Shown piece by piece: positions 1-64,000 of a stretch of 64,000 bases of DNA (the stretch's first letter is position 1; each line of letters begins with the position of its first letter). A model generated the notes under the pieces. It saw only the letters and a program-made list of their open reading frames with translations, did no database searches and was not told the origin of the DNA. The DNA lies in the NCBI RefSeq assembly GCF_006715045.1, contig NZ_VFML01000002.1, forward strand, positions 744,001 through 808,000, given 5' to 3'. Position numbers and translations under genes: made by a program. Source of the stretch: Amycolatopsis cihanbeyliensis. GTDB lineage: Bacteria; Actinomycetota; Actinomycetes; Mycobacteriales; Pseudonocardiaceae.

Positions 1-1146
1 CCAGCCGAACTCTTCCAGCGCCATGTTCATCGGGCTGTACGGCTCGCCCGTGTACTCCGAGACAGGGGTGATCGGGAGCCCGCTGATCGCGACCGCCGCG
101 GACACCGCGTACGCGGGCACCAGTCCCCAGCGCAGCCAGCGGCGGGGCAGCCCGCGGCACATCTCCACCGCTCCGGCCGCGAAACACAGCGCGAACAGCC
201 CGCCGACGTAGTACGGCCGCCCGGCGTTGATCCAGAACACCGCGGTGACGCCGAGTACCGTCCAGCCGAGGAAACGGTACGGTCGCAGCCGGTCCGACCG
301 CAGCAACCACCAGGTGCCGAAGGCGAACAGCACGGCGCCGACCACGACCCCGGCCTGGTGCAGGGCCATGGACAGGAAGGTGGAACGTCCGCCCGCGAAG
401 GCGACCTCCTGCGCCACGGTCTCGTTCATCTCCAGCTGCGGCCAGCCGTGCGCGGCCTGCCAGATCAGCGTGGGCGTGGTCGTCACCACCGCGATGGCCG
501 CGCCGACCCACAGCAACGGCCTGCGCAGCAGATCCCTTGGCCCGAGGATCAGCGCGGTGATCGCCACGAGCACCCAGAAGATCGGGATGAGGAACTTGGT
601 CTGCAACGCCAGTGCGGTGACCAGGCAGGCTCCCAACAGCCAGCGGTCGTCCGGCGCGCCCTCGTCCCGCAGCCGCACCCAGTGCACGAGCAGCCAGACG
701 GTCACCGTCCAGAGGAAGGCGTCGACCGTGTGGGTCGCCACGATGTGCCCCGCCCCGGCGAGCAGGAACGGTGAGCAGGCATAGGCCCCCGCGGTCATCA
801 GCTGCGGCAGCCTGCCGCCACCGAGCTCGCGCGCGGTGAGTGCGGCCACCACGATGCCGGCCCCGGTGAGCAGGATGGGCAGCAGCCGGAAGCCGACCAC
901 CGAGTCCGGGAACAGCAGGTCCATCGCTCGCGCCAGCAGCGGGACCAGCGGTGGCTGGTCGGCGTACCCCCAGTCCAGGTGCTTGCCCGCGGAGATGAAG
1001 TAGAGCTCGTCGCCGTGATAGCCGTAACGCCCGGCGAACGCGAGCAGCACCGCCATCGCCGCACCGGCCACGGTCAGCACCGGGCCGAGCGCGAACCGGG
1101 AGACGGTGCGCTCGGGTGACGGGTCGGTGATCTCTCGCGACGGCAT
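1..1146 (-). CDS. GT39-type membrane glycosyltransferase (ArnT/PMT-like), 3' end outside window
   Basis: Only the first 382 residues lie in the window; the reading frame is open to base 1. Near residues 35-55 it has the loop DELYFISAGKHLDWGYADQP, which is typical of the family-39 glycosyltransferases that use polyprenyl-phosphate sugars. It is followed by at least seven hydrophobic segments. These proteins move a sugar from a lipid carrier to an acceptor on the outer face of the membrane. The ATG at 1146 is preceded by GGGCGGGGA. It is divergent from the ArsR gene at 1387. The acceptor cannot be told from the sequence. Confidence 0.85.
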   Translation of the reverse strand, partial: MPSREITDPSPERTVSRFALGPVLTVAGAAMAVLLAFAGRYGYHGDELYFISAGKHLDWGYADQPPLVPLLARAMDLLFPDSVVGFRLLPILLTGAGIVVAALTARELGGGRLPQLMTAGAYACSPFLLAGAGHIVATHTVDAFLWTVTVWLLVHWVRLRDEGAPDDRWLLGACLVTALALQTKFLIPIFWVLVAITALILGPRDLLRRPLLWVGAAIAVVTTTPTLIWQAAHGWPQLEMNETVAQEVAFAGGRSTFLSMALHQAGVVVGAVLFAFGTWWLLRSDRLRPYRFLGWTVLGVTAVFWINAGRPYYVGGLFALCFAAGAVEMCRGLPRRWLRWGLVPAYAVSAAVAISGLPITPVSEYTGEPYSPMNMALEEFGW

Positions 1147-1178
1147 TCCCCGCCCACCGTAGCCCGCCCGGCCCAAGA

Positions 1179-1261
1179 GCCCTGAACGTGGCTTTCGAGA
1201 CGTCAGACGTCCCAATAGTGCCGTTCGCGACGTTTGACGACCTTAACGCCACGTTCAGGGC
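1179..1261. repeat. palindromic intergenic element with 14-bp outer arms
   Basis: The outer arms are GCCCTGAACGTGGC (1179-1192) and GCCACGTTCAGGGC (1248-1261), perfect reverse complements about 55 bases apart. Inside lie two copies of the small palindrome GACGTC. The element sits between two divergent genes. From memory, similar arms ending in GAACGTGGC occur between genes in Amycolatopsis-type genomes, so this is probably a dispersed REP-like element and not a local operator. Confidence 0.6.
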
Positions 1262-1386
1262 CCTCGGTGGCGGGCTTCCACCCCCACGGAAGCCCGCCAC
1301 CGGGGCACAGCCAAGCGCACTGCTCCGGCCGGGTACATGTCTTCGAACCAGCTCGAATCGGCGGCCGGCCCCGCTAGCCTCGGAGT

Positions 1387-2346
1387 GTGATCGTGCTGCG
1401 GTTCGATACGGCGACCATCGCGCGAACCCGACTCGCCGTATCGCCCATCATCGAGGCGTTGGTCTGGCTCGAGCTGACCGTGCACGGCCGGCGCCACCCG
1501 GTGTTCGGCGACCCCGGCCCGCGTGCCCGCGGCGCGCTCGGACATCCCGACGTCGCGCTGCTGGCCGAGTTGCAGCCGCCAGGAGGGTCCGGCTACACCG
1601 CCGACCTGCTGACCCCGCAACCGCGGCGGGTGCCGCCGGAGGACCTGCTGGAGGCCCAGCTGGCCGACCTCGAGGCCACCAGCCAGCACGAGGTCGAGCG
1701 GCAGGTGATCACCTACGCGGAGGCACACTGGGGGCAACCGGTGCCGCGGCGGGTGCGTTCGCTGGCCGAGTCCGGGCAGTTGCCCCGCAGGGCGGCCGCC
1801 GGGCTCGCCCGGTTCTGGCGCGAGACACTCGCCGAGGACTGGCCGACGCTGCGGGACGCACTGGACGAGGATCTGGCGCGCCGAGCCAGGACCATGGCCA
1901 CCCACGGGGTCGGTCGCCTGCTCGGCACCCTGCATCCGCAGCTCACCTGGACGGGTGGCTCGCTGCTCGTCGACAAGCCCTACGCCGAGGAACGAGATGT
2001 CCGGGACCGCGACGTGGTGGTCGCGGCGAGCCTGTTCACCTGGCCGCAGGCCATGGTGCAGGTGGACGATCCGGACCAGCTGGTCATCTACTACCCGGCG
2101 ACCGGCATCGGCGACGACCGCAGCCCCAGCCGGCTCGCGGAGGTCTTCGGCGCGACCCGCGCGCAGTTGCTGGCCGACCTGGACAGCGGGCGGTCGACCT
2201 CGGAGCTGGCGACCCGGCACGACCTGTCCCCGGCCACCGTGTCGTACCACCTGCGGGCCCTGCACCGGGCCCGGCTGGTCGTCCGGAACCGGGACGGTCG
2301 GCGTGTGCTGTACCAGCGCAGCAGCCAGGCCGAGGCCCTGCTGTGA
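1387..2346 (+). CDS. ArsR-family winged-helix regulator with long N-terminal domain
   Basis: 319 residues. The last 90 residues hold a winged helix: SGRSTSELATRHDLSPATVSYHLRALHRARLV (about 270-301), followed by the wing RDGRRVLYQRSS, as in ArsR/SmtB repressors. The first 200 residues are an alpha/beta-rich domain of the type found in actinobacterial ArsR proteins that carry a DUF5937-like region. No cysteine metal site is seen, so it probably senses a small organic ligand or works through protein contacts. The acyltransferase gene follows on the same strand after about 120 bases and may be its target. That link is inference. Confidence 0.8.
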   Translation: MIVLRFDTATIARTRLAVSPIIEALVWLELTVHGRRHPVFGDPGPRARGALGHPDVALLAELQPPGGSGYTADLLTPQPRRVPPEDLLEAQLADLEATSQHEVERQVITYAEAHWGQPVPRRVRSLAESGQLPRRAAAGLARFWRETLAEDWPTLRDALDEDLARRARTMATHGVGRLLGTLHPQLTWTGGSLLVDKPYAEERDVRDRDVVVAASLFTWPQAMVQVDDPDQLVIYYPATGIGDDRSPSRLAEVFGATRAQLLADLDSGRSTSELATRHDLSPATVSYHLRALHRARLVVRNRDGRRVLYQRSSQAEALL

Positions 2347-2470
2347 CGGGCGATCACACCAAGCGTAGCGAGCGAACCACCCGGTGTAGCACATGCCCGC
2401 CCGGCCGAGGGATACGCGGAGTACTTCGTTAGTGTCTGGGCCGCCGCGGCCCCGTACACCAAGGACCCTC

Positions 2471-3646
2471 GTGCTCCCCACGCCTGCCCCGCCCGGGGCT
2501 ACGACGTCTCGACGCCAGATGAACTGGGACGTCATCCGGGTGGTGGCGATCCTGTTCGTGGTGTCCGGCCACGTGACGAACCTGGCGCCCAGCCTACCGG
2601 GGATCGAGGGGTATCCGTTCACGTTGAGTGTTCCGTTCGGCACCGTGACCCTGCTGGTGCTGTCCGGCTACTTCATCGCCCCGACCATCCGCAGGCGGGA
2701 GACCGGGCGCTGGCTCCGTGCGCGACTCGCCCGGCTGCTGCCCGCGTACCTGGTGGCTTTGCTCGTGGTCTACCTGATCACCCGCTGGGCGGTGGTCGGC
2801 TTCAACGGCTGGCACCACGAGCCCGGCGTGCTGGGCATTCTGGCCGCGGACCCGGTCGCCCCGGCGGGCGCCGCCGAGCACACCCGCTGGCCGGTGCCGG
2901 ACCTCGGTGACCTGCTCGCCAGTATCCTGCTGGTGCACGAGTGGGACACCGAGTTCTTCACCCGGATCGACAACTCCTACTGGACGCTGCCGATCCAGGT
3001 GGCGGCCTTCACCGGGACCGCTCTGCTGTGGCGCAGCCGGTTCCGCCGCGTCAGCCCGCCCGTGGTGCTGTGGACCGTGCTCGGCATCTCGGCCGCCTGC
3101 CCGATACTGAGCCTGCTGGTCACCAGCCTGCCTACCGCCTCCGGCCTGTACTACGCGCATCTGTTCGCCGCAGGGGTGGCCATCTGGCTGTGGGGACAGC
3201 ACCGCCTCCGCACCGCGCAGTTGCTGCCGATGCTGCTGCTGAGCGTGATCCTGCACGCCTTCCGCACCGGCTCGCCGCAGCTCGCCTCGGTGATCGGCTT
3301 CACGATCATGCTCGGCCTGATCTGCGCGGCCGCCCGGGGTCCGGACTGGAACCTGCGGGTCCTGCGTGCCCTGCGCCGCCCGATCACCTGGCTGGCCGGG
3401 ATCAGCTACTGCCTGTACCTGGTGCACCAGCAGCTCGGCTACATCATCGCGCGGGCCCTGTCCGACGCCGGTATCTCCTCCGGCTGGCTGCGCCTGACCC
3501 TGGTGCTCGCCGCGGTGATCCTGGCGGCCTGGCTGCTGACCGTCCTGGTCGAACGGCCCGCCTACCGCAGGCTCGCCCGCCGCCCGGCGGCCCGCACGGC
3601 GGTCAGCCCGGATCGTCCGGCCACACCGGCAGAGGCCAGGGCCTGA
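2471..3646 (+). CDS. acyltransferase-3 family membrane protein
   Basis: 391 residues from GTG 2471, which is preceded by AAGGA; longer readings upstream look non-coding. The start of the mature sequence, NWDVIRVVAILFVVSGHV, matches the first helix of acyltransferase-3 (OafA/YiaH type) proteins. The catalytic-type H follows, then ten or so membrane helices and the family's late motif ISYCLYLVHQ. These enzymes O-acylate sugars, peptidoglycan or secondary metabolites from cytoplasmic acyl-CoA. The substrate is unknown. It is co-oriented with the ArsR gene. Confidence 0.8.
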   Translation: MLPTPAPPGATTSRRQMNWDVIRVVAILFVVSGHVTNLAPSLPGIEGYPFTLSVPFGTVTLLVLSGYFIAPTIRRRETGRWLRARLARLLPAYLVALLVVYLITRWAVVGFNGWHHEPGVLGILAADPVAPAGAAEHTRWPVPDLGDLLASILLVHEWDTEFFTRIDNSYWTLPIQVAAFTGTALLWRSRFRRVSPPVVLWTVLGISAACPILSLLVTSLPTASGLYYAHLFAAGVAIWLWGQHRLRTAQLLPMLLLSVILHAFRTGSPQLASVIGFTIMLGLICAAARGPDWNLRVLRALRRPITWLAGISYCLYLVHQQLGYIIARALSDAGISSGWLRLTLVLAAVILAAWLLTVLVERPAYRRLARRPAARTAVSPDRPATPAEARA

Positions 3647-3660
3647 CAGCCGGCCGGGGC

Positions 3661-4557
3661 CTACGCGCTGCCGGAGTGACCGTCGCTGACCGGAGGACGT
3701 CCGCCCTGGTCCAGCGGCGCCCTGTACCGGAAGTGCTCGACGAGCATCGTCGCGAGCGTTTCCGGTGCGGCCTCGGGGATCCAGTGGCTGACGCCGGGTA
3801 GTACCCGGAGGGTGAACCGGCCCGACGCGTGCCGCCGCGCCAGTTCCGAGCCCCGGCGCAGCACCGCCACGTCCCGGTCGCTCCAGACCTGGAGCACCGG
3901 TACGGGCGTGGTCGATCGCAGCGCGCCCGGTGCGGTGAACGGCGCTCCCCGATACCAGTTGAGGCCGCCTCTGGCCAGCGCACGGGACGCCAGCCGCGCC
4001 GCATCCCGTTCCGCCGCCCCGCGGTCCTGCCCGCTGGCGAGCAGGAACCGGGTGAGCAACGTGCGGCGGCGCAGCAGGAGCTCGGGCAGCACGGGCAACT
4101 GGAACAGGTACATGTACCAGGACCGCACGAGCTGTGTGCTGCTCAGCATCGAGCGCAGAAACGCCCCCGGATGCGGGACGGACAGCGCGGTGAGACTCCG
4201 CACGAGGTCGGGCCGTCCGGTCGCGAGGGTCCACGCCTGTACGGCGCCCCAGTCGTGGCCGACCACGTGCACCGGCTGCCCGATCCGGTCGATCGCGGCG
4301 ACCGCGTCGCCGGTTAGGGCACTCGACCGGTACGCAAGCCTGGACCTCGGGCTCGCCGTGGCCGACGCGCCACGCAGGTCGGGCGCGTAGGTCCGGTACC
4401 CGGCACCGGTCAGCAACGGGGTCAGTGCCTGCCAGGAGCGGTGGTCCTGCGGCCAGCCGTGCAGCAACAGGACGGGTTCGCCGGCGAGCGGCCCCACGTC
4501 GGCCACCGGGAACCGCAGTGCCCCATTGCGGAACTCCGCGATCCTGGCCGGGGTCAC
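3661..4557 (-). CDS. alpha/beta hydrolase, epoxide-hydrolase-like
   Basis: 298 residues from GTG 4557, which overlaps the stop of the molybdoenzyme gene by four bases (GTGA), so the two are translationally coupled. HGWPQDHRSW (about 33-42) forms the oxyanion region. GHDWGA places the nucleophile at Asp102, as in epoxide hydrolases and haloalkane dehalogenases rather than Ser esterases. LQVWSDRD and GVSHWIPE supply the late acid and histidine. The coupling suggests that it processes a substrate or product of the molybdoenzyme; the compound is not known. Confidence 0.85.
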   Translation of the reverse strand: MTPARIAEFRNGALRFPVADVGPLAGEPVLLLHGWPQDHRSWQALTPLLTGAGYRTYAPDLRGASATASPRSRLAYRSSALTGDAVAAIDRIGQPVHVVGHDWGAVQAWTLATGRPDLVRSLTALSVPHPGAFLRSMLSSTQLVRSWYMYLFQLPVLPELLLRRRTLLTRFLLASGQDRGAAERDAARLASRALARGGLNWYRGAPFTAPGALRSTTPVPVLQVWSDRDVAVLRRGSELARRHASGRFTLRVLPGVSHWIPEAAPETLATMLVEHFRYRAPLDQGGRPPVSDGHSGSA

Positions 4558-7085
4558 GGCCGTGCTCCCGGTGCGGTGTGCTCGGCGAGCACCTCGATGC
4601 GCGCGGGCACGGTCTTGTGCCAGGGGGTGCCGAAGAACTTGTCCCTGCGGGCCGCCGAGGTCAGCGAGTTCGGGGCGACCCCGACGGCCTCGGCGCCGTT
4701 CTCGCCGGGGTAGGACACGCCCATCCCGTTGGGCAGGGAGATATGACCGGCCTGCATGATGTCGGTGACCTCCACCGGGGTCAGGGCGGACCCGTTCTCG
4801 GTGACCACCCGCACCACGTCGCCGGTCGCCACACCGAGCTCGGTGGCGTCGGCGGGGCAGACGCGCAACGCGCCCTGCTTGTCCCTGCGCCGCCATTCGG
4901 GGTCGCGGATGATCACGTTCGCGGTGAAGGACCGGCGCTCTCCCGCGGAGAGGACGAAGGGGAACTCGGCGGTGGTGTAGCTGGGCTCGACGCCGTCGAT
5001 CCTGGCCAGTTCCGCGAGCAGCTCCGGGATCGCGGCGTGGATCTTCCGGTCCGGGTGCTGGATGTAGTTCCAGGCGTCGGCGTACCGGTCCTCGGTGAAC
5101 AGCACGCCTTCGCGGCGGGTGCGGAACGCCTCGAAGAGCTGCTCGCCAAGGTCGAAGCCACGCGCGGTGAACCCCGCCCTGACGACGGCGTCCGGGTGGG
5201 CTATCGCGCACAGCTGCGCCATCCCCCAGATCAGGGCCACCGGTTTCTCGGTGGCCGGCAGTGTCGCACCGAGCGTGCGGTAGAGCAGGTAGGGCGCCAG
5301 CCCGGCCAGTTCCGGCCGCCGCCGCACGGTGGCGAAGAACGCGAGCGCGAACGCCCGCCTGCTCACCCTGGCCGCGGCGGTCAGCTCCGCGATCAGCGTG
5401 TCCTCGACGACGCCGAGCCGGTCGACGATCGCGGCGTAGATCTCCGGTTCCGGGCGGGTGCCCGGCAGCGGGTCCAGCAGCGGCGCCCGCACCTGGAACA
5501 CGTTGTGCGGGAAATGCAGGGTGAACAGGGAGGACTCGTACTTCTCGAACTGGCTGGCCGCGGGCAGCACGTAGTCGGCACAGCGGGCGGTCTCGGTCAA
5601 CGCGACGTCGACGACGACTGACAGGTCCAGTGTGGACATAGCAAGGCGGAACCGTTCCGACTCGGCCAGCGAGTGCACCGGGTTCGAGGCATCGATCCAC
5701 ATTGCCCGGAACCGGTCGGGATGGTCGGTGAGGATCTCGTCGGCGATCGCGTTGCAGGGGATCAGGCCGCCGATCACCCGTGCGCCGCTGACCGGTGTGC
5801 TGCCTTCGATGTTCGACCGGCCCAGCGTGTCGGCGATGTGCCGAGCCGAGGGTACCGCCACGGATTCGAAGAACAGCCGCAGTGTGGCGTCCGCGATCCG
5901 GTCGGCGAGGCGGCTGCCGCGGCCCCTGGCCGCGAGCGCCATCGCCCGGCGCAGCGGCCGCGCGCCCCAGCGCATCGCGGCCAGGCCCAGCGCGCGGCGG
6001 AGGCGGTCTCCCCGTGGCGGGCCGTCCGCACGTGGGATCGGATGCCAGCGCCCGGCGATCGGGAACACCCAGGAGTGCGGGTGCACCCCGCCGGGCTTGG
6101 CGAAGTTGCCGGTGAGGATCCACAGCATCTTGTTCAGATAGGACACCAGTGTGCTGTTCGGCGACTGCTGCACCCCGAGGTCCTCGTAGGTCGCCGCGCT
6201 CTCCGCCGCGGCGATCCGCCGGGCTGCGGCCCGGATCTGTTCCTCCGGCACCCCGCAGCGGCGGGCGTAGTCGCCGACGTCGATCGCGCCCAGGGCGGAA
6301 AGCACCTGCTCGATCCCGACGGTGTGCTGGTCCAGCCAGTCCTGCGCGGTCAGCTCCTCCTGTACCAGAGTGGCCGCCAGTGCGGCGACACACCAGGCGT
6401 CAGTACCCGGTGCGACCTGTAGGTGGATGTCGGCCATCGCGGCGGTCTCGCTCACCCTGGGGTCGATCACGATGATCGCGCGGTCCGGGTCCCTTGCCAG
6501 CTCGCGCAACACCGGGCGGGCCCTGGCCACCCCGTGCGACTGCCAGGGATTCTTCCCGATGAAGATGGCCACCTCGGTGCGCTCGAAGTCGCCCGCGGTG
6601 TGGTTGCCGTGCAGCTGCTGGTCGACCCATCCCTCGCCGGTCTTCTCCTGCGCCAGGGCGTTGGACATGAACCGCGCGCCGACCGCATGCAGCAGGGCTC
6701 TCCCGTAGGCACCGCCGAGGTGGTTGCCCTGTCCCCCGCCGCCGTAGAAGAAGATGGTCTCGCCGCCGTGCTCGTCGCGGACCGCGGCGAGCCGCACTGC
6801 GATCTCGTCCAGCGCGGTGTCCCAGTCGATCTCCTCGAAGGTGCCGTCCTGGCGGCGGCGCAGCGGCGCACGCAACCGGTGCGGGTCGCTCTGGTACTTG
6901 TCCAGCCGCAGTGGTTTCTCGCAGGTGTAGCCGGCCGAACCGGGATGGTCCTTGTCGCCCCGGATCTTGACCAGGTTCCGGTCGGCGACTTGCACCTCCA
7001 GCCCGCAGTTGCACTCACACAGGATGCAGGCCGTCTTACCCCACCGAGCCTCGTGCGCCGCGTCGGCGGCGGGCCGGGTCGTCAT
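4554..7085 (-). CDS. molybdopterin-dependent oxidoreductase (FdhF/NarB-like single subunit)
   Basis: 843 residues. The N-terminal 4Fe-4S motif is Cys20-x2-Cys23-x3-Cys27-x27-Cys55, followed by Lys57 (CEK). The three molybdopterin-binding regions are clear: FFYGGGGQGNHLGGAYGRAL, IGKNPWQSHG, and a C-terminal beta-barrel domain with ALRVCPADATELGVATGDVV. There is no Cys or SeCys in the region around residues 150-180 where formate dehydrogenases and nitrate reductases place their Mo ligand, so the metal ligand may be Ser or Asp. No signal peptide and no electron-transfer subunit are adjacent. It is coupled to a hydrolase downstream and divergent from a TetR gene. Confidence 0.85.
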   Translation of the reverse strand: MTTRPAADAAHEARWGKTACILCECNCGLEVQVADRNLVKIRGDKDHPGSAGYTCEKPLRLDKYQSDPHRLRAPLRRRQDGTFEEIDWDTALDEIAVRLAAVRDEHGGETIFFYGGGGQGNHLGGAYGRALLHAVGARFMSNALAQEKTGEGWVDQQLHGNHTAGDFERTEVAIFIGKNPWQSHGVARARPVLRELARDPDRAIIVIDPRVSETAAMADIHLQVAPGTDAWCVAALAATLVQEELTAQDWLDQHTVGIEQVLSALGAIDVGDYARRCGVPEEQIRAAARRIAAAESAATYEDLGVQQSPNSTLVSYLNKMLWILTGNFAKPGGVHPHSWVFPIAGRWHPIPRADGPPRGDRLRRALGLAAMRWGARPLRRAMALAARGRGSRLADRIADATLRLFFESVAVPSARHIADTLGRSNIEGSTPVSGARVIGGLIPCNAIADEILTDHPDRFRAMWIDASNPVHSLAESERFRLAMSTLDLSVVVDVALTETARCADYVLPAASQFEKYESSLFTLHFPHNVFQVRAPLLDPLPGTRPEPEIYAAIVDRLGVVEDTLIAELTAAARVSRRAFALAFFATVRRRPELAGLAPYLLYRTLGATLPATEKPVALIWGMAQLCAIAHPDAVVRAGFTARGFDLGEQLFEAFRTRREGVLFTEDRYADAWNYIQHPDRKIHAAIPELLAELARIDGVEPSYTTAEFPFVLSAGERRSFTANVIIRDPEWRRRDKQGALRVCPADATELGVATGDVVRVVTENGSALTPVEVTDIMQAGHISLPNGMGVSYPGENGAEAVGVAPNSLTSAARRDKFFGTPWHKTVPARIEVLAEHTAPGARP

Positions 7086-7135
7086 CGCGCGCTCCCTCGG
7101 TCGTCGGGTCCACCTCGTTAGGTGTTACTCGAAGT

Positions 7136-7149
7136 CATAGTGACCTATG
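7136..7149. promoter_or_regulatory. candidate TetR operator CATAG-TGAC-CTATG
   Basis: A short inverted repeat with 5-bp arms and a 4-bp centre lies between the divergent molybdoenzyme and TetR genes, 50 bases upstream of the former. TetR proteins of the LmrA/YxaF group usually act on a divergent neighbour through such sites. No binding data are visible. Confidence 0.4.
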
Positions 7150-7233
7150 TCGATCGTCATAACCCAGTCATGTGCTGCACGTCACACATCGGACCGAGTT
7201 CGTCGTGAGTCAAGAAAGATAAGCGGCCAAGGC

Positions 7234-7239
7234 TATACT
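7234..7239 (+). promoter_or_regulatory. -10 element TATACT of a probable leaderless promoter
   Basis: TATACT ends seven bases before the ATG at 7247, which would put the transcription start at or within a base of the start codon. No ribosome binding site precedes this ATG. Leaderless mRNAs are common in actinomycetes. The -35 is not obvious. Confidence 0.5.
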
Positions 7240-7246
7240 GATCGAC

Positions 7247-7813
7247 ATGAGCTCGGGACGCGATCGGATGCTGGACGGAGCCATCGCGGTGTTTCGCGAG
7301 CGGGGCGTCGCGGGCACCTCGCTCACCGAGATCGTCGAGCGATCCGGCACCCCGCGCGGCTCGCTCTACCACTACTTCCCCGAGGGCAAGACGCAGCTCG
7401 CCACGGAGGCGACCGAGCGGGCAGGCCGGTTCATGGGCGCGACCATCAGCTCGCTGGCCGCCGCGGGAGACCCACTCGACGCGATCGGCACGATCATCGA
7501 ATTCTTCCGCGGTCAGCTCGAGTCAGGCGATTTCGAGTCCGGCTGCCCGGTCGCGGCGGGCGCGCTCGGCGGTGCCGAATCCGAGGGTGCCCGGCGCGCG
7601 GCGGGCGAAGCGTTCACCTCGTGGGAGTCCACGATCGCCGCGGCCCTGTGGCAGCACGGGGTAGCCGCCGACCGGGCGGAGACGATGGCCACGCTGGCCA
7701 TCGCCGCGATTGAGGGCGCGCTCGTGCTCGCCCGCGCGCAGCGCAGCACCCGCCCGCTGGACCGGGTCGCCACGGAGCTGACCGCCCAGGCGCGCCTGCT
7801 ACTGGGACGCTAA
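7247..7813 (+). CDS. TetR-family regulator, LmrA/YxaF-like
   Basis: 188 residues. The HTH is GTSLTEIVERSGTPRGSLYHYF (about 24-45), followed by PEGKTQLATEA. The ligand domain has FESGCPVAAGALGG, typical of the LmrA/YxaF subgroup, which often controls efflux or redox genes in response to aromatic compounds. Position and divergence point to the molybdoenzyme-hydrolase pair as its regulon. Its end overlaps the convergent methyltransferase remnant by four bases. Confidence 0.88.
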   Translation: MSSGRDRMLDGAIAVFRERGVAGTSLTEIVERSGTPRGSLYHYFPEGKTQLATEATERAGRFMGATISSLAAAGDPLDAIGTIIEFFRGQLESGDFESGCPVAAGALGGAESEGARRAAGEAFTSWESTIAAALWQHGVAADRAETMATLAIAAIEGALVLARAQRSTRPLDRVATELTAQARLLLGR

Positions 7814-8384
7814 CGTCGTTCTGCTGCGCCAGGGTCAGCTCGGCCGCCCAATGGCCAGGCCAGCGGTCCGTCCGGATCGTCCAGCCACACCCACTGGCGC
7901 TCGCGCCGGACCGTCAACCCGAACCGAGACCACCCAGGTTCACCCTGCTCGTGCCACAACGCCGCATCGTCCTCGATGCTCGCCCGCAAGCGGCGCGGAC
8001 CACCTTCCCACACGTGCCGGATGCCGTCGCCGCTAGTGGAGAGTTCGCACCACGACCCGTCCCGACTGGTGAAGAAGACCGGGCCGGGCCGACCGGTCTC
8101 CGCGTCCATGGCGTATCCGAACTCGATCCGGCCTTCTTCACGCAGGTGCACGAGGAACCACAGCGGGCCGTTCTCCCATACTCGTTCGAGCGTCAACGAG
8201 GTTGTTCGGTGCGTGGCGTCATGGCGATCACGCAGGGGCGTATCCGCACGCTCGACGCGAAAGTCCGGTGACCGGATCTGCATGAAGGTGGCGTTGCCCG
8301 AATCGAACCGCCCCTCCAGTTGATCTGGTTCGCGGCGCAGTAATACCAGGTTGCCGATGGCCGCGTGCACAGGACCGGCCCCAA
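7810..8384 (-). pseudogene. C-terminal fragment of an ATP-grasp-associated (TgmC/PIMT-like) methyltransferase
   Basis: The frame reads IGNLVLLRREP, TPLRDRHDATHRT, LWFLVHLREEGRIEFGY and RFGLTVRRERQWVWLDDPDG. These resemble the C-terminal half of the methyltransferases that accompany ATP-grasp peptide-modifying enzymes in actinomycetes. The expected N-terminal AdoMet domain is missing. At about 8372-8384 the frame is replaced by an unrelated primase-like frame, so this is a 3' fragment and not a working gene. No start codon with a ribosome binding site was found for it. The family assignment is from memory of the motif and is moderate. Confidence 0.5.
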
Positions 8385-8699
8385 ACCGGTCCGCGTCGTC
8401 GCGCGCTCGATCAACGGGGCGGGAACGACCAGCACGTCGAAGTCCGCACCGGCACGAGCCAGCACGGAGTAAGGCGCGACGCTCCACCACGACCACGCCT
8501 GACGCGGGTGCCGGAACGTTCGGCCAGACAGCATCACGGGAAGCAGCCCTTCGACCGGCGTCGGGGTATGCCCCAACGTGTACTGCCGCCCGTCCCAGAC
8601 CGATCCGGGGAGTACACCCCAGCCGTGCAGCGTGTATCGCACCGCGGCCACCCGGAGTTGCTTGGAGTACTGCCTGGTCACGTCTCGACTACTCGTCAT
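8372..8699 (-). pseudogene. N-terminal fragment of a primase/polymerase-like (prim-pol) protein
   Basis: From ATG 8699 the frame reads QLRVAAVRYTLHGWGVLPGSVW, then TLGHTPTPVEGLLPVM and WSWWSVAPYSVLARAGADFDVLVVPA. This is the pattern of actinobacterial bifunctional DNA primase/polymerase N-terminal domains. The similarity stops at about 8384, where the methyltransferase fragment takes over one frame away. The family normally continues for another 80-100 residues. The frame is open upstream into the Cys-rich ORF with no stop between them. Confidence 0.55.
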
Positions 8700-9140
8700 G
8701 CTCACTGGCGATCCCGCCCGACTGCCGACTCGGAGTCCGTGCAAGCACGACGAGGCAGGGATCCGAGGGGAGCGGAGTCCCGCCTCGCCGTGCCCGGTTC
8801 CGGCCGGTTCGCCAGAGGGCCACTCGGGGGAAGAAGCCAACGAACCAGCCGGAGGCCTGAACAAACCTGCGAACAACCATCGGAGCAGGGAACCTCGGCG
8901 CCGTGGACGCGCCCGCTGGTGATCAGGAGTCGGGGATGCACACGCCTTCAAGATCAAGAGGCAACGTGGACAGGCGCTTCCCGGGGGCGCACACACCGCG
9001 GCCGGCCAGAAGTGGTCGCCACACACCCTGGTGAACCGTCTTCCACTCGACATGGCCTCCGCCATGTCGTCATCCGACACAGCGTGGTCCGTCGGCCTGC
9101 CGGTACTAGTCACCCACACGGTGTGCTTCCACGTTGCCAT
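8700..9140 (-). CDS. small Cys-containing protein, reading through in frame into the prim-pol fragment
   Basis: ATG 9140 has a strong ribosome binding site (GGAGGGACCCG). The first 70 residues look real: ATWKHTVWVTSTGRPTDHAV, then VCG, and APPGSACPRCLLIL, whose CPRC pair could bind metal. Small proteins of this kind sit beside prim-pol genes in Streptomyces-like genomes. After about residue 75 the sequence becomes Arg/Ser/Pro-rich and non-coding in character, and no stop intervenes before the prim-pol ATG at 8699. I read this as a gene that lost its stop by decay or rearrangement. No function is proposed. Confidence 0.45.
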
Positions 9141-9312
9141 CGGGTCCCTCCTGAGCCTTCGGTCGCTTACGGACAACAAAACCGCAGGTCGGAGCCCCAA
9201 TACACCCCGTGAGACAGTGATCTTGTGGAACAGCCAGTCCCTGCTCAACCGGGACACCTTGCTGCATGCTGGTCACGCGATACGGTTCGTGCCCACCAGC
9301 GAGGGAGGGGTC

Positions 9313-10349
9313 ATGCCGTCTGCCGTACGAAGCCTGCGCCAGGAACAGCGGGAACTCGCGGCGAAACTACGGGCCGAGCACAAAACCTGGGTCGAGATCG
9401 CCGCCGCATTCTGCGAGCGTTACGGAGTGAACGTTCGTGCTGCCCTTCGCATGGCACGCGACTGGAGTCAGCGGGACGCCGCCGACCAGTGGAACCGTCG
9501 CTGGCCTGCTGAACCCAAAACGTTCAAGAACTTCTCGTACTGGGAACTGTGGCCCGGCCCAACAGGCCACGCGCCGTCACTCGACGTCCTGAGCCGACTC
9601 GCCGAGCTGTACGAGTGCAGCATCTCGGACTTGGTGAGCGACTGCGCCGACTTCCGTGCGGCCGATGCGGTCTTCCGAGACAACAGTAAATTGGCGCCGC
9701 TGCCCCCACCGATGGCAGCCAGGTGTCCCCTCGAAACCTGCAAGAAGCCGTCACCAAGTGGGAGCAGATCGACGTACACGAACTCGCCCGGCTCACGGCG
9801 GCGTGGGCCAGCCGCGCAGGCACCGGGGTTAATCGTCGGGCCCTGCTACTGAAGCTGAGTACTGCGCTTGCCCTCGCAGCCGCGTCACCGGCGTTAGCTG
9901 AAGACTCCGACGCGGAGATCGATTCCGCCACGGCCACGGTAGACGGCGACCTGTCCGGCATCTGGCACAGCCACTACATCTTCACGAGCACCGGACGCGC
10001 CAAGGACCTCGCGGGCGAGCACTACGTCGTGACGCATCATCGCGGTAACCGATTCACGGGCGAGAGCGTTCCAGCAGAAAATGGATCTCAGCTGAACCTC
10101 GATCTGACCCTGAACGGCTCGGTAGCCACCGGCACCTGGTCAGAACGCACCTCACCGGCCGGTTACTACCGTGGATCCGTCTACCACGGCGCCTTACAAC
10201 TGGTTATCGACCCGATGGGCAAGACCATGAGGGGCATGTGGGTCGGCTTCGACCGCGAGTTCGCCGTCGACTCGAACACCTGGGAGCTGAACTGGATCCA
10301 AGCCCCGGCCGGTAAGTCGACTCTGCGCGAGTACCACTTCAAGGTCTAA
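9313..10349 (+). pseudogene. HTH protein with C-terminal beta-barrel-like domain, split by a frameshift
   Basis: ATG 9313 follows GAGGGAGGGG. The first part reads LRQEQRELAAKLRAEHKTW, RMARDWSQRDAADQWNRRW and SRLAELYECSISDLVSDCAD, an XRE-like DNA-binding region found in actinobacteria. The frame then drifts and would end at 9852. From 9723 a second frame (one base back) carries DVHELARLTAAWASR, RRALLLKLSTALALAAA and a domain with DLSGIWHSHY, GEHYVVTHH and TGTWSERTSPAGYYRGSVYH, which belongs to the same protein in relatives. The junction is near a CCCCC run at 9703-9707, consistent with a one-base deletion or sequencing error. Confidence 0.7.
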
Positions 10350-10394
10350 CGGACGCCTTCCGAGCCGGACAGCACCAGCGCGCGAGACCAGGTC

Positions 10395-11795
<1,401 letters not shown>

Positions 11796-11825
11796 GTGGG
11801 TCGATTATGCCGCTCCGGTGTCCGG

Positions 11826-12626
11826 TCATGCAGCCGGCGGGTCCTCCACGCGAACCTCGGCCAGCAGGTCGGTCACCGCCGCCATGATGCGCCTGGTCGC
11901 CCGCGCCGCGTCGGTGGCGCTCGGGCTCGACCCGGCCAGGTCGGACAGGTCCACCGGCGGGCCGGCGACCAGGTTGACCGTCCGGCGCGGGACGAACCGC
12001 GGCAGCTTCCGCCCGGCAGGCAGCACCTCGTGCGTTCCCCAGTTCGCCACCGGGATCACCGGCACACCCGTGTCGAGCGCGATCTTGCCGATGCCCGGCT
12101 TGCCTTTGCTCGGCCAGCCATCGTCCCGGGTGGAGAACCCGCCCTCGGGGAAGATCACCACGCACTCCCCCGCACCGAGGGCGGTCACCGCCCCGAGGTA
12201 GGCGTCCCGGACGCTGGCCGTGCCGCGATGCACCGGGATGTGCCGCCCCGAGGTCATCACCGCGCGCAGCACCGGCGCCTCCCACAGCTCCGCCTTGGCC
12301 AGGTATCGCGGCACCCGCCGCCCGGAAAGGCAGAACAGCGTCATGGTGACCGGATCGGCGAAGGAGAGGTGGTTCGACGCGATCAGCACTCCCCCGCGCT
12401 CCGGCAGGTGCTGGGCGCCCCGGATCCGCATCCGGGTGCCCAGCACCAGCAACGGCCAGATCAGGTCGATGGCCAGCCCGAACCAGCGCCCGCGCTCGCG
12501 CCGGGGGAACCGTCGCCCCAGCCGAAGCGCCTGGGCGCGGGTCAGCACGATGTCCGTCGAATCGTCGGTGGTGGAAATGTCGACACCCAAGCCCGTCAGC
12601 GGTCCGAGTCGGCTTCGACCGGCCAC
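11826..12626 (-). CDS. 1-acyl-sn-glycerol-3-phosphate acyltransferase-like (PlsC family)
   Basis: 266 residues. It contains NHLSFAD (the NHx4D catalytic motif), VHRGTAS, and FPEGGFS in place of the usual FPEGTRS, followed by PVIPVANWGTHE. These enzymes transfer acyl chains to lysophosphatidate or related acceptors at the membrane. The Thr-Arg to Gly-Phe change in the glycerophosphate-binding motif may mean a different acceptor. The assigned ATG overlaps the upstream 57-residue gene by about 30 bases, so a start further downstream is possible. Confidence 0.85.
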   Translation of the reverse strand: MAGRSRLGPLTGLGVDISTTDDSTDIVLTRAQALRLGRRFPRRERGRWFGLAIDLIWPLLVLGTRMRIRGAQHLPERGGVLIASNHLSFADPVTMTLFCLSGRRVPRYLAKAELWEAPVLRAVMTSGRHIPVHRGTASVRDAYLGAVTALGAGECVVIFPEGGFSTRDDGWPSKGKPGIGKIALDTGVPVIPVANWGTHEVLPAGRKLPRFVPRRTVNLVAGPPVDLSDLAGSSPSATDAARATRRIMAAVTDLLAEVRVEDPPAA

Positions 12627-12769
12627 TCGGCAAGGTCCCGGACGATGCGCTGCGCACGCACCAGGCCGGGCAGTTCCGCCGGATCGAGCTCACCGCGCTC
12701 CGCCTTGAACTGGGCTTCGGCGAGTTTGGTCAGCAAGCCGACGACATCGACGGAGGACTGTTGTGTCAT
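12596..12769 (-). CDS. small conserved-type protein, 57 residues
   Basis: It begins at ATG 12769 with GGAG about 12 bases upstream. It reads TQQSSVDVVGLLTKLAEAQF and then a charged stretch ending RIVRDLAEWPVEADSDR. It is predicted soluble and mostly helical, with no cysteine or membrane segment. It lies between the F420-type gene (28-base gap) and plsC (overlap), so it is probably cotranscribed with them. I do not recognise a function. Confidence 0.6.
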   Translation of the reverse strand: MTQQSSVDVVGLLTKLAEAQFKAERGELDPAELPGLVRAQRIVRDLAEWPVEADSDR

Positions 12770-12797
12770 CGGCCTGTCATCTCCTCGGTACCCGTTA

Positions 12798-13202
12798 CTA
12801 CCCGCGTTCGAGTACGACCACCGGGATGTCCCGGTCGGTCTTCTCCTGGTACTCATCGTAGGACGGCCACACCTTGACCATCTTCGGCCACAGCTCCGCC
12901 TTCTCGGCCGAGCTCGCGGTGCGGGCGCGCGCAGTGAACTTATCCGCCCCCACCTGCACGCCGACCTCGGGGTCGGCCTGCAGGTTCAGGTACCAGCCCG
13001 GGTGCGAGTCGGCACCGCTTTTGGAGGCGACGATGACGTAGTCCCCCTCGTGCTCCTGGTAGATCAGCGCGAACTTGCGCGGCTGGCCGGTCTTCCTGCC
13101 AGTGGTGGTGAGGATCAGCACCGGGGCGTCGTTCTGCCAGATGTGCCCGACCTCACCGTCGGTCTCCTCGTAGCGGCGTACGTGCTCGTCGCCGAAAAGC
13201 AT
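12798..13202 (-). CDS. nitroreductase family deazaflavin-dependent oxidoreductase (DDN-like)
   Basis: 134 residues from ATG 13202, which has AGGAAGG upstream. It has the split beta-barrel pattern of F420-binding DDN enzymes: VLILTTTGRKTGQPRKFALIY, YVIVASKSGADSHPGWYLNL and LQADPEVGVQVG. These small proteins reduce quinones or nitro compounds with reduced F420. It implies an F420-making host, consistent with an actinomycete. It is part of a same-strand run with the threonine dehydratase upstream. Confidence 0.9.
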   Translation of the reverse strand: MLFGDEHVRRYEETDGEVGHIWQNDAPVLILTTTGRKTGQPRKFALIYQEHEGDYVIVASKSGADSHPGWYLNLQADPEVGVQVGADKFTARARTASSAEKAELWPKMVKVWPSYDEYQEKTDRDIPVVVLERG

Positions 13203-13239
13203 GCGGGTTTCCTTCCTGTAACGGTCTCGTGATCCAAAA

Positions 13240-14214
13240 CTAACCACGGGCAGGGGCGGCGTGCTCGGTGAGCATTTCCACCATCAGGGTGGGATCGACG
13301 TTGCCGCCGGAGATCACCGCCGCGGTCCGGCCGGCGGGCAACTCGCCGGCATGGTCCAGGTAGGCCGCCAGCGCCACCGCACCGCTCGGCTCCGCGACCA
13401 GCCGTGCCCGGGATGCCAGCGCCGCCATCGCCGACCGGATCTCCCGCTCCCCGACCGTCACCACCCCGTCGAGCACCCGGCTCAGGTGCGCGAAAGTCAG
13501 CTCGGAAGGCTGCGAGCGCAGCCCGTCCGCGATCGTCCGGCTACGCCGCTCCACCGGCCAGTCGACCCGCGCACCGGCCGCCAGGCCGTCCCGCGTGTCG
13601 GCGGCCAGCTCCGGTTCCACCCCGATCACCTGCACGTCGGGGGACAACGCCTTGATCGCCGTCCCGATTCCCGAGGCCAGCCCACCCCCGCTCACCGGGA
13701 TCAGCACCACGTCCACATCGGGCAGATCGGCGATGATCTCCAGGCCGGCGGTACCCTGCCCGGCGATCACGTCCTGGTGGTCGAACGGCGGCACCAGCAC
13801 CGCGCCACGGTCGGCGACCAGCTCGTCGGCGGCGGACTCGCGTTCGGCGATCGGCACCAGCACCACCTCGGCGCCACACTCCCGGGTCCGGTCGATCTTG
13901 ACCTGCGGGGTCACGTCCGGCATGACGATATGTGCCGGAACGCCGAAATGCCGCGCCGAGTACGCCACCGCCTGGGCGTGGTTGCCGCTGGAATAGGCGA
14001 CCACGCCTCTCCTACGAGTCCGCTCGTCCAGCCGCGCGATCGCGTTGTGCGCGCCACGCAGCTTGAACGCGCCGATCGGTTGCAGGCTCTCCGGCTTCGC
14101 CCAGAGTGGGCGTCCCGGGTCCGCCCAGGGGCACGGCAGCAGCGGTGTGCGGACGACCGCGTCCCGGATCCGCTCGGCGGCGTCCCGGATATCGTTCAGA
14201 GTCACCAGATCCAC
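13240..14214 (-). CDS. threonine/serine ammonia-lyase, PLP-dependent
   Basis: 324 residues from GTG 14214, where VTLNDIRDAAERIRDAVVRTPLL begins the family sequence. The PLP lysine is in GAFKLRGA. SSGNHAQA and the glycine-rich PVSGGGLASG phosphate loop follow, and the protein ends with the ISGGNVDP serine loop. There is no C-terminal ACT regulatory domain, so it is the catabolic or serine-racemase-like short form and not the biosynthetic IlvA. It deaminates threonine or serine to 2-oxo acids in the cytoplasm. Confidence 0.9.
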   Translation of the reverse strand: MDLVTLNDIRDAAERIRDAVVRTPLLPCPWADPGRPLWAKPESLQPIGAFKLRGAHNAIARLDERTRRRGVVAYSSGNHAQAVAYSARHFGVPAHIVMPDVTPQVKIDRTRECGAEVVLVPIAERESAADELVADRGAVLVPPFDHQDVIAGQGTAGLEIIADLPDVDVVLIPVSGGGLASGIGTAIKALSPDVQVIGVEPELAADTRDGLAAGARVDWPVERRSRTIADGLRSQPSELTFAHLSRVLDGVVTVGEREIRSAMAALASRARLVAEPSGAVALAAYLDHAGELPAGRTAAVISGGNVDPTLMVEMLTEHAAPARG

Positions 14215-14687
14215 GGAAGCCAGTCTGCCCCAGTGACGGCGACCACGGGTCGCGCGGCCATCGGCGACTACGGTCGGCCCACCCCCGGCCGCTCGAACCG
14301 CGGCCAGCCCGGCGACAGCAGATCCGGCCCGTCCGTAGACCACTCCGGCCCGGCGGACACCGGGTACAGCCTGGTCGTACCGCTCCTCGTGCTGCTCCCG
14401 CAGTTCCTGAAGGTCCTTCGTGGACGGATGAGCCCGATCGAGCGCCTTGACCCGCCCGGCCCGCGGCGCCGCTGGCGATGCCGGCCGGATGGACTCGCGC
14501 CCCGGGAACGGCCGACCGGGTGAAGCCGACGACGGTAGGTACGCGACGGCGACGACTCCCCCGTTCAGCCCGCACACGTACCACCGATCGGCGCACGGCG
14601 GCGCGGTAGCACATCCTGAAAGGCGCGGCAAGGCCCCTGGACGGCCGCCGGGCGCCGGCGCTGTGACGCACGTGACAAAATACGCGC
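14215..14687. other. 473-base intergenic region, no supported gene
   Basis: It lies between the divergent threonine dehydratase and TetR genes. Open frames exist on both strands but show no recognisable family, no ribosome binding site and a codon pattern unlike the neighbours. The last 100 bases should hold the TetR promoter; I could not assign -10 and -35 boxes with confidence. Confidence 0.5.
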
Positions 14688-15320
14688 ATGACCACGGACT
14701 CAGCACCGAGATGGCGACGGCTGGAACCTGACGAGCGCCGGGAGCAGATCTTCGCCTGCGCCGCCGAGCTCTTCGGCGAGCGACCGTACGCCGAAGTGTC
14801 CACATCGGACATCGCGGCGCGGGCCGGTGTCGCCAGGGGCCTGATCAACCACTACTTCGGCACCAAGCGCGAGCTGTACCTCGCGGTCATCCGGCGGGCG
14901 ATGACCGTACCGCACTTCGCGGTCGAGTTGCTGCCGGAGGGATCGCTGGAGAAGCGGACGCATGCCGCGGTGGACTGGTTCCTGAACATGGTGACCAAGC
15001 AGGGAAAGATGTGGCTGGCGGCCATCGCGCCGGAGGGCATCGGCAGGGACGCCGAGGTGGAGCAGATCCTCGCCGAGGCCGACCGGGAGTCCGCGGACCG
15101 GGTACTCGAAGCCGTCGGGATCGCGCCGGACAACAAGCACTGGGACGAGCTGAACGCGCTCATCCGGGCCTACGGCGGCATGGTGAAGGCCGCGGGCCGG
15201 GAGTGGCTGGTGCGCGGTGCGCTGAACCGGGACCAGGTGCACGCCCTGCTGAGCAAGTCCCTGCACACCCTCGTCGCCGAGGTCTTCCCTGCCGTACAGA
15301 ACGAAACGACTCCCCCCTAG
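14688..15320 (+). CDS. TetR-family regulator next to MMPL exporter
   Basis: 210 residues. The HTH region is EVSTSDIAARAGVARGLINHYFGTKRELYLAVIRR. The rest is a helical ligand domain with IRAYGGMVKAAGREWLV. It ends 75 bases before the MMPL transporter on the same strand, and an inverted repeat lies in that gap. It probably represses the exporter and perhaps itself. Confidence 0.88.
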   Translation: MTTDSAPRWRRLEPDERREQIFACAAELFGERPYAEVSTSDIAARAGVARGLINHYFGTKRELYLAVIRRAMTVPHFAVELLPEGSLEKRTHAAVDWFLNMVTKQGKMWLAAIAPEGIGRDAEVEQILAEADRESADRVLEAVGIAPDNKHWDELNALIRAYGGMVKAAGREWLVRGALNRDQVHALLSKSLHTLVAEVFPAVQNETTPP

Positions 15321-15339
15321 GAGTCACTCTTCCGGGCGT

Positions 15340-15356
15340 CACAACGCGGCGTTGTG
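15340..15356. promoter_or_regulatory. inverted repeat CACAACGC-G-GCGTTGTG, candidate operator of the MMPL gene
   Basis: Perfect 8-bp arms around a single base lie 40 bases upstream of the MMPL start and 20 bases after the TetR stop. Size and place fit a TetR-type operator. The match continues imperfectly outwards (GT at left, TGA at right). Confidence 0.5.
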
Positions 15357-15395
15357 TGAGAAAGTTGCCGACGACGCCGGAGATCATGGGAGGAC

Positions 15396-17537
15396 ATGGG
15401 TGTGTCGCGGTGGCTGTTGCCTGCCCTACTGGTGCTGCTGTGGCTGCTGCTCGGCGGCGCGAGTAGCCCGTTCCTCGGCAAGCTGAGCGAGGTCCAGAGC
15501 AACGACCCTGGTTCCTTCCTCCCGGCGACCGCCGAGTCGACCGAGGTGTCCGACCTGCAGGAACAGTTCACGGACAGCAGGCTGATGCCGGCCGTGGTGG
15601 TCTTCGAGCGGCCGTCCGGCCTCACCCCGGCCGACACCGAGGCGGTGCGGGTCAAGGCCGCCGAGTTCGCCCGGTCTCCGGGCCTGGTGGGTGAGACCTC
15701 ATCGCCGATCCCGGCCGAGGACGGCGCCGCGGTTCAGCTGGTGCTGCCACTGTCCGGCGAGGACCCGTACCAGGCCAGCGAGCGTGTCAAGGACATCCGC
15801 GCCGACCTCGAGCGGGGGCTGCCGGACGGCCTGCGTGCTTTCGTCACCGGGCCCGGCGGCTACAACGCCGACTTCGCCGAGGTCTTCGGGCATATCGACG
15901 GGATGCTGCTGCTGGTGACCGCCTGCGCGGTCGCACTGATCCTGATCATGGTCTACCGCAGCCCGCTACTGCCGATCATCGTGCTGATCTCGGCCGGACT
16001 CGCGCTGTGCACCTCCTCGGCCATCATCTACCTGCTCGCCGAGCGGGACCTGCTCATCCTGAACGGTCAGACCCAGGGCATCCTGCTCATCCTGGTGTTC
16101 GGTGCGGCGACCGACTACGCGCTGCTGCTGGTGGCCCGTTACCGCGAGGAACTGATGCGTCAACCACGCGTGCTGGACGCGATGCGCACGGCCTGGCGAT
16201 CCTCCTTCGAGCCGATCCTCGCCTCCGGCGGCACGGTGATCCTCGGCATGCTGTGCATGCTGGTCAGCGAGCTGACCTCGAACCGGAGCCTCGGCCCGGT
16301 GGTGTCGATCGGCATCGCGGGCGCGCTGCTGGCCTCGCTCACCTACCTGCCGGCGGCCCTGCTGCTGGTCGGCCGGTCCGCGTTCTGGCCGCAGGACGCC
16401 GTACCGCGCAAGCACCGGAAGGTCACCCACGGCATCTTCGACCGGATCGCCGAGCTGGTGCGCAAGCGCTCCCGGTGGACCTGGGTGGTCACCACCGTCG
16501 TCCTGCTGGCCGGGGTGGCCTTCGTGCCCTCGCTCCAGGCCAGCGGCACCACCCAGCAGGCGCTCTTCCTCGAGGAGGTCGAGGCCGTCACCGGGCAGGA
16601 CGTGCTGACCGCGCACTTCCCCGGCGGCACCGGGAGCCCCGCCGTCATCATGGCCACCGAGCAGTCCGCGGGGCAGGTGCTGGACGCCGCGACCGCCGTC
16701 GACGGCGTGGCCGAAGCGGTGCCGACCCCGGCCGAGCCGGGCAACCCCGCGGCCGGGCCGAAGACCGTGGACGGCATGGTCGAGATCAACGCGACCCTGC
16801 GCGACCCCGCCGACTCGACGGCCGCCGAGCGGACCCTGCGCGAGCTGCGCGAGACCCTGCACGCCCTCCCCGGCGCGCGGGCGAAGGTGGGCGGGCAGAC
16901 CGCGCAGCAGGTGGACATGCTCGCGGCGGCGACGCACGACCGCAACGCGATCATCCCGATCGTGCTCGTGGTGATCTTCGCCGTACTGGCGCTGCTGCTG
17001 CGATCCCTGCTGGTCCCGCTGCTGCTGATGGGCACCGTGGTGCTGTCCTTCGCCGCCACCCTCGGCGTCGGCGCGCTGGTGTTCAACGATCTGCTGAACT
17101 TCCCCGGCGCCGACCCGGCCATCCCGCTGTACGCCTTCGTGTTCCTGGTGGCGCTGGGCATCGACTACAACATCTTCCTGATGACCAGGGCAAGGGAGGA
17201 GACCGCGCGGCTGGGCACCGAGCGTGGCACGCTCCACGCGCTGAAGGTGACCGGCGGGGTGATCACCTCGGCCGGGGTGGTGCTGGCCGCGACCTTCGCC
17301 GCCCTGGCGGTGATCCCGGTGTTGTTCCTGGCCCAGGTCGCCTTCCTGGTCGCCTTCGGTGTGCTGCTGGACACCTTCGTGGTGCGCTCGCTGCTGGTGC
17401 CGGCGCTCGCCGTGGACCTGGGGCGGGTTATCTGGTGGCCGAGCCGGCTGGCTCGGGCTCCTCGGGCTCCGGCCGGACGTCCGGTTCCTGAGCCGGACGC
17501 GGAAGCCACAACGCCGCTACCGCGCCTACGAGGGTGA
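15396..17537 (+). CDS. MMPL/RND-family membrane transporter
   Basis: 713 residues from ATG 15396, with GGGAGGAC just upstream. It has two copies of the RND half: a periplasmic-side loop (about 35-165), then helices with TACAVALILIMVYRSPLLPI and FGAATDYALLLVARYREEL, the second loop, and helices with LGIDYNIFLMTRAREETA. These transporters use the proton gradient to export lipids or drugs. The preceding TetR and the operator suggest inducible efflux. The last 110 bases overlap the end of the convergent MFS gene. Confidence 0.92.
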   Translation: MGVSRWLLPALLVLLWLLLGGASSPFLGKLSEVQSNDPGSFLPATAESTEVSDLQEQFTDSRLMPAVVVFERPSGLTPADTEAVRVKAAEFARSPGLVGETSSPIPAEDGAAVQLVLPLSGEDPYQASERVKDIRADLERGLPDGLRAFVTGPGGYNADFAEVFGHIDGMLLLVTACAVALILIMVYRSPLLPIIVLISAGLALCTSSAIIYLLAERDLLILNGQTQGILLILVFGAATDYALLLVARYREELMRQPRVLDAMRTAWRSSFEPILASGGTVILGMLCMLVSELTSNRSLGPVVSIGIAGALLASLTYLPAALLLVGRSAFWPQDAVPRKHRKVTHGIFDRIAELVRKRSRWTWVVTTVVLLAGVAFVPSLQASGTTQQALFLEEVEAVTGQDVLTAHFPGGTGSPAVIMATEQSAGQVLDAATAVDGVAEAVPTPAEPGNPAAGPKTVDGMVEINATLRDPADSTAAERTLRELRETLHALPGARAKVGGQTAQQVDMLAAATHDRNAIIPIVLVVIFAVLALLLRSLLVPLLLMGTVVLSFAATLGVGALVFNDLLNFPGADPAIPLYAFVFLVALGIDYNIFLMTRAREETARLGTERGTLHALKVTGGVITSAGVVLAATFAALAVIPVLFLAQVAFLVAFGVLLDTFVVRSLLVPALAVDLGRVIWWPSRLARAPRAPAGRPVPEPDAEATTPLPRLRG

Positions 17538-18891
17538 CCCCGGCGAGGAGCACCATCGCGACTCCCATGGCGTCGGTGAAGCCGAGCCGAGCCACGGCCT
17601 GCACGGCGTGCCCCAGCGACCCCTCCACCCCGTCCAGCACCGCGGGCACGGTGCCCTGCGCCACCGCGTCGGTGTCGCGCAGCACCGCGTCGGCCACCGG
17701 CTCCGGCAGCCCGGCCTGCTCGATCCGCACCGGAATCGTGCGTAGCACCTGCCAGGACATCATCGTGCCCACCGCCGCGATGCCAAGGACCCCGCCGATC
17801 TGGGTCGCCATCTGCTGCAACGCCGAGGCGCTGCCGCTGGACTCCTCCGGGCTGGCGCCGAGGATCGCCTCGGTCGCGGCGATCACGCACAGGCCGGTGC
17901 CGAAGCCGACCAGCGCACCGGGCAGCAGCAGATCGACGAAACCGGACGTCGTGCCGAGCCCGGCGAGGCTGAACAGGCCGGCCGCGACGAGCAACAGGCC
18001 CGCGGACACCGGCCAGCGTGGGCCGAACCGCTGCGCGAGCAGTCCGCCGAGCGGCGCGGACAGCACCACGACGCAGGTGGGTGGCAGCATCCAGGCGCCG
18101 GCCTGAATCGGCGGGAGGCCACGCGCGTTCTGCAGGTACAGGGTGAGCAGGAAGAGCAGGCCGAACACGCCGAAGGAACTGAAGCCGACCAGCGCCGCGC
18201 CCAGGGTGACGGCGCGCCTGCGCAGCAGGCCACGCAGCGCGCCCGGAACCCCCTTCGGGGCCCCCTTCGACTCCACCACGGCCCAAAAAGTGAGTCCGAT
18301 CACAACGGCGGCGACCGGGACGTTCAGCAGGAAGACGGCTTCCCAGCTGAAGCCCTGCACGATCACGCCGCCGATCACCGGACCCAGCCCGATGGCCAGC
18401 GCGTTCACCCCGCCCCACACGCCGAGCGGCAGACCGAGCTTCCCGGGCGGGAAGGCGTTGCGCAGCAGGGCGAGCGCCGCCGGCTGCAACAGCGCGCCTG
18501 CCAAACCCTGCAGCACCCGGAACAGCACCAGCGCGGTGACCGTACCGGACAGCGCGATCCCGAGCGACGCGAGACCGAAGAGCAGCACGCCGAGCACGAA
18601 GGTCCGGCGCCGCCCGATCCGATCGGCAAGCCGGCCCGCGGGCAGCAGCGCGATGGCGAGCGCCACAAGATAGGCGTTCGCGATCAGTTCGAGTTCACCG
18701 AGGGTAGCGCCCACCTCGGCGGAGATGTAGGGGGCCGCGATCGTGGTCGCGGTTCCGTCCAAGCCGACCAGCACGCCGCCGAGGACCGTGGCGACCAGGG
18801 TCAGCCATGGCCTGCCGCGCGAGGCCCGTTGAAGAACCCCCTGCTCAGGGCCATTTTCCGTGGTGGTCCTGCCGAGCTCGCCGTCTGCCAC
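17428..18891 (-). CDS. MFS drug exporter, 14-helix DHA2 type
   Basis: 487 residues from GTG 18891, with GGAAGG upstream. It has VLGGVLVGLDGTATTIAAPYI in helix 1, AGRLADRIGRRRTFV as motif A, and LFRVLQGLAGALLQPAALALL as motif C region, with about 14 hydrophobic segments. DHA2 proteins exchange drugs for protons. The polar tail VRPEPEEPEPAGSATR is coded within the overlap with the MMPL gene on the other strand. Confidence 0.92.
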   Translation of the reverse strand: MADGELGRTTTENGPEQGVLQRASRGRPWLTLVATVLGGVLVGLDGTATTIAAPYISAEVGATLGELELIANAYLVALAIALLPAGRLADRIGRRRTFVLGVLLFGLASLGIALSGTVTALVLFRVLQGLAGALLQPAALALLRNAFPPGKLGLPLGVWGGVNALAIGLGPVIGGVIVQGFSWEAVFLLNVPVAAVVIGLTFWAVVESKGAPKGVPGALRGLLRRRAVTLGAALVGFSSFGVFGLLFLLTLYLQNARGLPPIQAGAWMLPPTCVVVLSAPLGGLLAQRFGPRWPVSAGLLLVAAGLFSLAGLGTTSGFVDLLLPGALVGFGTGLCVIAATEAILGASPEESSGSASALQQMATQIGGVLGIAAVGTMMSWQVLRTIPVRIEQAGLPEPVADAVLRDTDAVAQGTVPAVLDGVEGSLGHAVQAVARLGFTDAMGVAMVLLAGVTLVGAVAALWLPRPAQEPDVRPEPEEPEPAGSATR

Positions 18892-19293
18892 GTATCCGCC
18901 TTCCCTCGCGGGCTACTAGGATGACGCCCCCATGCGCATCGCCTACCGGCACCCCCGGCGCTCGAGCAGCGACGACCCTCGCGTGCTCATCCGCGTCACA
19001 CCCGACCGCGCAGAGTCAGTACCTCACACGCTATGACATCTATCCAGTGGGTGAAAAACCCCCACCCCTGGCTTGCGCCCCGTTGGCGGTATGGCTACGG
19101 TAATGCTCGCTCATCAGCCGATAGCGTGATTTCGCGCTCCACGATCCCCACACTGTCGTGGTGGTTGCCGAATCAACAAATGGAACGCACCAGCTGAGAC
19201 GAAACACATTCGCAAACAGCGGGCGAAGACGTCCCTGTGTGCTGCGATGGGCAACCTGACAGCCAGCATGCCCTCTAACAACCGTGTAGGTGA
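18892..19293. other. 402-base intergenic region holding divergent promoters
   Basis: It separates the MFS gene from the FAAL-PKS operon and is noticeably less GC-rich than its surroundings. A weak inverted repeat, CCACGA (19139-19144) and TCGTGG (19156-19161), and a run of C after AAAAA near 19060 are visible. No coding frame is convincing. The operon promoter must lie here, but I cannot place its boxes. Confidence 0.5.
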
Positions 19294-21084
19294 ATGCATA
19301 TGTCGTTGGCTGAGCACCCGCCTTCGGACGGCGTGGTCCCCGAGCTGCGACCACTTACGACTTATTTGTTCGATCGTGCGGGCAGTGTTGACCCCGCGTT
19401 CACACAACTCGACTACTCCACCGAGCGCACCGGCGTCGAGCACACCATCGGCTGGAACGAGCTCGCCACGAGAGTGCGCGCCACCGCCGCGGCACTGGCC
19501 GACGTCACCACTCGCGGCCAGCGGGTGGCCGTATTGGCCAAACAGGACCTGAACTACGTGGTCGGCTTCCTCGGCGCACTGCACGCCGGTACCATTGCCG
19601 TCCCGCTGTTCGCGCCCGAGGCCAGCCAGCACGGCGACCGGCTGGTGAACGCGCTCGCCGACTGCACACCCGAGGTCTGGCTGACCGGACACGGCACTGT
19701 GGACACGCTGCGTGGGCTCGCCGACGAGGCCCCGGTGCCGATGCCGAAGCAGATCATCGCGGTGGACGCCATCGACGAGAAGATCGGGGACGGTTTCCAG
19801 GCGCCTTCGCTGGACCTCGCCGAGCCCGCGTACCTCCAGTACACCTCGGGTTCGACCCGCACGCCGGCCGGCGCGGTGATCACCCACCGCGCGGTGGTCA
19901 GCAACACCTGGCAGGGCGGAACGGCATTCCACGTCGACGAGTCCTGGACCTGCGCGGGATGGATCCCGTTCTTCCACGACATGGGGCTGATTCAGCTACT
20001 GACCATTCCGGTACTGTTCGGTGCTCACTCCGTGTTCATGTCCCCGTTCGACTTCATCATGCGGCCGGCGCGTTGGCTGCGGCAGATGTCGGGCTACCCG
20101 AATGTCTTCGCGGCCGCCCCCAACTTCGCGTTCGAGTACGCCGCACGAAAGGTGAAGGATGCCGACCGGCAAGACCTGGACCTTTCCGGTGTACGTGCGG
20201 TGATCAATGGCAGCGAGCCGGTACGGGCCACGACAATCGCCGGTTTCCAGGAGGCATTCGGGCCCTACGGTTTTCCCGCCTCGGCGCACCGGCCATCCTA
20301 CGGCCTTGCCGAGGCCACGGTGTTCGTCACCAACACCCGGGAGGAGGGCCCCACGGTCACCTCTTTCGACCGTGCCGCGCTCGCCGGCGACCGCGCGGTG
20401 CCGGTGCCGCCGGGGACCGAGGGCGCGCTGGAACTGGTGGCCGCGGGCAAACCGCATGCCCAGCTCGTGCGGATCGTCGACCCGCACACGCGCACGGTGC
20501 GAGCGGACGGTGCCGTCGGTGAGGTCTGGATCCACGGCCCGAACGTGGCCGACGGCTACTGGCGGCAGTCGGGCGGTGAGATCGCCCAGCGCAGCGAGGA
20601 CACCTTCGGCGGGTCCCTCGCCGACCCGCCGGAAGGCACCCCGGGCGCGCGCTGGCTGTGCACGGGGGATCTCGGGGTGATCCACGACGGCCTGCTCTAC
20701 ATCACCGGCCGGATCAAGGACCTGATCATCATCGACGGCAAGAACCACTACCCGCAGGACATCGAGGTCACCGTGCAGGAGGCGCACCCGGCGATCCGCC
20801 GGGACCACGTCGCGGCCTTCGCGGTCACCACTGAGTCGGGCGAGGAGGGCGCCGCGGTGGTGGCGGAGTACCACGCCCGCAACGGCGAGGACGAGCTCGA
20901 TCCCGCCGAGGTGACCAAGGCCGTACGCAGGGCGGTTTCCGCCAAGCACGACGTCAAGCTACGCGGGTTCGAGCTGGTCCGGCCGGGGAGTGTGCTGCGC
21001 ACCTCGAGCGGCAAGATCGCGCGCGCCGCCACCAGGGAGAAGTTCTGGTCCGACAGTAGCGGTACCGGCACTGGGGGTGCGTAA
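19294..21084 (+). CDS. fatty acyl-AMP ligase, FadD32-like
   Basis: 596 residues. The P-loop is YTSGSTRTPAGAVITHRAV (about 183-201), the form seen in FAALs such as FadD32. GWIPFFHDMGLIQ (about 222) and the C-terminal GRIKDLIIIDGKNHYPQDIE are also family-typical. FAALs make acyl-AMP and pass the chain to a carrier domain instead of CoA. The PKS that starts five bases after this stop has an N-terminal carrier domain with the matching GLSSRD motif, so I infer direct loading in the order FAAL, then ACP1. The start may be ATG 19294 or 19300; TAGGTG fits the second slightly better. Confidence 0.92.
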   Translation: MHMSLAEHPPSDGVVPELRPLTTYLFDRAGSVDPAFTQLDYSTERTGVEHTIGWNELATRVRATAAALADVTTRGQRVAVLAKQDLNYVVGFLGALHAGTIAVPLFAPEASQHGDRLVNALADCTPEVWLTGHGTVDTLRGLADEAPVPMPKQIIAVDAIDEKIGDGFQAPSLDLAEPAYLQYTSGSTRTPAGAVITHRAVVSNTWQGGTAFHVDESWTCAGWIPFFHDMGLIQLLTIPVLFGAHSVFMSPFDFIMRPARWLRQMSGYPNVFAAAPNFAFEYAARKVKDADRQDLDLSGVRAVINGSEPVRATTIAGFQEAFGPYGFPASAHRPSYGLAEATVFVTNTREEGPTVTSFDRAALAGDRAVPVPPGTEGALELVAAGKPHAQLVRIVDPHTRTVRADGAVGEVWIHGPNVADGYWRQSGGEIAQRSEDTFGGSLADPPEGTPGARWLCTGDLGVIHDGLLYITGRIKDLIIIDGKNHYPQDIEVTVQEAHPAIRRDHVAAFAVTTESGEEGAAVVAEYHARNGEDELDPAEVTKAVRRAVSAKHDVKLRGFELVRPGSVLRTSSGKIARAATREKFWSDSSGTGTGGA

Positions 21085-21089
21085 CACCG

Positions 21090-24000
21090 ATGAGCGAGCC
21101 GGACATCAGCACCGACGAGCTGCGGCGCTGGCTCGTCGAGCACGTCGCCGAGGCGGCCGAGGTCGACGAGGTCGAGATCGACATCCACCTGCCGCTGGAC
21201 GAGTACGGGCTCTCCTCCCGGGATGCCGTCGCGCTGTCGGGTGCGCTGGAGGAGCTGCTCGACCGCACGCTCCCGACCACCCTGTTGTGGGACCACCCCA
21301 CCATCGACCGGCTCGCCATCGCACTCACCGGAACGGGGGAGCCGAGCCTGCCGCCGCCGGTGCTGGCCCAGCCGCGACCCGAGGTCGATGCCACGCACGC
21401 CACGGACCCCGAGGACGCGATCGCGGTCATCGGGCTCGGCTGCCGGCTGCCCGGCGGGGTACACGGCCCGGAACAGTTCTGGACCTTGCTCACCGAGGGC
21501 AAGGACGCGATCACCGAGGTGCCACCGGATCGCTGGGCCGATTTCGGGGACCCGCCGGAAGATGTCACTCGAAAGGGTGGATTCCTGGAGGACATCGCCG
21601 GCTTCGACGCGACCTTCTTCGGCATCAGCCCCCGAGAGGCCGCCCGGATGGACCCGCAGCAGCGGATACTGCTCGAGGTCGGCTGGGAGGCGCTGGAGCA
21701 CGCGGGCATCGCGCCGGGCTCGCTGCGCGGCAGTGACACCGGTGTGTTCGTCGGAATCAGCGGCACCGAGTACGGCGCCCAGTCCCTCGCCGACCTTTCC
21801 GGGGTGGACGCCTGGGTGGGCACCGGCGCGGCGCTGAGCATCGCCGCGAACCGGCTGTCCTACGTGCTGGACCTGCGCGGTCCCAGCATGGCCGTGGACA
21901 CCGCATGCTCCTCCTCGCTGACCTCGATGCACCTCGCCGTGCAGAGCCTGCGCTCGGGAGAGAGTGGGCTCGCCCTTGTCGGTGGCGCCAACCTGCTGCT
22001 CGGCCCAGGGATCACCGCGAACTTCGACCAGATGGGGATCAGCTCGGCGGACGGCAGGTGCAAGCCCTTCTCCGCCGACGCGGACGGCATCTGCCGGGCC
22101 GAGGGCGCGGGCATGGTCGTGCTCAAGCGGCTGTCCGAGGCGCGCGCCGACGGCGACCGGGTGCTGGCCGTGGTGCGCGGGTGTGCCGCCAACTCCGACG
22201 GCCGCTCGAACGGGCTCACCGCGCCGAATCCCGAAGCCCAGCAGGCCTTGCTGCGCGCCGCCTACCGGCAGGCCGGGGTGGCGCCCGCCGAGGTGGACTA
22301 CGTCGAGGCACACGGCACCGGAACACTGCTCGGCGACCCCATCGAGGCCCGTGCGCTGGGTGCCGTGCTCGGCGCAGACCGGCGGGCCGACCGGCCGCTG
22401 CTGATCGGCTCGGTGAAGAGCAACCTCGGGCACCTCGAGGCGGCGGCCGGGATCATCGGCCTGATGAAGGTGGTGCTCGCCCTGCACCACCGGCGAATCC
22501 CGGCCAGCGTCAACTACTCGGCGCCGAACCCGCATATCGAGTTCGCCGAGCTCGGGTTGGACGTGGCCGATGCCGCCGCCCCGTGGCCAACGGCGACCGG
22601 AGCGCTCGCCGGGGTGTCCGGCTTCGGTTTCGGCGGTTCGAACGCGCACGTGGTGCTACAGCAGGTCCAGGAGGAGCCACGATCGCAGACCGCCCCCGCT
22701 CCGGCGCGGCGGCGCTTCCTGCTCGGAGCACCCGACGGGGAACGCCTCGCGACCAAGGCGCGGGAGCTCGCGGGCTGGCTCGCCGGCCCGGAAGGATCCG
22801 CCGCGCGGCCCGCGGATCTGCGGCACACCCTCGCGCGCAGGCTGGACGGCCAGTACCGGGCCGCGGTGGTGGCCGGCGCGGGCAGCGAGTTGATCGAAGG
22901 GCTGACCGCGCTCGCCGAAGGCGTGGACTCCCCCGCCGCCGTGGCCGGGGTGCGGCCGAGCACGGGCCGCGGGCCGGTGTTCGTGTTCTCCGGGCACGGT
23001 TCCCAGTGGGCCGGCATGGGTCGCCGGCTGCTCGCCGAGGAGCCGGTGTTCGCCGAGGCCATCGACCGGCTCGACCCGCTGATCGAGGCGGCGTCGGGCT
23101 ACTCGCTGCGGGCGGACCTGCGCGCCGGGGTCGAGGCCGGCACGATGGACCACGTCCAGCCGCTGGTGTTCGGCATCCAGGTCGCGCTGGCCGAGCTGTG
23201 GCGTTCCTACGGTGTTCGGCCGGCCGCGGTGATCGGCCACTCCTTCGGCGAGGTCTCCGCCGCGGTGGTCGCGGGTGCGATCTCCGAGGCCGACGGCGCG
23301 AGGATCGTGGCCCTGCGTTCCCGGTTGCTCGCCTCACTGGCGGGCGACGGTGCGATGGCCCTGCTCGAGGTGGGCGCCGAGGAGGCGGCCGAGCTGGTCT
23401 CCGGACTGTCTGATGTGGACGTCGCCGTGCTGTCCGCGCCGAACCAGACGGTCGTGGCCGGGCGCGCCGCCACCGTTCGGCGCCTGGTATCCGATGTGGA
23501 GTCACGCGGACTGCTTGGCAAGTTGGTCAAGCTGGATGTCGCCGCGCACTCCCCGATCGTCGATTCGGTCACCGGGACCCTCGCCGAGGGCCTCACCGGC
23601 CTGGTGCCGGGACGAGCGGAGGTCGACTTCTACAGCACCGCGTTACCGGACCCGCGCGAGATGCCCTCCTTCGGCCCGAGCTACTGGGCGGCCAACCTGC
23701 GCCGGCCGGTCCGGTTCGCCGGTGCGGTGGCCGCCGCGGTCGCCGACGGGTACGGCACCTTCGTCGAGGTGTCGCCGCATCCGGTGCTGCGGCACGCGCT
23801 CGCCGACAACGCCGCCCCGCTGGTGTTGTCCACCTTGCGGAACTCGCCGGACGAGACCACGCATTTCCACCGGCAGCTCGCCGAGCTGGAACTGACCGGG
23901 CAACACACGGCCACGGAAGCGGGCGGGGGCCTGGTCGACCTGCCCCGCACCTCGTGGCGACACCGGCCGTACTGGCTGCCGCCGGCGACGGGCGCGGCGC

Positions 24001-27000
24001 CGTCCGGTCAACACCCGCTGCTCGGCCCGCATATCGAGTTGCCGGAGGACACCCGGCACGTCTGGCGTGCGGACCTCGGCACCGCGGCGCAACCCTGGTT
24101 GTCCGAGCACGAGTTGGACGGCAGGCCGGTGTTGCCGGGGGCAACCTACGTCGAGCTGGCCTGCGCCGCCGCGCGCACGGTGTTCGACGTCGCCGTGGAA
24201 CGGGTCACCGTGCGGGGGCTGACCATGCACCAGCCGCTCTCCCTCGCCGAGCACACCCCGGTCACCACCACGCTGGCCCCGGCGGGCACCGATCGTGGCG
24301 CGGTCTCCGTGCACACCAAGGCGGCCGACGGCACCTGGCAGTTGCACGCGACGGCCGAGGTGAGTATTGCCGAGGGCACCACGGTGGACGGGTACATCTC
24401 CGATGTGGACGATCACGAGTTCAGCTCGTTCCCTGTTGCCGAGCTCTACCGGCGAATGGGCACGATCGGCCTGCACTACGGGCCGGCGCTCACCGGGCTA
24501 CGCGCGGTACGGGTGAGCCGCAAAGCCTCCGACGGCAGGGTTCGTGCCGTCGCCGAGATCGAGCTGCCGGAGTCGGCGAGCAGGCACCCCGCCCTGCGCC
24601 TGCACCCTGCGCTGCTGGACGCGTGCCTGCAGGCCTTCGCGGGCGCGTTGGTCGACCCGCGGGCCGACACGGTGGACGCGGTCTACATGCCGATGGAGTT
24701 CGGCAGCGTCCGGGCCTTCGGCGACCTCCGCCGGGGCGCGCTGGTGCACGTTTCGGTGACCGCGCCGGCCGAGCGGGCGGCGGGCCTGCTCGGGGAGTTG
24801 CACCTGGTGGACGCCGAGGGCAGGGTGCTGCTCGAGGCCGACGAGGTGTTCCTGCGCCGGATCGGCCGCACCGAGCTCTCCGCGCCGCTGACCGACCGGC
24901 TGCTGGAGACGAGCTGGCGGCCGGCCGCGCTGTCCGGTGTGGACTCAAAGCCGGAGAAGCTCCTGCTGCTGCCCGGTTCCGGCACCGAACCGCTCGCCGA
25001 AGCGGTCACCGCCCGCGCCGGGTTCGAGGTCCGGCAGGCCGAGCGCGTCGATCCGGACGAGCGGGCCGATTCGGTGGCGTTCCTGCTGCCGCGTGGCGGC
25101 GAGGACGGGCTCGGCGCGCTGGCCGACACCGAACGCGTCGTACTGGAGATCTCCGAGGCCGTCCGCATCCTCGCCGAGGGCGGTACGCGCCCGGCACGGC
25201 TGTGGCTGGTCACCTCCGGCGCGGCCGCCGTCACCGGCGCCGAGGCAGGACGGCCGGCACAGGCCGCGCTACGCGGGCTGGTCCGGGTGCTCACCTACGA
25301 GCACCCCGAGCTGCGGGCGACCCTGGTCGACCTGGACCCCGAGGCCACGGCGGCGGACAACGCGCGCACGCTGCTGGCCGAGCTCGGCGGCGGGATCGAG
25401 GACGAGGTGGCCTGGCGCGCCGGGGAACGGCACACGCTCCGGCTGGATCGGGTTCCGTCCGTGTCGCCGGTGCGGGATGCGCCCGTGGCCGCTGCGGACG
25501 GCGGTTACGTGCTCACCGGCGGCCTCGGCGGCCTCGGGTTGCTGCTCGCCCACTGGCTCGCCGGGCACGGCGCGGGCAGGGTCGTGCTGAACGGGCGCTC
25601 CGAGCCGGGCGCGGCGGCGCGCGAGGAGATCGAGCGGATCCGCGAGCTCGGCACCGAGGTCGCGGTGGTACGCGGGGATATCGCCGAGCCGGGCGTCGCC
25701 GAACGCCTGCTCGAGGCCGCGAGTAGGAACGGCAGGCGGCCACGCGGGGTGATCCATGCCGCCGCGGTCTTCGACGACCGCACCACGAGCAGGCTCGACC
25801 CGGACACGCTGCACCGCTCGTGGCAGGCCAAGGCCTACGGCGCGTGGCGACTGCACGAGGCCAGCCGGGAGCTGGACCTGGACTGGTGGATCGGGTTCTC
25901 CTCGGCCGCCGCCCTGCACGGGCTGCCTGGCCAGCCCGCCTACGCCACCGCGAATGCTTACCTGGACGCGCTCGCCGCGCTGCGCAGGGCTGAAGGGCTG
26001 CCGGGCTGCACGGTGTCCTGGGGGACCTGGGCCGAGGTCGGCGCGGCCGCGGGGCTGGAGGTCCCGTGGCTGCACGCGATCGACCCGGCCGAAGGGCTCG
26101 CCGCGCTGGAGGCGGTGCTGGCGGCCGAGCGGGTCGGTACCGGCGCCCTGCGGCTGAACACGCCGAAGCTGGTCGAGGCCTTCCCGCACCTGGTGGAGTC
26201 GCCGTTCTTCGGCGAGTTGCTCGCGGGCGAGGCCCAGGCCTCCCCGGACGGGGACTCCGCATCCGCTGCCGACTGGGCCGGCCTGGCCACCCTGCGAACG
26301 CTCGAACCGGCCACGGCGCGGGCGATGGCCTCCACCCAGCTACGGGCCAGGATCGCCTCGGTGCTCGGTTTCCAGCCGGACAAACTGGACCCGGCCACGC
26401 CACTGGCCGCGCTCGGCGTGGACTCGCTGCTGGCCGTGCGCATCCGCAACGCCGTGCAGCACGACTTCGAGCTGGCGCTGCCGGTGTCACTGATGCTGCG
26501 TGGGGCGTGCGCGGCCGAGGTCGAGGAATGGCTGTTCGGTGAGCTGGGCATCGAGGACGCGGCCGCCCCCGCTCGGACGGCGGAGCCGGCACTCGTCCCG
26601 CCGCGAGACGCCGCGGAGCGGTTGGTCGCCAGCGCGTGGGGGGAGGTGCTCGGCATCGACGTCGGCGTGACACAGGACTTCTACGGCATCGGCGGCAACC
26701 GGCAGAAGGCCGAGGAGGTCACCGCGCTGCTGGTCGAGCGAAGCGGGCGGGAGCTGACCATCTCGGAGCTGTTCGAGCACCCGACGGTCGAGCGGATCGC
26801 CCAGCATCTGCGCGAGGACGAACCCGCGGGCGGCTCGCCGGTGCGGGTGCTGCGCGAGCATGGCGACCGGACGCCACTGTTCCTGTTCCACCCGGGCGGC
26901 GGGGACACGGCCGTGTATCACCAGCTCGTACACCTGCTGGACACCGAGATGCCGGTATACGGTTTCGACCGGATCGACGGAGTCGCCAGCGTCGAGGATC

Positions 27001-27674
27001 GGGTGACGCACTACCTGCCCGAGCTGCGGGCGATCCAGCCCCACGGGCCGTACCGCGTCGCCGGGTGGTCGTTCGGTGGGTTCCTCGCCTACGAGATGGC
27101 GCAGCAGTTGCGCCGGGCAGGCGAGGAGGTCGAGTTGCTCGCGATGATCGACTCGATCCTGCCGTTGCCCAACGACACCGGGCTGACCGAGGTGGAACTG
27201 CTGGAGAAGCGGTTCGAGCGGTTCGAGGAGTTCCTCGAGACGAGCTACGGCCGGCGGGTGTCGTTGCCGTACGAGCGGCTGGCCCGGCTCGACGATGAGG
27301 GCCAGGTACAGCTGCTGATCGACACCATGCTGGCCGAGGGCATCGTGAACAGTGCGGTGAGTGACGCGATCCTGCACCACCAGCGCACCTCCTTCCTGGA
27401 CGCGCGCTCGCTCGAACACTATGTACCGGCGCGTTACCCGGGCAGGGTGACTTTCTTCAGTGCCGCGGACCTGGTGCCGGGAGGATTGCGCGACCAGCGG
27501 TTCGACCGCACCGATCCGGCCCGCGGCTGGGACGCCGTATGCCCGGACATCGAGGTGATCAGCGTTCCGGGACACCACCTCTCGCTGCTCGATCCGCCCA
27601 ATGTGGACCTGATCGGGAAGCACCTGGACCACCTGCTGGCCAAGGTCGAGCAGGCCGTGCGGAGTGCCGGATGA
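21090..27674 (+). CDS. type I polyketide synthase: ACP-KS-AT-DH-KR-ACP-(inactive carrier)-TE, Pks13-like ends
   Basis: 2194 residues. ACP1 has EYGLSSRDAVAL with Ser43. KS runs from about 108 to 530, with Cys273 in DTACSSS, then EAHGTGT and SNLGHLE. AT runs from about 628 to 910, with GHGSQWAGMG, GHSFGE (Ser718) and VAAHS in the specificity position. DH has His1007 in HELDGRPVLP and Asp1177 in LLDACLQ. KR has the NADPH loop TGGLGGLG (about 1475) and Tyr1618 in YATAN. ACP2 carries Ser1779 in LGVDSLLAVR. A third carrier-like domain has GGNRQKA, with Arg1871 where the Ser should be. TE has GWSFGG (Ser1994) and His in GHHLSLLD. There is no ER. The ACP-KS-AT...ACP-TE frame recalls mycolate synthase Pks13, with DH and KR added. 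It probably condenses a FAAL-loaded acyl chain once and releases a reduced, perhaps 2-unsaturated, product. Confidence 0.93.
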   Translation: MSEPDISTDELRRWLVEHVAEAAEVDEVEIDIHLPLDEYGLSSRDAVALSGALEELLDRTLPTTLLWDHPTIDRLAIALTGTGEPSLPPPVLAQPRPEVDATHATDPEDAIAVIGLGCRLPGGVHGPEQFWTLLTEGKDAITEVPPDRWADFGDPPEDVTRKGGFLEDIAGFDATFFGISPREAARMDPQQRILLEVGWEALEHAGIAPGSLRGSDTGVFVGISGTEYGAQSLADLSGVDAWVGTGAALSIAANRLSYVLDLRGPSMAVDTACSSSLTSMHLAVQSLRSGESGLALVGGANLLLGPGITANFDQMGISSADGRCKPFSADADGICRAEGAGMVVLKRLSEARADGDRVLAVVRGCAANSDGRSNGLTAPNPEAQQALLRAAYRQAGVAPAEVDYVEAHGTGTLLGDPIEARALGAVLGADRRADRPLLIGSVKSNLGHLEAAAGIIGLMKVVLALHHRRIPASVNYSAPNPHIEFAELGLDVADAAAPWPTATGALAGVSGFGFGGSNAHVVLQQVQEEPRSQTAPAPARRRFLLGAPDGERLATKARELAGWLAGPEGSAARPADLRHTLARRLDGQYRAAVVAGAGSELIEGLTALAEGVDSPAAVAGVRPSTGRGPVFVFSGHGSQWAGMGRRLLAEEPVFAEAIDRLDPLIEAASGYSLRADLRAGVEAGTMDHVQPLVFGIQVALAELWRSYGVRPAAVIGHSFGEVSAAVVAGAISEADGARIVALRSRLLASLAGDGAMALLEVGAEEAAELVSGLSDVDVAVLSAPNQTVVAGRAATVRRLVSDVESRGLLGKLVKLDVAAHSPIVDSVTGTLAEGLTGLVPGRAEVDFYSTALPDPREMPSFGPSYWAANLRRPVRFAGAVAAAVADGYGTFVEVSPHPVLRHALADNAAPLVLSTLRNSPDETTHFHRQLAELELTGQHTATEAGGGLVDLPRTSWRHRPYWLPPATGAAPSGQHPLLGPHIELPEDTRHVWRADLGTAAQPWLSEHELDGRPVLPGATYVELACAAARTVFDVAVERVTVRGLTMHQPLSLAEHTPVTTTLAPAGTDRGAVSVHTKAADGTWQLHATAEVSIAEGTTVDGYISDVDDHEFSSFPVAELYRRMGTIGLHYGPALTGLRAVRVSRKASDGRVRAVAEIELPESASRHPALRLHPALLDACLQAFAGALVDPRADTVDAVYMPMEFGSVRAFGDLRRGALVHVSVTAPAERAAGLLGELHLVDAEGRVLLEADEVFLRRIGRTELSAPLTDRLLETSWRPAALSGVDSKPEKLLLLPGSGTEPLAEAVTARAGFEVRQAERVDPDERADSVAFLLPRGGEDGLGALADTERVVLEISEAVRILAEGGTRPARLWLVTSGAAAVTGAEAGRPAQAALRGLVRVLTYEHPELRATLVDLDPEATAADNARTLLAELGGGIEDEVAWRAGERHTLRLDRVPSVSPVRDAPVAAADGGYVLTGGLGGLGLLLAHWLAGHGAGRVVLNGRSEPGAAAREEIERIRELGTEVAVVRGDIAEPGVAERLLEAASRNGRRPRGVIHAAAVFDDRTTSRLDPDTLHRSWQAKAYGAWRLHEASRELDLDWWIGFSSAAALHGLPGQPAYATANAYLDALAALRRAEGLPGCTVSWGTWAEVGAAAGLEVPWLHAIDPAEGLAALEAVLAAERVGTGALRLNTPKLVEAFPHLVESPFFGELLAGEAQASPDGDSASAADWAGLATLRTLEPATARAMASTQLRARIASVLGFQPDKLDPATPLAALGVDSLLAVRIRNAVQHDFELALPVSLMLRGACAAEVEEWLFGELGIEDAAAPARTAEPALVPPRDAAERLVASAWGEVLGIDVGVTQDFYGIGGNRQKAEEVTALLVERSGRELTISELFEHPTVERIAQHLREDEPAGGSPVRVLREHGDRTPLFLFHPGGGDTAVYHQLVHLLDTEMPVYGFDRIDGVASVEDRVTHYLPELRAIQPHGPYRVAGWSFGGFLAYEMAQQLRRAGEEVELLAMIDSILPLPNDTGLTEVELLEKRFERFEEFLETSYGRRVSLPYERLARLDDEGQVQLLIDTMLAEGIVNSAVSDAILHHQRTSFLDARSLEHYVPARYPGRVTFFSAADLVPGGLRDQRFDRTDPARGWDAVCPDIEVISVPGHHLSLLDPPNVDLIGKHLDHLLAKVEQAVRSAG

Positions 27675-28546
27675 GCGAACTGACCGTGCTCGAGGACGGT
27701 ACGTCGTCGGCAGGCAAGGTCCGCGAGCTACGGTTGTTCTCTCCCGCCGTGGGCAGGGAGGTCGGAGTCACCCTGCTCACCCCGCCGGGTTGGGAGCCGG
27801 GCGGGCATCGCGGCCATCCGGTGCTGTACCTGCTGCACGGTTCCTCGGACGACCACCACAGCCTGGTACGGCACACCGAGGTCGCGCGGCTGGCCGAGCG
27901 CGGCAACATGCTGGTGGTGATCCCGGAGGCGGGCAGGCTGGGGTTCTACACCGACTGGCAGGTACCCGACCGCCTCGGCACCGTGCCCCGCTGGGAAACG
28001 TTCCACCTCGGCGAGTTGCTGCCGCTGCTGGAGCGCGAGTACGGCGCCGGTGAGGTACGGATGGCCGCGGGACTGTCCATGGGCGGGTACGGCGCGCTGC
28101 GGTACGGAATGCGGCATCCCGGCATGTTCCGCGCCGTGGCCTCGTTGAGCGGATTGATGCACCTGACCCGCCGCGGGATGGCAGCGCTGCTGGGCCTGCT
28201 GTCCCTGCGCGAGGGCATGCGCCCCGGCCGGGTCTGGGGCCCACGACGCCGGTGTCCCGAAGCCTGGGCCGCCAACGATCCGTTCGTGCGTGCGGACGCG
28301 TTGGCCTCGACCCCGGTGTACCTGGCGGCCGGCGACGGCAGCAGGCTGCCAGGTGACCAGTTCGTCGCCGGGATGGGCCTGGTTGAGCGGTATTCCCGGG
28401 CGATGACCGAGGATCTGGCCGAACGCCTGCATGCCATGGGCACGCGGGTAACCACTCGGTACACCACCGGCATCCACTTCTGGCCCACCTGGCGACGCAT
28501 GATCGAGGACTTCTGGCCGTACGCCCAGGACGTACTGCGCGACTGA
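27671..28546 (+). CDS. esterase with antigen-85/esterase-D fold, cytoplasmic
   Basis: 291 residues. Its ATG overlaps the PKS stop (ATGA). It has HPVLYLLHGSSDDHHS, the nucleophile elbow AAGLSMGGYGALRYG (Ser about 138), and a late His in TTGIHFWPTWRRM. Putative esterases of this family include the mycolyltransferases FbpA-C and trehalose-ester hydrolases. Unlike those, no signal peptide or lipobox is seen. The coupling to the PKS suggests that it transfers or hydrolyses the PKS product inside the cell, for example onto a sugar. This is inference. Confidence 0.88.
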   Translation: MSELTVLEDGTSSAGKVRELRLFSPAVGREVGVTLLTPPGWEPGGHRGHPVLYLLHGSSDDHHSLVRHTEVARLAERGNMLVVIPEAGRLGFYTDWQVPDRLGTVPRWETFHLGELLPLLEREYGAGEVRMAAGLSMGGYGALRYGMRHPGMFRAVASLSGLMHLTRRGMAALLGLLSLREGMRPGRVWGPRRRCPEAWAANDPFVRADALASTPVYLAAGDGSRLPGDQFVAGMGLVERYSRAMTEDLAERLHAMGTRVTTRYTTGIHFWPTWRRMIEDFWPYAQDVLRD

Positions 28547-28561
28547 GCCACAGCGCCGTTC

Positions 28562-28740
28562 CTCAGAAGGTGGGATGAGGGGTTCGGGTGGACTCTGGTG
28601 GATGTCCCCGTGGGGGTGGTGATGGTGGTGGACACCCCGTCCTCCTGGTGCACCAGGTCCAGCGACCGCTGCTCCCGCGGCGCCCACGCCCGATCCTGGT
28701 CAATCTCCCCCGCCCGAAACGCCGCCAGGGTGCACGGCAA
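28562..28740 (-). pseudogene. possible DUF222/13E12 fragment
   Basis: In one frame of the minus strand the sequence reads PCTLAAFRAGEIDQDRAWA and then LDLVHQEDG. This is like the central DUF222 region of 13E12-type HNH endonucleases (helix pair with GEI/GELS followed by a charged helix). It is short and has no neighbouring HNH part, so it can only be a relic. A better preserved relic of the same family is at 60736. Confidence 0.35.
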
Positions 28741-28758
28741 CCGACTCGACGGAAGCGC

Positions 28759-29297
28759 TCAGCGCTTGAGCGTGAAGGTGAAGTCGCCGGAGAGCTTGCC
28801 GCTCAGCCGGACTGCCGAAACGAGTTTCCCCTCCGTGATCAGCCTCTCCACCTCGGCCCGCGAAAGACCGCAACCTTCGGCGATCAGTCGCACCGGCCGG
28901 ACAGGGATCCGCGCCGCAAAGCGGACCGCGACGTCGATCACCTCGCGGTCCGGGTGGTCCCATCCGCCGGTGTCGAGGCGCCAGGCGTCGTCCCAGTCGA
29001 GGGCGATGCGATTACGGCGCCGTACGACCGGATCCTGGAGCAGCTCAGCTGTCAGGCCAGGGTCGTTGTCATGCAGCCGGTCCAGCAGCTCAGATCGTAC
29101 GGAGCGCACATTCATCCGCTCCAGGACCGTGAGCTTCGCAGTTTCCCCGCAAGCGGTACAGAGCGCGAGGAGCCAGGCGTCGATGAGCTTCTGGTTTGCG
29201 TTGACGCGAAATTTGCCGCTTGCCCGGCGGCGCACGCGTGGCAACGGCGGCGAACGAGCGGCAGGCGGGTGGGCACGACCGCCCAGTTTTTGAGCAT
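28759..29297 (-). pseudogene. DUF1062 family protein with internal frameshift
   Basis: ATG 29297 begins MLKNWAVVPTRLPLVRRRCHACA, the usual start of DUF1062 proteins, with the first half of a CxxC metal pair. The frame then changes at about 29210-29225. The rest continues one frame away as GKFRVNANQKLIDAWLLALC, TACGETAKLTVLERM and IRVDRL-like C-terminal helices to the stop at 28759. Either a small indel has broken the gene or the assembly has an error here. DUF1062 proteins have no assigned function. Confidence 0.7.
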
Positions 29298-29412
29298 AGA
29301 AGTACACCGGTTCAGTGAGAAGTCCGCAGCAGAAGGAGCGCCGCACATGCGCGACGTGCGACAAGTCAGCGCTCGGGAGGTCTCACAGGGTGTACAACGG
29401 CGCGTCCTTGGA

Positions 29413-29601
29413 CTAGACGACTTTGGTCGGCAGCATGGTATGGCGCACAGCGGCGCTTGTTCCACTGGTTTTCGAGTGCGTCACCGCCAGGTTCCTGAGC
29501 CTGTCGATCGTCCGCTCGACCTCGCTCCGACGCTTGTGATCGGGGCGGGTGCGAGGATGTGCGTCGCCCCACTGCCCTGGTGCGATCATCCCGCCGATCA
29601 C
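29413..29601 (-). pseudogene. possible IS5-type transposase tail
   Basis: The frame contains DHKRRSEVERTIDRLRNLAVTHSKT, which resembles the late ERTINRLKN helix that carries the last catalytic Glu in IS5-family DDE transposases. Nothing upstream in the frame fits, and no inverted-repeat ends were found. Low confidence; other DNA-binding fragments are possible. Confidence 0.3.
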
Positions 29602-29624
29602 GCCCCCTCAACCGCCCCCGCGAA

Positions 29625-29687
29625 CAGCAAACTCGCCAGCATGAATGGCCAACACGGTGACGTGAGCAGCAAACACGACGGGGTTGG
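29625..29687 (+). repeat. 21-bp tandem repeat array, three units
   Basis: Units start at 29625, 29646 and 29667. They begin CAGCAAACTCG, TGGCCAACACG and CAGCAAACACG and end with ATGAA, GTGAG and a diverged tail. The array ends one base before the stop of the GNAT gene. Units two and three match units C and D of the array at 60394-60477 almost base for base. Confidence 0.85.
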
Positions 29688-29688
29688 G

Positions 29689-30216
29689 TTACGGGTTCCA
29701 GTCCGGGTGCTCGAGGGCGTACTCGACCTCCCCGTGCTCGCTGCCCTCGATGGGTTCCGGCCAGTCCTGGTGAAAGGTCCGCACGTACCGCAAGCCCGCC
29801 TTCTCCAGTACGCGCCGGGAAGCGAGGTTGACCGCCATCGTCCGGGCATATGTCCGCCATACGTCCAGTTCGGTGAAACCCTTGCGCACCAATGCCCGTG
29901 CGCCCTCGGTCGCGTATCCCCTTCCCCACGCCGACCGGCGCAGGCGGTAACCGAGCTCGACCTCGCCCGGCCGGTCGCCGTCCCGCGAGCGCAACTCGAA
30001 CCACCCGAGAAACGCGCTCCCCGGCTTCTCCTCCGCCGCCCAGAAACCGCCGCCGAGGAATGTCGGCAGCACCCGACTCTCGACCTCCGCGCGCGGCGTG
30101 GGTCGGCCGCCGGTGAGCCAGCGCATGACCTCGGGGTCGCTGTCCAGCTCGACCAGGTCGTCCATGTCGGACTCGGCGAACGCCCGCAGCACCAGGCGAT
30201 CGGTCTCCAGGAACAT
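29689..30216 (-). CDS. GNAT-family N-acetyltransferase (RimJ-like)
   Basis: 175 residues. It starts with FLETDRLVLRAFAESDMDDL, the typical opening of RimJ/RimL-type acetyltransferases. It has the acetyl-CoA loop RSAWGRGYATEGARAL and the late NLASRRVLEKAGL. It acetylates an amine on a protein or small molecule; the substrate is unknown. It lies ten bases after the SARP regulator on the same strand. Confidence 0.9.
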   Translation of the reverse strand: MFLETDRLVLRAFAESDMDDLVELDSDPEVMRWLTGGRPTPRAEVESRVLPTFLGGGFWAAEEKPGSAFLGWFELRSRDGDRPGEVELGYRLRRSAWGRGYATEGARALVRKGFTELDVWRTYARTMAVNLASRRVLEKAGLRYVRTFHQDWPEPIEGSEHGEVEYALEHPDWNP

Positions 30217-30225
30217 GTGGGCAAC

Positions 30226-33084
30226 CTAGCCTGACCGCGTCCCCGCGTCAGCCAGTTTTCGCTCCACTCGCTCGACATCGGCGGTACGCCGCTGTTCCCT
30301 GAACAACGTGACGGCCCGGCGCCAGTACTCGACGGCCACACCGGTCGCACCGAAGGCATGGTGGGTGTCCCCGAGGCTGGCCAAGGTCCTTGCCTCCTCG
30401 TAGGTGTGCCGCAGCTCCCGGAACAGCGCCAGCGCCTCGCCGTAGTGACGCACGGCCTGGTCGTACTCGCCGAGATGCCGCACGATGTACCCGAGGCTGT
30501 CCAGGGTCTGCGCCTCCGCCCTGCGATGCCCGTGCCTGCGGCACAACGCGAGCCCTTCCTCGCAGTGGACGCGCGCGGTCTCGAAGTTGCCGAGCTTGGC
30601 CTCGAACCAGCCGATGGCGCCGCGCATATCCGCCGCCCACACGTGGTCACCGACCTCCTGGAACAGGCGCAACGAGTGATGCGACTCCGCCAGCGCCCGC
30701 TGGTTGTCGCCCGCGAACTCCAACACCACCGCCAGTGCCTGGTGGGCATGCGCCTTGGCACCGAGGTCGCCTGCTTCAGTGAACAACTCGAGGGCGAGCT
30801 CGAGGTGTTCGAGCGCCTGCGCCTGCTCCCCCACCCGGGCGTAGGTGTGGCCGATCTCGCGGTGTGCCCAGCCCCGGGCGAAGGGTTCGCCGAGCCGGTC
30901 CGCGGCGGCCACCCCGGCAAGCCAGGATTCGAGGCTCTCCTGCGGGTTACCACGCCGCCGGTGGAAGCTACCGAGCACCCAGGCCAGCAACCACACCTGG
31001 GCGTCCATGCCCTGTGCGATGGCCGTCTCCTGCGCGGCCAGCAGGCATTCGTGCTCGGTGTCGAACCACGCCGCGGCCGCCGCGGTGCTCGCCGGAACCT
31101 CCGGCAGCGCCCCCTCGGCAGGCGGGCCGGGGGCGATCAGCGGTCGCTGCGGGTAGAGCAACCGGTCCGCCGCGTGCGCGGTGTGCAGGTAGAAGTCCAC
31201 CAGCCTGCGCGCCGCGGTCCGCAACTCCTTCGGCGCACCGGACTCCGTGGCCTGCTCCGCCGCGTAGAGCCGCAGCAGGTCGTGCATCCGGTACCGGCCG
31301 GGGACGTGCTGCTGAACCAGGTGCGCCGCCTCCAGCTCGCGCAGCAGTACGCGGGCCCTTTCCGGCGGCAACGCGGCCAGACTGGCGGCCGCCCGCAGGC
31401 TGATGTCCGGCCCCTGCACCAGGCCGAGCAGGCGGAACATCCCGGCGGCCGCGGTGCCGAGCGCACGGCAGGACCAGGAGAACACCGCACGCAGGTTCGC
31501 GGTCAGCTCCCCGGCGTCGAAAGCGTCCAACCTGGCGGATGCGCCCCGCAGTTCCTCGGCGAGCACGGCGAGCGGGAAGTCCGGGTGGGCGGCGGCACGC
31601 GCCACCACGATGCTGACCGCGAGTGGCAACCCGGCGCACCAGCGAACCAGATCGGCGGCCACCGCGGGTTCGCTCAGCACCCGCTCGACGCCGAGCTGCC
31701 CGGCCAGCAGCTCGCGCGCCTCCCCCGCGCTCAACACGTCCAGATTGACCAGCCGCCCGCCACGCAACTGCAAGCCGGGCAGTCGTCGGCGGCTGGTGAC
31801 CAGCGCGGTGCAGGTCTCGCTGCCCGGCAACAACGGCTCGACCTGCGTGGCGTCCCTGGCGTTGTCGAGCACGACGAGCAATCGCTTGCCCGCGACCATG
31901 CTGCGGTAGAGCGCCGCCCGCCCGTCCAGATCGGCCGGGATCGCGGCCGCGTCGGCCCCGAGTGCGTCCAGGAAGCCGCGCAGGACCGCCGAGGGCGAAC
32001 TCGGCTCGCACGAGGGGTCGAAGCCACGCAGGTTGACATGCAACTGCCCGTCCGGGAACCGGTCCAGGTTCCGCTGCGCCCAGTGCACCGCGAGCGCGGT
32101 CTTGCCGATACCGCCGGTACCGGCGATCACCACGATCGGCGTGGAGCCGGGCTCCCCGGCGAGCGGCAGCGCGTCGAGCTGCTTCAGCTCGTCGGCACGA
32201 CCGACGAAGCCGCCCACGTCCGCGGGTAGCTGGCGGGGCATCGGGAAACCGAGGTGCGCCGGCCGCTCGGCGCCCTCGGCGAGCAGCTCGGGGTCCTCCC
32301 GCAGAATCCGCTGGTGCAGCTCACCGAGCGTGGCGCCGGGTTCGGTGCCCAGCTCGGCGCGCAACCGCCGGGCGAGCGCGGTGAAGCAGTCCAGCGCCTC
32401 GCTGGATCGGCCCACCCGGTACAACGCCAGCATGAGCCAGCGCACCAACGGCTCGGCCAGCGGGTGCTCGGCCACCACGTTGGCCAGCTCGGCCACCACC
32501 TCGGCATGCCGTCCCGCCGCCAGTTCGGCTTCGAAGAGGTCACCGAGCAGGCCGAGCCGTTCGCGTTCCAGCCCGTCCCGCACCCGCTCGGCCCAGTCCC
32601 CACCGACCCCGGCCAGCGCCGGGCCCCGCCACAACGCGGCGGCGTCCCGCAGCAGGCGGGCGGCACGCCCGGGCTCACCGGCGGCGAGTGCCGCGCGGCC
32701 CTGCCCGGCGACCTCACGCATGAGGCAGACGTCCACCTGCTCGGGCGGTACCTCGAGCACGTAGCCGCCACCATGCTTGCCGAGCGTGACCACCCCCTCG
32801 CGGCCGAGCTCCCGCAGCAGCCTGCGCAGCCGCGCGATGTAGCCGTAGAGCGTGTCGCGAGCGGTGGTGGGTGGCTCCTCGCCCCACACCCGGTCGATCA
32901 GCGACTCGAGCGGCACCGGCTTACCCGGGCTGAGCGCGAGCGCCGCCAGCACACAACACTGCTTGGCGGGGCCGGCGGTCGCCGTGCCACCGGCGGCACC
33001 ATCATGGGCGTCCAGTCCGACACTGCCCAGCAGGCGCACCACCAGGTCGCCACCAGCGGTTCGGTCCGTGACATCCACCTCCAT
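30226..33084 (-). CDS. AfsR/SARP-type regulator: DNA-binding-BTAD, NB-ARC, TPR
   Basis: 952 residues. Residues about 15-105 form an OmpR-like winged helix (LIDRVWGEEPPTTARDTLYG and RLRRLL). The BTAD helical domain follows to about 265. The NB-ARC ATPase has IAGTGGIGKTALAV (Walker A, about 320) and LLVVLDNARD (Walker B). From about 640 to the end there are TPR-like helices (GWAHREIGHTYARVGEQAQALEHL and repeats). Such proteins switch on secondary metabolism by binding 11-bp-spaced direct repeats, with ATP and phosphorylation or partner sensing as control. An exact 11-bp tandem repeat lies 34 bases upstream of its start. Confidence 0.95.
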   Translation of the reverse strand: MEVDVTDRTAGGDLVVRLLGSVGLDAHDGAAGGTATAGPAKQCCVLAALALSPGKPVPLESLIDRVWGEEPPTTARDTLYGYIARLRRLLRELGREGVVTLGKHGGGYVLEVPPEQVDVCLMREVAGQGRAALAAGEPGRAARLLRDAAALWRGPALAGVGGDWAERVRDGLERERLGLLGDLFEAELAAGRHAEVVAELANVVAEHPLAEPLVRWLMLALYRVGRSSEALDCFTALARRLRAELGTEPGATLGELHQRILREDPELLAEGAERPAHLGFPMPRQLPADVGGFVGRADELKQLDALPLAGEPGSTPIVVIAGTGGIGKTALAVHWAQRNLDRFPDGQLHVNLRGFDPSCEPSSPSAVLRGFLDALGADAAAIPADLDGRAALYRSMVAGKRLLVVLDNARDATQVEPLLPGSETCTALVTSRRRLPGLQLRGGRLVNLDVLSAGEARELLAGQLGVERVLSEPAVAADLVRWCAGLPLAVSIVVARAAAHPDFPLAVLAEELRGASARLDAFDAGELTANLRAVFSWSCRALGTAAAGMFRLLGLVQGPDISLRAAASLAALPPERARVLLRELEAAHLVQQHVPGRYRMHDLLRLYAAEQATESGAPKELRTAARRLVDFYLHTAHAADRLLYPQRPLIAPGPPAEGALPEVPASTAAAAAWFDTEHECLLAAQETAIAQGMDAQVWLLAWVLGSFHRRRGNPQESLESWLAGVAAADRLGEPFARGWAHREIGHTYARVGEQAQALEHLELALELFTEAGDLGAKAHAHQALAVVLEFAGDNQRALAESHHSLRLFQEVGDHVWAADMRGAIGWFEAKLGNFETARVHCEEGLALCRRHGHRRAEAQTLDSLGYIVRHLGEYDQAVRHYGEALALFRELRHTYEEARTLASLGDTHHAFGATGVAVEYWRRAVTLFREQRRTADVERVERKLADAGTRSG

Positions 33085-33117
33085 GATCGAAGCACTCGCT
33101 CATCAGGGTGAACAAGA

Positions 33118-33139
33118 CCGGTGCAAGGCCGGTGCAAGG
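33118..33139 (+). promoter_or_regulatory. two tandem 11-bp direct repeats CCGGTGCAAGG, candidate SARP site
   Basis: The two copies are exact and adjacent, giving a one-helical-turn period as SARP/AfsR sites do. A weaker third turn, TTTTCACCAGT (33140-33150), follows and resembles AfsR/PhoP half-sites. Nine bases later is CATACT (33160-33165), a fair -10 for rightward transcription of the small ORFs at 33170 and 33204. Confidence 0.55.
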
Positions 33140-33169
33140 TTTTCACCAGTTCGGCGCAGCATACTGACC

Positions 33170-33202
33170 ATGACCGATTTCCACGGTGACGAAGGGGGTT
33201 GA
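33170..33202 (+). CDS. possible 10-residue leader peptide ORF
   Basis: It reads MTDFHGDEGG, from an ATG five bases after the putative -10, so it would be leaderless or nearly so. Its stop lies one base before the next ATG (33204). It may only position ribosomes for the second ORF. Coding is uncertain. Confidence 0.3.
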   Translation: MTDFHGDEGG

Positions 33203-33203
33203 G

Positions 33204-33245
33204 ATGTACGGGGTGAACGGCTCCGAACGCAATCGGGAGCTCTGA
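33204..33245 (+). CDS. possible 13-residue peptide ORF with strong ribosome binding site
   Basis: It reads MYGVNGSERNREL. GAAGGGGG lies seven bases upstream, one of the best ribosome binding sites in the window, and a strong terminator follows six bases after the stop. The tiny unit is divergent from the SARP gene, in the position that afsS holds beside afsR in Streptomyces. No similarity to AfsS is seen. Confidence 0.4.
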   Translation: MYGVNGSERNREL

Positions 33246-33250
33246 AGACG

Positions 33251-33287
33251 TCCCGGTATCGCCGCAGGGGGTGCGGCGATACCGGGA
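33251..33287. terminator. strong hairpin, 16-bp perfect stem
   Basis: The arms are TCCCGGTATCGCCGCA (33251-33266) and its exact complement (33272-33287), with a GGGGG loop. There is no U-tract, as is usual in actinomycete terminators. It lies just after the 13-residue ORF and 38 bases after the end of the convergent MFS gene, so it can stop transcripts from both sides. Confidence 0.8.
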
Positions 33288-33325
33288 TCCCTCAGTGCCT
33301 GCTCCTCGACGCGCGACACGATCGG

Positions 33326-34579
33326 CTAGGGGACGGAGCGGATGGGGAGGATCAGGAAAGCTCCGGCGATGGCGACGCAGCCCGCGGTGAGGTACAGCAC
33401 GGGGTAGCTGCCGACCAGCGCGATGATCCCGCCCGCGATCATCGGGGCGAAAGCCTGCGGGGCCGTATTGGCCAGGTTCACGATTCCGAGGTCCTTGGCC
33501 CGGTCGGTCGCGGCGGGCAGCACCTGGGTGATCAGCGCGTTGTCCACCGCCACGTACACCCCGTAGCCCAGCCCGAGCACGGCGGCGGCGAGCACCACGG
33601 CGAACCAGGAGTGCCAGACCGCCAGCATCAGCATGGACACCGCGATGATCCCGGACGAGGTCACCACGTAGACCTTTCGGCGCCCGCTGCGGTCGGAGAG
33701 CCTGCCTGCCAGCACGCTGGTGCACAGGATGCCAAGGGTGTACGCGACGGTCAGCACGAGCACCCCGCCCGCGGGGTCGTCCAGCTTCAGCACGTCGCGC
33801 AGGAAGTACAGCAGGTACAGGGTGGCGATCGAGTTGGCGAGCTGGATGGCCAGCCGCGCCACCGCCGCCCAGGCGAAGTCCGGGTGCCGCCGCGGGCTGA
33901 TCCAGAACCCCTTCACGAAACGGCGCGGGTCGAACCGGGGCCGCTGCTCGGGCAGCAGGCGCGGCTCCCACGAGGCCAGCACGAACGGCAGGGCCAACCC
34001 GAGCACCAGCCCGGCCAGCAGCAGGTACCCACCGGTGTTCGTGGGTACGACCACGGTCACCAGCAGCACCCCGAGCACCAGCCCGAGCGGCAGCGGCAGG
34101 CCGGCGAAGGCCGACACGAAGCCGCGCTGCCGTACCGGAACCTGGTCCGGAACGCTCGCGGTCAGCCCGGCGAACATCGCGTTCTGCGCACCCTGTGCCG
34201 CCATCCAGCACAGGGCGACACCCAGCACGGTGACCTGCACGGGCAGCAGCACGAGCGCGAAGGCGCACACCACAGCCCCACCGAGCACCCACGGCCGGCG
34301 CCGGCCGAACCGCGAGGTGGTGCGATCGGACAACGCCCCCGCGATCGGCGCGGCCAGGATGGACACGACCGCCGCGCAGGCGGTGACGATGGCGAGGTTG
34401 GTCTCCTTGCTCGCCGCGTCGATCCGCTCGACCTGCAGCGGGAGCAGGATCTGGATCGGGGTGACCGTCGCCATGGAGAAGCCGAGCACACCGGCCGAGA
34501 GCCGCAGCGTCCACGCCATCCCCACCGGAGTGGTCGGCTCGTCGAGCGCGCTCGTCGCGCGGCGGGCCGGCGTGGTCAC
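33326..34579 (-). CDS. MFS transporter, last gene of a five-gene operon
   Basis: 417 residues from GTG 34579, overlapping the SMP-30 stop by four bases. It has about 12 helices. GALSDRTTSRFGRRRPWVLGG is the motif-A region, and a repeat of it appears in the second half as AGRLSDRSGRRKVYVVTS. The RRPWVLGG form is seen in GPH/sugar-type and related actinobacterial carriers. The operon context (SDR, phosphatase, SMP-30) suggests uptake of a carbohydrate or lactone-like substrate, but the substrate is unknown. Confidence 0.88.
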   Translation of the reverse strand: MTTPARRATSALDEPTTPVGMAWTLRLSAGVLGFSMATVTPIQILLPLQVERIDAASKETNLAIVTACAAVVSILAAPIAGALSDRTTSRFGRRRPWVLGGAVVCAFALVLLPVQVTVLGVALCWMAAQGAQNAMFAGLTASVPDQVPVRQRGFVSAFAGLPLPLGLVLGVLLVTVVVPTNTGGYLLLAGLVLGLALPFVLASWEPRLLPEQRPRFDPRRFVKGFWISPRRHPDFAWAAVARLAIQLANSIATLYLLYFLRDVLKLDDPAGGVLVLTVAYTLGILCTSVLAGRLSDRSGRRKVYVVTSSGIIAVSMLMLAVWHSWFAVVLAAAVLGLGYGVYVAVDNALITQVLPAATDRAKDLGIVNLANTAPQAFAPMIAGGIIALVGSYPVLYLTAGCVAIAGAFLILPIRSVP

Positions 34580-35496
34580 AACGGCAGCATAGCGATGGCG
34601 CGTTCCTCGAGACTGCCGAAGTACAGTTTCCCTTCCCGCTCGCGGACGCCGGTCATCATGTGGAAACCGTCGACCTCCCCGTACCGCTCCTGCACGATCC
34701 GGCCGTCGGCGTCCAGGCCCAGCGCGCGCATGGTGCGGGAAGGCGAGGGCTGTAGCCACGGCGGAGCCCTGCGCACCGCTGCCCGCGCCGGCGCGGGCAG
34801 CTTGCGCGCCAGGTTCAGCGCGGCCACCTCCGGGCTCGGCACCGCGATCCAGATCAGCCCGTCGCTGCCGGTGGAGGTGTTGTCCGGGTAGCCGGGGAGG
34901 CCGCCGGCGAACACCTCGACCCGGCCCTGCTTTACGCCGGTCAGCCACACCCTGCGCAGCCGGCAGGAACCGCTCTCGGCGACGGTCACGAAGGACTCGT
35001 CCGGGATGAGCGCCACCCCGTTGGCGAACTGCAGGCCGTCCGCGAGCAGGTCGATCGCGCCATCCGGGGTGCGGCGCAGCAACCGCCCGGTCCCGGTCTG
35101 CTCGATCAGGTCGGCGCGCCACTCCCGCACCGGGAACCGGGTGGAGGAGTCGCTGAAGTACACCGTGCCGTCGCCTGCCACCGCGGCGTTGTTGCACACC
35201 AGCAGGCGCCTGCCCGCGCCCTCGGTGGCCAGGGTCCGCACCCGGCCGTCGGCGATGGTCACCGCGAGCAGGCCCCGGTCGGCGTCACAGACCAGCAGCT
35301 CGTCCTCGCCGAGGAACTCCAACCCGAGCGGGCGGCCACCGGTGTCCGCGATCGTGTCGATCCGCCTGCCTTCCTGGGCGACCCGGATGATCCGGCCGTC
35401 CTCGAGGCCCGTGTAGACCCCCTCGTCCCGATCGACGAGGACGTCCTCGGGGCCATGACCGTTCACCGGGATCACCGTGGTTCCGGCAAGGGACAC
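34576..35496 (-). CDS. SMP-30/gluconolactonase or strictosidine-synthase-like protein
   Basis: 306 residues with the six-bladed propeller pattern: GPEDVLVDRDEGVYTGLEDGRI, GRPLGLEF, NNAAVAGDGTVYFSDSS and YPDNTSTGSDGLIWIA. The order and the FSDSS blade match the strictosidine-synthase-like group, which in bacteria hydrolyses lactones or esters. No signal peptide. It is ten bases downstream of the phosphatase gene and coupled to the MFS gene. Confidence 0.85.
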   Translation of the reverse strand: MSLAGTTVIPVNGHGPEDVLVDRDEGVYTGLEDGRIIRVAQEGRRIDTIADTGGRPLGLEFLGEDELLVCDADRGLLAVTIADGRVRTLATEGAGRRLLVCNNAAVAGDGTVYFSDSSTRFPVREWRADLIEQTGTGRLLRRTPDGAIDLLADGLQFANGVALIPDESFVTVAESGSCRLRRVWLTGVKQGRVEVFAGGLPGYPDNTSTGSDGLIWIAVPSPEVAALNLARKLPAPARAAVRRAPPWLQPSPSRTMRALGLDADGRIVQERYGEVDGFHMMTGVREREGKLYFGSLEERAIAMLPL

Positions 35497-35506
35497 GGAA
35501 CTCCTC

Positions 35507-36157
35507 CTAGCGGTAGCTGAGCAACGATGTCGACTCGAAATGCGCGTGCTCGTTGAACGAAAGCAGGGACAGTCCGCTTTGGCCAGCGACCAACTTGGTG
35601 ATGCCCGCGTTCGTGGTCACCCGGTTGAGGTGGAGGAAGGCCTCGGCACCGCCGCCGAGCAGCTCGGCGGCCACCGCCGCGATGACCCCGCCGGAGGTGA
35701 ACACCGCCGCCTGTTCGCCCCTGCCGAGCGCGGCGGCCAGCTCCGCCACGGCCGCGCGGGTCCGGGCGCCGAACGCGGGCCAGCTCTCCGCGCACGGGCT
35801 GCCCGCCCCGGCCCGGGTCCAGCTCCGCAGCGCGGCGTCCAGCGCGGCCTGGAACACCCGCGGGTCACGCTGCTCGACCGGCGTGCCGTGGTGGGCCAGC
35901 ACGTCCAGGTGGTCGTACTCGTTCCATCTCGGGTCCTCCTTGGCGGAAAGGCCGGTGGCCAGTTCCGCCAGCGCCGCGGCGGCCGTGGCGCGCTGGCGCA
36001 GCAGGGAACCGCACCGGGCCTCGCCGATCCGGGCGCCCCGGCGGCGCAGTTCGGCGCCCACCGCGGTGGACTGCACCTTCCCCTGCTCGGAGAGCAGGTC
36101 GTAGTCCGCCGCGCCGAACGAGGCCTGCCCATGCCGTACGAGGTAGATCGCGCCCAT
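35507..36157 (-). CDS. histidine phosphatase family protein
   Basis: 216 residues from ATG 36157, sharing one base with the upstream stop (TGATG). It begins GAIYLVRHGQASFG with the catalytic RHG, has SLLRQRATAAA and the second His in FTSGGVIAAVAA (a less usual form of the GH motif: no His is seen there, so the second histidine is in doubt). The substrate is unknown. It is part of the coupled operon. Confidence 0.85.
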   Translation of the reverse strand: MGAIYLVRHGQASFGAADYDLLSEQGKVQSTAVGAELRRRGARIGEARCGSLLRQRATAAAALAELATGLSAKEDPRWNEYDHLDVLAHHGTPVEQRDPRVFQAALDAALRSWTRAGAGSPCAESWPAFGARTRAAVAELAAALGRGEQAAVFTSGGVIAAVAAELLGGGAEAFLHLNRVTTNAGITKLVAGQSGLSLLSFNEHAHFESTSLLSYR

Positions 36158-37233
36158 CAGGCCCCGCCCTCCCGGATGATCCGCAGGCATCGGGACTCCA
36201 GGTAACCGACGAACATCCAGAAGTCCTTGAACGCCGGGTTGTGCGTCTGCCCGTGGTGGTAGCGGTGGTAGATCTGCTGCAGCACCACGGCCAACCGGAA
36301 CAGGCCGTACACCTCGTAGAACGTCCAGTTCGGCACGGCGAGGCCGGTGCGTTCGGCATAGTGGTCGACGACCTCGGCACGGCTGGGCATGCCGGGCAGG
36401 TGGGTCGGCTGCCGCCTGCTCAGCTGGAAGGTCTCGTCGTCATCGGCCTGCACCCAGTACGCCAGGGTGCTGCCGAGCTCCATCAGCGGGTCGCCGAGGG
36501 TAGCCATCTCCCAGTCCAGTACACCGGTGATCCGCAGGTCCTCCCTGCCGGCCAGCACCACGTTGTCGAACCGGAAGTCGTTGTGGATCAAGCAGATCGA
36601 CACCTCGCCGGGCTGGTTGGCGGCCAGCCACCCCATCACCTCGCCGAAGCCGGGCACGTTCTCCGTGCGAGCCCGCTCGAACCGCGCGCCCCAGCCCTCG
36701 ACCTGCCTGCGCACGTAGCCCGCACCCTTGCCGAGGTCGGCGAGGCCCGCCGCGGCGACATCCACCTGGTGCAGCTCGACCAACCGGTCGATCAGCCGGG
36801 TGGCGAGGTCGCGCGCGGCGGCGGGCGCGAGGGACATGCCGGCAGGCAGACCGCCGCGCAGGATCAACCCTTCCAGGCGCTCCATCACGTAGAAGTCGTC
36901 GCCGAGCACGGCGGGGTCGGCGCAGAAGGCCAGCACCTCGGGTACGTAGGGGAACACCGGCCGCAGCCCGGCCTGCACCCGGTACTCCCGCCGCATGTCG
37001 TGCGCCGAGGCCGCCTTCTGCCCGGGGGGTGGCCTGCGCAGGACGAGCTCCCGATCCGGGTAGCGCAGCAGGTAGGTCAGGTTGGACGCGCCGCGCGGGA
37101 ACTGCCGCACCCGCGGCGGGCCCGCGCCCTCGAGGCCGTCGAGCTCGCCGCTGAGCCAGGCGTGCACGGCGTGCACGTCGAAGCCGTCCTCGGCACGGAC
37201 CTCGGTCGTCGGATCGGTCTGGCCGGAGCTCAT
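36157..37233 (-). CDS. APH-like phosphotransferase family protein (ACAD10/FadE36-like)
   Basis: 358 residues from ATG 37233, overlapping the SDR stop (ATGA). It has RQFPRGASNLTYLLRYPDRELVLRRPP as the nucleotide loop and Lys/Arg region. LIHNDFRFDNVVL is the catalytic loop and LDWEMATLGDP holds the metal Asp. These proteins sit with acyl-CoA dehydrogenases in actinobacteria (annotated FadE36) and are thought to phosphorylate hydroxy-acyl-CoA substrates. A role in hydroxy acid or lipid degradation is an inference. Confidence 0.9.
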   Translation of the reverse strand: MSSGQTDPTTEVRAEDGFDVHAVHAWLSGELDGLEGAGPPRVRQFPRGASNLTYLLRYPDRELVLRRPPPGQKAASAHDMRREYRVQAGLRPVFPYVPEVLAFCADPAVLGDDFYVMERLEGLILRGGLPAGMSLAPAAARDLATRLIDRLVELHQVDVAAAGLADLGKGAGYVRRQVEGWGARFERARTENVPGFGEVMGWLAANQPGEVSICLIHNDFRFDNVVLAGREDLRITGVLDWEMATLGDPLMELGSTLAYWVQADDDETFQLSRRQPTHLPGMPSRAEVVDHYAERTGLAVPNWTFYEVYGLFRLAVVLQQIYHRYHHGQTHNPAFKDFWMFVGYLESRCLRIIREGGA

Positions 37234-37985
37234 CCGGTGAGCTTCCGCAGCATCCCGGTGGGCAGCAGCCGGATCACCACACTCAGCGGCGCCCACGGGA
37301 GGGTCGGGACGCAGGCCTTGGGCGTCTCCCGTTCGATCGCCTGCACCAGCGCCCGGTGGCCCTGTTCCGCACCGGTCAGCAGCGGGGTCTTACGGGACCG
37401 GCCGGTCATCTCCGACTCGATGTAGCCGGGCTGCAGCACCGTCACCTTGATCGGGGTGCGCAGGGTGTCCGCCCGGATGCCGTCGGCCAGCGCGGACACC
37501 CCGGCCTTGGAGGCGGCGTAGGCGGTGACGTTGCCCGGCAACCCGCGTATCGCGCTGAACGAGGACACCACCACCAGATGCCCCGACTCCTGCTCGCGGA
37601 ATATCTCCATGGCCGCCTCACACTGGGCGAGCGCGGCCACCAGGTTGGTCTCGATGGTCTGCCGGTTCGCGTCGAAGTACCCGGTGCCGACCGGCTGCCC
37701 CTTGCCCAGTCCGGCGTTGACGATGACCCGGTCGATGGTGCCGAACTCGCCCCAGAACTCCTGGAACACGTCGAAAACCCGGCCGTGGTCGTTCACGTCC
37801 AGTTCGCGGGTCATGACCTGAATGCCCGGGTAACGTTCGCGTAGTTCGGCGGCGAGTTCGTCGAGCCGGTCGGTACGGCGGGCACACAGTGCGAGGTTGC
37901 GCCCCCGCGCGGCGAACCGCCAGGCCATGCCCTCGCCGAGGCCCGAGCTGGCCCCCGTGATCACGATGTTCTTCCGGAAGGTCAT
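37230..37985 (-). CDS. short-chain dehydrogenase/reductase, first gene of the operon
   Basis: 251 residues from ATG 37985. It has NIVITGASSGLGEGMAWRFA for NADP binding, NAGLG, VVSSFSAIRG with the catalytic Ser, and YAASK with Tyr and Lys. The C-terminal LQPGYIESEM is as in lipid-modifying SDRs. The substrate is unknown. It lies just downstream of a palindrome that overlaps the likely promoter. Confidence 0.9.
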   Translation of the reverse strand: MTFRKNIVITGASSGLGEGMAWRFAARGRNLALCARRTDRLDELAAELRERYPGIQVMTRELDVNDHGRVFDVFQEFWGEFGTIDRVIVNAGLGKGQPVGTGYFDANRQTIETNLVAALAQCEAAMEIFREQESGHLVVVSSFSAIRGLPGNVTAYAASKAGVSALADGIRADTLRTPIKVTVLQPGYIESEMTGRSRKTPLLTGAEQGHRALVQAIERETPKACVPTLPWAPLSVVIRLLPTGMLRKLTG

Positions 37986-38001
37986 GGGGTGAAGTCTCAC
38001 A

Positions 38002-38019
38002 TTACTTACCCGCAAGTAA
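38002..38019. promoter_or_regulatory. inverted repeat TTACTT-6-AAGTAA, candidate operator of the five-gene operon
   Basis: Perfect 6-bp arms lie 17-34 bases before the SDR start codon, overlapping where the core promoter should be. This AT-rich palindrome stands out in a very GC-rich region. It looks like a TetR- or GntR-type lipid-regulator site. No matching regulator gene is adjacent. Confidence 0.5.
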
Positions 38020-38023
38020 CAAG

Positions 38024-38074
38024 CCGGTGGCCCGGTGCCTGGCGAGGGGGCATCACCAGGCACCGGGCCACCGG
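38024..38074. repeat. perfect 19-bp inverted repeat (hairpin) between divergent genes
   Basis: The arms are CCGGTGGCCCGGTGCCTGG (38024-38042) and its exact complement (38056-38074), with a 13-base loop. It is as strong as a terminator, but no gene on either side ends here: the SDR starts at 37985 to the left and the HTH unit starts to the right. It may insulate the two promoters or be a dispersed palindromic element. Confidence 0.75.
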
Positions 38075-38197
38075 TTCCAGGGGCAACGTGGTCTGTAACT
38101 CCGGCTCACTCCGTTGCGTGGCTCCCATGCAAACGTGTCCGCTGCCGCGAGGCAACGATTCCCACTTACCAGTACTGCTCCATCAGGAGTAATCTCG

Positions 38198-38314
38198 ATG
38201 GCCCGGGCGGGCGGAGACGTGACCCGGAGAGCGGAACGGCATCGTTACAGCACACTGATAATGTTGTCCTTATCGTTACCAGCGAGCCAACGGGCGGGCG
38301 GGTCGGAAACATGA
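38198..38314 (+). CDS. 38-residue leader ORF coupled to the HTH gene
   Basis: ATG 38198 has AGGAG nine bases upstream. It reads MARAGGDVTRRAERHR and then a hydrophobic stretch, LIMLSLSLPASQ, and stops at TGA 38312-38314, overlapping the HTH ATG (ATGA). The good ribosome binding site and the overlap suggest translational coupling. A -10-like GATAAT lies inside it at about 38256, so an internal promoter is also possible. No function is recognised. Confidence 0.45.
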   Translation: MARAGGDVTRRAERHRYSTLIMLSLSLPASQRAGGSET

Positions 38315-39252
38315 GGTCGGGGAACAGCGAGGTCCGGGGCAGCGACGATTCGAGTGGTGAATCGTTCTCCTCCGCATTGCGTTCCGCGATTTCCGCGAGT
38401 GGGCTCAGCCTGGACCGGATTCAGGCCCGGCTCCAGCGTCGGGGGGTCCCGGTCAGCGTGACCGCGCTGAGCTACTGGCAGTCCGGCAAGCGGCAACCGG
38501 AACGGCAGAGCTCGCTGTCCGCGGTCGGTGCGTTGGAAGAGATCCTGGAGCTGCCTTCCGGGGCGTTGCTGGGCCTGCTGTCCCCGCCCCGGCCGCGCGG
38601 CACGCGCTCCAGGGGAAGGCACCGCCCACCCGAACAGACACTCACCTTCCCCCGCGAGGCACTGCAGCAGTTGCTCGCCCGGGTCGGCGCGCCCTACGCA
38701 CTGGAGGAGCAACACAAACTCAGCCTCGTCGGATTGCACGACACCTGCAAAATCGCCGCCGACGGCGGGCAACGCGCCGTCACCGCCCGCTGCGTCTTCC
38801 AGGCGAACGCCGACCGGCAGGACCGCTGGCTGCTGGTGTACAACCAGGACAACGTCGAGGCGAATCCGCCGCTGCTGCACGCGTTGCGCAACTGCACCGT
38901 CGGCCGCGCCGAGGTCGACGTCGAACATGGGCTGACGGTCGCGGAACTGCTGTTCGACCGGCCGATAAACCGCGGCGAGACGCATTTGATCGAGTACTCA
39001 CTCACCAATGAAGGACCACCCTACCCGGAATGCCAGAACACACATTACCGGGAATTCAGAAGCCCCATCCGAGAATATCTGCTCGAAATTCGTTTCGACA
39101 ACGGCTGCGTGATACGGAACTGCTGGCAGTACAAACAGGGAACCGAGGACAACAGCATGGATCGTCGGGAACTCACCATCGACGGCACGAACGGGGTGCA
39201 CGCCGTCGCGCTCGATTTCGGCCCGGGCGTGTTCGGTATCGACTGGCTGTGA
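38311..39252 (+). CDS. XRE-like HTH protein with unknown C-terminal domain
   Basis: 313 residues. About residues 20-85 hold the HTH: SALRSAISASGLSLDRIQARL, SVTALSYWQSGKRQP and ALEEILELPSGALLGLL. A basic linker follows (RGTRSRGRHRPPEQ). The C-terminal 200 residues form a beta-rich domain with HDTCKIAADGGQRAVTARCVFQA, HGLTVAELLFDRPINRGETH and TDH-like ends; I do not recognise the family. It is probably a regulator specific to this lineage. Its end is 9 bases from the convergent FadD gene. Confidence 0.75.
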   Translation: MRSGNSEVRGSDDSSGESFSSALRSAISASGLSLDRIQARLQRRGVPVSVTALSYWQSGKRQPERQSSLSAVGALEEILELPSGALLGLLSPPRPRGTRSRGRHRPPEQTLTFPREALQQLLARVGAPYALEEQHKLSLVGLHDTCKIAADGGQRAVTARCVFQANADRQDRWLLVYNQDNVEANPPLLHALRNCTVGRAEVDVEHGLTVAELLFDRPINRGETHLIEYSLTNEGPPYPECQNTHYREFRSPIREYLLEIRFDNGCVIRNCWQYKQGTEDNSMDRRELTIDGTNGVHAVALDFGPGVFGIDWL

Positions 39253-39261
39253 GGGCCGGCC

Positions 39262-40887
39262 TCACGTGAGCTTGTTCCGTAGCACCTTGCCGGTGGCGTT
39301 GCGCGGGAGTTCCTCGAGGAACTCCACCTCCCGCGGCACCTTGTACCGGGCGAGGTTGGCCTTCACGTAGTCCCGCACGGTGTCCGCGTCCAGGACGGCC
39401 CCGTCGGCGAGCACCACGAACGCCTTGAGTCGCTGGCCGAACTCCTCGTCCGCCACACCGATCACCGCGGCCTCGAGTACGTCCTCCCGCTCGACCAGCA
39501 GGTTCTCCACCTCGATCGGGAAGACGTTCTCACCACCCGAGACGATCATCTCGTCATCCCTGCCGTCGATGAACAACAGGCCGTCGGAGTCGAAGTGTCC
39601 GACATCGCCGCTGGCCAGCAGCCCGTCGATGATCTCCTTGTTCCGCCCGTCGGTGTAGCCCCCGAAGCTCAGGCCGCTGCCCACGAACACCCTGCCGACC
39701 ACCTCCGGTTCGGTGATCCGGTTGCCCGCCTCGTCGTACAGCACCACCTTGCAGCCCACCGGTGACCTGCCGACGGTGCCCGGCGCCTTGCGCCAGTCCT
39801 CCGGGGTGGCCACCGTGGCCACGGCCACCTCGGTCGAGCCGTACAGGTTGTGAACCACCTCACCGAAAACCCTGGTCGCCCGGTTGCCGAGGTCCGGGGA
39901 CAGCGCCGAGCCGGCGAGGAAGATGATGCGCAGCGCGGAGGTGTCGTACCTGGCCAGCACCTCGGGATCGAGGTCGACGATGCGCTGCAGCATGGTCGGC
40001 ACCAGCACCAGCGCCGTGCAGCGGTGCTCGGCCACCCCGCGCAGGGTCTCCTCCGGATCGAACTTGCGGCGCATGACCACGGTGGAGCCCAGCGCGAAGG
40101 ACAGGATGAACTGGGAAAGCCCGGTGCCGTGGAACAGCGGAGCGCCGAGGTAGGTGCACTCCCCCGCGCGCAGCGGGATACGGTCGAGGAACTGGGCGGA
40201 GTGCAGCGGTGAGGTCTGCGGGCGCGGCGCCCCCTTCGGCGTTCCGGTGGTGCCGCTGGTGAGCAGCACGAAGCCACCGGGCTTGGCCGGCGCGGGAACG
40301 GGGCGATCATCGGTGGAGACGATCAGCTCGTCCAGGGTCGGGACCGGGTGCTCGCCACCTTGCTCGGTCCAGGCGAGATAGCGCCCGACGTCCTCGCCGA
40401 CCGCCGCCAGCAACTCGGTGAACTCCTCGTCGTGCACCAGCGCGCGAACCTGCTCGCGGGCGGCGACGTCGGCCAGCTGCGGCTTGGCGAACCCCGTGTT
40501 CATCAGCACCAGCCGCGCGCCGAGCTTGCCCGCCGCGAGCATGGCGATCACCAGCCAGCGATGATCCCGGCACAGTGCCGCGATCACGGTCCCGGGGCCG
40601 AGGCCGCGCTGGGCCCAGGCCCTGGCCAGCGCGTTGGACCGCTGGTCGAGTTGCTTGAAGGTGATCGGCCCCAGCTCGTCGACGAGGCCGACCGCACTGG
40701 GATCCCGGCGTGCCGCGATATGCGTGGCCCCGGCGAACGGGCCGAACCTGCGGACCATGTACAGCGACCGCAGCCCCTCGTCGAGGCGGGGAAACGGGAC
40801 CAGGCCCGCCTGCCACATCACCCCGATGCTGCGGACCGTCTCCGTCACCTTCGTGGCGAGCTCGGACACGCTGGGCGCGTTCCTCAT
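39262..40887 (-). CDS. acyl-CoA synthetase (FadD-type, AMP-binding)
   Basis: 541 residues from ATG 40887, with GGAGGTG upstream. The P-loop is LLTSGTTGTPKGAPR, the A5 motif is NLYGSTEVA, A7 is LASGDVGHFDSDG, A8 is IDGRDDEMIVSGGENVFP, and the catalytic lysine is in LPRNATGKVLRN. It activates a fatty or other carboxylic acid to the CoA ester. It has the FACL form (TSGTTGTPKG) rather than the FAAL form, unlike the gene at 19294. The long N-terminus with FPRLDEGLRSLYMVRRFGP is like mycobacterial FadD2/FadD12. Confidence 0.93.
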   Translation of the reverse strand: MRNAPSVSELATKVTETVRSIGVMWQAGLVPFPRLDEGLRSLYMVRRFGPFAGATHIAARRDPSAVGLVDELGPITFKQLDQRSNALARAWAQRGLGPGTVIAALCRDHRWLVIAMLAAGKLGARLVLMNTGFAKPQLADVAAREQVRALVHDEEFTELLAAVGEDVGRYLAWTEQGGEHPVPTLDELIVSTDDRPVPAPAKPGGFVLLTSGTTGTPKGAPRPQTSPLHSAQFLDRIPLRAGECTYLGAPLFHGTGLSQFILSFALGSTVVMRRKFDPEETLRGVAEHRCTALVLVPTMLQRIVDLDPEVLARYDTSALRIIFLAGSALSPDLGNRATRVFGEVVHNLYGSTEVAVATVATPEDWRKAPGTVGRSPVGCKVVLYDEAGNRITEPEVVGRVFVGSGLSFGGYTDGRNKEIIDGLLASGDVGHFDSDGLLFIDGRDDEMIVSGGENVFPIEVENLLVEREDVLEAAVIGVADEEFGQRLKAFVVLADGAVLDADTVRDYVKANLARYKVPREVEFLEELPRNATGKVLRNKLT

Positions 40888-40940
40888 CCGGGCACCTCCG
40901 TCGCTGCGGCCGAGATGGTGTCACCTGCACCGTGACTGAC

Positions 40941-40966
40941 GTTCATACCGTACTGACGGTATGAAC
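40941..40966. promoter_or_regulatory. perfect 26-bp palindrome upstream of fadD, TetR-type operator
   Basis: The arms GTTCATACCGT (40941-40951) and ACGGTATGAAC (40956-40966) are exact complements around ACTG. It lies 54 bases upstream of the FadD start. The CATACCGT...ACGGTATG form is common for TetR repressors of lipid genes in actinobacteria. The regulator is not in this window unless the TetR at 14688 acts in trans. Confidence 0.7.
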
Positions 40967-41024
40967 GCCCGTCGACAGTATCGGACGGTCGGGGCGGTAG
41001 CCAGCCTCCCCGCCGGGACTGTCG

Positions 41025-42755
41025 GTGGCCACGCGCAGAATCGTCCCTGTGCAGATCATCGTCGTGCGGGATGCCGAAGGGGTGTACTCCGCCCGACCAC
41101 TCGGCGCGGACGCCACCGGAGCCGAGCTCTCCGGGGCGCCGACCGCCGAACTCGCCCGCTACGTCGAGCGGCAGGAGCGGACCAACCGGCCACGCTGGGT
41201 GTTCGCCTCCGTGGAGGAGGACTACCCGGTCCTGCTGGAGGCCGGCCTGCGGGTGGACCGCTGTCATGACCTGACCCTGGCCGAGGGCCTGTTGCTGGCC
41301 GGCGAGGGCGACGGCGATCAGCCACGCCGGCTCGCCGCGGCGTATGCCAGAGCCAACGGCCTGGTGCCACCGCCGGACCCGGAGCCGTCCGCCCACGAAC
41401 CGGACAGCCAACCCAGCCTGTTCGATCCGCGCGGCTCCGGGCTGCCGCCCGACGTCCGCGCGGTGGACGCGGCCGAGATCGTGTTCCACCGGCAGCGGGC
41501 CAGGGCGGAGCGGGCGGCTCAGCCGGAGCGGATGCGGTTGCTGATCGCGGCGGAGTCGGCGAGTGCGCTGGCCGCCGCCGAGATGTCCCTGCACGGGCTG
41601 CCGTGGCGCGCCGACCTGCACGACGCCCTGCTGACCGAGTTGCTCGGACCCCGAGTCCCGGTCGGCCAGCGGCCACGCAAGCTCGCCGAACTGGCGGACC
41701 GCGTGCAGGAGGCGTTCGGCGGCAGGCCGGTGAACCCGGACCATCCGGGCAGCGTGGTGCGCGCCTTCGCGCATGCCGGTATCGAGGTTCCCTCGACGCG
41801 GGCGCACGTGCTGCGGAAGGTGGACCATCCCGCGGTCGCCCCGCTGCTGGAGTACAAGGAGCTGGCCAGGCTGCATTCCGCGCACGGCTGGAACTGGCTG
41901 GCCGGGTGGGTGCGCGAGGACCGGTTCCGCCCGGTCTACGTCGTCGGCGGCGTGGTGTCCGGGCGCTGGGCCAGCCGGGGTGGGGCCGCGCTGCAGATTC
42001 CCCGGACCCTGCGGGTGTGTGTACGCGCCGACCCGGGGTGGCGGCTGGTGGTCGCGGACGCCGCGCAACTGGAGCCGCGGGTGCTGGCGGCGTTGTCCGG
42101 CGACCAGAAGCTGGCCGAGGTGTCCGGATCGGTGGATCTCTACGACCGGCTCGCCGAGGCGATGTTCGCGGGCGTCCGCAGGCCGGCTGGCGAGGAGCGG
42201 GACGACCGGTCCCGGGCGAAGATCGCCATGCTCTCCGCCATGTACGGCGGCACCGCGGGCGAGGCCGCCGCGCTACTCGGCTTGCTGCGCCAACGCTTCC
42301 CGGATGCTGTGTCCTATGTGGAACACGCGGCGGCCGCCGGCGAGCGGGGCGAGCGGGTCCGTTCCCGGCTCGGCCGGACCTCGCCCGAGCCCTCGGCGGC
42401 CTGGCGCGCGCTGACCGGCGGTGCCGGCGAGGACGCGGCCGCCGAGGGCAAGGCTCGCAGGGCCGCCAAGGACTGGGGCCGGTTCACCCGCAACTTCGTG
42501 GTACAGGCCACCGCGGCGGACTGGACGGCCGTGCTGCTCGCCACCCTGCGGCGGCGCCTGCCCGAGCCGGCGCACCTGGTGTTCTTCCAGCACGACGAAG
42601 TACTGGTGCATGCGCCTGCCGAGTTGGCCGACGCGGTGATCGCCCGCCTCGACGACGCGGTGCGGGAGACCACCGCGCTGGTGTTCGGGCCGTCCTGCCC
42701 GGTCCGGTTCCCGATGCCCGCGGTGGCCGTGGAGTCCTACGCCGACGCGAAGTGA
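41025..42755 (+). CDS. family-A DNA polymerase-like protein (actinobacterial exonuclease/polymerase type)
   Basis: 576 residues from GTG 41025; GTG 41049 is an alternative. The second half has the family-A palm and fingers motifs: VVADAAQLEPRVLAALSGD (motif A), RSRAKIAMLSAMYGG (motif B) and FFQHDEVLVHAP (motif C with HDE). The N-terminal half aligns with the position of a 3'-5' exonuclease fold but lacks the full set of DEDD acids as far as I can see. It is much shorter than PolA and probably has a repair role. Confidence 0.88.
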   Translation: MATRRIVPVQIIVVRDAEGVYSARPLGADATGAELSGAPTAELARYVERQERTNRPRWVFASVEEDYPVLLEAGLRVDRCHDLTLAEGLLLAGEGDGDQPRRLAAAYARANGLVPPPDPEPSAHEPDSQPSLFDPRGSGLPPDVRAVDAAEIVFHRQRARAERAAQPERMRLLIAAESASALAAAEMSLHGLPWRADLHDALLTELLGPRVPVGQRPRKLAELADRVQEAFGGRPVNPDHPGSVVRAFAHAGIEVPSTRAHVLRKVDHPAVAPLLEYKELARLHSAHGWNWLAGWVREDRFRPVYVVGGVVSGRWASRGGAALQIPRTLRVCVRADPGWRLVVADAAQLEPRVLAALSGDQKLAEVSGSVDLYDRLAEAMFAGVRRPAGEERDDRSRAKIAMLSAMYGGTAGEAAALLGLLRQRFPDAVSYVEHAAAAGERGERVRSRLGRTSPEPSAAWRALTGGAGEDAAAEGKARRAAKDWGRFTRNFVVQATAADWTAVLLATLRRRLPEPAHLVFFQHDEVLVHAPAELADAVIARLDDAVRETTALVFGPSCPVRFPMPAVAVESYADAK

Positions 42756-42830
42756 TGGGTCGGTAACACTGCGGCCGGTCCGCCGATAAGCAAGGCAACC
42801 ACATCGACGCATCGGTCCGGGGAGCCCACG

Positions 42831-43418
42831 ATGTCGCGATCCACGGTCTTTCTCGCCACCTGCTTCGCCGTGAGCTTCGCGTTGACCGCGTGCGAATCCG
42901 GGGGCGAAGCGCGGGACGCCCAACAAACCAGGAACACGACCGCGCCCGCCGCCTCCGCGACGACAACCGGCCCGGGTTCCAGCCCCGCCGAATGGGTGAA
43001 CGGGTTCTGCGGGGCCGTCAACGGATTCGTCGCCAGGCAGGACGAGATGCCCGATCCGACCGGAGGCAACACGATCGGGGAGCACCAGCGCCAGACCGGC
43101 GAGTTGCTCGACCACTTCGTCACGACGCTGGACGAGGCCATCGCCGCGCTCGACGCGCTCGACCAGCCACCCGACTCCACCGCCGAGACCGCGGCGCGGA
43201 CCACGCGGGACAACTACGCCGCCGCGCGGGAGACGGCCGCGACGGCCAAGGAGGAGCTGGAAGCCGCCGCTCCCGACGACGTCGAAGCGCAGAACCGCGC
43301 GGCGGACGGCGTCATCGAATCGCAGGAACAGGCGCACAGGTCCATCGACCCGGTCGGGGTGTTGACCGGATCGCCCGAGCTGATCAAGGCCGCGGCGGAC
43401 GCCCCGAACTGCAAGTAG
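42831..43418 (+). CDS. predicted lipoprotein, helical
   Basis: 195 residues. The signal sequence SRSTVFLATCFAVSFALTAC ends in the lipobox LTAC, with the lipid-bearing Cys at residue 21. A low-complexity Thr/Ala/Ser linker follows, then a helical, acidic domain (about 60-190) with two further Cys (FCG and the terminal NCK) that could pair. It is probably anchored on the outer face of the membrane. No family is recognised. Confidence 0.85.
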   Translation: MSRSTVFLATCFAVSFALTACESGGEARDAQQTRNTTAPAASATTTGPGSSPAEWVNGFCGAVNGFVARQDEMPDPTGGNTIGEHQRQTGELLDHFVTTLDEAIAALDALDQPPDSTAETAARTTRDNYAAARETAATAKEELEAAAPDDVEAQNRAADGVIESQEQAHRSIDPVGVLTGSPELIKAAADAPNCK

Positions 43419-43467
43419 GTTCCCCCTCGACGGTCCACAGCCAAGCCGGTGTCGAAACGTACGGGAA

Positions 43468-43551
43468 CGGCAAACTCGCACGCATGAGCGGCAAACTCGT
43501 GCGCGCGAGCGGCAAACACGCGCGCGTGGACGGCAAACACGACTCAGCTTG
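43468..43551 (+). repeat. 21-bp tandem repeat array, four units
   Basis: Units start at 43468, 43489, 43510 and 43531. All begin CGGCAAAC(T/A)CG; the middles vary and the ends are ATGAG, GCGAG and GTGGA. Unit four overlaps the last codons and stop of the HrpA gene, which is on the other strand. It is the same family as the arrays at 29625 and 60394. Confidence 0.88.
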
Positions 43552-46500
43552 CGTCGTCGTCCATGGCGCGCAGGATGCGCTTCACCGAGACCGGATACGC
43601 GGTGCGCAGCGTCTGCGCGAAGAAGCTGACCCGTAGTTCCTCGATCATCCAGGGGATCTCGGCGAGTGCCGGGCTCGGGGGCGTCTGCGGTGGCAGCTCG
43701 TCCAGCACCGCCTGGTACTCGCGGCGCAGCCATTCGATCTCACGCACCCGCTCCAGGTCGCGGGCGGGATCGCCGGGCAGCTTGTCCAGCCTGCGTTCCA
43801 TCGCCCGCAGGTAGCGAACCAGGTCCGGGAGCCGGTGATACCCGGCCGCGGTGACGAAACCCGGGTGCACCAGGCCCGCGAACTGCGCGCGCAGGTCGGC
43901 GACCGACTCCGCGAGCGCGGGCCTCTTCGTATCGGCAAGTAACACCTCGACCTCGTGTGCGGCGTGCAGCACGCGTTCCACCTCGCGCAGTACCTCGAGC
44001 ACGGTCGGGTTCAGCCCGGCGCGTACCTTCTCCAGCAGGGGTTCGAACCCGGCATCCGACCACACCGGCCCGCCCGCGTCGGCCATCAGCTTGTCCACCG
44101 CGCAGTCGACGCAGTCCTCGAGCAGCGGCGCCACCCCGCCGTGCGGGTTGCGGCTGAGCACCAGCTTGGCCTGGTTGTTCAGGTTGCGGTTGATGAACTT
44201 CATCGGCGAGGGCAGGTTCAGCCGCAGCATCCGCCGGGTGCCGGCCCACATCCGCTGCCGTTGCAGCCCCGGGGTGTCCAGCATCCGCACGGCGACGCTG
44301 TCCCCCTCGTCCACCAGCGCAGGGTAGGCCTTCACCTCGTGCCCGCGCCGACTGCCCCGGAAGACCTGCGGCAGTTCGCCGAAGGCAGGGGTGCGCAGCC
44401 CGGAACGCTCGATACTGTCCGCGGCGGCGGAGATGGTCGCCCTGACCTCGCCGCGCAACCGCTGCCGCAGCTCCTCGAGGTCCTTGCCCTCGCCAAGGCT
44501 GTTGTCCTTCTCGTCCACCACCCGGAAGGTGATCCGCAGGTGGTCCGGCACGGACTCGGGCTGCCAGGCGTCCTGCGGCACGACCACCCCGCGCAGCCGC
44601 TCCAGCTCGGCGCCGAGCGCGTCCACCAGTGGCCCGTCCGCGGGGGTGATCCGCTGCAGCACCTGCCGGGCGTGATCCGGCGCGGGCACGAAGTTGCGGC
44701 GCAGTTGCTTGGGCAGGGACTTGATCAGCGCGGTGACCAGTTCCTCGCGCAGCCCGGGAACCTGCCAGTCGAACCCCTCCCGACCGACCTGGTTCAGCAC
44801 CGCCAGCGGCAGGTGCACGGTCACGCCGTCGGCGTCGGTACCTGGCTCGAACTGGTAGGTGAGCGGGAACTCCAGTGCGCCCTGTTTCCAGGTGTCCGGG
44901 TAGTCGGCCTCGCTCACCCCGCCCGCCGTGGCGTTGATCAGCATGGACTTCTCGAAGGTGAGCAGGTCCGGTTGCTCGCGGCGGGTCTTCTTCCACCAGC
45001 TGTCGAAATGCCGTGCCGACACCACCTCGGCGGGGATGCGCTGGTCGTAGAACTCGAACAGGGTCTCGTCGTCGACCAGGATGTCGTGCCGGCGTGCCCG
45101 GTGCTCCAGGTCGGAGACCTCGTCCAGCAAGGCGCGGTTGTCGCGGAAGAAGCGGTGGTCGGTCTGCCAGTCCCCCTCCACCAGCGCGTGCCGGATGAAC
45201 AGCTCACGGGACAGCTCGGGATCGATCTTCCCGTAGCTCACCTTCCGCCCGGTCACCAGCGGAACCCCGTACAGGGTCACCCGCTCGTTGGCCATCACCG
45301 CGCCGCGCTTGCGTTCCCAGTGCGGCTCCGAGTAGGTGCGCTTGACCACGTGGCCGGCGAGCGGTTCCACCCACTCGGGCTCGATCCGGGCCACCACCCG
45401 AGCCCACAGCCGCGAGGTCTCCACCAGCTCGGCCGCCATCACCCAGCGCGGCTGCTTCTTGAACAGCCCGGAACCGGGGAACACCGCGAACCGGGTGCCC
45501 CGCGCGCCGAGGTAGTCCCCCTTGGCCGGGTCCTTGAGCCCGATATGCGAGAGCATCCCCGCGATCAGCGCGGTGTGCACCTGCTGGAAACTCGCGGCCG
45601 AGTTGTTCGGGGTGACACCCAGTGGCTTGGCCAGCCTGGTCAGCTGGCCGTAGATGTCCTGCCACTCGCGGACCCGCAGGTAGTTCAGGTACTCGGCGCG
45701 GCACAGCTTGCGGAACTGATTGCCGGACAAGGCTTTCTGCTGCTCGGTCAGGTACTCCCACAGGTTCAGGTAAGCCTGGAAATCGGAGTTCTTGTCGGTG
45801 AACCGGGCATGCTTCTGGTCGGCGGCCTGCTGCTTCTCCGCGGGCCGCTCCCGCGGGTCCTGAATGGACAACGCGGCGACGATGATCATGGCCTCGCGCA
45901 CGCAGCCGTCCTCGGCGGCCTGCAACACCATCCGGCCGAGCCGCGGGTCCACCGGAAGCTGCGCCAGTTGCCTGCCGGTCCTGGTCAGCTTCTGGCGCGC
46001 CTCGGCGCCGGGGTCGAACGCGCCCAACTCCTGCAGCAGGTTGACCCCGTCGGTGATCTGCCTGCGATCCGGCGGTTCCACGAACGGGAACGCGCCGATA
46101 TCCCCCAGTCCCAGCGAGGTCATCTGCAGGATGACCGAGGCGAGGTTGGTGCGCAGGATCTCCGGATCGGTGAACTCCGGCCGGGACGCGAAGTCGTCCT
46201 CGGAGTACAACCGCACGCAGATACCGTCCGAGGTCCGGCCGCAGCGGCCCTTGCGCTGGTTGGCCGAGGCCTGGGACACCGGTTCGATCGGCAGGCGCTG
46301 CACCTTGGTGCGGTGACTGTACCGGGAGATCCGCGCCGTGCCGGGATCGATCACGTACTTGATCCCCGGCACGGTCAGCGAGGTCTCCGCGACGTTCGTG
46401 GCCAGCACGATCCGGCGCCCGGTGTGCGACTGGAACACCCGGTGCTGCTCGGCCGAGGACAGCCGCGCGTACAGCGGGAGCACCTCGGTGCTCGGCAGGT

Positions 46501-47434
46501 TCAGCGCGGTCAGCGCGTCCGCGGTGTCCCGGATCTCCCGCTCCCCGGAAAGGAACACCAGGATGTCCCCCGACCCCTCGGCGATCAGCTCACCCGCCGC
46601 CTCGCAGATGGCCTGCACCTGGTCGCGGTCCGGGTCGGCGTCCGGGTCTTCGGGGTCGACCACCGGGCGGTAGCGCACCTCCACCGGGTAGGTGCGCCCG
46701 GAGACCTCGATGATCGGCGCGTCCCCGAAGTGGCGGGAGAACCGCTCGGGGTCGATGGTGGCCGAGGTGATGATCAGCTTGAGGTCCGGGCGGCGCGGCA
46801 GCAACTGCTTGAGGTAACCGAGCAGGAAGTCGATGTTCAGGCTACGCTCGTGCGCCTCGTCGATGATGATCGTGTCGTACTGGCGCAGCATCCGGTCGTG
46901 CTGGATCTCGGCGAGCAGGATGCCGTCGGTCATCAGCTTGACCAGGGTGTCGTCCCCGCCCCGGTCGGTGAAACGCACCTTGTACCCGACCGTGGAGCCC
47001 AGTTCGGTCCTCAGCTCGGACGCCACCCGCTCGGCCACCGTGCGCGCGGCCAGCCTGCGCGGCTGGGTGTGCCCGATCTGGCCGCGCACGCCCCTGCCGA
47101 GCCCGAGGCAGATCTTGGGCAACTGGGTGGTCTTGCCGGAGCCGGTCTCCCCCGCGACGATCACCACCTGGTGGTCCCGAACCAGCTCGGCGATGTCCTC
47201 CTTGCGCTGGCTGACCGGCAGCTCCGCCGGGTACTCCAGCTTCGGCACCGCGGCGATCCGGTTACGCACCCGCAACTCGGCCGCGTCCACATCGGCCGCG
47301 ATCTCCGCGGCGACCGCGGCGTGGTCCCTCGCCTTGCGCGCACCGTCGATGCGCCGCCGCAGCTTGTGCGCGTCCCGCGCGGTCAGCTCGCGCAGCCGAG
47401 GGCGCAGCTCATCAAGGGGAGATCGAGTAGACAT
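43544..47434 (-). CDS. hrpA: ATP-dependent RNA helicase HrpA
   Basis: 1296 residues, the full length for HrpA. It has VIVAGETGSGKTTQLPKICL (motif I), IIIDEAHERSLN (DEAH motif II), SATI (motif III) and QRKGRCGR (motif VI). The helicase-associated, OB-fold and long DUF3418 C-terminal regions follow. It is a cytoplasmic DExH helicase that resolves stalled ribosomes or mRNA structures. It starts from ATG 47434, 49 bases after the lactate-monooxygenase-like gene. Confidence 0.96.
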   Translation of the reverse strand: MSTRSPLDELRPRLRELTARDAHKLRRRIDGARKARDHAAVAAEIAADVDAAELRVRNRIAAVPKLEYPAELPVSQRKEDIAELVRDHQVVIVAGETGSGKTTQLPKICLGLGRGVRGQIGHTQPRRLAARTVAERVASELRTELGSTVGYKVRFTDRGGDDTLVKLMTDGILLAEIQHDRMLRQYDTIIIDEAHERSLNIDFLLGYLKQLLPRRPDLKLIITSATIDPERFSRHFGDAPIIEVSGRTYPVEVRYRPVVDPEDPDADPDRDQVQAICEAAGELIAEGSGDILVFLSGEREIRDTADALTALNLPSTEVLPLYARLSSAEQHRVFQSHTGRRIVLATNVAETSLTVPGIKYVIDPGTARISRYSHRTKVQRLPIEPVSQASANQRKGRCGRTSDGICVRLYSEDDFASRPEFTDPEILRTNLASVILQMTSLGLGDIGAFPFVEPPDRRQITDGVNLLQELGAFDPGAEARQKLTRTGRQLAQLPVDPRLGRMVLQAAEDGCVREAMIIVAALSIQDPRERPAEKQQAADQKHARFTDKNSDFQAYLNLWEYLTEQQKALSGNQFRKLCRAEYLNYLRVREWQDIYGQLTRLAKPLGVTPNNSAASFQQVHTALIAGMLSHIGLKDPAKGDYLGARGTRFAVFPGSGLFKKQPRWVMAAELVETSRLWARVVARIEPEWVEPLAGHVVKRTYSEPHWERKRGAVMANERVTLYGVPLVTGRKVSYGKIDPELSRELFIRHALVEGDWQTDHRFFRDNRALLDEVSDLEHRARRHDILVDDETLFEFYDQRIPAEVVSARHFDSWWKKTRREQPDLLTFEKSMLINATAGGVSEADYPDTWKQGALEFPLTYQFEPGTDADGVTVHLPLAVLNQVGREGFDWQVPGLREELVTALIKSLPKQLRRNFVPAPDHARQVLQRITPADGPLVDALGAELERLRGVVVPQDAWQPESVPDHLRITFRVVDEKDNSLGEGKDLEELRQRLRGEVRATISAAADSIERSGLRTPAFGELPQVFRGSRRGHEVKAYPALVDEGDSVAVRMLDTPGLQRQRMWAGTRRMLRLNLPSPMKFINRNLNNQAKLVLSRNPHGGVAPLLEDCVDCAVDKLMADAGGPVWSDAGFEPLLEKVRAGLNPTVLEVLREVERVLHAAHEVEVLLADTKRPALAESVADLRAQFAGLVHPGFVTAAGYHRLPDLVRYLRAMERRLDKLPGDPARDLERVREIEWLRREYQAVLDELPPQTPPSPALAEIPWMIEELRVSFFAQTLRTAYPVSVKRILRAMDDDAS

Positions 47435-47446
47435 ACGGCCTCCACC

Positions 47447-47470
47447 ATAACCGCGCCGCCCAGCGGTTAT
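47447..47470. terminator. small hairpin after the hydroxy-acid oxidase gene
   Basis: ATAACCGC and GCGGTTAT pair as an 8-bp stem with an 8-base loop, 14 bases after the upstream gene's stop and 13 bases before the HrpA start codon. It may be a weak terminator separating HrpA from the catabolic genes, or part of the HrpA promoter region. Confidence 0.4.
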
Positions 47471-47483
47471 CCGCCGCCAGTGG

Positions 47484-48647
47484 TCAAGACCGCCGCAGCG
47501 AGTCGGCACCGAGATCGGCCGGCGTCCGGTTGCCGGACAGCCCCATGGTCAGGTCGAGGTCGGCGAGCACGCTGCGCAGCACGTGCCGCACCCCGTCCTC
47601 ACCGCCCAGCGCGAGCCCGTAGACGTAGGGCCTGCCGAGCAGCACCGCCCGCGCGCCCAGCGCCAGCGCCTTGAGCAGGTCGGCGCCGGACCGCACGCCC
47701 GAGTCGAACAGCACCTCGATCCGGTCGCCCACCGCGCCGGCGATCTCCGGCAAGGCGTCCAGCGCGGCGATCGCGCCGTCCACCTGGCGACCGCCGTGGT
47801 TGGACACCACGATCCCGTCCATCCCGGCGTCCGCCGCGCGGCGAGCGTCGTCCACGTGCTGGATGCCCTTGAGCACGATCGGGCCGTCCCAGTGCTCGCG
47901 CAGGAAGGGCAGCGCGTTCCAGCTCCGATCGGCGCCGGTGACCAGGGAGATCCACCGCAGGATGGCCGCGGGCGGGTCCTCCTCGGGGCTCTTGTCCAGT
48001 AACGCGCGAAAGGCGGGATCGGAGAACGGCACGGCCACGCCCTCACCGCGCAGGAACGGCAGGTAGGCCCGGTCCAGGTCGCAGGGTCGCCACGCCAGGG
48101 TCCAGGTGTCCAGGGTGACCACCAGGGTGGTGTAGCCGGCTTGCTTTGCCCTGCCGAGGATGCTCGCGCAGACATCGGGGTCGTGCGGCCAGTAGAGCTG
48201 GAACCAGCGCGGGCCGTCCCCGCTCGCCGTGGCGACCTCCTCGATCGTGCTGGAGGAGGCCGTGGACAGCACCATCGGCAGGCCGAGCCCGGCCGCGGCC
48301 CGCGCGGTCGCCCGCTCCGCCTCCGGATGCATGATCGACTGCACCCCGACCGGGGCAAGCAGCAACGGGGCCGGCATCTCGGTGCCGAGCACCGTGGTGG
48401 AAAGGTCCCGCTCGGTCGCGTCGGTCAGCATCCGCGGCACGATCCGCCAGCGGTCGAATGCCTCCCGGTTGGCCCGCGCCGTGGCGCCGGTGCCGGCCGC
48501 GCCCGCCGCGTACCAGAACGGGCCCGGCTCCAGCAGCTCCCGCGCCGCCTCCTCCAGCTTCGTCGGGTCGGTGGACAGCAACGGGGTGGCGCCCTGGTAC
48601 CCCTGGAGATAGATCTCGTTCTGGTAGCCACCGAATCGCTCGCTCAC
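47484..48647 (-). CDS. lactate 2-monooxygenase-like FMN enzyme (alpha-hydroxy-acid oxidase family)
   Basis: 387 residues from GTG 48647, with GGAGGTCTG just upstream. It has PAPLLLAPVGVQSIMHPEAE, VTLDTWTLAWRPCDLDRAYL (a form typical of lactate 2-monooxygenase), IVLKGIQHVDDARRA (catalytic Lys), VVSNHGGRQVDG with the catalytic His-Gly-Gly-Arg, and FDSGVRSGADLLKALALGA for FMN phosphate. It oxidises a 2-hydroxy acid. Substrate identity (lactate or other) is not certain. Confidence 0.9.
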   Translation of the reverse strand: MSERFGGYQNEIYLQGYQGATPLLSTDPTKLEEAARELLEPGPFWYAAGAAGTGATARANREAFDRWRIVPRMLTDATERDLSTTVLGTEMPAPLLLAPVGVQSIMHPEAERATARAAAGLGLPMVLSTASSSTIEEVATASGDGPRWFQLYWPHDPDVCASILGRAKQAGYTTLVVTLDTWTLAWRPCDLDRAYLPFLRGEGVAVPFSDPAFRALLDKSPEEDPPAAILRWISLVTGADRSWNALPFLREHWDGPIVLKGIQHVDDARRAADAGMDGIVVSNHGGRQVDGAIAALDALPEIAGAVGDRIEVLFDSGVRSGADLLKALALGARAVLLGRPYVYGLALGGEDGVRHVLRSVLADLDLTMGLSGNRTPADLGADSLRRS

Positions 48648-48689
48648 CCAGACCTCCAACGGACGGAACCGACCATACCGGCCGGTATC

Positions 48690-51200
48690 CTACGGGTCGG
48701 GGTACCACCGCACCGGCGTCGGCGGCACCAGCCCGGTCATCAGCGTCGCGGGCCGCACGCTCATATCGGTGAGCAGGTTCACGGTGGCCTGCCGCAGCAC
48801 CGTCGAGGTGTTGTCGCCGCCCGCCTGGTAGGTGTTGGCCGCGTCCACCCCCAGCGCCCAGTTGACCGTTCCGGTGCCGAAGGTGATCCCGCCCGCGGAA
48901 CCCGATGGCTGCACTACCAGCCGGTGGGTGACCCGGCCCGAGCCGTACTCGTCACCCGCGTCGGTGAGCACCAGCGCGTTCACCTGGTAGGTGGCGCTCG
49001 AGCAGTAGGTCGCCTCGGGATGCGGGTCGGCGAGGTACCGGCCGCCGGTGGTGGAGACGCCTTCCGGGCCGTAGGTGTCCCACTCGAACCCGAGGATCTG
49101 GCCCGGCGAGGTCCACGATCCGGAGCTCAGCTCGGCGACCGGGGTGTCACGCCACAGCGGGGTCGCCGAGTAGCCGCCCGCCACCGGCACCACGACCGGG
49201 CGGAAGTCCGGGCCGTTCACGCAGAAGATGGTGCCGGTGAAGCGGTTCTCCGGGTCGTCGCCGCCCTCGCCGGAGCCGTCCGGGTCCCGCCAGGTTCCGG
49301 TCCACTCCGGACGGTTGCCGCCGCGGCCGTTGATGGTGGACTTCTGGCACTCCCACCGCCGGGGCCGGCCCTCGTCGTCGCGGCGGTCCCCGACGGCACG
49401 CCAGAACACCTCGTTGCCCGCGCAGCTGAACACGCTCAGCCCGCGTTCCTTGGCCGCCTCCCACCCGGACCGCATATCCGCCGACCAGTACTCGTTGTGG
49501 CCGACGAACATGGCGGCGGACACCGTCCGCAACAGGTCACCGTCCGGGTCGCCTGCCGCGTCCAGGCAGGAGTAGTACTTGACGTCGTAGCCGTTGCGTT
49601 CCAGGAACCGGACCATCGGGTACTCGCCGGTGAAGAAGTTGCTCCACCGCACGGCGCCGTACCGTTGCCCGGTGTTGGCCGCGGCCCGGTTCACGATCGG
49701 CCGGTCGTAGTGGACGTAGCGGGCACAGTCGACGGAGTACTGGTTGATCGCGGTGCCGAGGTAGAGGCTGTTGCCGGCCAGCAGCGCGTCGCCGAGGCCG
49801 CCGAAGGCGTTGTAGGCCTGCCACGTGGAGTCCGCAGGCATCACCATCAGGTCCGCGGTACGGGCGTCGTCCCGCAGCACGAACGGCACATGGCTGGCAC
49901 CGCCGCCTTCCCGTTCCAGCCGCAGCAGGTAGATCCCGCTCGGTGCCCAGTGGGGCGGGTCCCAACTCAGGGTCACCGCCCAGGTCGAGCAGTCGGCCGA
50001 GGCCGGGGCGTGCCCGGGATCGGCATTGCCCGGCGCCGGCTGCGACCGCGCGGCGGCGAGTTGCGCGGCGTCCGGGGTGAGCACGTCGAGCAGCCGCGCA
50101 CCCTCCCCGCCGTACCAGCCCAGCCGGTACACCCGGGCCGACCAGTCCGCGCCGCCCTCCTGGGCGATCTTGAACTCGACCGGCCGGTCCCGGTTGGCGC
50201 TGAACCCCTCGGCGAAGCCCTGCAGGCTCGCGATGCCACCGAGTTCGGGGTCGACGAGGTCCCATTCGGCGCGTGCGGTTCCGGGCAGCGCGTTCTCCGC
50301 TGCGACGATCGTGTGGTGCCGCGAGACGCTGACCGCGGCGGTGGCACTGCCGCCGCCGGAGGCGGTGACGGTACACCGCACCACCGCGAGCCCGGGGGTC
50401 GCAGGCGCGGTATAGCCGGGTGTCGCGGTGTCCACATCGGAGAGGCTGCCTCCGCCGGAGGTGATCCGCCAGGCGTAGCCGGTGATCGTCTGCCCCTCCG
50501 GCGCGCTGGCCCGCACGTCCAGGCCGACCGACCCGCCCACCAACACCGGCCGGGCCGTACCCGCGGTGACCGTGGGTTCCGCCGGACCGCCGGAGCCGGT
50601 GGCGTAGCTGGCCAGGATCCGCGCGTGCGACACCACGTTCCCGTTCCAGGTCACCGCGGTCTGGTACGGGGTGACCCCGTCCACGGTCGCCTCGAGTACG
50701 GCGAGCGCGTGGCTGGGGTTGTCCGCGCCACCGGTGACCTGCAGGTCGGCCAGCTCGGTGAACCCGGAGAGCCAGGAGCTCACCGAGCGGGACGGCGCGC
50801 CGTCCGTGCCCCCGCCGACGCTGGCGATCAGCAGCCGCTCCCCGGGAGCCGGAATCAGCTCGGGGGTACGAGCGGTGCGGGTGGCCACCCAGACGGCCTG
50901 CTCGGCGGCGACCGCGTCGAACTCGCCCCCGGCGATCTCCAGTGCCACCCAGGCCAGCTGGCTGGCGGTGCCCGCGGTGAACTCCCACTCGGCCGCACCG
51001 TCCCCTGCCTTGTCGAACAGGTAGTGGCCGAGCCAGTTGACCGTACGGTCCCGCCGCGTCCACCCGGCAGGGGTGCCGAGCGTGGTGTTGCCCGCGACCG
51101 CCACGACGACCCGATTGCCCGGGTCCGTCGCGGCGGGCAGGGTCACCGTGACGCCGGCGTCGCCGTTGACCGAACCTGCTTCCCATTGCACCACCGGCAC
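48690..51200 (-). CDS. N,N-dimethylformamidase beta-subunit-like protein with N-terminal beta domains
   Basis: 836 residues. About residues 1-205 form a jelly-roll-like domain (WEAGSVNGDAGVTVTLPA). Residues about 210-300 are an Ig/PKD-like domain (GSVGLDVRASAPEGQTITGY). From about 305 the DMFase large-subunit fold follows: RPVEFKIA, ARVYRLGWYGGEGARL, VMPADSTWQAYNAFGG, FFTGEYPMVRFLERNGYDVKY and MFVGHNEYWSADMR. The N-terminus has no signal peptide. DMFases hydrolyse N,N-dimethylformamide, but members of this large family are mostly uncharacterised, so the substrate is unknown. Confidence 0.85.
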   Translation of the reverse strand: MPVVQWEAGSVNGDAGVTVTLPAATDPGNRVVVAVAGNTTLGTPAGWTRRDRTVNWLGHYLFDKAGDGAAEWEFTAGTASQLAWVALEIAGGEFDAVAAEQAVWVATRTARTPELIPAPGERLLIASVGGGTDGAPSRSVSSWLSGFTELADLQVTGGADNPSHALAVLEATVDGVTPYQTAVTWNGNVVSHARILASYATGSGGPAEPTVTAGTARPVLVGGSVGLDVRASAPEGQTITGYAWRITSGGGSLSDVDTATPGYTAPATPGLAVVRCTVTASGGGSATAAVSVSRHHTIVAAENALPGTARAEWDLVDPELGGIASLQGFAEGFSANRDRPVEFKIAQEGGADWSARVYRLGWYGGEGARLLDVLTPDAAQLAAARSQPAPGNADPGHAPASADCSTWAVTLSWDPPHWAPSGIYLLRLEREGGGASHVPFVLRDDARTADLMVMPADSTWQAYNAFGGLGDALLAGNSLYLGTAINQYSVDCARYVHYDRPIVNRAAANTGQRYGAVRWSNFFTGEYPMVRFLERNGYDVKYYSCLDAAGDPDGDLLRTVSAAMFVGHNEYWSADMRSGWEAAKERGLSVFSCAGNEVFWRAVGDRRDDEGRPRRWECQKSTINGRGGNRPEWTGTWRDPDGSGEGGDDPENRFTGTIFCVNGPDFRPVVVPVAGGYSATPLWRDTPVAELSSGSWTSPGQILGFEWDTYGPEGVSTTGGRYLADPHPEATYCSSATYQVNALVLTDAGDEYGSGRVTHRLVVQPSGSAGGITFGTGTVNWALGVDAANTYQAGGDNTSTVLRQATVNLLTDMSVRPATLMTGLVPPTPVRWYPDP

Positions 51201-51236
51201 AGCTCAAGCCCCTCTCCGCGTGACCGGTGACCGAGA

Positions 51237-53012
51237 TTACAAGCCCAGCTCCCCCAATCGTGTGCTGATTCGTGAATCCGTGGAGACCACCGGGGATTCC
51301 TCGCGCACCCACGGATCGCCGCCGAAGTAGCGCTGGAAGATCTTCTCCGCGGTGCGAGTGGCCAGCGCCTGCGTGGTCAGCGTCGGGTTCGGCCCACCGA
51401 GGGCGTTGGCAAGTGCCGAGTTGTCCGCGATGAACAGCCGTTTCACCGCGCGGGCCTCGGCATTGGTGTCCAGTACCGAGTTCCGTTCCGACTCGCCCAT
51501 CCGCATCGAGGACTGCACGTGCAGGATCAGCGGGGCCCAGTCGATCCGGTACACCTTCTTCGCGCCCGCGCCGCGCAACAGCTCGGCCGCCTTGCGGGCC
51601 ATGAACTCGCGGTTGCGGTTGGTACGGGCGGTGCGGTTGCGCTGCCGGAAGGTGACCTTGGGGATCGGCCCGTTCTCGTCGGCGGGCAGTGCGGACAGGG
51701 TCACCCGGTTATCCGGCTCCACATCGTCGTCGGTGATCACCAGGACGCTCAGCAGCCGGTCCAGCCCGCCGGAGATCAGTTCCTTGAACTCCGGGCCGAT
51801 CACCCGGCCCGCGGGCCCGTCCCACGGCCCCGTGGCACCGCGCCCGTTGGTGTACTGGCCGCGGATCCCGCTGTCCGAGAGGGTGGTCGCGAAGGCGTTC
51901 AGCGCCGGCGGCAGGCCCACGTTCTCCAGGCCGCCGTAGGGCGGGAAGTCCAGCCGCGCGGCCGAGCCGACCCCCTTCGGGTTGCCGGTGTAGTCGTCCA
52001 TCGAGCCGACCACCCAGTCGAAGAAGTGGTCGGTGTAGCCGCGGCCGACCCAGTCGTTCGGGTTGGGCAAACCGCTGTTGAACCACAGCCTCGGGTTCTC
52101 CGTGCAGCCACCGGCCATCACCACGACCTTCGCCTGCTCGCGATGTTCGGCTCCGGACTCGTTCTCCCGCCAGGTCACCCCGGTGGCGGTGAGCGCGCCA
52201 CCGCGGGACTCGGCATGAATCCGCGTGACGTAGGCGTCCGCGATCAGCTCGACCGGCCGCCCTCCGGAAGCCCAGGCATCCGCGGTCAGGGCCATCGGCA
52301 CGTAGCTGTTGTCGGTGGAGCGTTTGGCGAACTGGTTGCGGGGCGCGCCGATCGGCCGCATGCAGCCCTGGAAGCAGTAGCCGCAGTGCGTGCAGCCGGT
52401 GGCCTGCGGGTAGGTCAGCAGGTTGCGGTCGGTGGTCCGCCCCGCGTTGCCGCCCGGCTGCAGCACCGCGTTCTCCTGCGGCCGGTAGGAGGGTCCCAGG
52501 GTGGTCTTGGTGGTCTGCACCGGCAGGCCGAGGGTTTCGCAGCCCCGGAAGAAGGTCTGCTCCTTGGCCCCCATCGCCGCCGTCATCACCGGCGCGGTGG
52601 CCTCCACCCACTCGAAGTAGGGCACCATCTCCCCGTAGGAGAACGGGAACCGGTGGTTGACGTCGTACTCGGCGCGGTCCGGCTTGTCGTAGTCGTTGAA
52701 CACCCCGGGGTAGGCGCGCGGGTAGTTGCCGTAGAAGTGCTGGGTGGTGCCGCCGACCCCGGACAGCTGCCAGACGAAGGAGTTCTGCGACCACTCCCGG
52801 AACCACGCCGGGCGGGAACGGTCCTCGGGGCCGAGCCGGAAGTAGCCGCTCAGCGGGTTGTTCGCGTCGTTCTCGAAGCTGGTCCACTGCTCGCGGGGAT
52901 CGGCGTGCCGTGGCCCGGCCTCCAGTAGCAGCACGTCCAGGCCCTTGGCCGCCAGTTCCTTGGCCACGACCGGGCCGCCACCCCCGGCCCCGATGATGAT
53001 CACGTCGCGCAT
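51237..53012 (-). CDS. GMC-family flavoprotein oxidoreductase with a Cys-rich motif
   Basis: 591 residues. It has the FAD motif VIIIGAGGGGPVVAKELAAKG, LSGVGGTTQHF, VVVMAGGCTENPRL and the C-terminal GGPNPTLTTQALA. The usual catalytic His is in ILHVQSSMRMG. At about residues 207-217 it has CTHCGYCFQGC, four cysteines like those that bind an Fe-S cluster in FAD-dependent glucose dehydrogenase. Its ATG overlaps the stop of the Tat-signal gene. It has no signal peptide of its own, so it is likely exported with its partner. Confidence 0.9.
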   Translation of the reverse strand: MRDVIIIGAGGGGPVVAKELAAKGLDVLLLEAGPRHADPREQWTSFENDANNPLSGYFRLGPEDRSRPAWFREWSQNSFVWQLSGVGGTTQHFYGNYPRAYPGVFNDYDKPDRAEYDVNHRFPFSYGEMVPYFEWVEATAPVMTAAMGAKEQTFFRGCETLGLPVQTTKTTLGPSYRPQENAVLQPGGNAGRTTDRNLLTYPQATGCTHCGYCFQGCMRPIGAPRNQFAKRSTDNSYVPMALTADAWASGGRPVELIADAYVTRIHAESRGGALTATGVTWRENESGAEHREQAKVVVMAGGCTENPRLWFNSGLPNPNDWVGRGYTDHFFDWVVGSMDDYTGNPKGVGSAARLDFPPYGGLENVGLPPALNAFATTLSDSGIRGQYTNGRGATGPWDGPAGRVIGPEFKELISGGLDRLLSVLVITDDDVEPDNRVTLSALPADENGPIPKVTFRQRNRTARTNRNREFMARKAAELLRGAGAKKVYRIDWAPLILHVQSSMRMGESERNSVLDTNAEARAVKRLFIADNSALANALGGPNPTLTTQALATRTAEKIFQRYFGGDPWVREESPVVSTDSRISTRLGELGL

Positions 53013-53905
53013 CAGTCGTGCACCTCCGTCCGCCCCTGGTAGTAGCCGATGAAGTCGTCCCAGCCCTCCACCGGACCGTCCGGCTGGTAGCCGGTCAGTT
53101 GCCAGCCGACCGGGCGGCCGGTGAGCTGCTTGGTGCGCTCGTCGAACACCGCGTACTCGGTGTACGCGCCGAAGGTGGCGAACTCGATGAGCGCGCCGCC
53201 GAGGAACTTCAGCAGGCCGGAGACGGAGTGCTTGAGCGGCTCGGGGAAGTGCACGTCCAGCAGGGCGACGAGATCGGAGTCCGGACCCTCGAGTAGCTGG
53301 AACACCCGCGCCTTCTCGGCGTAGGACAGCCGGGCGAACGGGGAGAGGAACGGCCCGTTCACCGCCAGCGGGTTCACCTGAGTGGCCAGCAGGTTCAGGG
53401 TCGAGGCGATCGGCAGGGACAGCGGAAGGGTCGCGTCGTTCTCCAGCAACGCGCGCAGTGCCTTGTCCAGGGTGCCGAGCTGGACCGGCAGCAGGTCGAG
53501 GCCGGGCAGTTCCACCCCGGTGTCGGCGAGGCCGGTGGCCAGTGCCGCGCCGATCGGCTTGGCGAGCTGGTCCGGGAACGGGACGAAGTTGTCCAGCGCG
53601 TTCATCAGGAAGTCGGTGCCCTCGGCCTCCAGCGCACCAGGCGTGTCGCTGGGCGTGCCCTGCGCGGCCGAGTACCGGTCCTTACCGGGCACGACGAAGA
53701 CGGTCAGGCCGTTCAGGGTGTCCCTGGACAGCTCCGCAAGCACCGGACGGAGCAGGCCGACCACCCCGGACAGCGGATCACCTTCGGCGGCCGGGACGGC
53801 AGCCAGTGCGCTGCGCGGCAGCAGGCCGCCGGCGCCGACGGCGGCACCGAGCAGGCCGATGCGCGCCAGGAACGCCCGGCGCGCCAGCGGGGGTTTGGAG
53901 TTCAT
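53012..53905 (-). CDS. Tat-exported small subunit of the GMC oxidoreductase (gluconate-2-dehydrogenase subunit-3-like)
   Basis: 297 residues from ATG 53905. The signal is ARRAFLARIGLLGAAVGAGGLL, a twin-arginine type, ending at an Ala-x-Ala site near SALAA. The mature part is helical and ends VGWQLTGYQPDGPVEGWDDF, as in subunit 3 of gluconate 2-dehydrogenase and the gamma subunit of FAD-glucose dehydrogenase. The shared base with the GMC start (TGATG) supports a complex folded in the cytoplasm and exported together. Confidence 0.85.
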   Translation of the reverse strand: MNSKPPLARRAFLARIGLLGAAVGAGGLLPRSALAAVPAAEGDPLSGVVGLLRPVLAELSRDTLNGLTVFVVPGKDRYSAAQGTPSDTPGALEAEGTDFLMNALDNFVPFPDQLAKPIGAALATGLADTGVELPGLDLLPVQLGTLDKALRALLENDATLPLSLPIASTLNLLATQVNPLAVNGPFLSPFARLSYAEKARVFQLLEGPDSDLVALLDVHFPEPLKHSVSGLLKFLGGALIEFATFGAYTEYAVFDERTKQLTGRPVGWQLTGYQPDGPVEGWDDFIGYYQGRTEVHD

Positions 53906-54044
53906 CGTCGCTTCTTTCGCGTGGTGGAGTAGCCAATCCGACACACTGTGCTTATCAGCCGAATGGGCCAGTAGCACTAGGCCGAATGCCCAAAATGTCC
54001 CGAATCGTAGTGTGCAAGCTCACAGCACTTGATCCGACACCGGG

Positions 54045-55325
54045 CTACTCAGCTCCGGAGCGTGTCTCGCCAGGACGCCCGAGCTGCGACGACCGCTCGC
54101 ACGGGCCTGACGGCCCGCGGTCGCTGGACCGTGCCGAACAACCCTCACCCGTACGCAAGTCGTGCGCGATCAACGCGAGGGACAGCGCCAGCCCGCCCCG
54201 GTACTCGTGCGGGGCATGCCCGAGCAGACTTTCCAGCCTGCGCAACCGGTTCAGCACGGTATTGCGGTGGCAGTACAACCGCGCCGCGGTGGCCGCGGCG
54301 GAGCGGTTGGTCTCCAGCCACGCGGTCAGCGTCTCCAGCAGCACCGCGCACTCGGCGGCAGGCAGCCGTAGCAGCGGACCGAGCACCACCTCCACCAGCC
54401 GGTCGGCCAGCTCGGGCGAGCGTGCCACGAGCGCCTCCGGGAGGCGTTCGTCCAGCACGGCCAGGCCCGCCTCCCCCGGCGGCAGCGTGCGCAGCGCGAG
54501 CAGGGCGAGGTCGTGTGCCGTACCGACCTCGCCGAGCCCGTGCACGTCCGGGCTGACCCCGACCCTGGCCCGCACCCCGCCACGCAGCAGTTCCAGCACC
54601 GAGCCCACGTCCCTGCGTTCCAGCGCGACCAAGCCGACCAGCGTCTGCGCCCGCGGCTGCCACACCGAGCGCACCCCGTGCACCGCGAGGGTGTCCTGCG
54701 GCGTGGCCAGGCCCGGCGTGCCGTCCGGGGCGAGATCGGCGGCCAGCACCACGTAGGAACCCTCCACCGGCAGCCCCAGCTCGGCCGCGGCCTGCTCGGC
54801 GAACCCGCCCTCCTGGCCCCGGCCGCGCAGCAGGTCCTCGACCAGCGCGTGCCGCCGGTGCTCGTCCAGCCTGCGTAGCTGCACCTCGGTGTCCCGGTAG
54901 GCGCGGGCGAGCGCGGAGGATGCCTCGTCGACCACGGTCCACACCGCGGTCGCCACGTCCAGCATCTGCTCCCGGTCGACCCGCTCGTCCTCCTTGGCCA
55001 TCCGCACCAGCGCGCGCCAGATCACCCGACCACCGAGGCGGTAGGAGCGCAGCACCGAATCCAGTGGCACCCGCTGCTCGGCCCGCCGGGTGCCGGTGGC
55101 CGCGGCGGCGTCGAAGGGCCGCACCCCGGCCGGCAGCCTCCTGCCGAGCAGTTGCAGTACGCGCCGCAGGTTGGTGCGGCAGGAATGGCGCAGCTCCGCC
55201 AGCGTCACCAGCGCGGCATCGTGATAGCCCGGGTTCTCGGCGAGGATGTCGGACACCAGGTCCTCGGTCAGCATGTCCAGCTCGTCGGCCAGTGCCCTGG
55301 CCATCCGCTCCGTCAGCTCGACCAT
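54045..55325 (-). CDS. PucR/CdaR-family transcriptional regulator
   Basis: 426 residues from ATG 55325. The C-terminal HTH_30 is ETNRSAAATAARLYCHRNTVLNRLRRLESLLGH (about 357-389). The middle has a GGDEF-like/RsbR-like domain and the N-terminus a helical sensor region (LRSYRLGGRVIWRALVRMA). Such regulators usually control a neighbouring catabolic operon. The Tat-GMC-DMFase-oxidase set lies 139 bases downstream on the same strand, and a palindromic GCGAA-ACTCG-TTCGC lies just upstream of its start. Confidence 0.88.
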   Translation of the reverse strand: MVELTERMARALADELDMLTEDLVSDILAENPGYHDAALVTLAELRHSCRTNLRRVLQLLGRRLPAGVRPFDAAAATGTRRAEQRVPLDSVLRSYRLGGRVIWRALVRMAKEDERVDREQMLDVATAVWTVVDEASSALARAYRDTEVQLRRLDEHRRHALVEDLLRGRGQEGGFAEQAAAELGLPVEGSYVVLAADLAPDGTPGLATPQDTLAVHGVRSVWQPRAQTLVGLVALERRDVGSVLELLRGGVRARVGVSPDVHGLGEVGTAHDLALLALRTLPPGEAGLAVLDERLPEALVARSPELADRLVEVVLGPLLRLPAAECAVLLETLTAWLETNRSAAATAARLYCHRNTVLNRLRRLESLLGHAPHEYRGGLALSLALIAHDLRTGEGCSARSSDRGPSGPCERSSQLGRPGETRSGAE

Positions 55326-55445
55326 CACCGTCCTCCTTGCCTCGGACCAGTATGCGTGCCGAGCGAAACTCGTTCGCACCCTGAGGGAATATTTAGTAGG
55401 GCTATGCAAGTTGGTGCCGGGCGGGACACGACTGGTGGGAGATGG

Positions 55446-56687
55446 ATGAGCACGTACACGGAGGAAAGACCGGCAACCGACAACCGGCCCCCCAGCACCG
55501 TCCGCTACGCGCTCATCCTCGGCGGGCTCACCGCGTTCGGACCGCTGTCCATCGACATGTACCTGCCCGCACTGCCCACGATGAGCGGCGACCTGCGAGC
55601 GTCGAGCTCCACGTTGCAGCTCACCCTCACCGCGTTCTTCATCGGGCTCGCGCTCGGCCAGCTGGTGATCGGCCCGCTGTCCGACGCCTTCGGCCGGCGC
55701 AGGCCGTTGCTGATCGGGATCACCATCTACGCCACGGCCTCGGTGCTCTGCGCGCTCAGCCCGTCGGCGGAGCTGCTCATCGCCGCGCGCGGGTTGCAGG
55801 CGATCGGGGCCTCGGCCGGCATGGTGGTCGCCCGCGCCACCGTGCGGGACCTGTTCGGCGGGACCGCGATGACCCGGTTCTTCTCCATGCTGATACTGGT
55901 CACCGGGCTGGCACCGATCCTGGCGCCGGTGGTCGGCGGCCAGGTACTGAACTGGACCTCATGGCGCGGGGTGTTCCTGGTGCTCACCGGGTTCGGCGTG
56001 CTGCTGCTGATCGTCGCGGCGCTCGCGCTGCCCGAGCCGCTGCCACCGTGGCGGCGCACGCCCGCCAGGCTGGGTGCGGCGGCCCGGACCTACCTGGCGC
56101 TGCTACGGGACCGAGCGTTCCTCGGCTACGCCCTCGCCTCCGGGTTGGTACTGGCCGGCTTGTTCGCCTACATCGCGGGTTCCTCGTTCGTGCTGCAGGA
56201 CGTGTACGGGCTGAGCCCGCAGCAGTACAGCCTGGTGTTCGGGGCGAACGGGATCGGGATCGTGCTGCTGGGCCAGGTGAACGGCCGGATCGTCGGCCGG
56301 TTCCCGGAACGGGTGCTGCTGCGGACCGGTCTGCTGGTCGGCGCGGCCAGCGCGCTGGCGATGGTGCTCGGGCTCAGCCTCGGGCTCGGGCTGATCGCCC
56401 TGCTGCCACCACTGTTCCTGATCATCTCCAGCATCGGGCTCACCATGCCGAACATCACCTCGCTCGCACTCACCGACCACCCGCGGACCGCGGGTGCGGC
56501 CTCGGCGCTGCTGGGGGTGCTGCAGTTCGTGCTCGGCGGGGTGGCATCCCCCCTGGTCGGGCTCGGCGGAACCTCCTCGGCACTGCCGATGGCGTTGATC
56601 ATGGCGAGCTTCGGGCTACTCGCGCTGCTGGTGTACAGCCTGATGACCCGGCGCGGGGCGGCGCAGCCGTTGCCCGCGACGGCGTAG
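55446..56687 (+). CDS. Bcr/CflA-family MFS drug exporter
   Basis: 413 residues from ATG 55446 (GGGAGATGG upstream). It has LGGLTAFGPLSIDMYLPALPT, IGPLSDAFGRRRPLL (motif A), and VTGLAPILAPVVGG, with 12 hydrophobic segments, matching Bcr/CflA proton-driven exporters. It is divergent from the PucR gene and convergent with the FAD reductase; their ends are one base apart. Confidence 0.92.
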   Translation: MSTYTEERPATDNRPPSTVRYALILGGLTAFGPLSIDMYLPALPTMSGDLRASSSTLQLTLTAFFIGLALGQLVIGPLSDAFGRRRPLLIGITIYATASVLCALSPSAELLIAARGLQAIGASAGMVVARATVRDLFGGTAMTRFFSMLILVTGLAPILAPVVGGQVLNWTSWRGVFLVLTGFGVLLLIVAALALPEPLPPWRRTPARLGAAARTYLALLRDRAFLGYALASGLVLAGLFAYIAGSSFVLQDVYGLSPQQYSLVFGANGIGIVLLGQVNGRIVGRFPERVLLRTGLLVGAASALAMVLGLSLGLGLIALLPPLFLIISSIGLTMPNITSLALTDHPRTAGAASALLGVLQFVLGGVASPLVGLGGTSSALPMALIMASFGLLALLVYSLMTRRGAAQPLPATA

Positions 56688-56688
56688 C

Positions 56689-57924
56689 TCAGCCGGCCTG
56701 GCCTGCCAGTTCCGCCAGGTCCGCGTGCCGGAGGCGGTCGGCATCGACCGGGATCTGCTGGTCCACCAGCGCCTGGAGGGCGTCCCCGTGCTCCCACACG
56801 TTCACGTTCAGCGCTGCGGTCACCTGGCCACGCACCATCCAGAAGGCGATGAACTCGCGGGTGTGCAGCTCGCCGCGGATCACCAGCTCGTCGGCGTCCG
56901 GATCGGCCAGCCCGCGGTACTCGCAGCCGAGGTCGTACTGGTCGGAGAAGAAGTACGGCACCCGCAGATACGGCTCGTGTGCCCCGAGCAGGTTGCCCGC
57001 GACATGGCCGCCCTGGTGTTTGGCGTTCGCCCAGTGCTCGACCCGCACCCGCCTGCCGTAGCGCGGGTGGAAGTGGGCGGCCACATCGCCGGCCGCGTAC
57101 ACGTCCGGGGCCGCGGTGCGCAGGCCCGCGTCCACCCGGACGGCGCCGTCATCGGCCAGTTCGAGACCGGCCGCGTGGGCAAGTGCCACCCGCGGGGCCG
57201 CGCCCACCGCGACCAGCACCACGTCCGCCGCGAGCTCGGTGCCGTCGCTCAGCCGGACCCCGCGCACCCCCTCCGGGCCACCGGTGAACTCGGTGACCTG
57301 CGCGCCGAGCCGCCACCGCACCCCGTGGTCGGTGTGCAGCTCGCGGAACACCGCCGAGATATCCTCGCCGAGCACGTCCCGCAGCGGGGCCGCGGCCTGG
57401 TCCAGCACCGTGACCTCCGCTCCATGCTTGCGCGCGGCGGCCGCGGCCTCGGTGCCGATCCAGCCCGCCCCGACGACCACCACCCGTTCCGCCTCGGACA
57501 GCGCCGAGCGCAGCGCGAGCGAGTCCTCCAGGCTGCGCAGGGTGCGCAGGCCGGGCAGGTCGCTACCGGGTACCGGGAGCGACCGCGGGTAGGAGCCGGT
57601 GGCCAGCAACAGCCGGTCGTAGCGGTGGTGCTCGCCCGCGGCGTCGAAGACCTGCCGGGAGCCGAGCTCGATCCGGGTGGCGGCCACGCCCGCCCGCAGG
57701 TCGATGTCGTGCGCGGCGTAGAAGCCATCCTCGTGCACCCAGTCCGGTTCGTCGGTGTCGCCCAGCAGCACCGCCTTGGACAGCGGCGGCAGTTCGTACG
57801 GGCGGTGCGGCTCGGCCGCCAGGACCAGCACGTCACCGGAATAGCCCTGCGCACGCAGGGCACTCGCCGCGGAGGCGCCGGCAAGGCCGCCGCCGATGAT
57901 CACGATTCGCTCGGGTTCGGACAT
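56689..57924 (-). CDS. FAD-dependent ferredoxin/rubredoxin-type reductase
   Basis: 411 residues from ATG 57924. It has IVIIGGGLAGASAASALRAQG, GHHRY-type linker and LLLATGSYPR, a second nucleotide motif VVVVGAGWIGTEAAAAARKHG for NAD(P)H, and VYAAGDVAAHFHPRYGRRVRVEHWANA. This is the order of rhodocoxin/putidaredoxin reductases that feed electrons to cytochrome P450 or oxygenase systems. No ferredoxin or P450 is adjacent in the window. Confidence 0.9.
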   Translation of the reverse strand: MSEPERIVIIGGGLAGASAASALRAQGYSGDVLVLAAEPHRPYELPPLSKAVLLGDTDEPDWVHEDGFYAAHDIDLRAGVAATRIELGSRQVFDAAGEHHRYDRLLLATGSYPRSLPVPGSDLPGLRTLRSLEDSLALRSALSEAERVVVVGAGWIGTEAAAAARKHGAEVTVLDQAAAPLRDVLGEDISAVFRELHTDHGVRWRLGAQVTEFTGGPEGVRGVRLSDGTELAADVVLVAVGAAPRVALAHAAGLELADDGAVRVDAGLRTAAPDVYAAGDVAAHFHPRYGRRVRVEHWANAKHQGGHVAGNLLGAHEPYLRVPYFFSDQYDLGCEYRGLADPDADELVIRGELHTREFIAFWMVRGQVTAALNVNVWEHGDALQALVDQQIPVDADRLRHADLAELAGQAG

Positions 57925-58121
57925 GGACGACTCCCTCGGCAAGAGTGGCGCACCTCACTGCGAACACCCCCGACGCTACCGCGCGGCACAGGTCGCGGGC
58001 AGCACGGCAGGCGAACGATCCGGGCGGGCAAGGAATTTCCGACAACCGCGTCACGCGGATCGGGCACCTCCGTCTCCCCTGCGCACGCAGCAGAACCCGA
58101 GACGGACGAGGGGCGATTGCC

Positions 58122-58328
58122 GTGACGGCGCGGGACGAATGGGCGATCAGCTGCCGAGACCTTGCCGGCAGGCGACGGGAGCTCACCGTGTTCGTGAGCA
58201 GCGACCGCGTGGTACTCGTCGCGCCACCGGGCGAGGCGGCGATCCTCGCCCCATTGGACGTCGGCAGGTTGCGCGCCGCCCTGCGGGACGCGGTGGTGGC
58301 GGCCGGGCAGCCGGCCGCGGAACTGTAA
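58122..58328 (+). CDS. small hypothetical protein, 68 residues
   Basis: It begins at GTG 58122 with GAGGGGCG upstream. It reads TARDEWAISCRDLAGRRREL, then VFVSSDRVVLVAPPGEAAIL and a helix with RLRAALRDAVVAA. A compact alpha/beta protein with no known family. It ends 50 bases before the operator region of the acyl-CoA reductase. Confidence 0.6.
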   Translation: MTARDEWAISCRDLAGRRRELTVFVSSDRVVLVAPPGEAAILAPLDVGRLRAALRDAVVAAGQPAAEL

Positions 58329-58346
58329 CTCTGGTGACCGCTTTAC

Positions 58347-58385
58347 CTACTAGAGAGTAGATAGTGTCATCATCTAGGTGATGAC
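58347..58385. promoter_or_regulatory. two palindromes over the start of the acyl-CoA reductase gene
   Basis: The first is CTACT-AGAG-AGTAG (58347-58360). The second, GTCATCA-TCTAGG-TGATGAC (58366-58385), pairs at nine of ten positions and covers the start codon. TAGATA (58358-58363) between them could be the -10. A repressor bound here would block both transcription and ribosome access. No regulator gene is adjacent. Confidence 0.6.
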
Positions 58386-60375
58386 GAACTACTTCGTGAC
58401 GGGGGCGACCGGATTCATCGGACGCCGGCTGGTGGCGCGGCTGCTCGAGCGGCAGGAGACCGGCACCGTGTACGCGCTGGTCCGGGAAACCTCGCGGGGC
58501 AAGCTGAGCGCGTTGGCCAGGGAATGGCCGGGTTCGGAACGGCTGATTCCGGTCACCGGTGAGCTCACCGAGGACGCGCTCGGGGTCGACGTCACGGAGT
58601 TGCGGCGGATCGACCACGTCGTACACCTCGCCGCGAGCTATGACCTCACCGCCGACGAGGCGACCAACCGTGCGGCCAATGTGGACGGCACGCGCAACGT
58701 GCTCACCTTCGCGAGGACCGTGCGCGCAGGCCGCCTGCACCACGTCTCCTCCGTCGCCGTGGCAGGCGACCATCGGGGGCGGTTCACCGAATCGGACTTC
58801 GACCTGGGGCAGGGCTTCGGTTCCCCGTACCACGCGACGAAGTTCGAGGCCGAACGGTTGGTGCGGGAGCAGGACGCCGTGCCCTACACCGTGTACCGAC
58901 CATCCGCGGTGGTCGGCGACTCGCGCACCGGCGAGATGGACAAGATCGACGGGCCGTACTACTTCCTGCCCGCGATCTCGCGGCTCGCCGCGCTCCCCTC
59001 CCGGTTGCCGCTGGCCGGTCCGGACCTCGGCGCCACCAACCTGGTTCCGGTGGACTACGTGGTCGAGGCCATGGACCACCTGATGCACCACGAGGCGCCT
59101 TCCGGTGCCACCTACCACCTGGGCGCGCCGCGCCCGCAACCGTTGCACGAGGTGTACAACGCCTTCGCCGGGGTGGCGGGGGCGCCACTGATCGGGACCG
59201 CCCTGCCCGGCGCCGCCTCGACGGCGCTGCGCGCGGCAGGCGGCAGGCTCGCCGGACTCACCGCGGCCGGGATCGACCGGCTGCCCGGCGGCCGGGCCGC
59301 CCGCGCGGCCGTGCTCGCCGAACTGGGCATCCCGCTGGAGGTCCTGCCGCACCTGAGCATGGCGGTCGAGTTCGACACCGCCGCGACGGTGGCGGAACTG
59401 GCCGGCAGCGGCGTCGAGCTGCCCGCCCTGCGGGACTACGCCGGACCGCTGTACCAGTACTGGCGCGAGCAGCTCGATCCGGACCGGGCGCGACGCCGGG
59501 ACCCCCGTGGTGCGCTGCACGGCAGGACCGTGCTGATCACCGGGGCGTCCTCGGGAATCGGCAGGGCGACCGCGCTACAGGCCGCGCGACGGGGTGCGAC
59601 CGTGCTACTGGTAGCCAGGCGTGCCGAGGAGTTGGACGCGGTGCGCGGGGAGATCCTCGACGCGGGCGGGTCGGCGGCGGCGTACCCCTGTGACCTCACC
59701 GAGGACGGCGCGGTGGACGCGCTGGTCAAGGACGTGCTCGCCGAGCACGGCGGGGTGGACATGCTGGTCAACAACGCCGGCCGGTCGATCCGCCGCTCGG
59801 TCCTGCGGTCCACCGAGCGCTTCCACGACTTCGAGCGCACCATGGCGATCAACTACTTCGGTCCGGTCCGGCTGGCGCTCGGCCTGCTGCCCTCGATGGA
59901 GCGGCGGCGCTTCGGGCACATCGTGAACGTCACCACGCAGGGCCTGCAGACCGACACCCCGCGGTTCTCGGCATACCTGGCTTCCAAGGCAGCACTGGAG
60001 GAGTTCGGCCTGGCCGCGGGCAGGGAGACCCTTTCCGATGGCATCACCTTCAGCTCGGTCCGGATGCCGCTGGTGCGCACCGAGATGATCGCCCCCACCG
60101 GTTTGTACCGGACGTTGCCCTCCAGCAGCCCGGAACGCGCCGCCGCCCTGGTGATCAAGGCACTGGAGCAGCGACCGCAGATCGTCGACCTGCCCGAGGG
60201 ACGGGCCGCCGCCCTCGCCGGCCGCACCGTCCCCCGGCTCGCCCGGCTGGCCGCCAACCTGGCGTACAACCTGGTCCCCGAATCCGCACCCGAACTGCGC
60301 CACCTCCCGCACCGCCCGCCGTTGGCCGCCCTCGCCGCCACCGCGACCCGCCTCCTCTGGCGCCGCCGCCCCTGA
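58381..60375 (+). CDS. fatty acyl-CoA reductase, extended SDR plus classical SDR (AcrA1-like)
   Basis: 664 residues from ATG 58381 (a GTG just before it is possible). The N-terminal extended SDR has FVTGATGFIGRRLVARLLE, HLAASYDL, SPYHATKFEAE with Tyr and Lys, and VDYVVEAMDHLM. The C-terminal SDR starts near residue 385 with TVLITGASSGIGRATALQA and has YLASKAALEEFG. This two-domain form is the mycobacterial AcrA1/FcrA type, which reduces fatty acyl-CoA to aldehyde and alcohol for wax esters. Function here is inferred from that order. Confidence 0.9.
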   Translation: MTNYFVTGATGFIGRRLVARLLERQETGTVYALVRETSRGKLSALAREWPGSERLIPVTGELTEDALGVDVTELRRIDHVVHLAASYDLTADEATNRAANVDGTRNVLTFARTVRAGRLHHVSSVAVAGDHRGRFTESDFDLGQGFGSPYHATKFEAERLVREQDAVPYTVYRPSAVVGDSRTGEMDKIDGPYYFLPAISRLAALPSRLPLAGPDLGATNLVPVDYVVEAMDHLMHHEAPSGATYHLGAPRPQPLHEVYNAFAGVAGAPLIGTALPGAASTALRAAGGRLAGLTAAGIDRLPGGRAARAAVLAELGIPLEVLPHLSMAVEFDTAATVAELAGSGVELPALRDYAGPLYQYWREQLDPDRARRRDPRGALHGRTVLITGASSGIGRATALQAARRGATVLLVARRAEELDAVRGEILDAGGSAAAYPCDLTEDGAVDALVKDVLAEHGGVDMLVNNAGRSIRRSVLRSTERFHDFERTMAINYFGPVRLALGLLPSMERRRFGHIVNVTTQGLQTDTPRFSAYLASKAALEEFGLAAGRETLSDGITFSSVRMPLVRTEMIAPTGLYRTLPSSSPERAAALVIKALEQRPQIVDLPEGRAAALAGRTVPRLARLAANLAYNLVPESAPELRHLPHRPPLAALAATATRLLWRRRP

Positions 60376-60393
60376 CCTCCCCGCGCGTTGCTC

Positions 60394-60477
60394 CCCACGC
60401 GCGCGTGTTTGCTGCTCACGTAACCGTGTTGGCCATTCATGTAACCGAGTTTGCCGTTCGCGTTGGCGAGTTTGCCG
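60394..60477 (-). repeat. 21-bp tandem repeat array, four units
   Basis: Read on the minus strand, units begin at 60477, 60456, 60435 and 60414 with CGGCAAACTCG, CGGCAAACTCG, TGGCCAACACG and CAGCAAACACG. The array starts 19 bases after the end of the reductase gene. The rest of the interval to 60735 holds no gene; its last 100 bases are AT-richer and carry the promoter region of the HNH remnant. Confidence 0.88.
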
Positions 60478-60735
60478 CGCGCGGGGAAGAGATGGGGGGA
60501 TGCGGGAGACGGGGCGGCTCGGGGTTGGGTCTCGGGCACGCCTTCGGCGCCCCGTGAGGCACTGGCGCACCCCGCATCACCCCTGGCAGGCCTGTTCACC
60601 AGCGCCAGCACCCCACGGAACGAGACTCTTCATCTCGCCTCGACCTGGTTGTTTCGAACACACATTCGGGTGAAAACCAATCAGTAACACCACATCCAGA
60701 ACATTCCCCTCGAGTATTTCGATATCATTGAGGGC

Positions 60736-61282
60736 GTGGAAAGATACCGTTCCGACCCACATACGGATCCCCCGGACGACGACAGAACCCCCGCGGACAT
60801 ACTGGATACTTTGGAAGCCAACGAGCGGGTGATCGCTCGGGCCGAGGCGCGGAGGGCGGTGGTGCTACTGGCCCGGTTCGCCCGGGAGGGTGGGGTGCGG
60901 GAGTCGGTGGTGAAGGAGGTGGCCGGGCGGGTGTGTACCCGGCCATCCGACGGATCTGGGACGCACTCGGTATCGGCCCACGGCGGCGTTGGATGAGTTC
61001 GTGCGAGTACGCGACCGCGAATGCCGAGGCATCGGATGCCACCGACCCACCCAACGCTGCCAGAACGACCACACCACCGGGTGAGCCCAAGGCGCCACCA
61101 CCAACGCGAGGGAGTTGGTCGGGTACCGCGAACGAGATCACCACCTCAAAAACCTACCCGGATGGACCTACAAAGTCACTGACAGCACACCCACCATCAC
61201 CACACCCCACGGCGACGTACACACCAACCCACCCCAACCCCTCCACAAACCCCTCACCCCAGACGACACCCCACCCTTCTGA
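60736..61282 (+). pseudogene. 13E12/DUF222-HNH endonuclease remnant
   Basis: The start, ERYRSDPHTDPPDDDRTPADILDTLEANERVIARAEARRAVVLLARFA, is the N-terminus of 13E12-type proteins. About 85 residues in, the frame breaks. From about 60994 another frame reads LDEFVRVRDRECRGIGCHRP, then QNDHTTG followed by a stop codon, then ATTNARELVGYRERDHHLKNLPGW to a stop at 61280. This is the HNH end of the same family, with the whole DUF222 body deleted and an internal stop. It cannot make an active nuclease. Confidence 0.75.
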
Positions 61283-61286
61283 TGGC

Positions 61287-62450
61287 TCAGGCGAACAGGA
61301 ACTCCAGTTCGTCCGGCTCCTCGTAGGAACGGCGAGAAAGGTCGGCGGTGGCCAGATCGACATCCACCTTGGGCACCGGCTGCGGACGCTCGCATATCAC
61401 GAACGCGGTGGCGCAGTAGTCGTCGATCCGCTCGAAGAGTCCGCTGGCGATCACCGGGCCATCGTGCAGCCGCTGGATGCCGTTGCCGGCTACCTTGCCT
61501 TCGGCGATCGCTCGCTCCAACCGGTCTTGCTCACCTTCAAGAAAGTGGTCGGCGCCGATCTGCTGGATGGTGACCCGCAACTGGTCGGTGAACACGATCG
61601 GATCCAGTACATGCCAACGGTAGCAGCCAACGAACTCCGGCAATGTTCCCAAACCGGACCCGGGCTCGCGCACCTCGAGCGGGACGCCGCCGTAGGGCGC
61701 GTGATGCGGACCCATCCCCCAGGCCGTGCCGACGTAGTCCTCGAGGCCGGTGCCGCAGATGGTCGGAAGCTCGGTGTCACCGTCCCGGTAGGCTTTCACC
61801 TCGCCCTCGCCATACCATGTTCCAGGGTCCAGCGGGCGCACGCCCAGCACGCAACCGAGGAACCGCCCAGGCCCGGTCAGCCCCTCGCAGATCACGAAAT
61901 CCTCGCGCGGCACCGTGGGGTTCTGCCGGCGGAAGCTCGCGTGCAGCCTGGCCGTCCCCGCCGTCTCCTCCAGGGTGTAGTCCACCTGGTAGTACAGCTT
62001 CACCGGCCGCGAAGAACCGTTGACGAACTCCGCGCGGAACCGGTCGCCGAAGGCCATCGGAATGAAGCTGTTGCAGCCACGCGCCTCCTGGATACTGGTC
62101 AGCGCGCTGGCGAAACCGACCGGCCTGCCGTGTGGCGCACCGAAGAAGTCCAGGCAGGGAACCGAGATGCTCGGCTCGTCCAGGTCGTCGTAGAACACCT
62201 CCAGGCAGAGCGCCCGGTTCTGCTCAGGTGGACCCGGGGGGAAGGTCATCCACACGTGCCGCACGGTTCCCGGGCCACGCAGATCGGCCAGCGTCACCCG
62301 CTCCCCCGGCTGGATGTCCCGGCTGGGCGCGCCCTTCCGGCCTGCCGCCGCGGTGCCACCGGCGCCACGCGCGCCGGTGGGGTTCTCGAAGGTGGCCGCC
62401 CGGGAATCGAGCTCGGTGGGAACGCGCGTCAGATCCGTGACATCGACCAT
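61287..62450 (-). CDS. DUF2961 protein, GH172-type glycoside hydrolase
   Basis: 387 residues. It has DIQPGERVTLADLRGPGTVRHVWMTFP, LRLEVFYDD-like strand, VPCLDFFGAPHG, CNSFIPMAFGDRFRAEFVN, and TICGTGLEDYVGTAWGMG with the conserved Glu-Asp. This family is GH172, whose members act on D-arabinofuranosyl or fructofuranosyl bonds. No signal peptide is seen, so it would act in the cytoplasm. It ends 4 bases from the HNH remnant. The substrate is not known. Confidence 0.82.
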   Translation of the reverse strand: MVDVTDLTRVPTELDSRAATFENPTGARGAGGTAAAGRKGAPSRDIQPGERVTLADLRGPGTVRHVWMTFPPGPPEQNRALCLEVFYDDLDEPSISVPCLDFFGAPHGRPVGFASALTSIQEARGCNSFIPMAFGDRFRAEFVNGSSRPVKLYYQVDYTLEETAGTARLHASFRRQNPTVPREDFVICEGLTGPGRFLGCVLGVRPLDPGTWYGEGEVKAYRDGDTELPTICGTGLEDYVGTAWGMGPHHAPYGGVPLEVREPGSGLGTLPEFVGCYRWHVLDPIVFTDQLRVTIQQIGADHFLEGEQDRLERAIAEGKVAGNGIQRLHDGPVIASGLFERIDDYCATAFVICERPQPVPKVDVDLATADLSRRSYEEPDELEFLFA

Positions 62451-62502
62451 GCACGCAACGTATCAGCGGATGTGCAGCCGGCGAAAAGGGCCGGGCAACC
62501 GC

Positions 62503-63744
62503 TCATGCGCCGAGCAGGCCCTTCGCGATGTGGGTCACCTGGATCTCGTTGCTGCCCGCGTAGATCATCAACGACTTCGCGTCCCTGGCCAGTTGCTCCA
62601 CCCGGTACTCGGCCATGTAGCCGTTGCCGCCGAAAAGCTGGACCGCCTCCATGGCGACCTCGGTGGCCGCCTCCGAGGAGTACATCTTCATCGCCGAGGC
62701 CTCGGCGAAGGTCGGCAGGGTGCCCGCGCGCAGCATCTCGATGGTCCGGAAGACCATGTTCTGCACGTTGAGCCTGGCGACCTCCATCTTCGCCAGCTTG
62801 TACTGGATCAGCTGGAAGCGTCCGATCTCCTGACCCCACAGGGTGCGGCTGTTCGCGTAGTCCACGCACAGCCGGTGACACTCGTTGATGATCCCGAGCG
62901 ACAGCGCGGCGACGCCCATGCGCTCGAAAGAGAAACTCTCCCGCGCGCTGTCCTTCCCGTCGCCGCCCTTGTGCTCCTCGGTCTCGCCAAGTAACCGGTC
63001 CTTCCCCAGCCGGACGTTGTCGAAGAACAGTTCCCCGGTCGGCGAGGAGTTCATACCCATCTTCTTGAACGGCTTGGACTGGATGAGACCGTCCATTCCG
63101 GAGTCCAGCACGAAGGTGAGCACCTTGCGGTCCCGCACCGGGGCGCCGTCACCCTCATCCAGCTTGGCGTAGACGACGATGGTGTCGGCATACGGACCGT
63201 TCGTGATGAAGGTCTTCCGCCCGTTGAGGACATAGGAGTCGCCGTCCCTCCGGACATAGGTCTTCATCCCACCGAAGGCGTCCGAACCGGAGTCCGGCTC
63301 GGTGATCGCCCAGGCGCCGACCTTGTCGAAGGTGGCCAGGCCGGGCAGCCAGCGTTCCTGCTGCGCCAACGTCCCCCTGGACAGGATGGTGGCCCCGGTG
63401 AGCCCGATGCTGACCCCGATCGAGGCCACGATGCCGAGACTCACCCCGGCCAGCTCGCTGATCGCGATCAGCGCCATGCCCTCCTGGCCGCCGAGCCCGA
63501 ACCCGAGGCCGTCACCGGAGGACTTCGACTCCGCTGCCTCCCTGGCTCGGCGGCTGTCCAGAAGCTTCCCGACAGCCTCCCGTGCCATGGTGTCCACGCC
63601 GAAGGACGCGAACAGCTTGCGGATGACCTCGTACGGCGGTAGCTCGCCGCTCTCCAGCGCGTCAGCACGCGGCCGGATCTCCTTGTCGACGAACTCCCGG
63701 ACCGCGTCCCTGATCAGCAGATCGGTCTCGGACCACTCGATCAT
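62503..63744 (-). CDS. acyl-CoA dehydrogenase
   Basis: 413 residues. It has WAITEPDSGSDAFGGMKT for FAD binding, GRKTFITNGPYAD, MGMNSSPTGELFFDNVRL, and the C-terminal QLFGGNGYMAEYRVEQLARDAK and YAGSNEIQ, where the Glu is in a position near the catalytic base. It oxidises acyl-CoA to 2-enoyl-CoA. It is preceded by 10 bases by the end of an SDR, with which it is likely cotranscribed. Confidence 0.93.
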   Translation of the reverse strand: MIEWSETDLLIRDAVREFVDKEIRPRADALESGELPPYEVIRKLFASFGVDTMAREAVGKLLDSRRAREAAESKSSGDGLGFGLGGQEGMALIAISELAGVSLGIVASIGVSIGLTGATILSRGTLAQQERWLPGLATFDKVGAWAITEPDSGSDAFGGMKTYVRRDGDSYVLNGRKTFITNGPYADTIVVYAKLDEGDGAPVRDRKVLTFVLDSGMDGLIQSKPFKKMGMNSSPTGELFFDNVRLGKDRLLGETEEHKGGDGKDSARESFSFERMGVAALSLGIINECHRLCVDYANSRTLWGQEIGRFQLIQYKLAKMEVARLNVQNMVFRTIEMLRAGTLPTFAEASAMKMYSSEAATEVAMEAVQLFGGNGYMAEYRVEQLARDAKSLMIYAGSNEIQVTHIAKGLLGA

Positions 63745-63754
63745 GAATCCACCC

Positions 63755-64000
63755 CTAACCCGGCAGGCGCTCGGCGATGTCGTCGATCCGCCACGGCCCC
63801 TCGGTTTCGATCGTCTTCACGTCGTGCCAGCCGGCGAGCTCGGAGATCGCCTCGCCCTGCACGGCGAACACCTTGCCGCTGATCGGGCACTTCTCCGTGG
63901 CGAGGTAGGCAACCAGCGGGGAGATGTTGGCCGGGCTGAACGCGTCGAACTCGCCCTCCTCCACCTCCTGCGCGAAGATCGCCCCCATTCCGGGGGTGGC
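63755..64000 (-). CDS. SDR family protein, C-terminal end only
   Basis: The frame is open to base 64000; 81 residues and the stop are seen. ANISPLVAYLATEKCPISGKVFAVQGEAISELAGW is the end of the SDRs found beside acyl-CoA dehydrogenases (with a C-terminal GWHDVKTIETEGPW region typical of the hydroxyacyl-CoA type). The start and the catalytic part lie outside the window. Confidence 0.8.
   Translation of the reverse strand, partial: ATPGMGAIFAQEVEEGEFDAFSPANISPLVAYLATEKCPISGKVFAVQGEAISELAGWHDVKTIETEGPWRIDDIAERLPG

Follow-up and report, generated by a model that had tools for sequence, protein, structure and literature searches.

The closest described counterparts of the locus considered here are the FadD32-Pks13 systems, in which a fatty acyl-AMP ligase (FAAL) is encoded beside a polyketide synthase (PKS) that combines an N-terminal acyl carrier protein (ACP) domain, a ketosynthase-acyltransferase pair (KS-AT), a C-terminal ACP and a Pks13-type thioesterase (TE), with an Ag85-fold partner nearby. 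Pks13 has no ketoreductase (KR), and passages of three papers (PMC9210659, PMC9900942, PMC11649247) already describe in it a dehydratase remnant (DH*) and a dead carrier domain (psiACP) between the second ACP and the TE. Mas, which a passage of one of these papers presents as an iterative KS-AT-DH-ER-KR-ACP enzyme (PMC9210659), is a further point of reference. We compared the Mycobacterium, Nocardia, Rhodococcus and Corynebacterium FadD32-Pks13 systems with a gene cluster of the soil actinomycete Amycolatopsis cihanbeyliensis, whose genus is reported, in a passage of PMC8930869, to be without mycolic acids, in line with the view of the host group taken in the initial annotation. Searches of an open-access library of papers turned up neither a description of this kind of cluster from Pseudonocardiaceae nor one of a Pks13 relative bearing DH and KR domains.

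The window analysed is a 64-kb stretch of contig NZ_VFML01000002.1 (744,001-808,000, forward strand), and all coordinates are positions within it. The list of open reading frames (ORFs), Pfam matches and synteny together delineate a five-gene unit coding for an MmpL protein, an MFS transporter, a FAAL, a 2194-residue PKS and an Ag85-fold esterase:

14688..15320, + strand: TetR-family regulator, less surely part of the unit (PF00440; weak FasR match, 48 bits)
15396..17537, + strand: MmpL/RND-type lipid transporter (PF03176, 385 bits)
17428..18891, - strand: MFS transporter, convergent with the MmpL gene, 3' ends overlapping (PF07690, 194 bits)
19294..21084, + strand: FadD32-like FAAL, 596 aa (PF00501 and PF23024)
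21090..27674, + strand: type I PKS, ACP1-KS-AT-DH-KR-ACP2-psiACP-TE, 2194 aa (Pfam and motifs)
21114..21320, + strand: ACP1, predicted loading carrier, residues 9-77, Ser43 (GLSSRDAV)
21414..22679, + strand: ketosynthase, residues 109-530, DTACSSS motif at 270 (PF00109/PF02801)
22971..23801, + strand: acyltransferase, residues 628-904, GHSFGE, VAAH signature (PF00698)
24012..24935, + strand: dehydratase, residues 975-1282, His1007 and Asp1177 (PF21089 and PF14765)
25482..26231, + strand: ketoreductase, residues 1465-1714, Tyr1618 (PF08659, 177.7 bits)
26325..26534, + strand: ACP2, predicted extender carrier, residues 1746-1815, GVDSLL (conserved Ser)
26586..26813, + strand: psiACP, dead third carrier, residues 1833-1908, Arg1871 replacing Ser (conservation, Pks13 match)
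26865..27641, + strand: thioesterase of Pks13 type, residues 1926-2184, GWSFGG (PDB match)
27671..28546, + strand: esterase of the Ag85/mycoloyltransferase fold, 291 aa (PF00756)

The FAAL, PKS and esterase had been recognised in the initial annotation, and the ORFs and Pfam agree on all three; the MmpL and MFS genes and the dead third carrier domain had been overlooked. The motif and residue assignments made there (GLSSRDAVA, at PKS residues 40-48, His1007, Asp1177 and Tyr1618) proved exact, as did the gene junctions: the FAAL stop codon TAA is separated from the PKS ATG by the five bases CACCG, and an ATGA joins the PKS stop codon to the start codon of the esterase. Because of this overlap position 27671 is the most likely start of the esterase, in preference to 27539, where the longest ORF begins. 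The three ORFs show coding-type G+C by codon position, with a lower third-position value (0.80) for the esterase ORF as listed, as would follow from its first 44 codons lying outside the gene. Scanning 36 different ORFs of the window against Pfam recovered no carboxylase, including one of the AccD4 type next to the PKS, as first stated, and a sigma-70 promoter scan gave 0 sites. Among the loci compared, a relative of the TetR-family regulator adjoins the MmpL gene only in L017.

The FAAL combines an AMP-binding domain with a DIP2-like C-terminal domain, and its best PDB chains are 5d6j, which bears the name acyl-CoA synthase (413 bits), and 5ey9, a FadD32 (412 bits). This domain pair and the nearest solved relatives, which are FAALs, place it among the FAALs by sequence, with a predicted activity to match. 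Against the FadD32 model (NCBIfam NF038339) it scores 550.6 bits, below the cut-off of 975, and in the FAAL tree, whose deepest forks are weak (58) and subject to a long-branch warning, FadD32 forms a separate clade.

The PKS has the N-terminal ACP, KS-AT, C-terminal ACP and Pks13-type TE of Pks13, along with a dead psiACP between ACP2 and the TE. The ACP1 serine is kept in all 78 rows of the family alignment and the ACP2 serine in all 77 rows having a residue there. The second of the two C-terminal carrier domains has Arg1871 in the serine position, which aligns to the GGDS of gramicidin-synthase carriers and holds serine in 0 of 77 rows. Where Pks13 has only DH* and no KR, the studied PKS has a complete DH and KR; as first annotated, an enoylreductase (ER) domain is missing, the one short-chain-dehydrogenase match in Pfam being that of the KR itself. 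It scores 1318 bits against the Pks13 model (NCBIfam NF040607), below the cut-off of 2100, which no protein of the host genome exceeds; this, together with the DH-KR segment, rules out that it is Pks13 itself. Mas and PpsC are the best PDB matches of the KS-AT and the DH model, though Mas has an ER and neither an N-terminal ACP nor a TE. The AT, whose best PDB match is mycocerosic acid synthase (signature VASH), carries VAAH, unlike the GAGH or xASH of the Pks13 rows, and is without the Phe that marks the malonyl type; the extender characteristic of Pks13 is a C24-26 carboxyacyl unit.

The TE finds the Pks13 TE as its best PDB match (185 bits; best non-Pks13 chain 84.5), and the psiACP aligns to the corresponding segment in 22 Pks13 proteins with a probability of 98.2 (E 3.6e-14), in the same position and with the same loss of serine. 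Likewise, Pks13 DH* matches the DH of 31 PKS-family members with a score of 66.6 (E 7.6e-10), the alignment gap falling at the catalytic-His motif, whereas 15 generic modular DHs score 19.2 and 30 column-shuffles reach at most 20.8. Generic PKS dehydratases, which score no better than shuffles, are thus discarded as the closest origin of DH*. On the other hand, the single DHs of L069, L070, L074 and L122, relatives that the KS-AT tree places on the same side as Pks13, also match DH* only at shuffle level (13.7-22.8), which speaks against the descent proposed below. The likeness to FadD32-Pks13 proposed in the initial annotation is, at the sequence level, real homology in the psiACP, TE and DH*, even though the FAAL and PKS both fall short of the NCBIfam models. 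Sequence likewise shows the domain set, its catalytic residues, the serine-less third carrier and the synteny. As DH*, psiACP and TE all match the studied PKS family, the most likely forerunner of Pks13 is a synthase that was loaded by a FAAL and had a functional DH, as this cluster still has in intact form; its DH* and psiACP would then most likely be remains of that DH-bearing ancestor, which most likely also had a KR.

The trees are divided on this descent. In its favour, the KS-AT tree, with modular PKSs as outgroup, has 10 Pks13 rows inside the PKS family. Against it, these rows sit on a long stem branch, most with odd composition, and a placement of Pks13 beyond the family withstands an AU test (p 0.105); the unrooted TE tree fits Pks13 as a sister or as a nested member. 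KS-AT disfavours a grouping of Pks13 with the clade of the studied PKS (p 0.033), while DH* most resembles the DH of that very clade, so that the nearest clade differs between the two regions. Such a conflict would suit a mosaic origin, in which convergence or recombination and not descent made DH* and psiACP resemble this family. We regard this as very improbable, because generic DHs and shuffles leave DH* unmatched and the agreement extends to the TE and to the position and serine loss of the psiACP. Descent is also favoured by near relatives in which DH and KR have been lost by degrees, P0054 and P0055 keeping only the N-terminal part of the DH, with the His segment gone.

Far from being an oddity of one strain, the PKS family spans Pseudonocardiaceae and other Actinomycetota. 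The same genome, which is rich in PKSs, holds a paralogous cluster (L009, C1:5517000-5536999) that likewise codes for an MFS transporter adjoining the PKS, a DH-KR and psiACP-bearing PKS 44-50% identical to the studied one, an Ag85-fold esterase and a FAAL. It differs in a DH Asp to Ala change, an esterase with a signal peptide, a desaturase and a FAD/Fe-S oxidoreductase upstream, and no MmpL in the 20 kb read. Streptomyces-type loci (L078, L089, L092, L099 and L103) share the FAAL, a PKS with an N-terminal ACP and a related TE (ACP-KS-AT-ACP-TE), and the Ag85-fold esterase. In these loci DH, KR and MmpL were not found, psiACP is absent in four of the five, with a match in L092 at the 15-bit level only, and the esterases scanned (L089, L092, L103) have a Tat-like signal.

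The MmpL protein has MmpL5/MmpL4 as its best PDB match (about 180-189 bits; MmpL3 73 bits) and reaches 76.6 bits against the MmpL3 NCBIfam model (cut-off 1400); being nearer MmpL4/5, it was set aside as a candidate for MmpL3, the trehalose monomycolate exporter, and in this the cluster differs from the FadD32-Pks13 systems. Its relatives scoring at least 900 bits occur in 21 of 42 PKS-bearing loci and in 0 of 30 FAAL loci without a PKS, and the MFS gene is placed alike in relatives; of 10 MmpL loci compared, 9 show the 3' overlap, L018 being the exception. The esterase model (pLDDT 91.7) returns only Ag85 or mycoloyltransferases among its 28 best Foldseek matches, and the predicted nucleophile serine lies in GLSMGG. 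A hydropathy scan detects no signal peptide (-0.39); 13 of 14 syntenic esterases score at most 1.28 (L030, an over-long gene call, 1.59), and the paralog-cluster esterase scores 2.56. Mycoloyltransferase-like genes at FadD32-Pks13 loci, unlike the studied esterase, carry a signal peptide. Thus the mycolyltransferase fold first noted stands, but for want of a signal peptide the enzyme is ruled out as a secreted Ag85 and is not placed for a cell-wall mycolyltransferase role.

We consider it probable that these genes form a five-gene cluster for lipid assembly and export, whose PKS is an unreduced version of the kind of synthase to which the mycolate condensase Pks13 belongs. The FAAL would adenylate a fatty acid and load ACP1, which would hand the acyl chain to the KS; the AT would charge ACP2 with an alpha-substituted carboxyacyl extender, and the KS would condense starter and extender. 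The KR could then reduce the 3-oxo group, after which the DH could take off water, and the Pks13-type TE would release the product by passing it to an acceptor or to water. The Ag85-fold esterase, cytosolic in this scheme, may trim or transfer the acyl chain, and MmpL, MFS or both may export the product, predicted to be an alpha-substituted acyl lipid, beta-reduced or 2-unsaturated. Substrates, number of rounds, release partner, export and envelope location are all predictions of this scheme.

With no signal peptide on the esterase and an MmpL other than MmpL3, a mycolate-like envelope lipid is a candidate product only, and a secreted specialised metabolite would fit nearly as well. There is a substantial, though less than even, chance that the cluster makes a lipid or lipid-like polyketide (a signal, surfactant or antibiotic) with no envelope role, its MmpL and MFS acting as efflux pumps and its esterase as a maturation or self-protection hydrolase. 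The likeness of the MmpL to the siderophore exporters MmpL4/5, the esterase without a signal peptide and the PKS-rich genome agree with this, as does the patchy distribution of the FAAL, which fits an accessory product: of 30 genomes from the genus, 4 carry one of at least 75% identity. An AfsR/SARP-type regulator gene at 30226-33084 points the same way, but the remaining loci of the comparison lack a relative of it, and the Pks13-type TE, psiACP and Ag85-fold partner argue for an acyl-lipid synthase. That TE and psiACP, and near relatives that lack DH/KR and keep the rest, suit a single condensation, as in Pks13. They make it quite unlikely that the KS-AT-DH-KR core is iterative, extending the starter loaded by the FAAL several times to give a polyene or poly-branched acid, as the complete DH-KR without ER and the resemblance of AT and DH to the iterative mycocerosic acid synthase could suggest.

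The DH might also be silent in the full pathway, leaving a mycolate-like 2-substituted 3-hydroxy acid made without a CmrA-type reductase. The KR tyrosine is kept in 70 of 71 rows, whereas of 68 rows whose corresponding region is long enough for a DH only 37 have both the DH His and Asp intact, so that dehydration is dispensable in the PKS family, and Asp is replaced by Glu in 12 of 25 rows (P0002 and P0004-P0027). Nevertheless, a silent DH looks rather unlikely here: both residues are present, His1007 being invariant and Asp1177 conserved in at least 90% of 16 aligned DHs (the studied one and those of 15 fetched loci), and the structural model, which has a pLDDT of 84.3 and finds PpsC and MAS-like DH as its best Foldseek matches, shows a normal DH fold.

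A bolder reading, which we hold to be improbable, is that the cluster is an extant relative of the system that gave rise to mycolic acid synthesis and makes a mycolate-like envelope lipid, Pks13 having arisen by loss of the DH catalytic segment and KR. Such a lipid would be 2-branched, 3-hydroxy or 2-unsaturated, on trehalose or arabinogalactan, in a host group with arabinogalactan and without mycolates. The same loss of the DH segment and KR appears to have happened again in the near relatives P0054, named Amycolatopsis sp., and P0055.

The relation to the studied PKS helps explain two leftover pieces of Pks13, DH* and psiACP. A synthase from that lineage which is still intact, with full DH, KR and dead carrier, would provide a concrete ancestor-like system in a mycolate-free group, and the cluster places a FAAL, an Ag85-fold enzyme and an MmpL beside it. 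With it one may ask what role the dead carrier plays, which lipid such cells make, and whether a KR and a DH on a single polypeptide do the work of the later reductase.

The FAAL (fatty acyl-AMP ligase), PKS and Ag85-fold esterase genes lie where the initial annotation had placed them, and all three show coding-type codon bias. On re-reading, the 5-base gap between FAAL and PKS and the ATGA overlap between PKS and esterase were both exact, and because of this overlap the esterase gene most likely spans 27671-28546 (291 aa). Pfam searches recovered AMP-binding and DIP2-like domains in the FAAL, PF00756 in the esterase, and KS, AT, DH, KR and TE domains with three carrier stretches in the PKS. 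The GLSSRDAVA motif, His1007, Asp1177 and Tyr1618 are present in the PKS as had been described, and the asserted lack of an ER domain held, none being found in this protein. Likewise, a Pfam scan of 36 different ORFs from the window recovered no carboxylase, of the AccD4 type or otherwise, in agreement with the claim that none is adjacent.

The PKS has the order ACP1-KS-AT-DH-KR-ACP2-psiACP-TE, where psiACP is a carrier domain lacking the serine just before the TE. We aligned 78 rows, namely the window protein, 76 relatives (1300-2400 aa; from the best 120 of 7988 candidates) and a paralog from the same genome. The serine is present in 78/78 rows for ACP1 and in 77/77 rows with a residue there for ACP2, and the KR tyrosine in 70 of 71, whereas psiACP has a serine in 0/77 (Arg1871 in the window protein, aligned against GGDS carriers). 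The DH is less constant: among 68 rows with a DH-length region, 51 retain His1007, 41 Asp1177 and 37 both, and the paralog has lost the aspartate. In the 16 DHs aligned for modeling (window and 15 fetched loci) the histidine is invariant and the aspartate at least 90% conserved; the window DH model (pLDDT 84.3) is nearest to the DHs of PpsC and a MAS-like PKS. The nearest solved chain to the AT is mycocerosic acid synthase. The window AT carries the signature VAAH, where the Pks13 rows have GAGH or xASH. In such signatures HAFH denotes malonyl and YASH methylmalonyl use; read against this rule, VAAH makes an alpha-substituted extender likely, the PKS chemistry as a whole being a prediction from sequence.

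Pks13, the mycolate condensase, is described as having a cryptic, serine-less ACP before its TE (accessible text of PMC9210659) and, following the AT, a fold resembling a DH, named DH* (accessible text of PMC11649247). We collected 22 Pks13 proteins at loci in mycolate-making genera; their AT-ACP2 linker matches the post-AT/DH region of 31 sequences of the family to which the window PKS belongs (probability 98.7, E 1.7e-16), with no match to the family KR. With the post-AT linker removed, DH* scored 66.6 (E 7.6e-10) against the family DH and only 19.2 against 15 generic modular DHs, which themselves scored 396 against the family DH; the maximum over 30 column-shuffles was 20.8. The alignment gap covers the catalytic-His motif, and DH* matches the N-terminal half of the DH, differing in detail from the accessible part of the published account. 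The psiACP regions of family and Pks13 also match (E 3.6e-14, 33% identity), and the seven best PDB chains for the TE are all Pks13 (170.6-185 bits; next 84.5).

In a KS-AT tree of 76 rows (10 from Pks13; outgroup of four modular rows) Pks13 falls inside the family (SH-aLRT 95, then 90), with the paralog type (L009, L121, P0116, P0120; L for fetched loci, P for relatives by rank), and the 20-row window clade (99) stands elsewhere in the family. With groups chosen after the tree was seen, a topology placing Pks13 outside the family was not rejected (p 0.105) and one placing it with the window clade was weakly rejected (p 0.033); the TE tree does not settle the placement. DH* disagrees with the KS-AT tree, being closer to the window-clade DH (66.0, with 47-63 for size-matched sets of four) than to that of the GLTSR clade (33.1, with 20-30 for such sets), the four-sequence paralog set (39.9) or the Solirubrobacterales-type set (25.1). 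Its best single matches are L019 (49.1), L026 (40.6), L121 (38.9) and L042 (38.0), and those to L069, L070, L074 and L122 (13.7-22.8) are no better than shuffles. Any of three causes could account for this disagreement: a slowly evolving DH in the window clade, recombination, or long-branch error.

One group of six KS-AT tree rows (SH-aLRT 87), nested in the window clade, has a reduced loop:
P0030: KR only
P0033 and P0044: DH only
P0054: DH remnant
P0058 and P0061: neither DH nor KR
Both P0054 and P0055 keep the N-terminal part of the DH and miss the His segment, as in DH*, which scored 60.0 against their remnant. Reduction of DH and KR appears to be ongoing within this clade, and on the KS-AT tree it is an event separate from Pks13. 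Elsewhere, PKSs with a DH-type region beside FAAL and MFS genes occur in Solirubrobacteraceae (L067:10519-17013) and Patulibacter (L071:4143-9476); no KR was found in either, an odd combination.

The gene-neighborhoods point to a unit of five genes rather than three:
15396-17537, + strand, MmpL
17428-18891, - strand, MFS
19294-21084, + strand, FAAL
21090-27674, + strand, PKS
27671-28546, + strand, Ag85-fold esterase
Using purpose-built profiles, we searched six-frame translations of 72 loci, a non-random set (the window, the paralog cluster L009, L122 via a Pks13 model and 69 via FAAL similarity) excluding most FadD32-Pks13 loci, which were annotated separately. The family PKS is present in 42/72, three being cut by the locus end after the KS or AT. 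MmpL (at least 900 bits) occurs in 21 of these 42 and in none of the 30 others, and all 21 also have MFS, esterase (>400 bits) and FAAL; L042 and L135, both counted, are probably one record. No MmpL of at least 150 bits was reported in the separate annotation of FadD32-Pks13 loci. The MFS gene is convergent with MmpL, their 3' ends overlapping in 9 of 10 MmpL loci compared (exception L018). Complete units are seen in A. marina, A. palatopharyngis, A. vancoresmycina, Crossiella sp. and Kibdelosporangium banguiense, and A. kentuckyensis has all five genes with the PKS cut by the locus end. An AfsR-like SARP regulator downstream of the unit (30226-33084, - strand) has no relative in the other loci compared. 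Five loci (L078, L089, L092, L099, L103) show a Streptomyces-type arrangement of FAAL, Pks13-like ACP-KS-AT-ACP-TE without DH/KR, and Ag85-fold esterase.

Among the best 120 of 7988 scored candidates, the Amycolatopsis aidingensis PKS is 90% identical to that of the window, and all nine organism-named relatives in P0004-P0019 are Amycolatopsis. A FAAL of at least 75% identity occurs in 4/30 genomes of the genus, host counted; of six further stretches from the genus FAAL search, five carry the unit and L137 the FAAL only. The unit is patchy across the genus: it is known in at least 5/30 genomes and was not found at the FAAL places (L033-L036) read in three others. One genome (G206) has it twice (L134, L136).

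The host genome (7.4 Mb, two contigs) holds further relatives. The paralog cluster (L009:6997-19063; C1:5523996-5536062) encodes a desaturase, MFS, PKS with DH-KR and psiACP (its DH has Ala in place of Asp), an Ag85-fold esterase that carries a signal peptide, and FAAL, with an FAD/Fe-S oxidoreductase just upstream. Shortly after an Mce-type operon, L010:5785-10604 (C1:5838784-5843603) has a FAAL and then a 1077-aa KS-AT-KR fragment PKS, which looks like a decaying relative. A third FAAL, 55% identical (L032:12409-14398; C1:3222408-3224397) and with one TAA counted inside the matched stretch, accompanies a small carrier-like ORF in a neighborhood shared with L031 and L036 and without the family PKS. 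The window also encodes a male-sterility-type reductase fused to a short-chain dehydrogenase (58378-60375, + strand) and, in a row (48690-53977, - strand), a DMFA2_C-domain protein (836 aa), a GMC oxidoreductase and a protein of 321 aa that has no Pfam match.

When the modeled esterase (pLDDT 91.7) was compared by structure, its top 28 matches were Ag85 and mycoloyltransferases. A hydropathy scan (12-residue mean), rather than a trained predictor, found no signal in it (best mean -0.39). The mycoloyltransferase-like genes beside FadD32-Pks13 reach 2.07-2.67, and three Streptomyces-type esterases (L089, L092, L103) reach 1.64-2.05 with a Tat-like RR. Of 14 other syntenic copies, 13 reach at most 1.28, and L030, whose gene call is over-long, reaches 1.59; the paralog scores 2.56. 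The window MmpL is closer to MmpL4/5 than to MmpL3. The system would thus resemble the mycolate line in loading, condensation and type of release; given the esterase without a signal and the MmpL nearer MmpL4/5, it may depart from that line in export and attachment.

That the host group lacks mycolates, as initially supposed, agrees with the accessible parts of a species description for the genus Amycolatopsis (PMC8930869) and of a perspective paper giving Pseudonocardiales arabinogalactan and no mycolic acids (PMC6194230). We found no earlier report of the link between this family and Pks13 in the open-access library searched, subscription papers and preprints lying mostly outside it. Judged by its sequence, the window cluster appears to be a new variant of FAAL-coupled Pks13-type synthase, and most likely one that shows how Pks13 arose.
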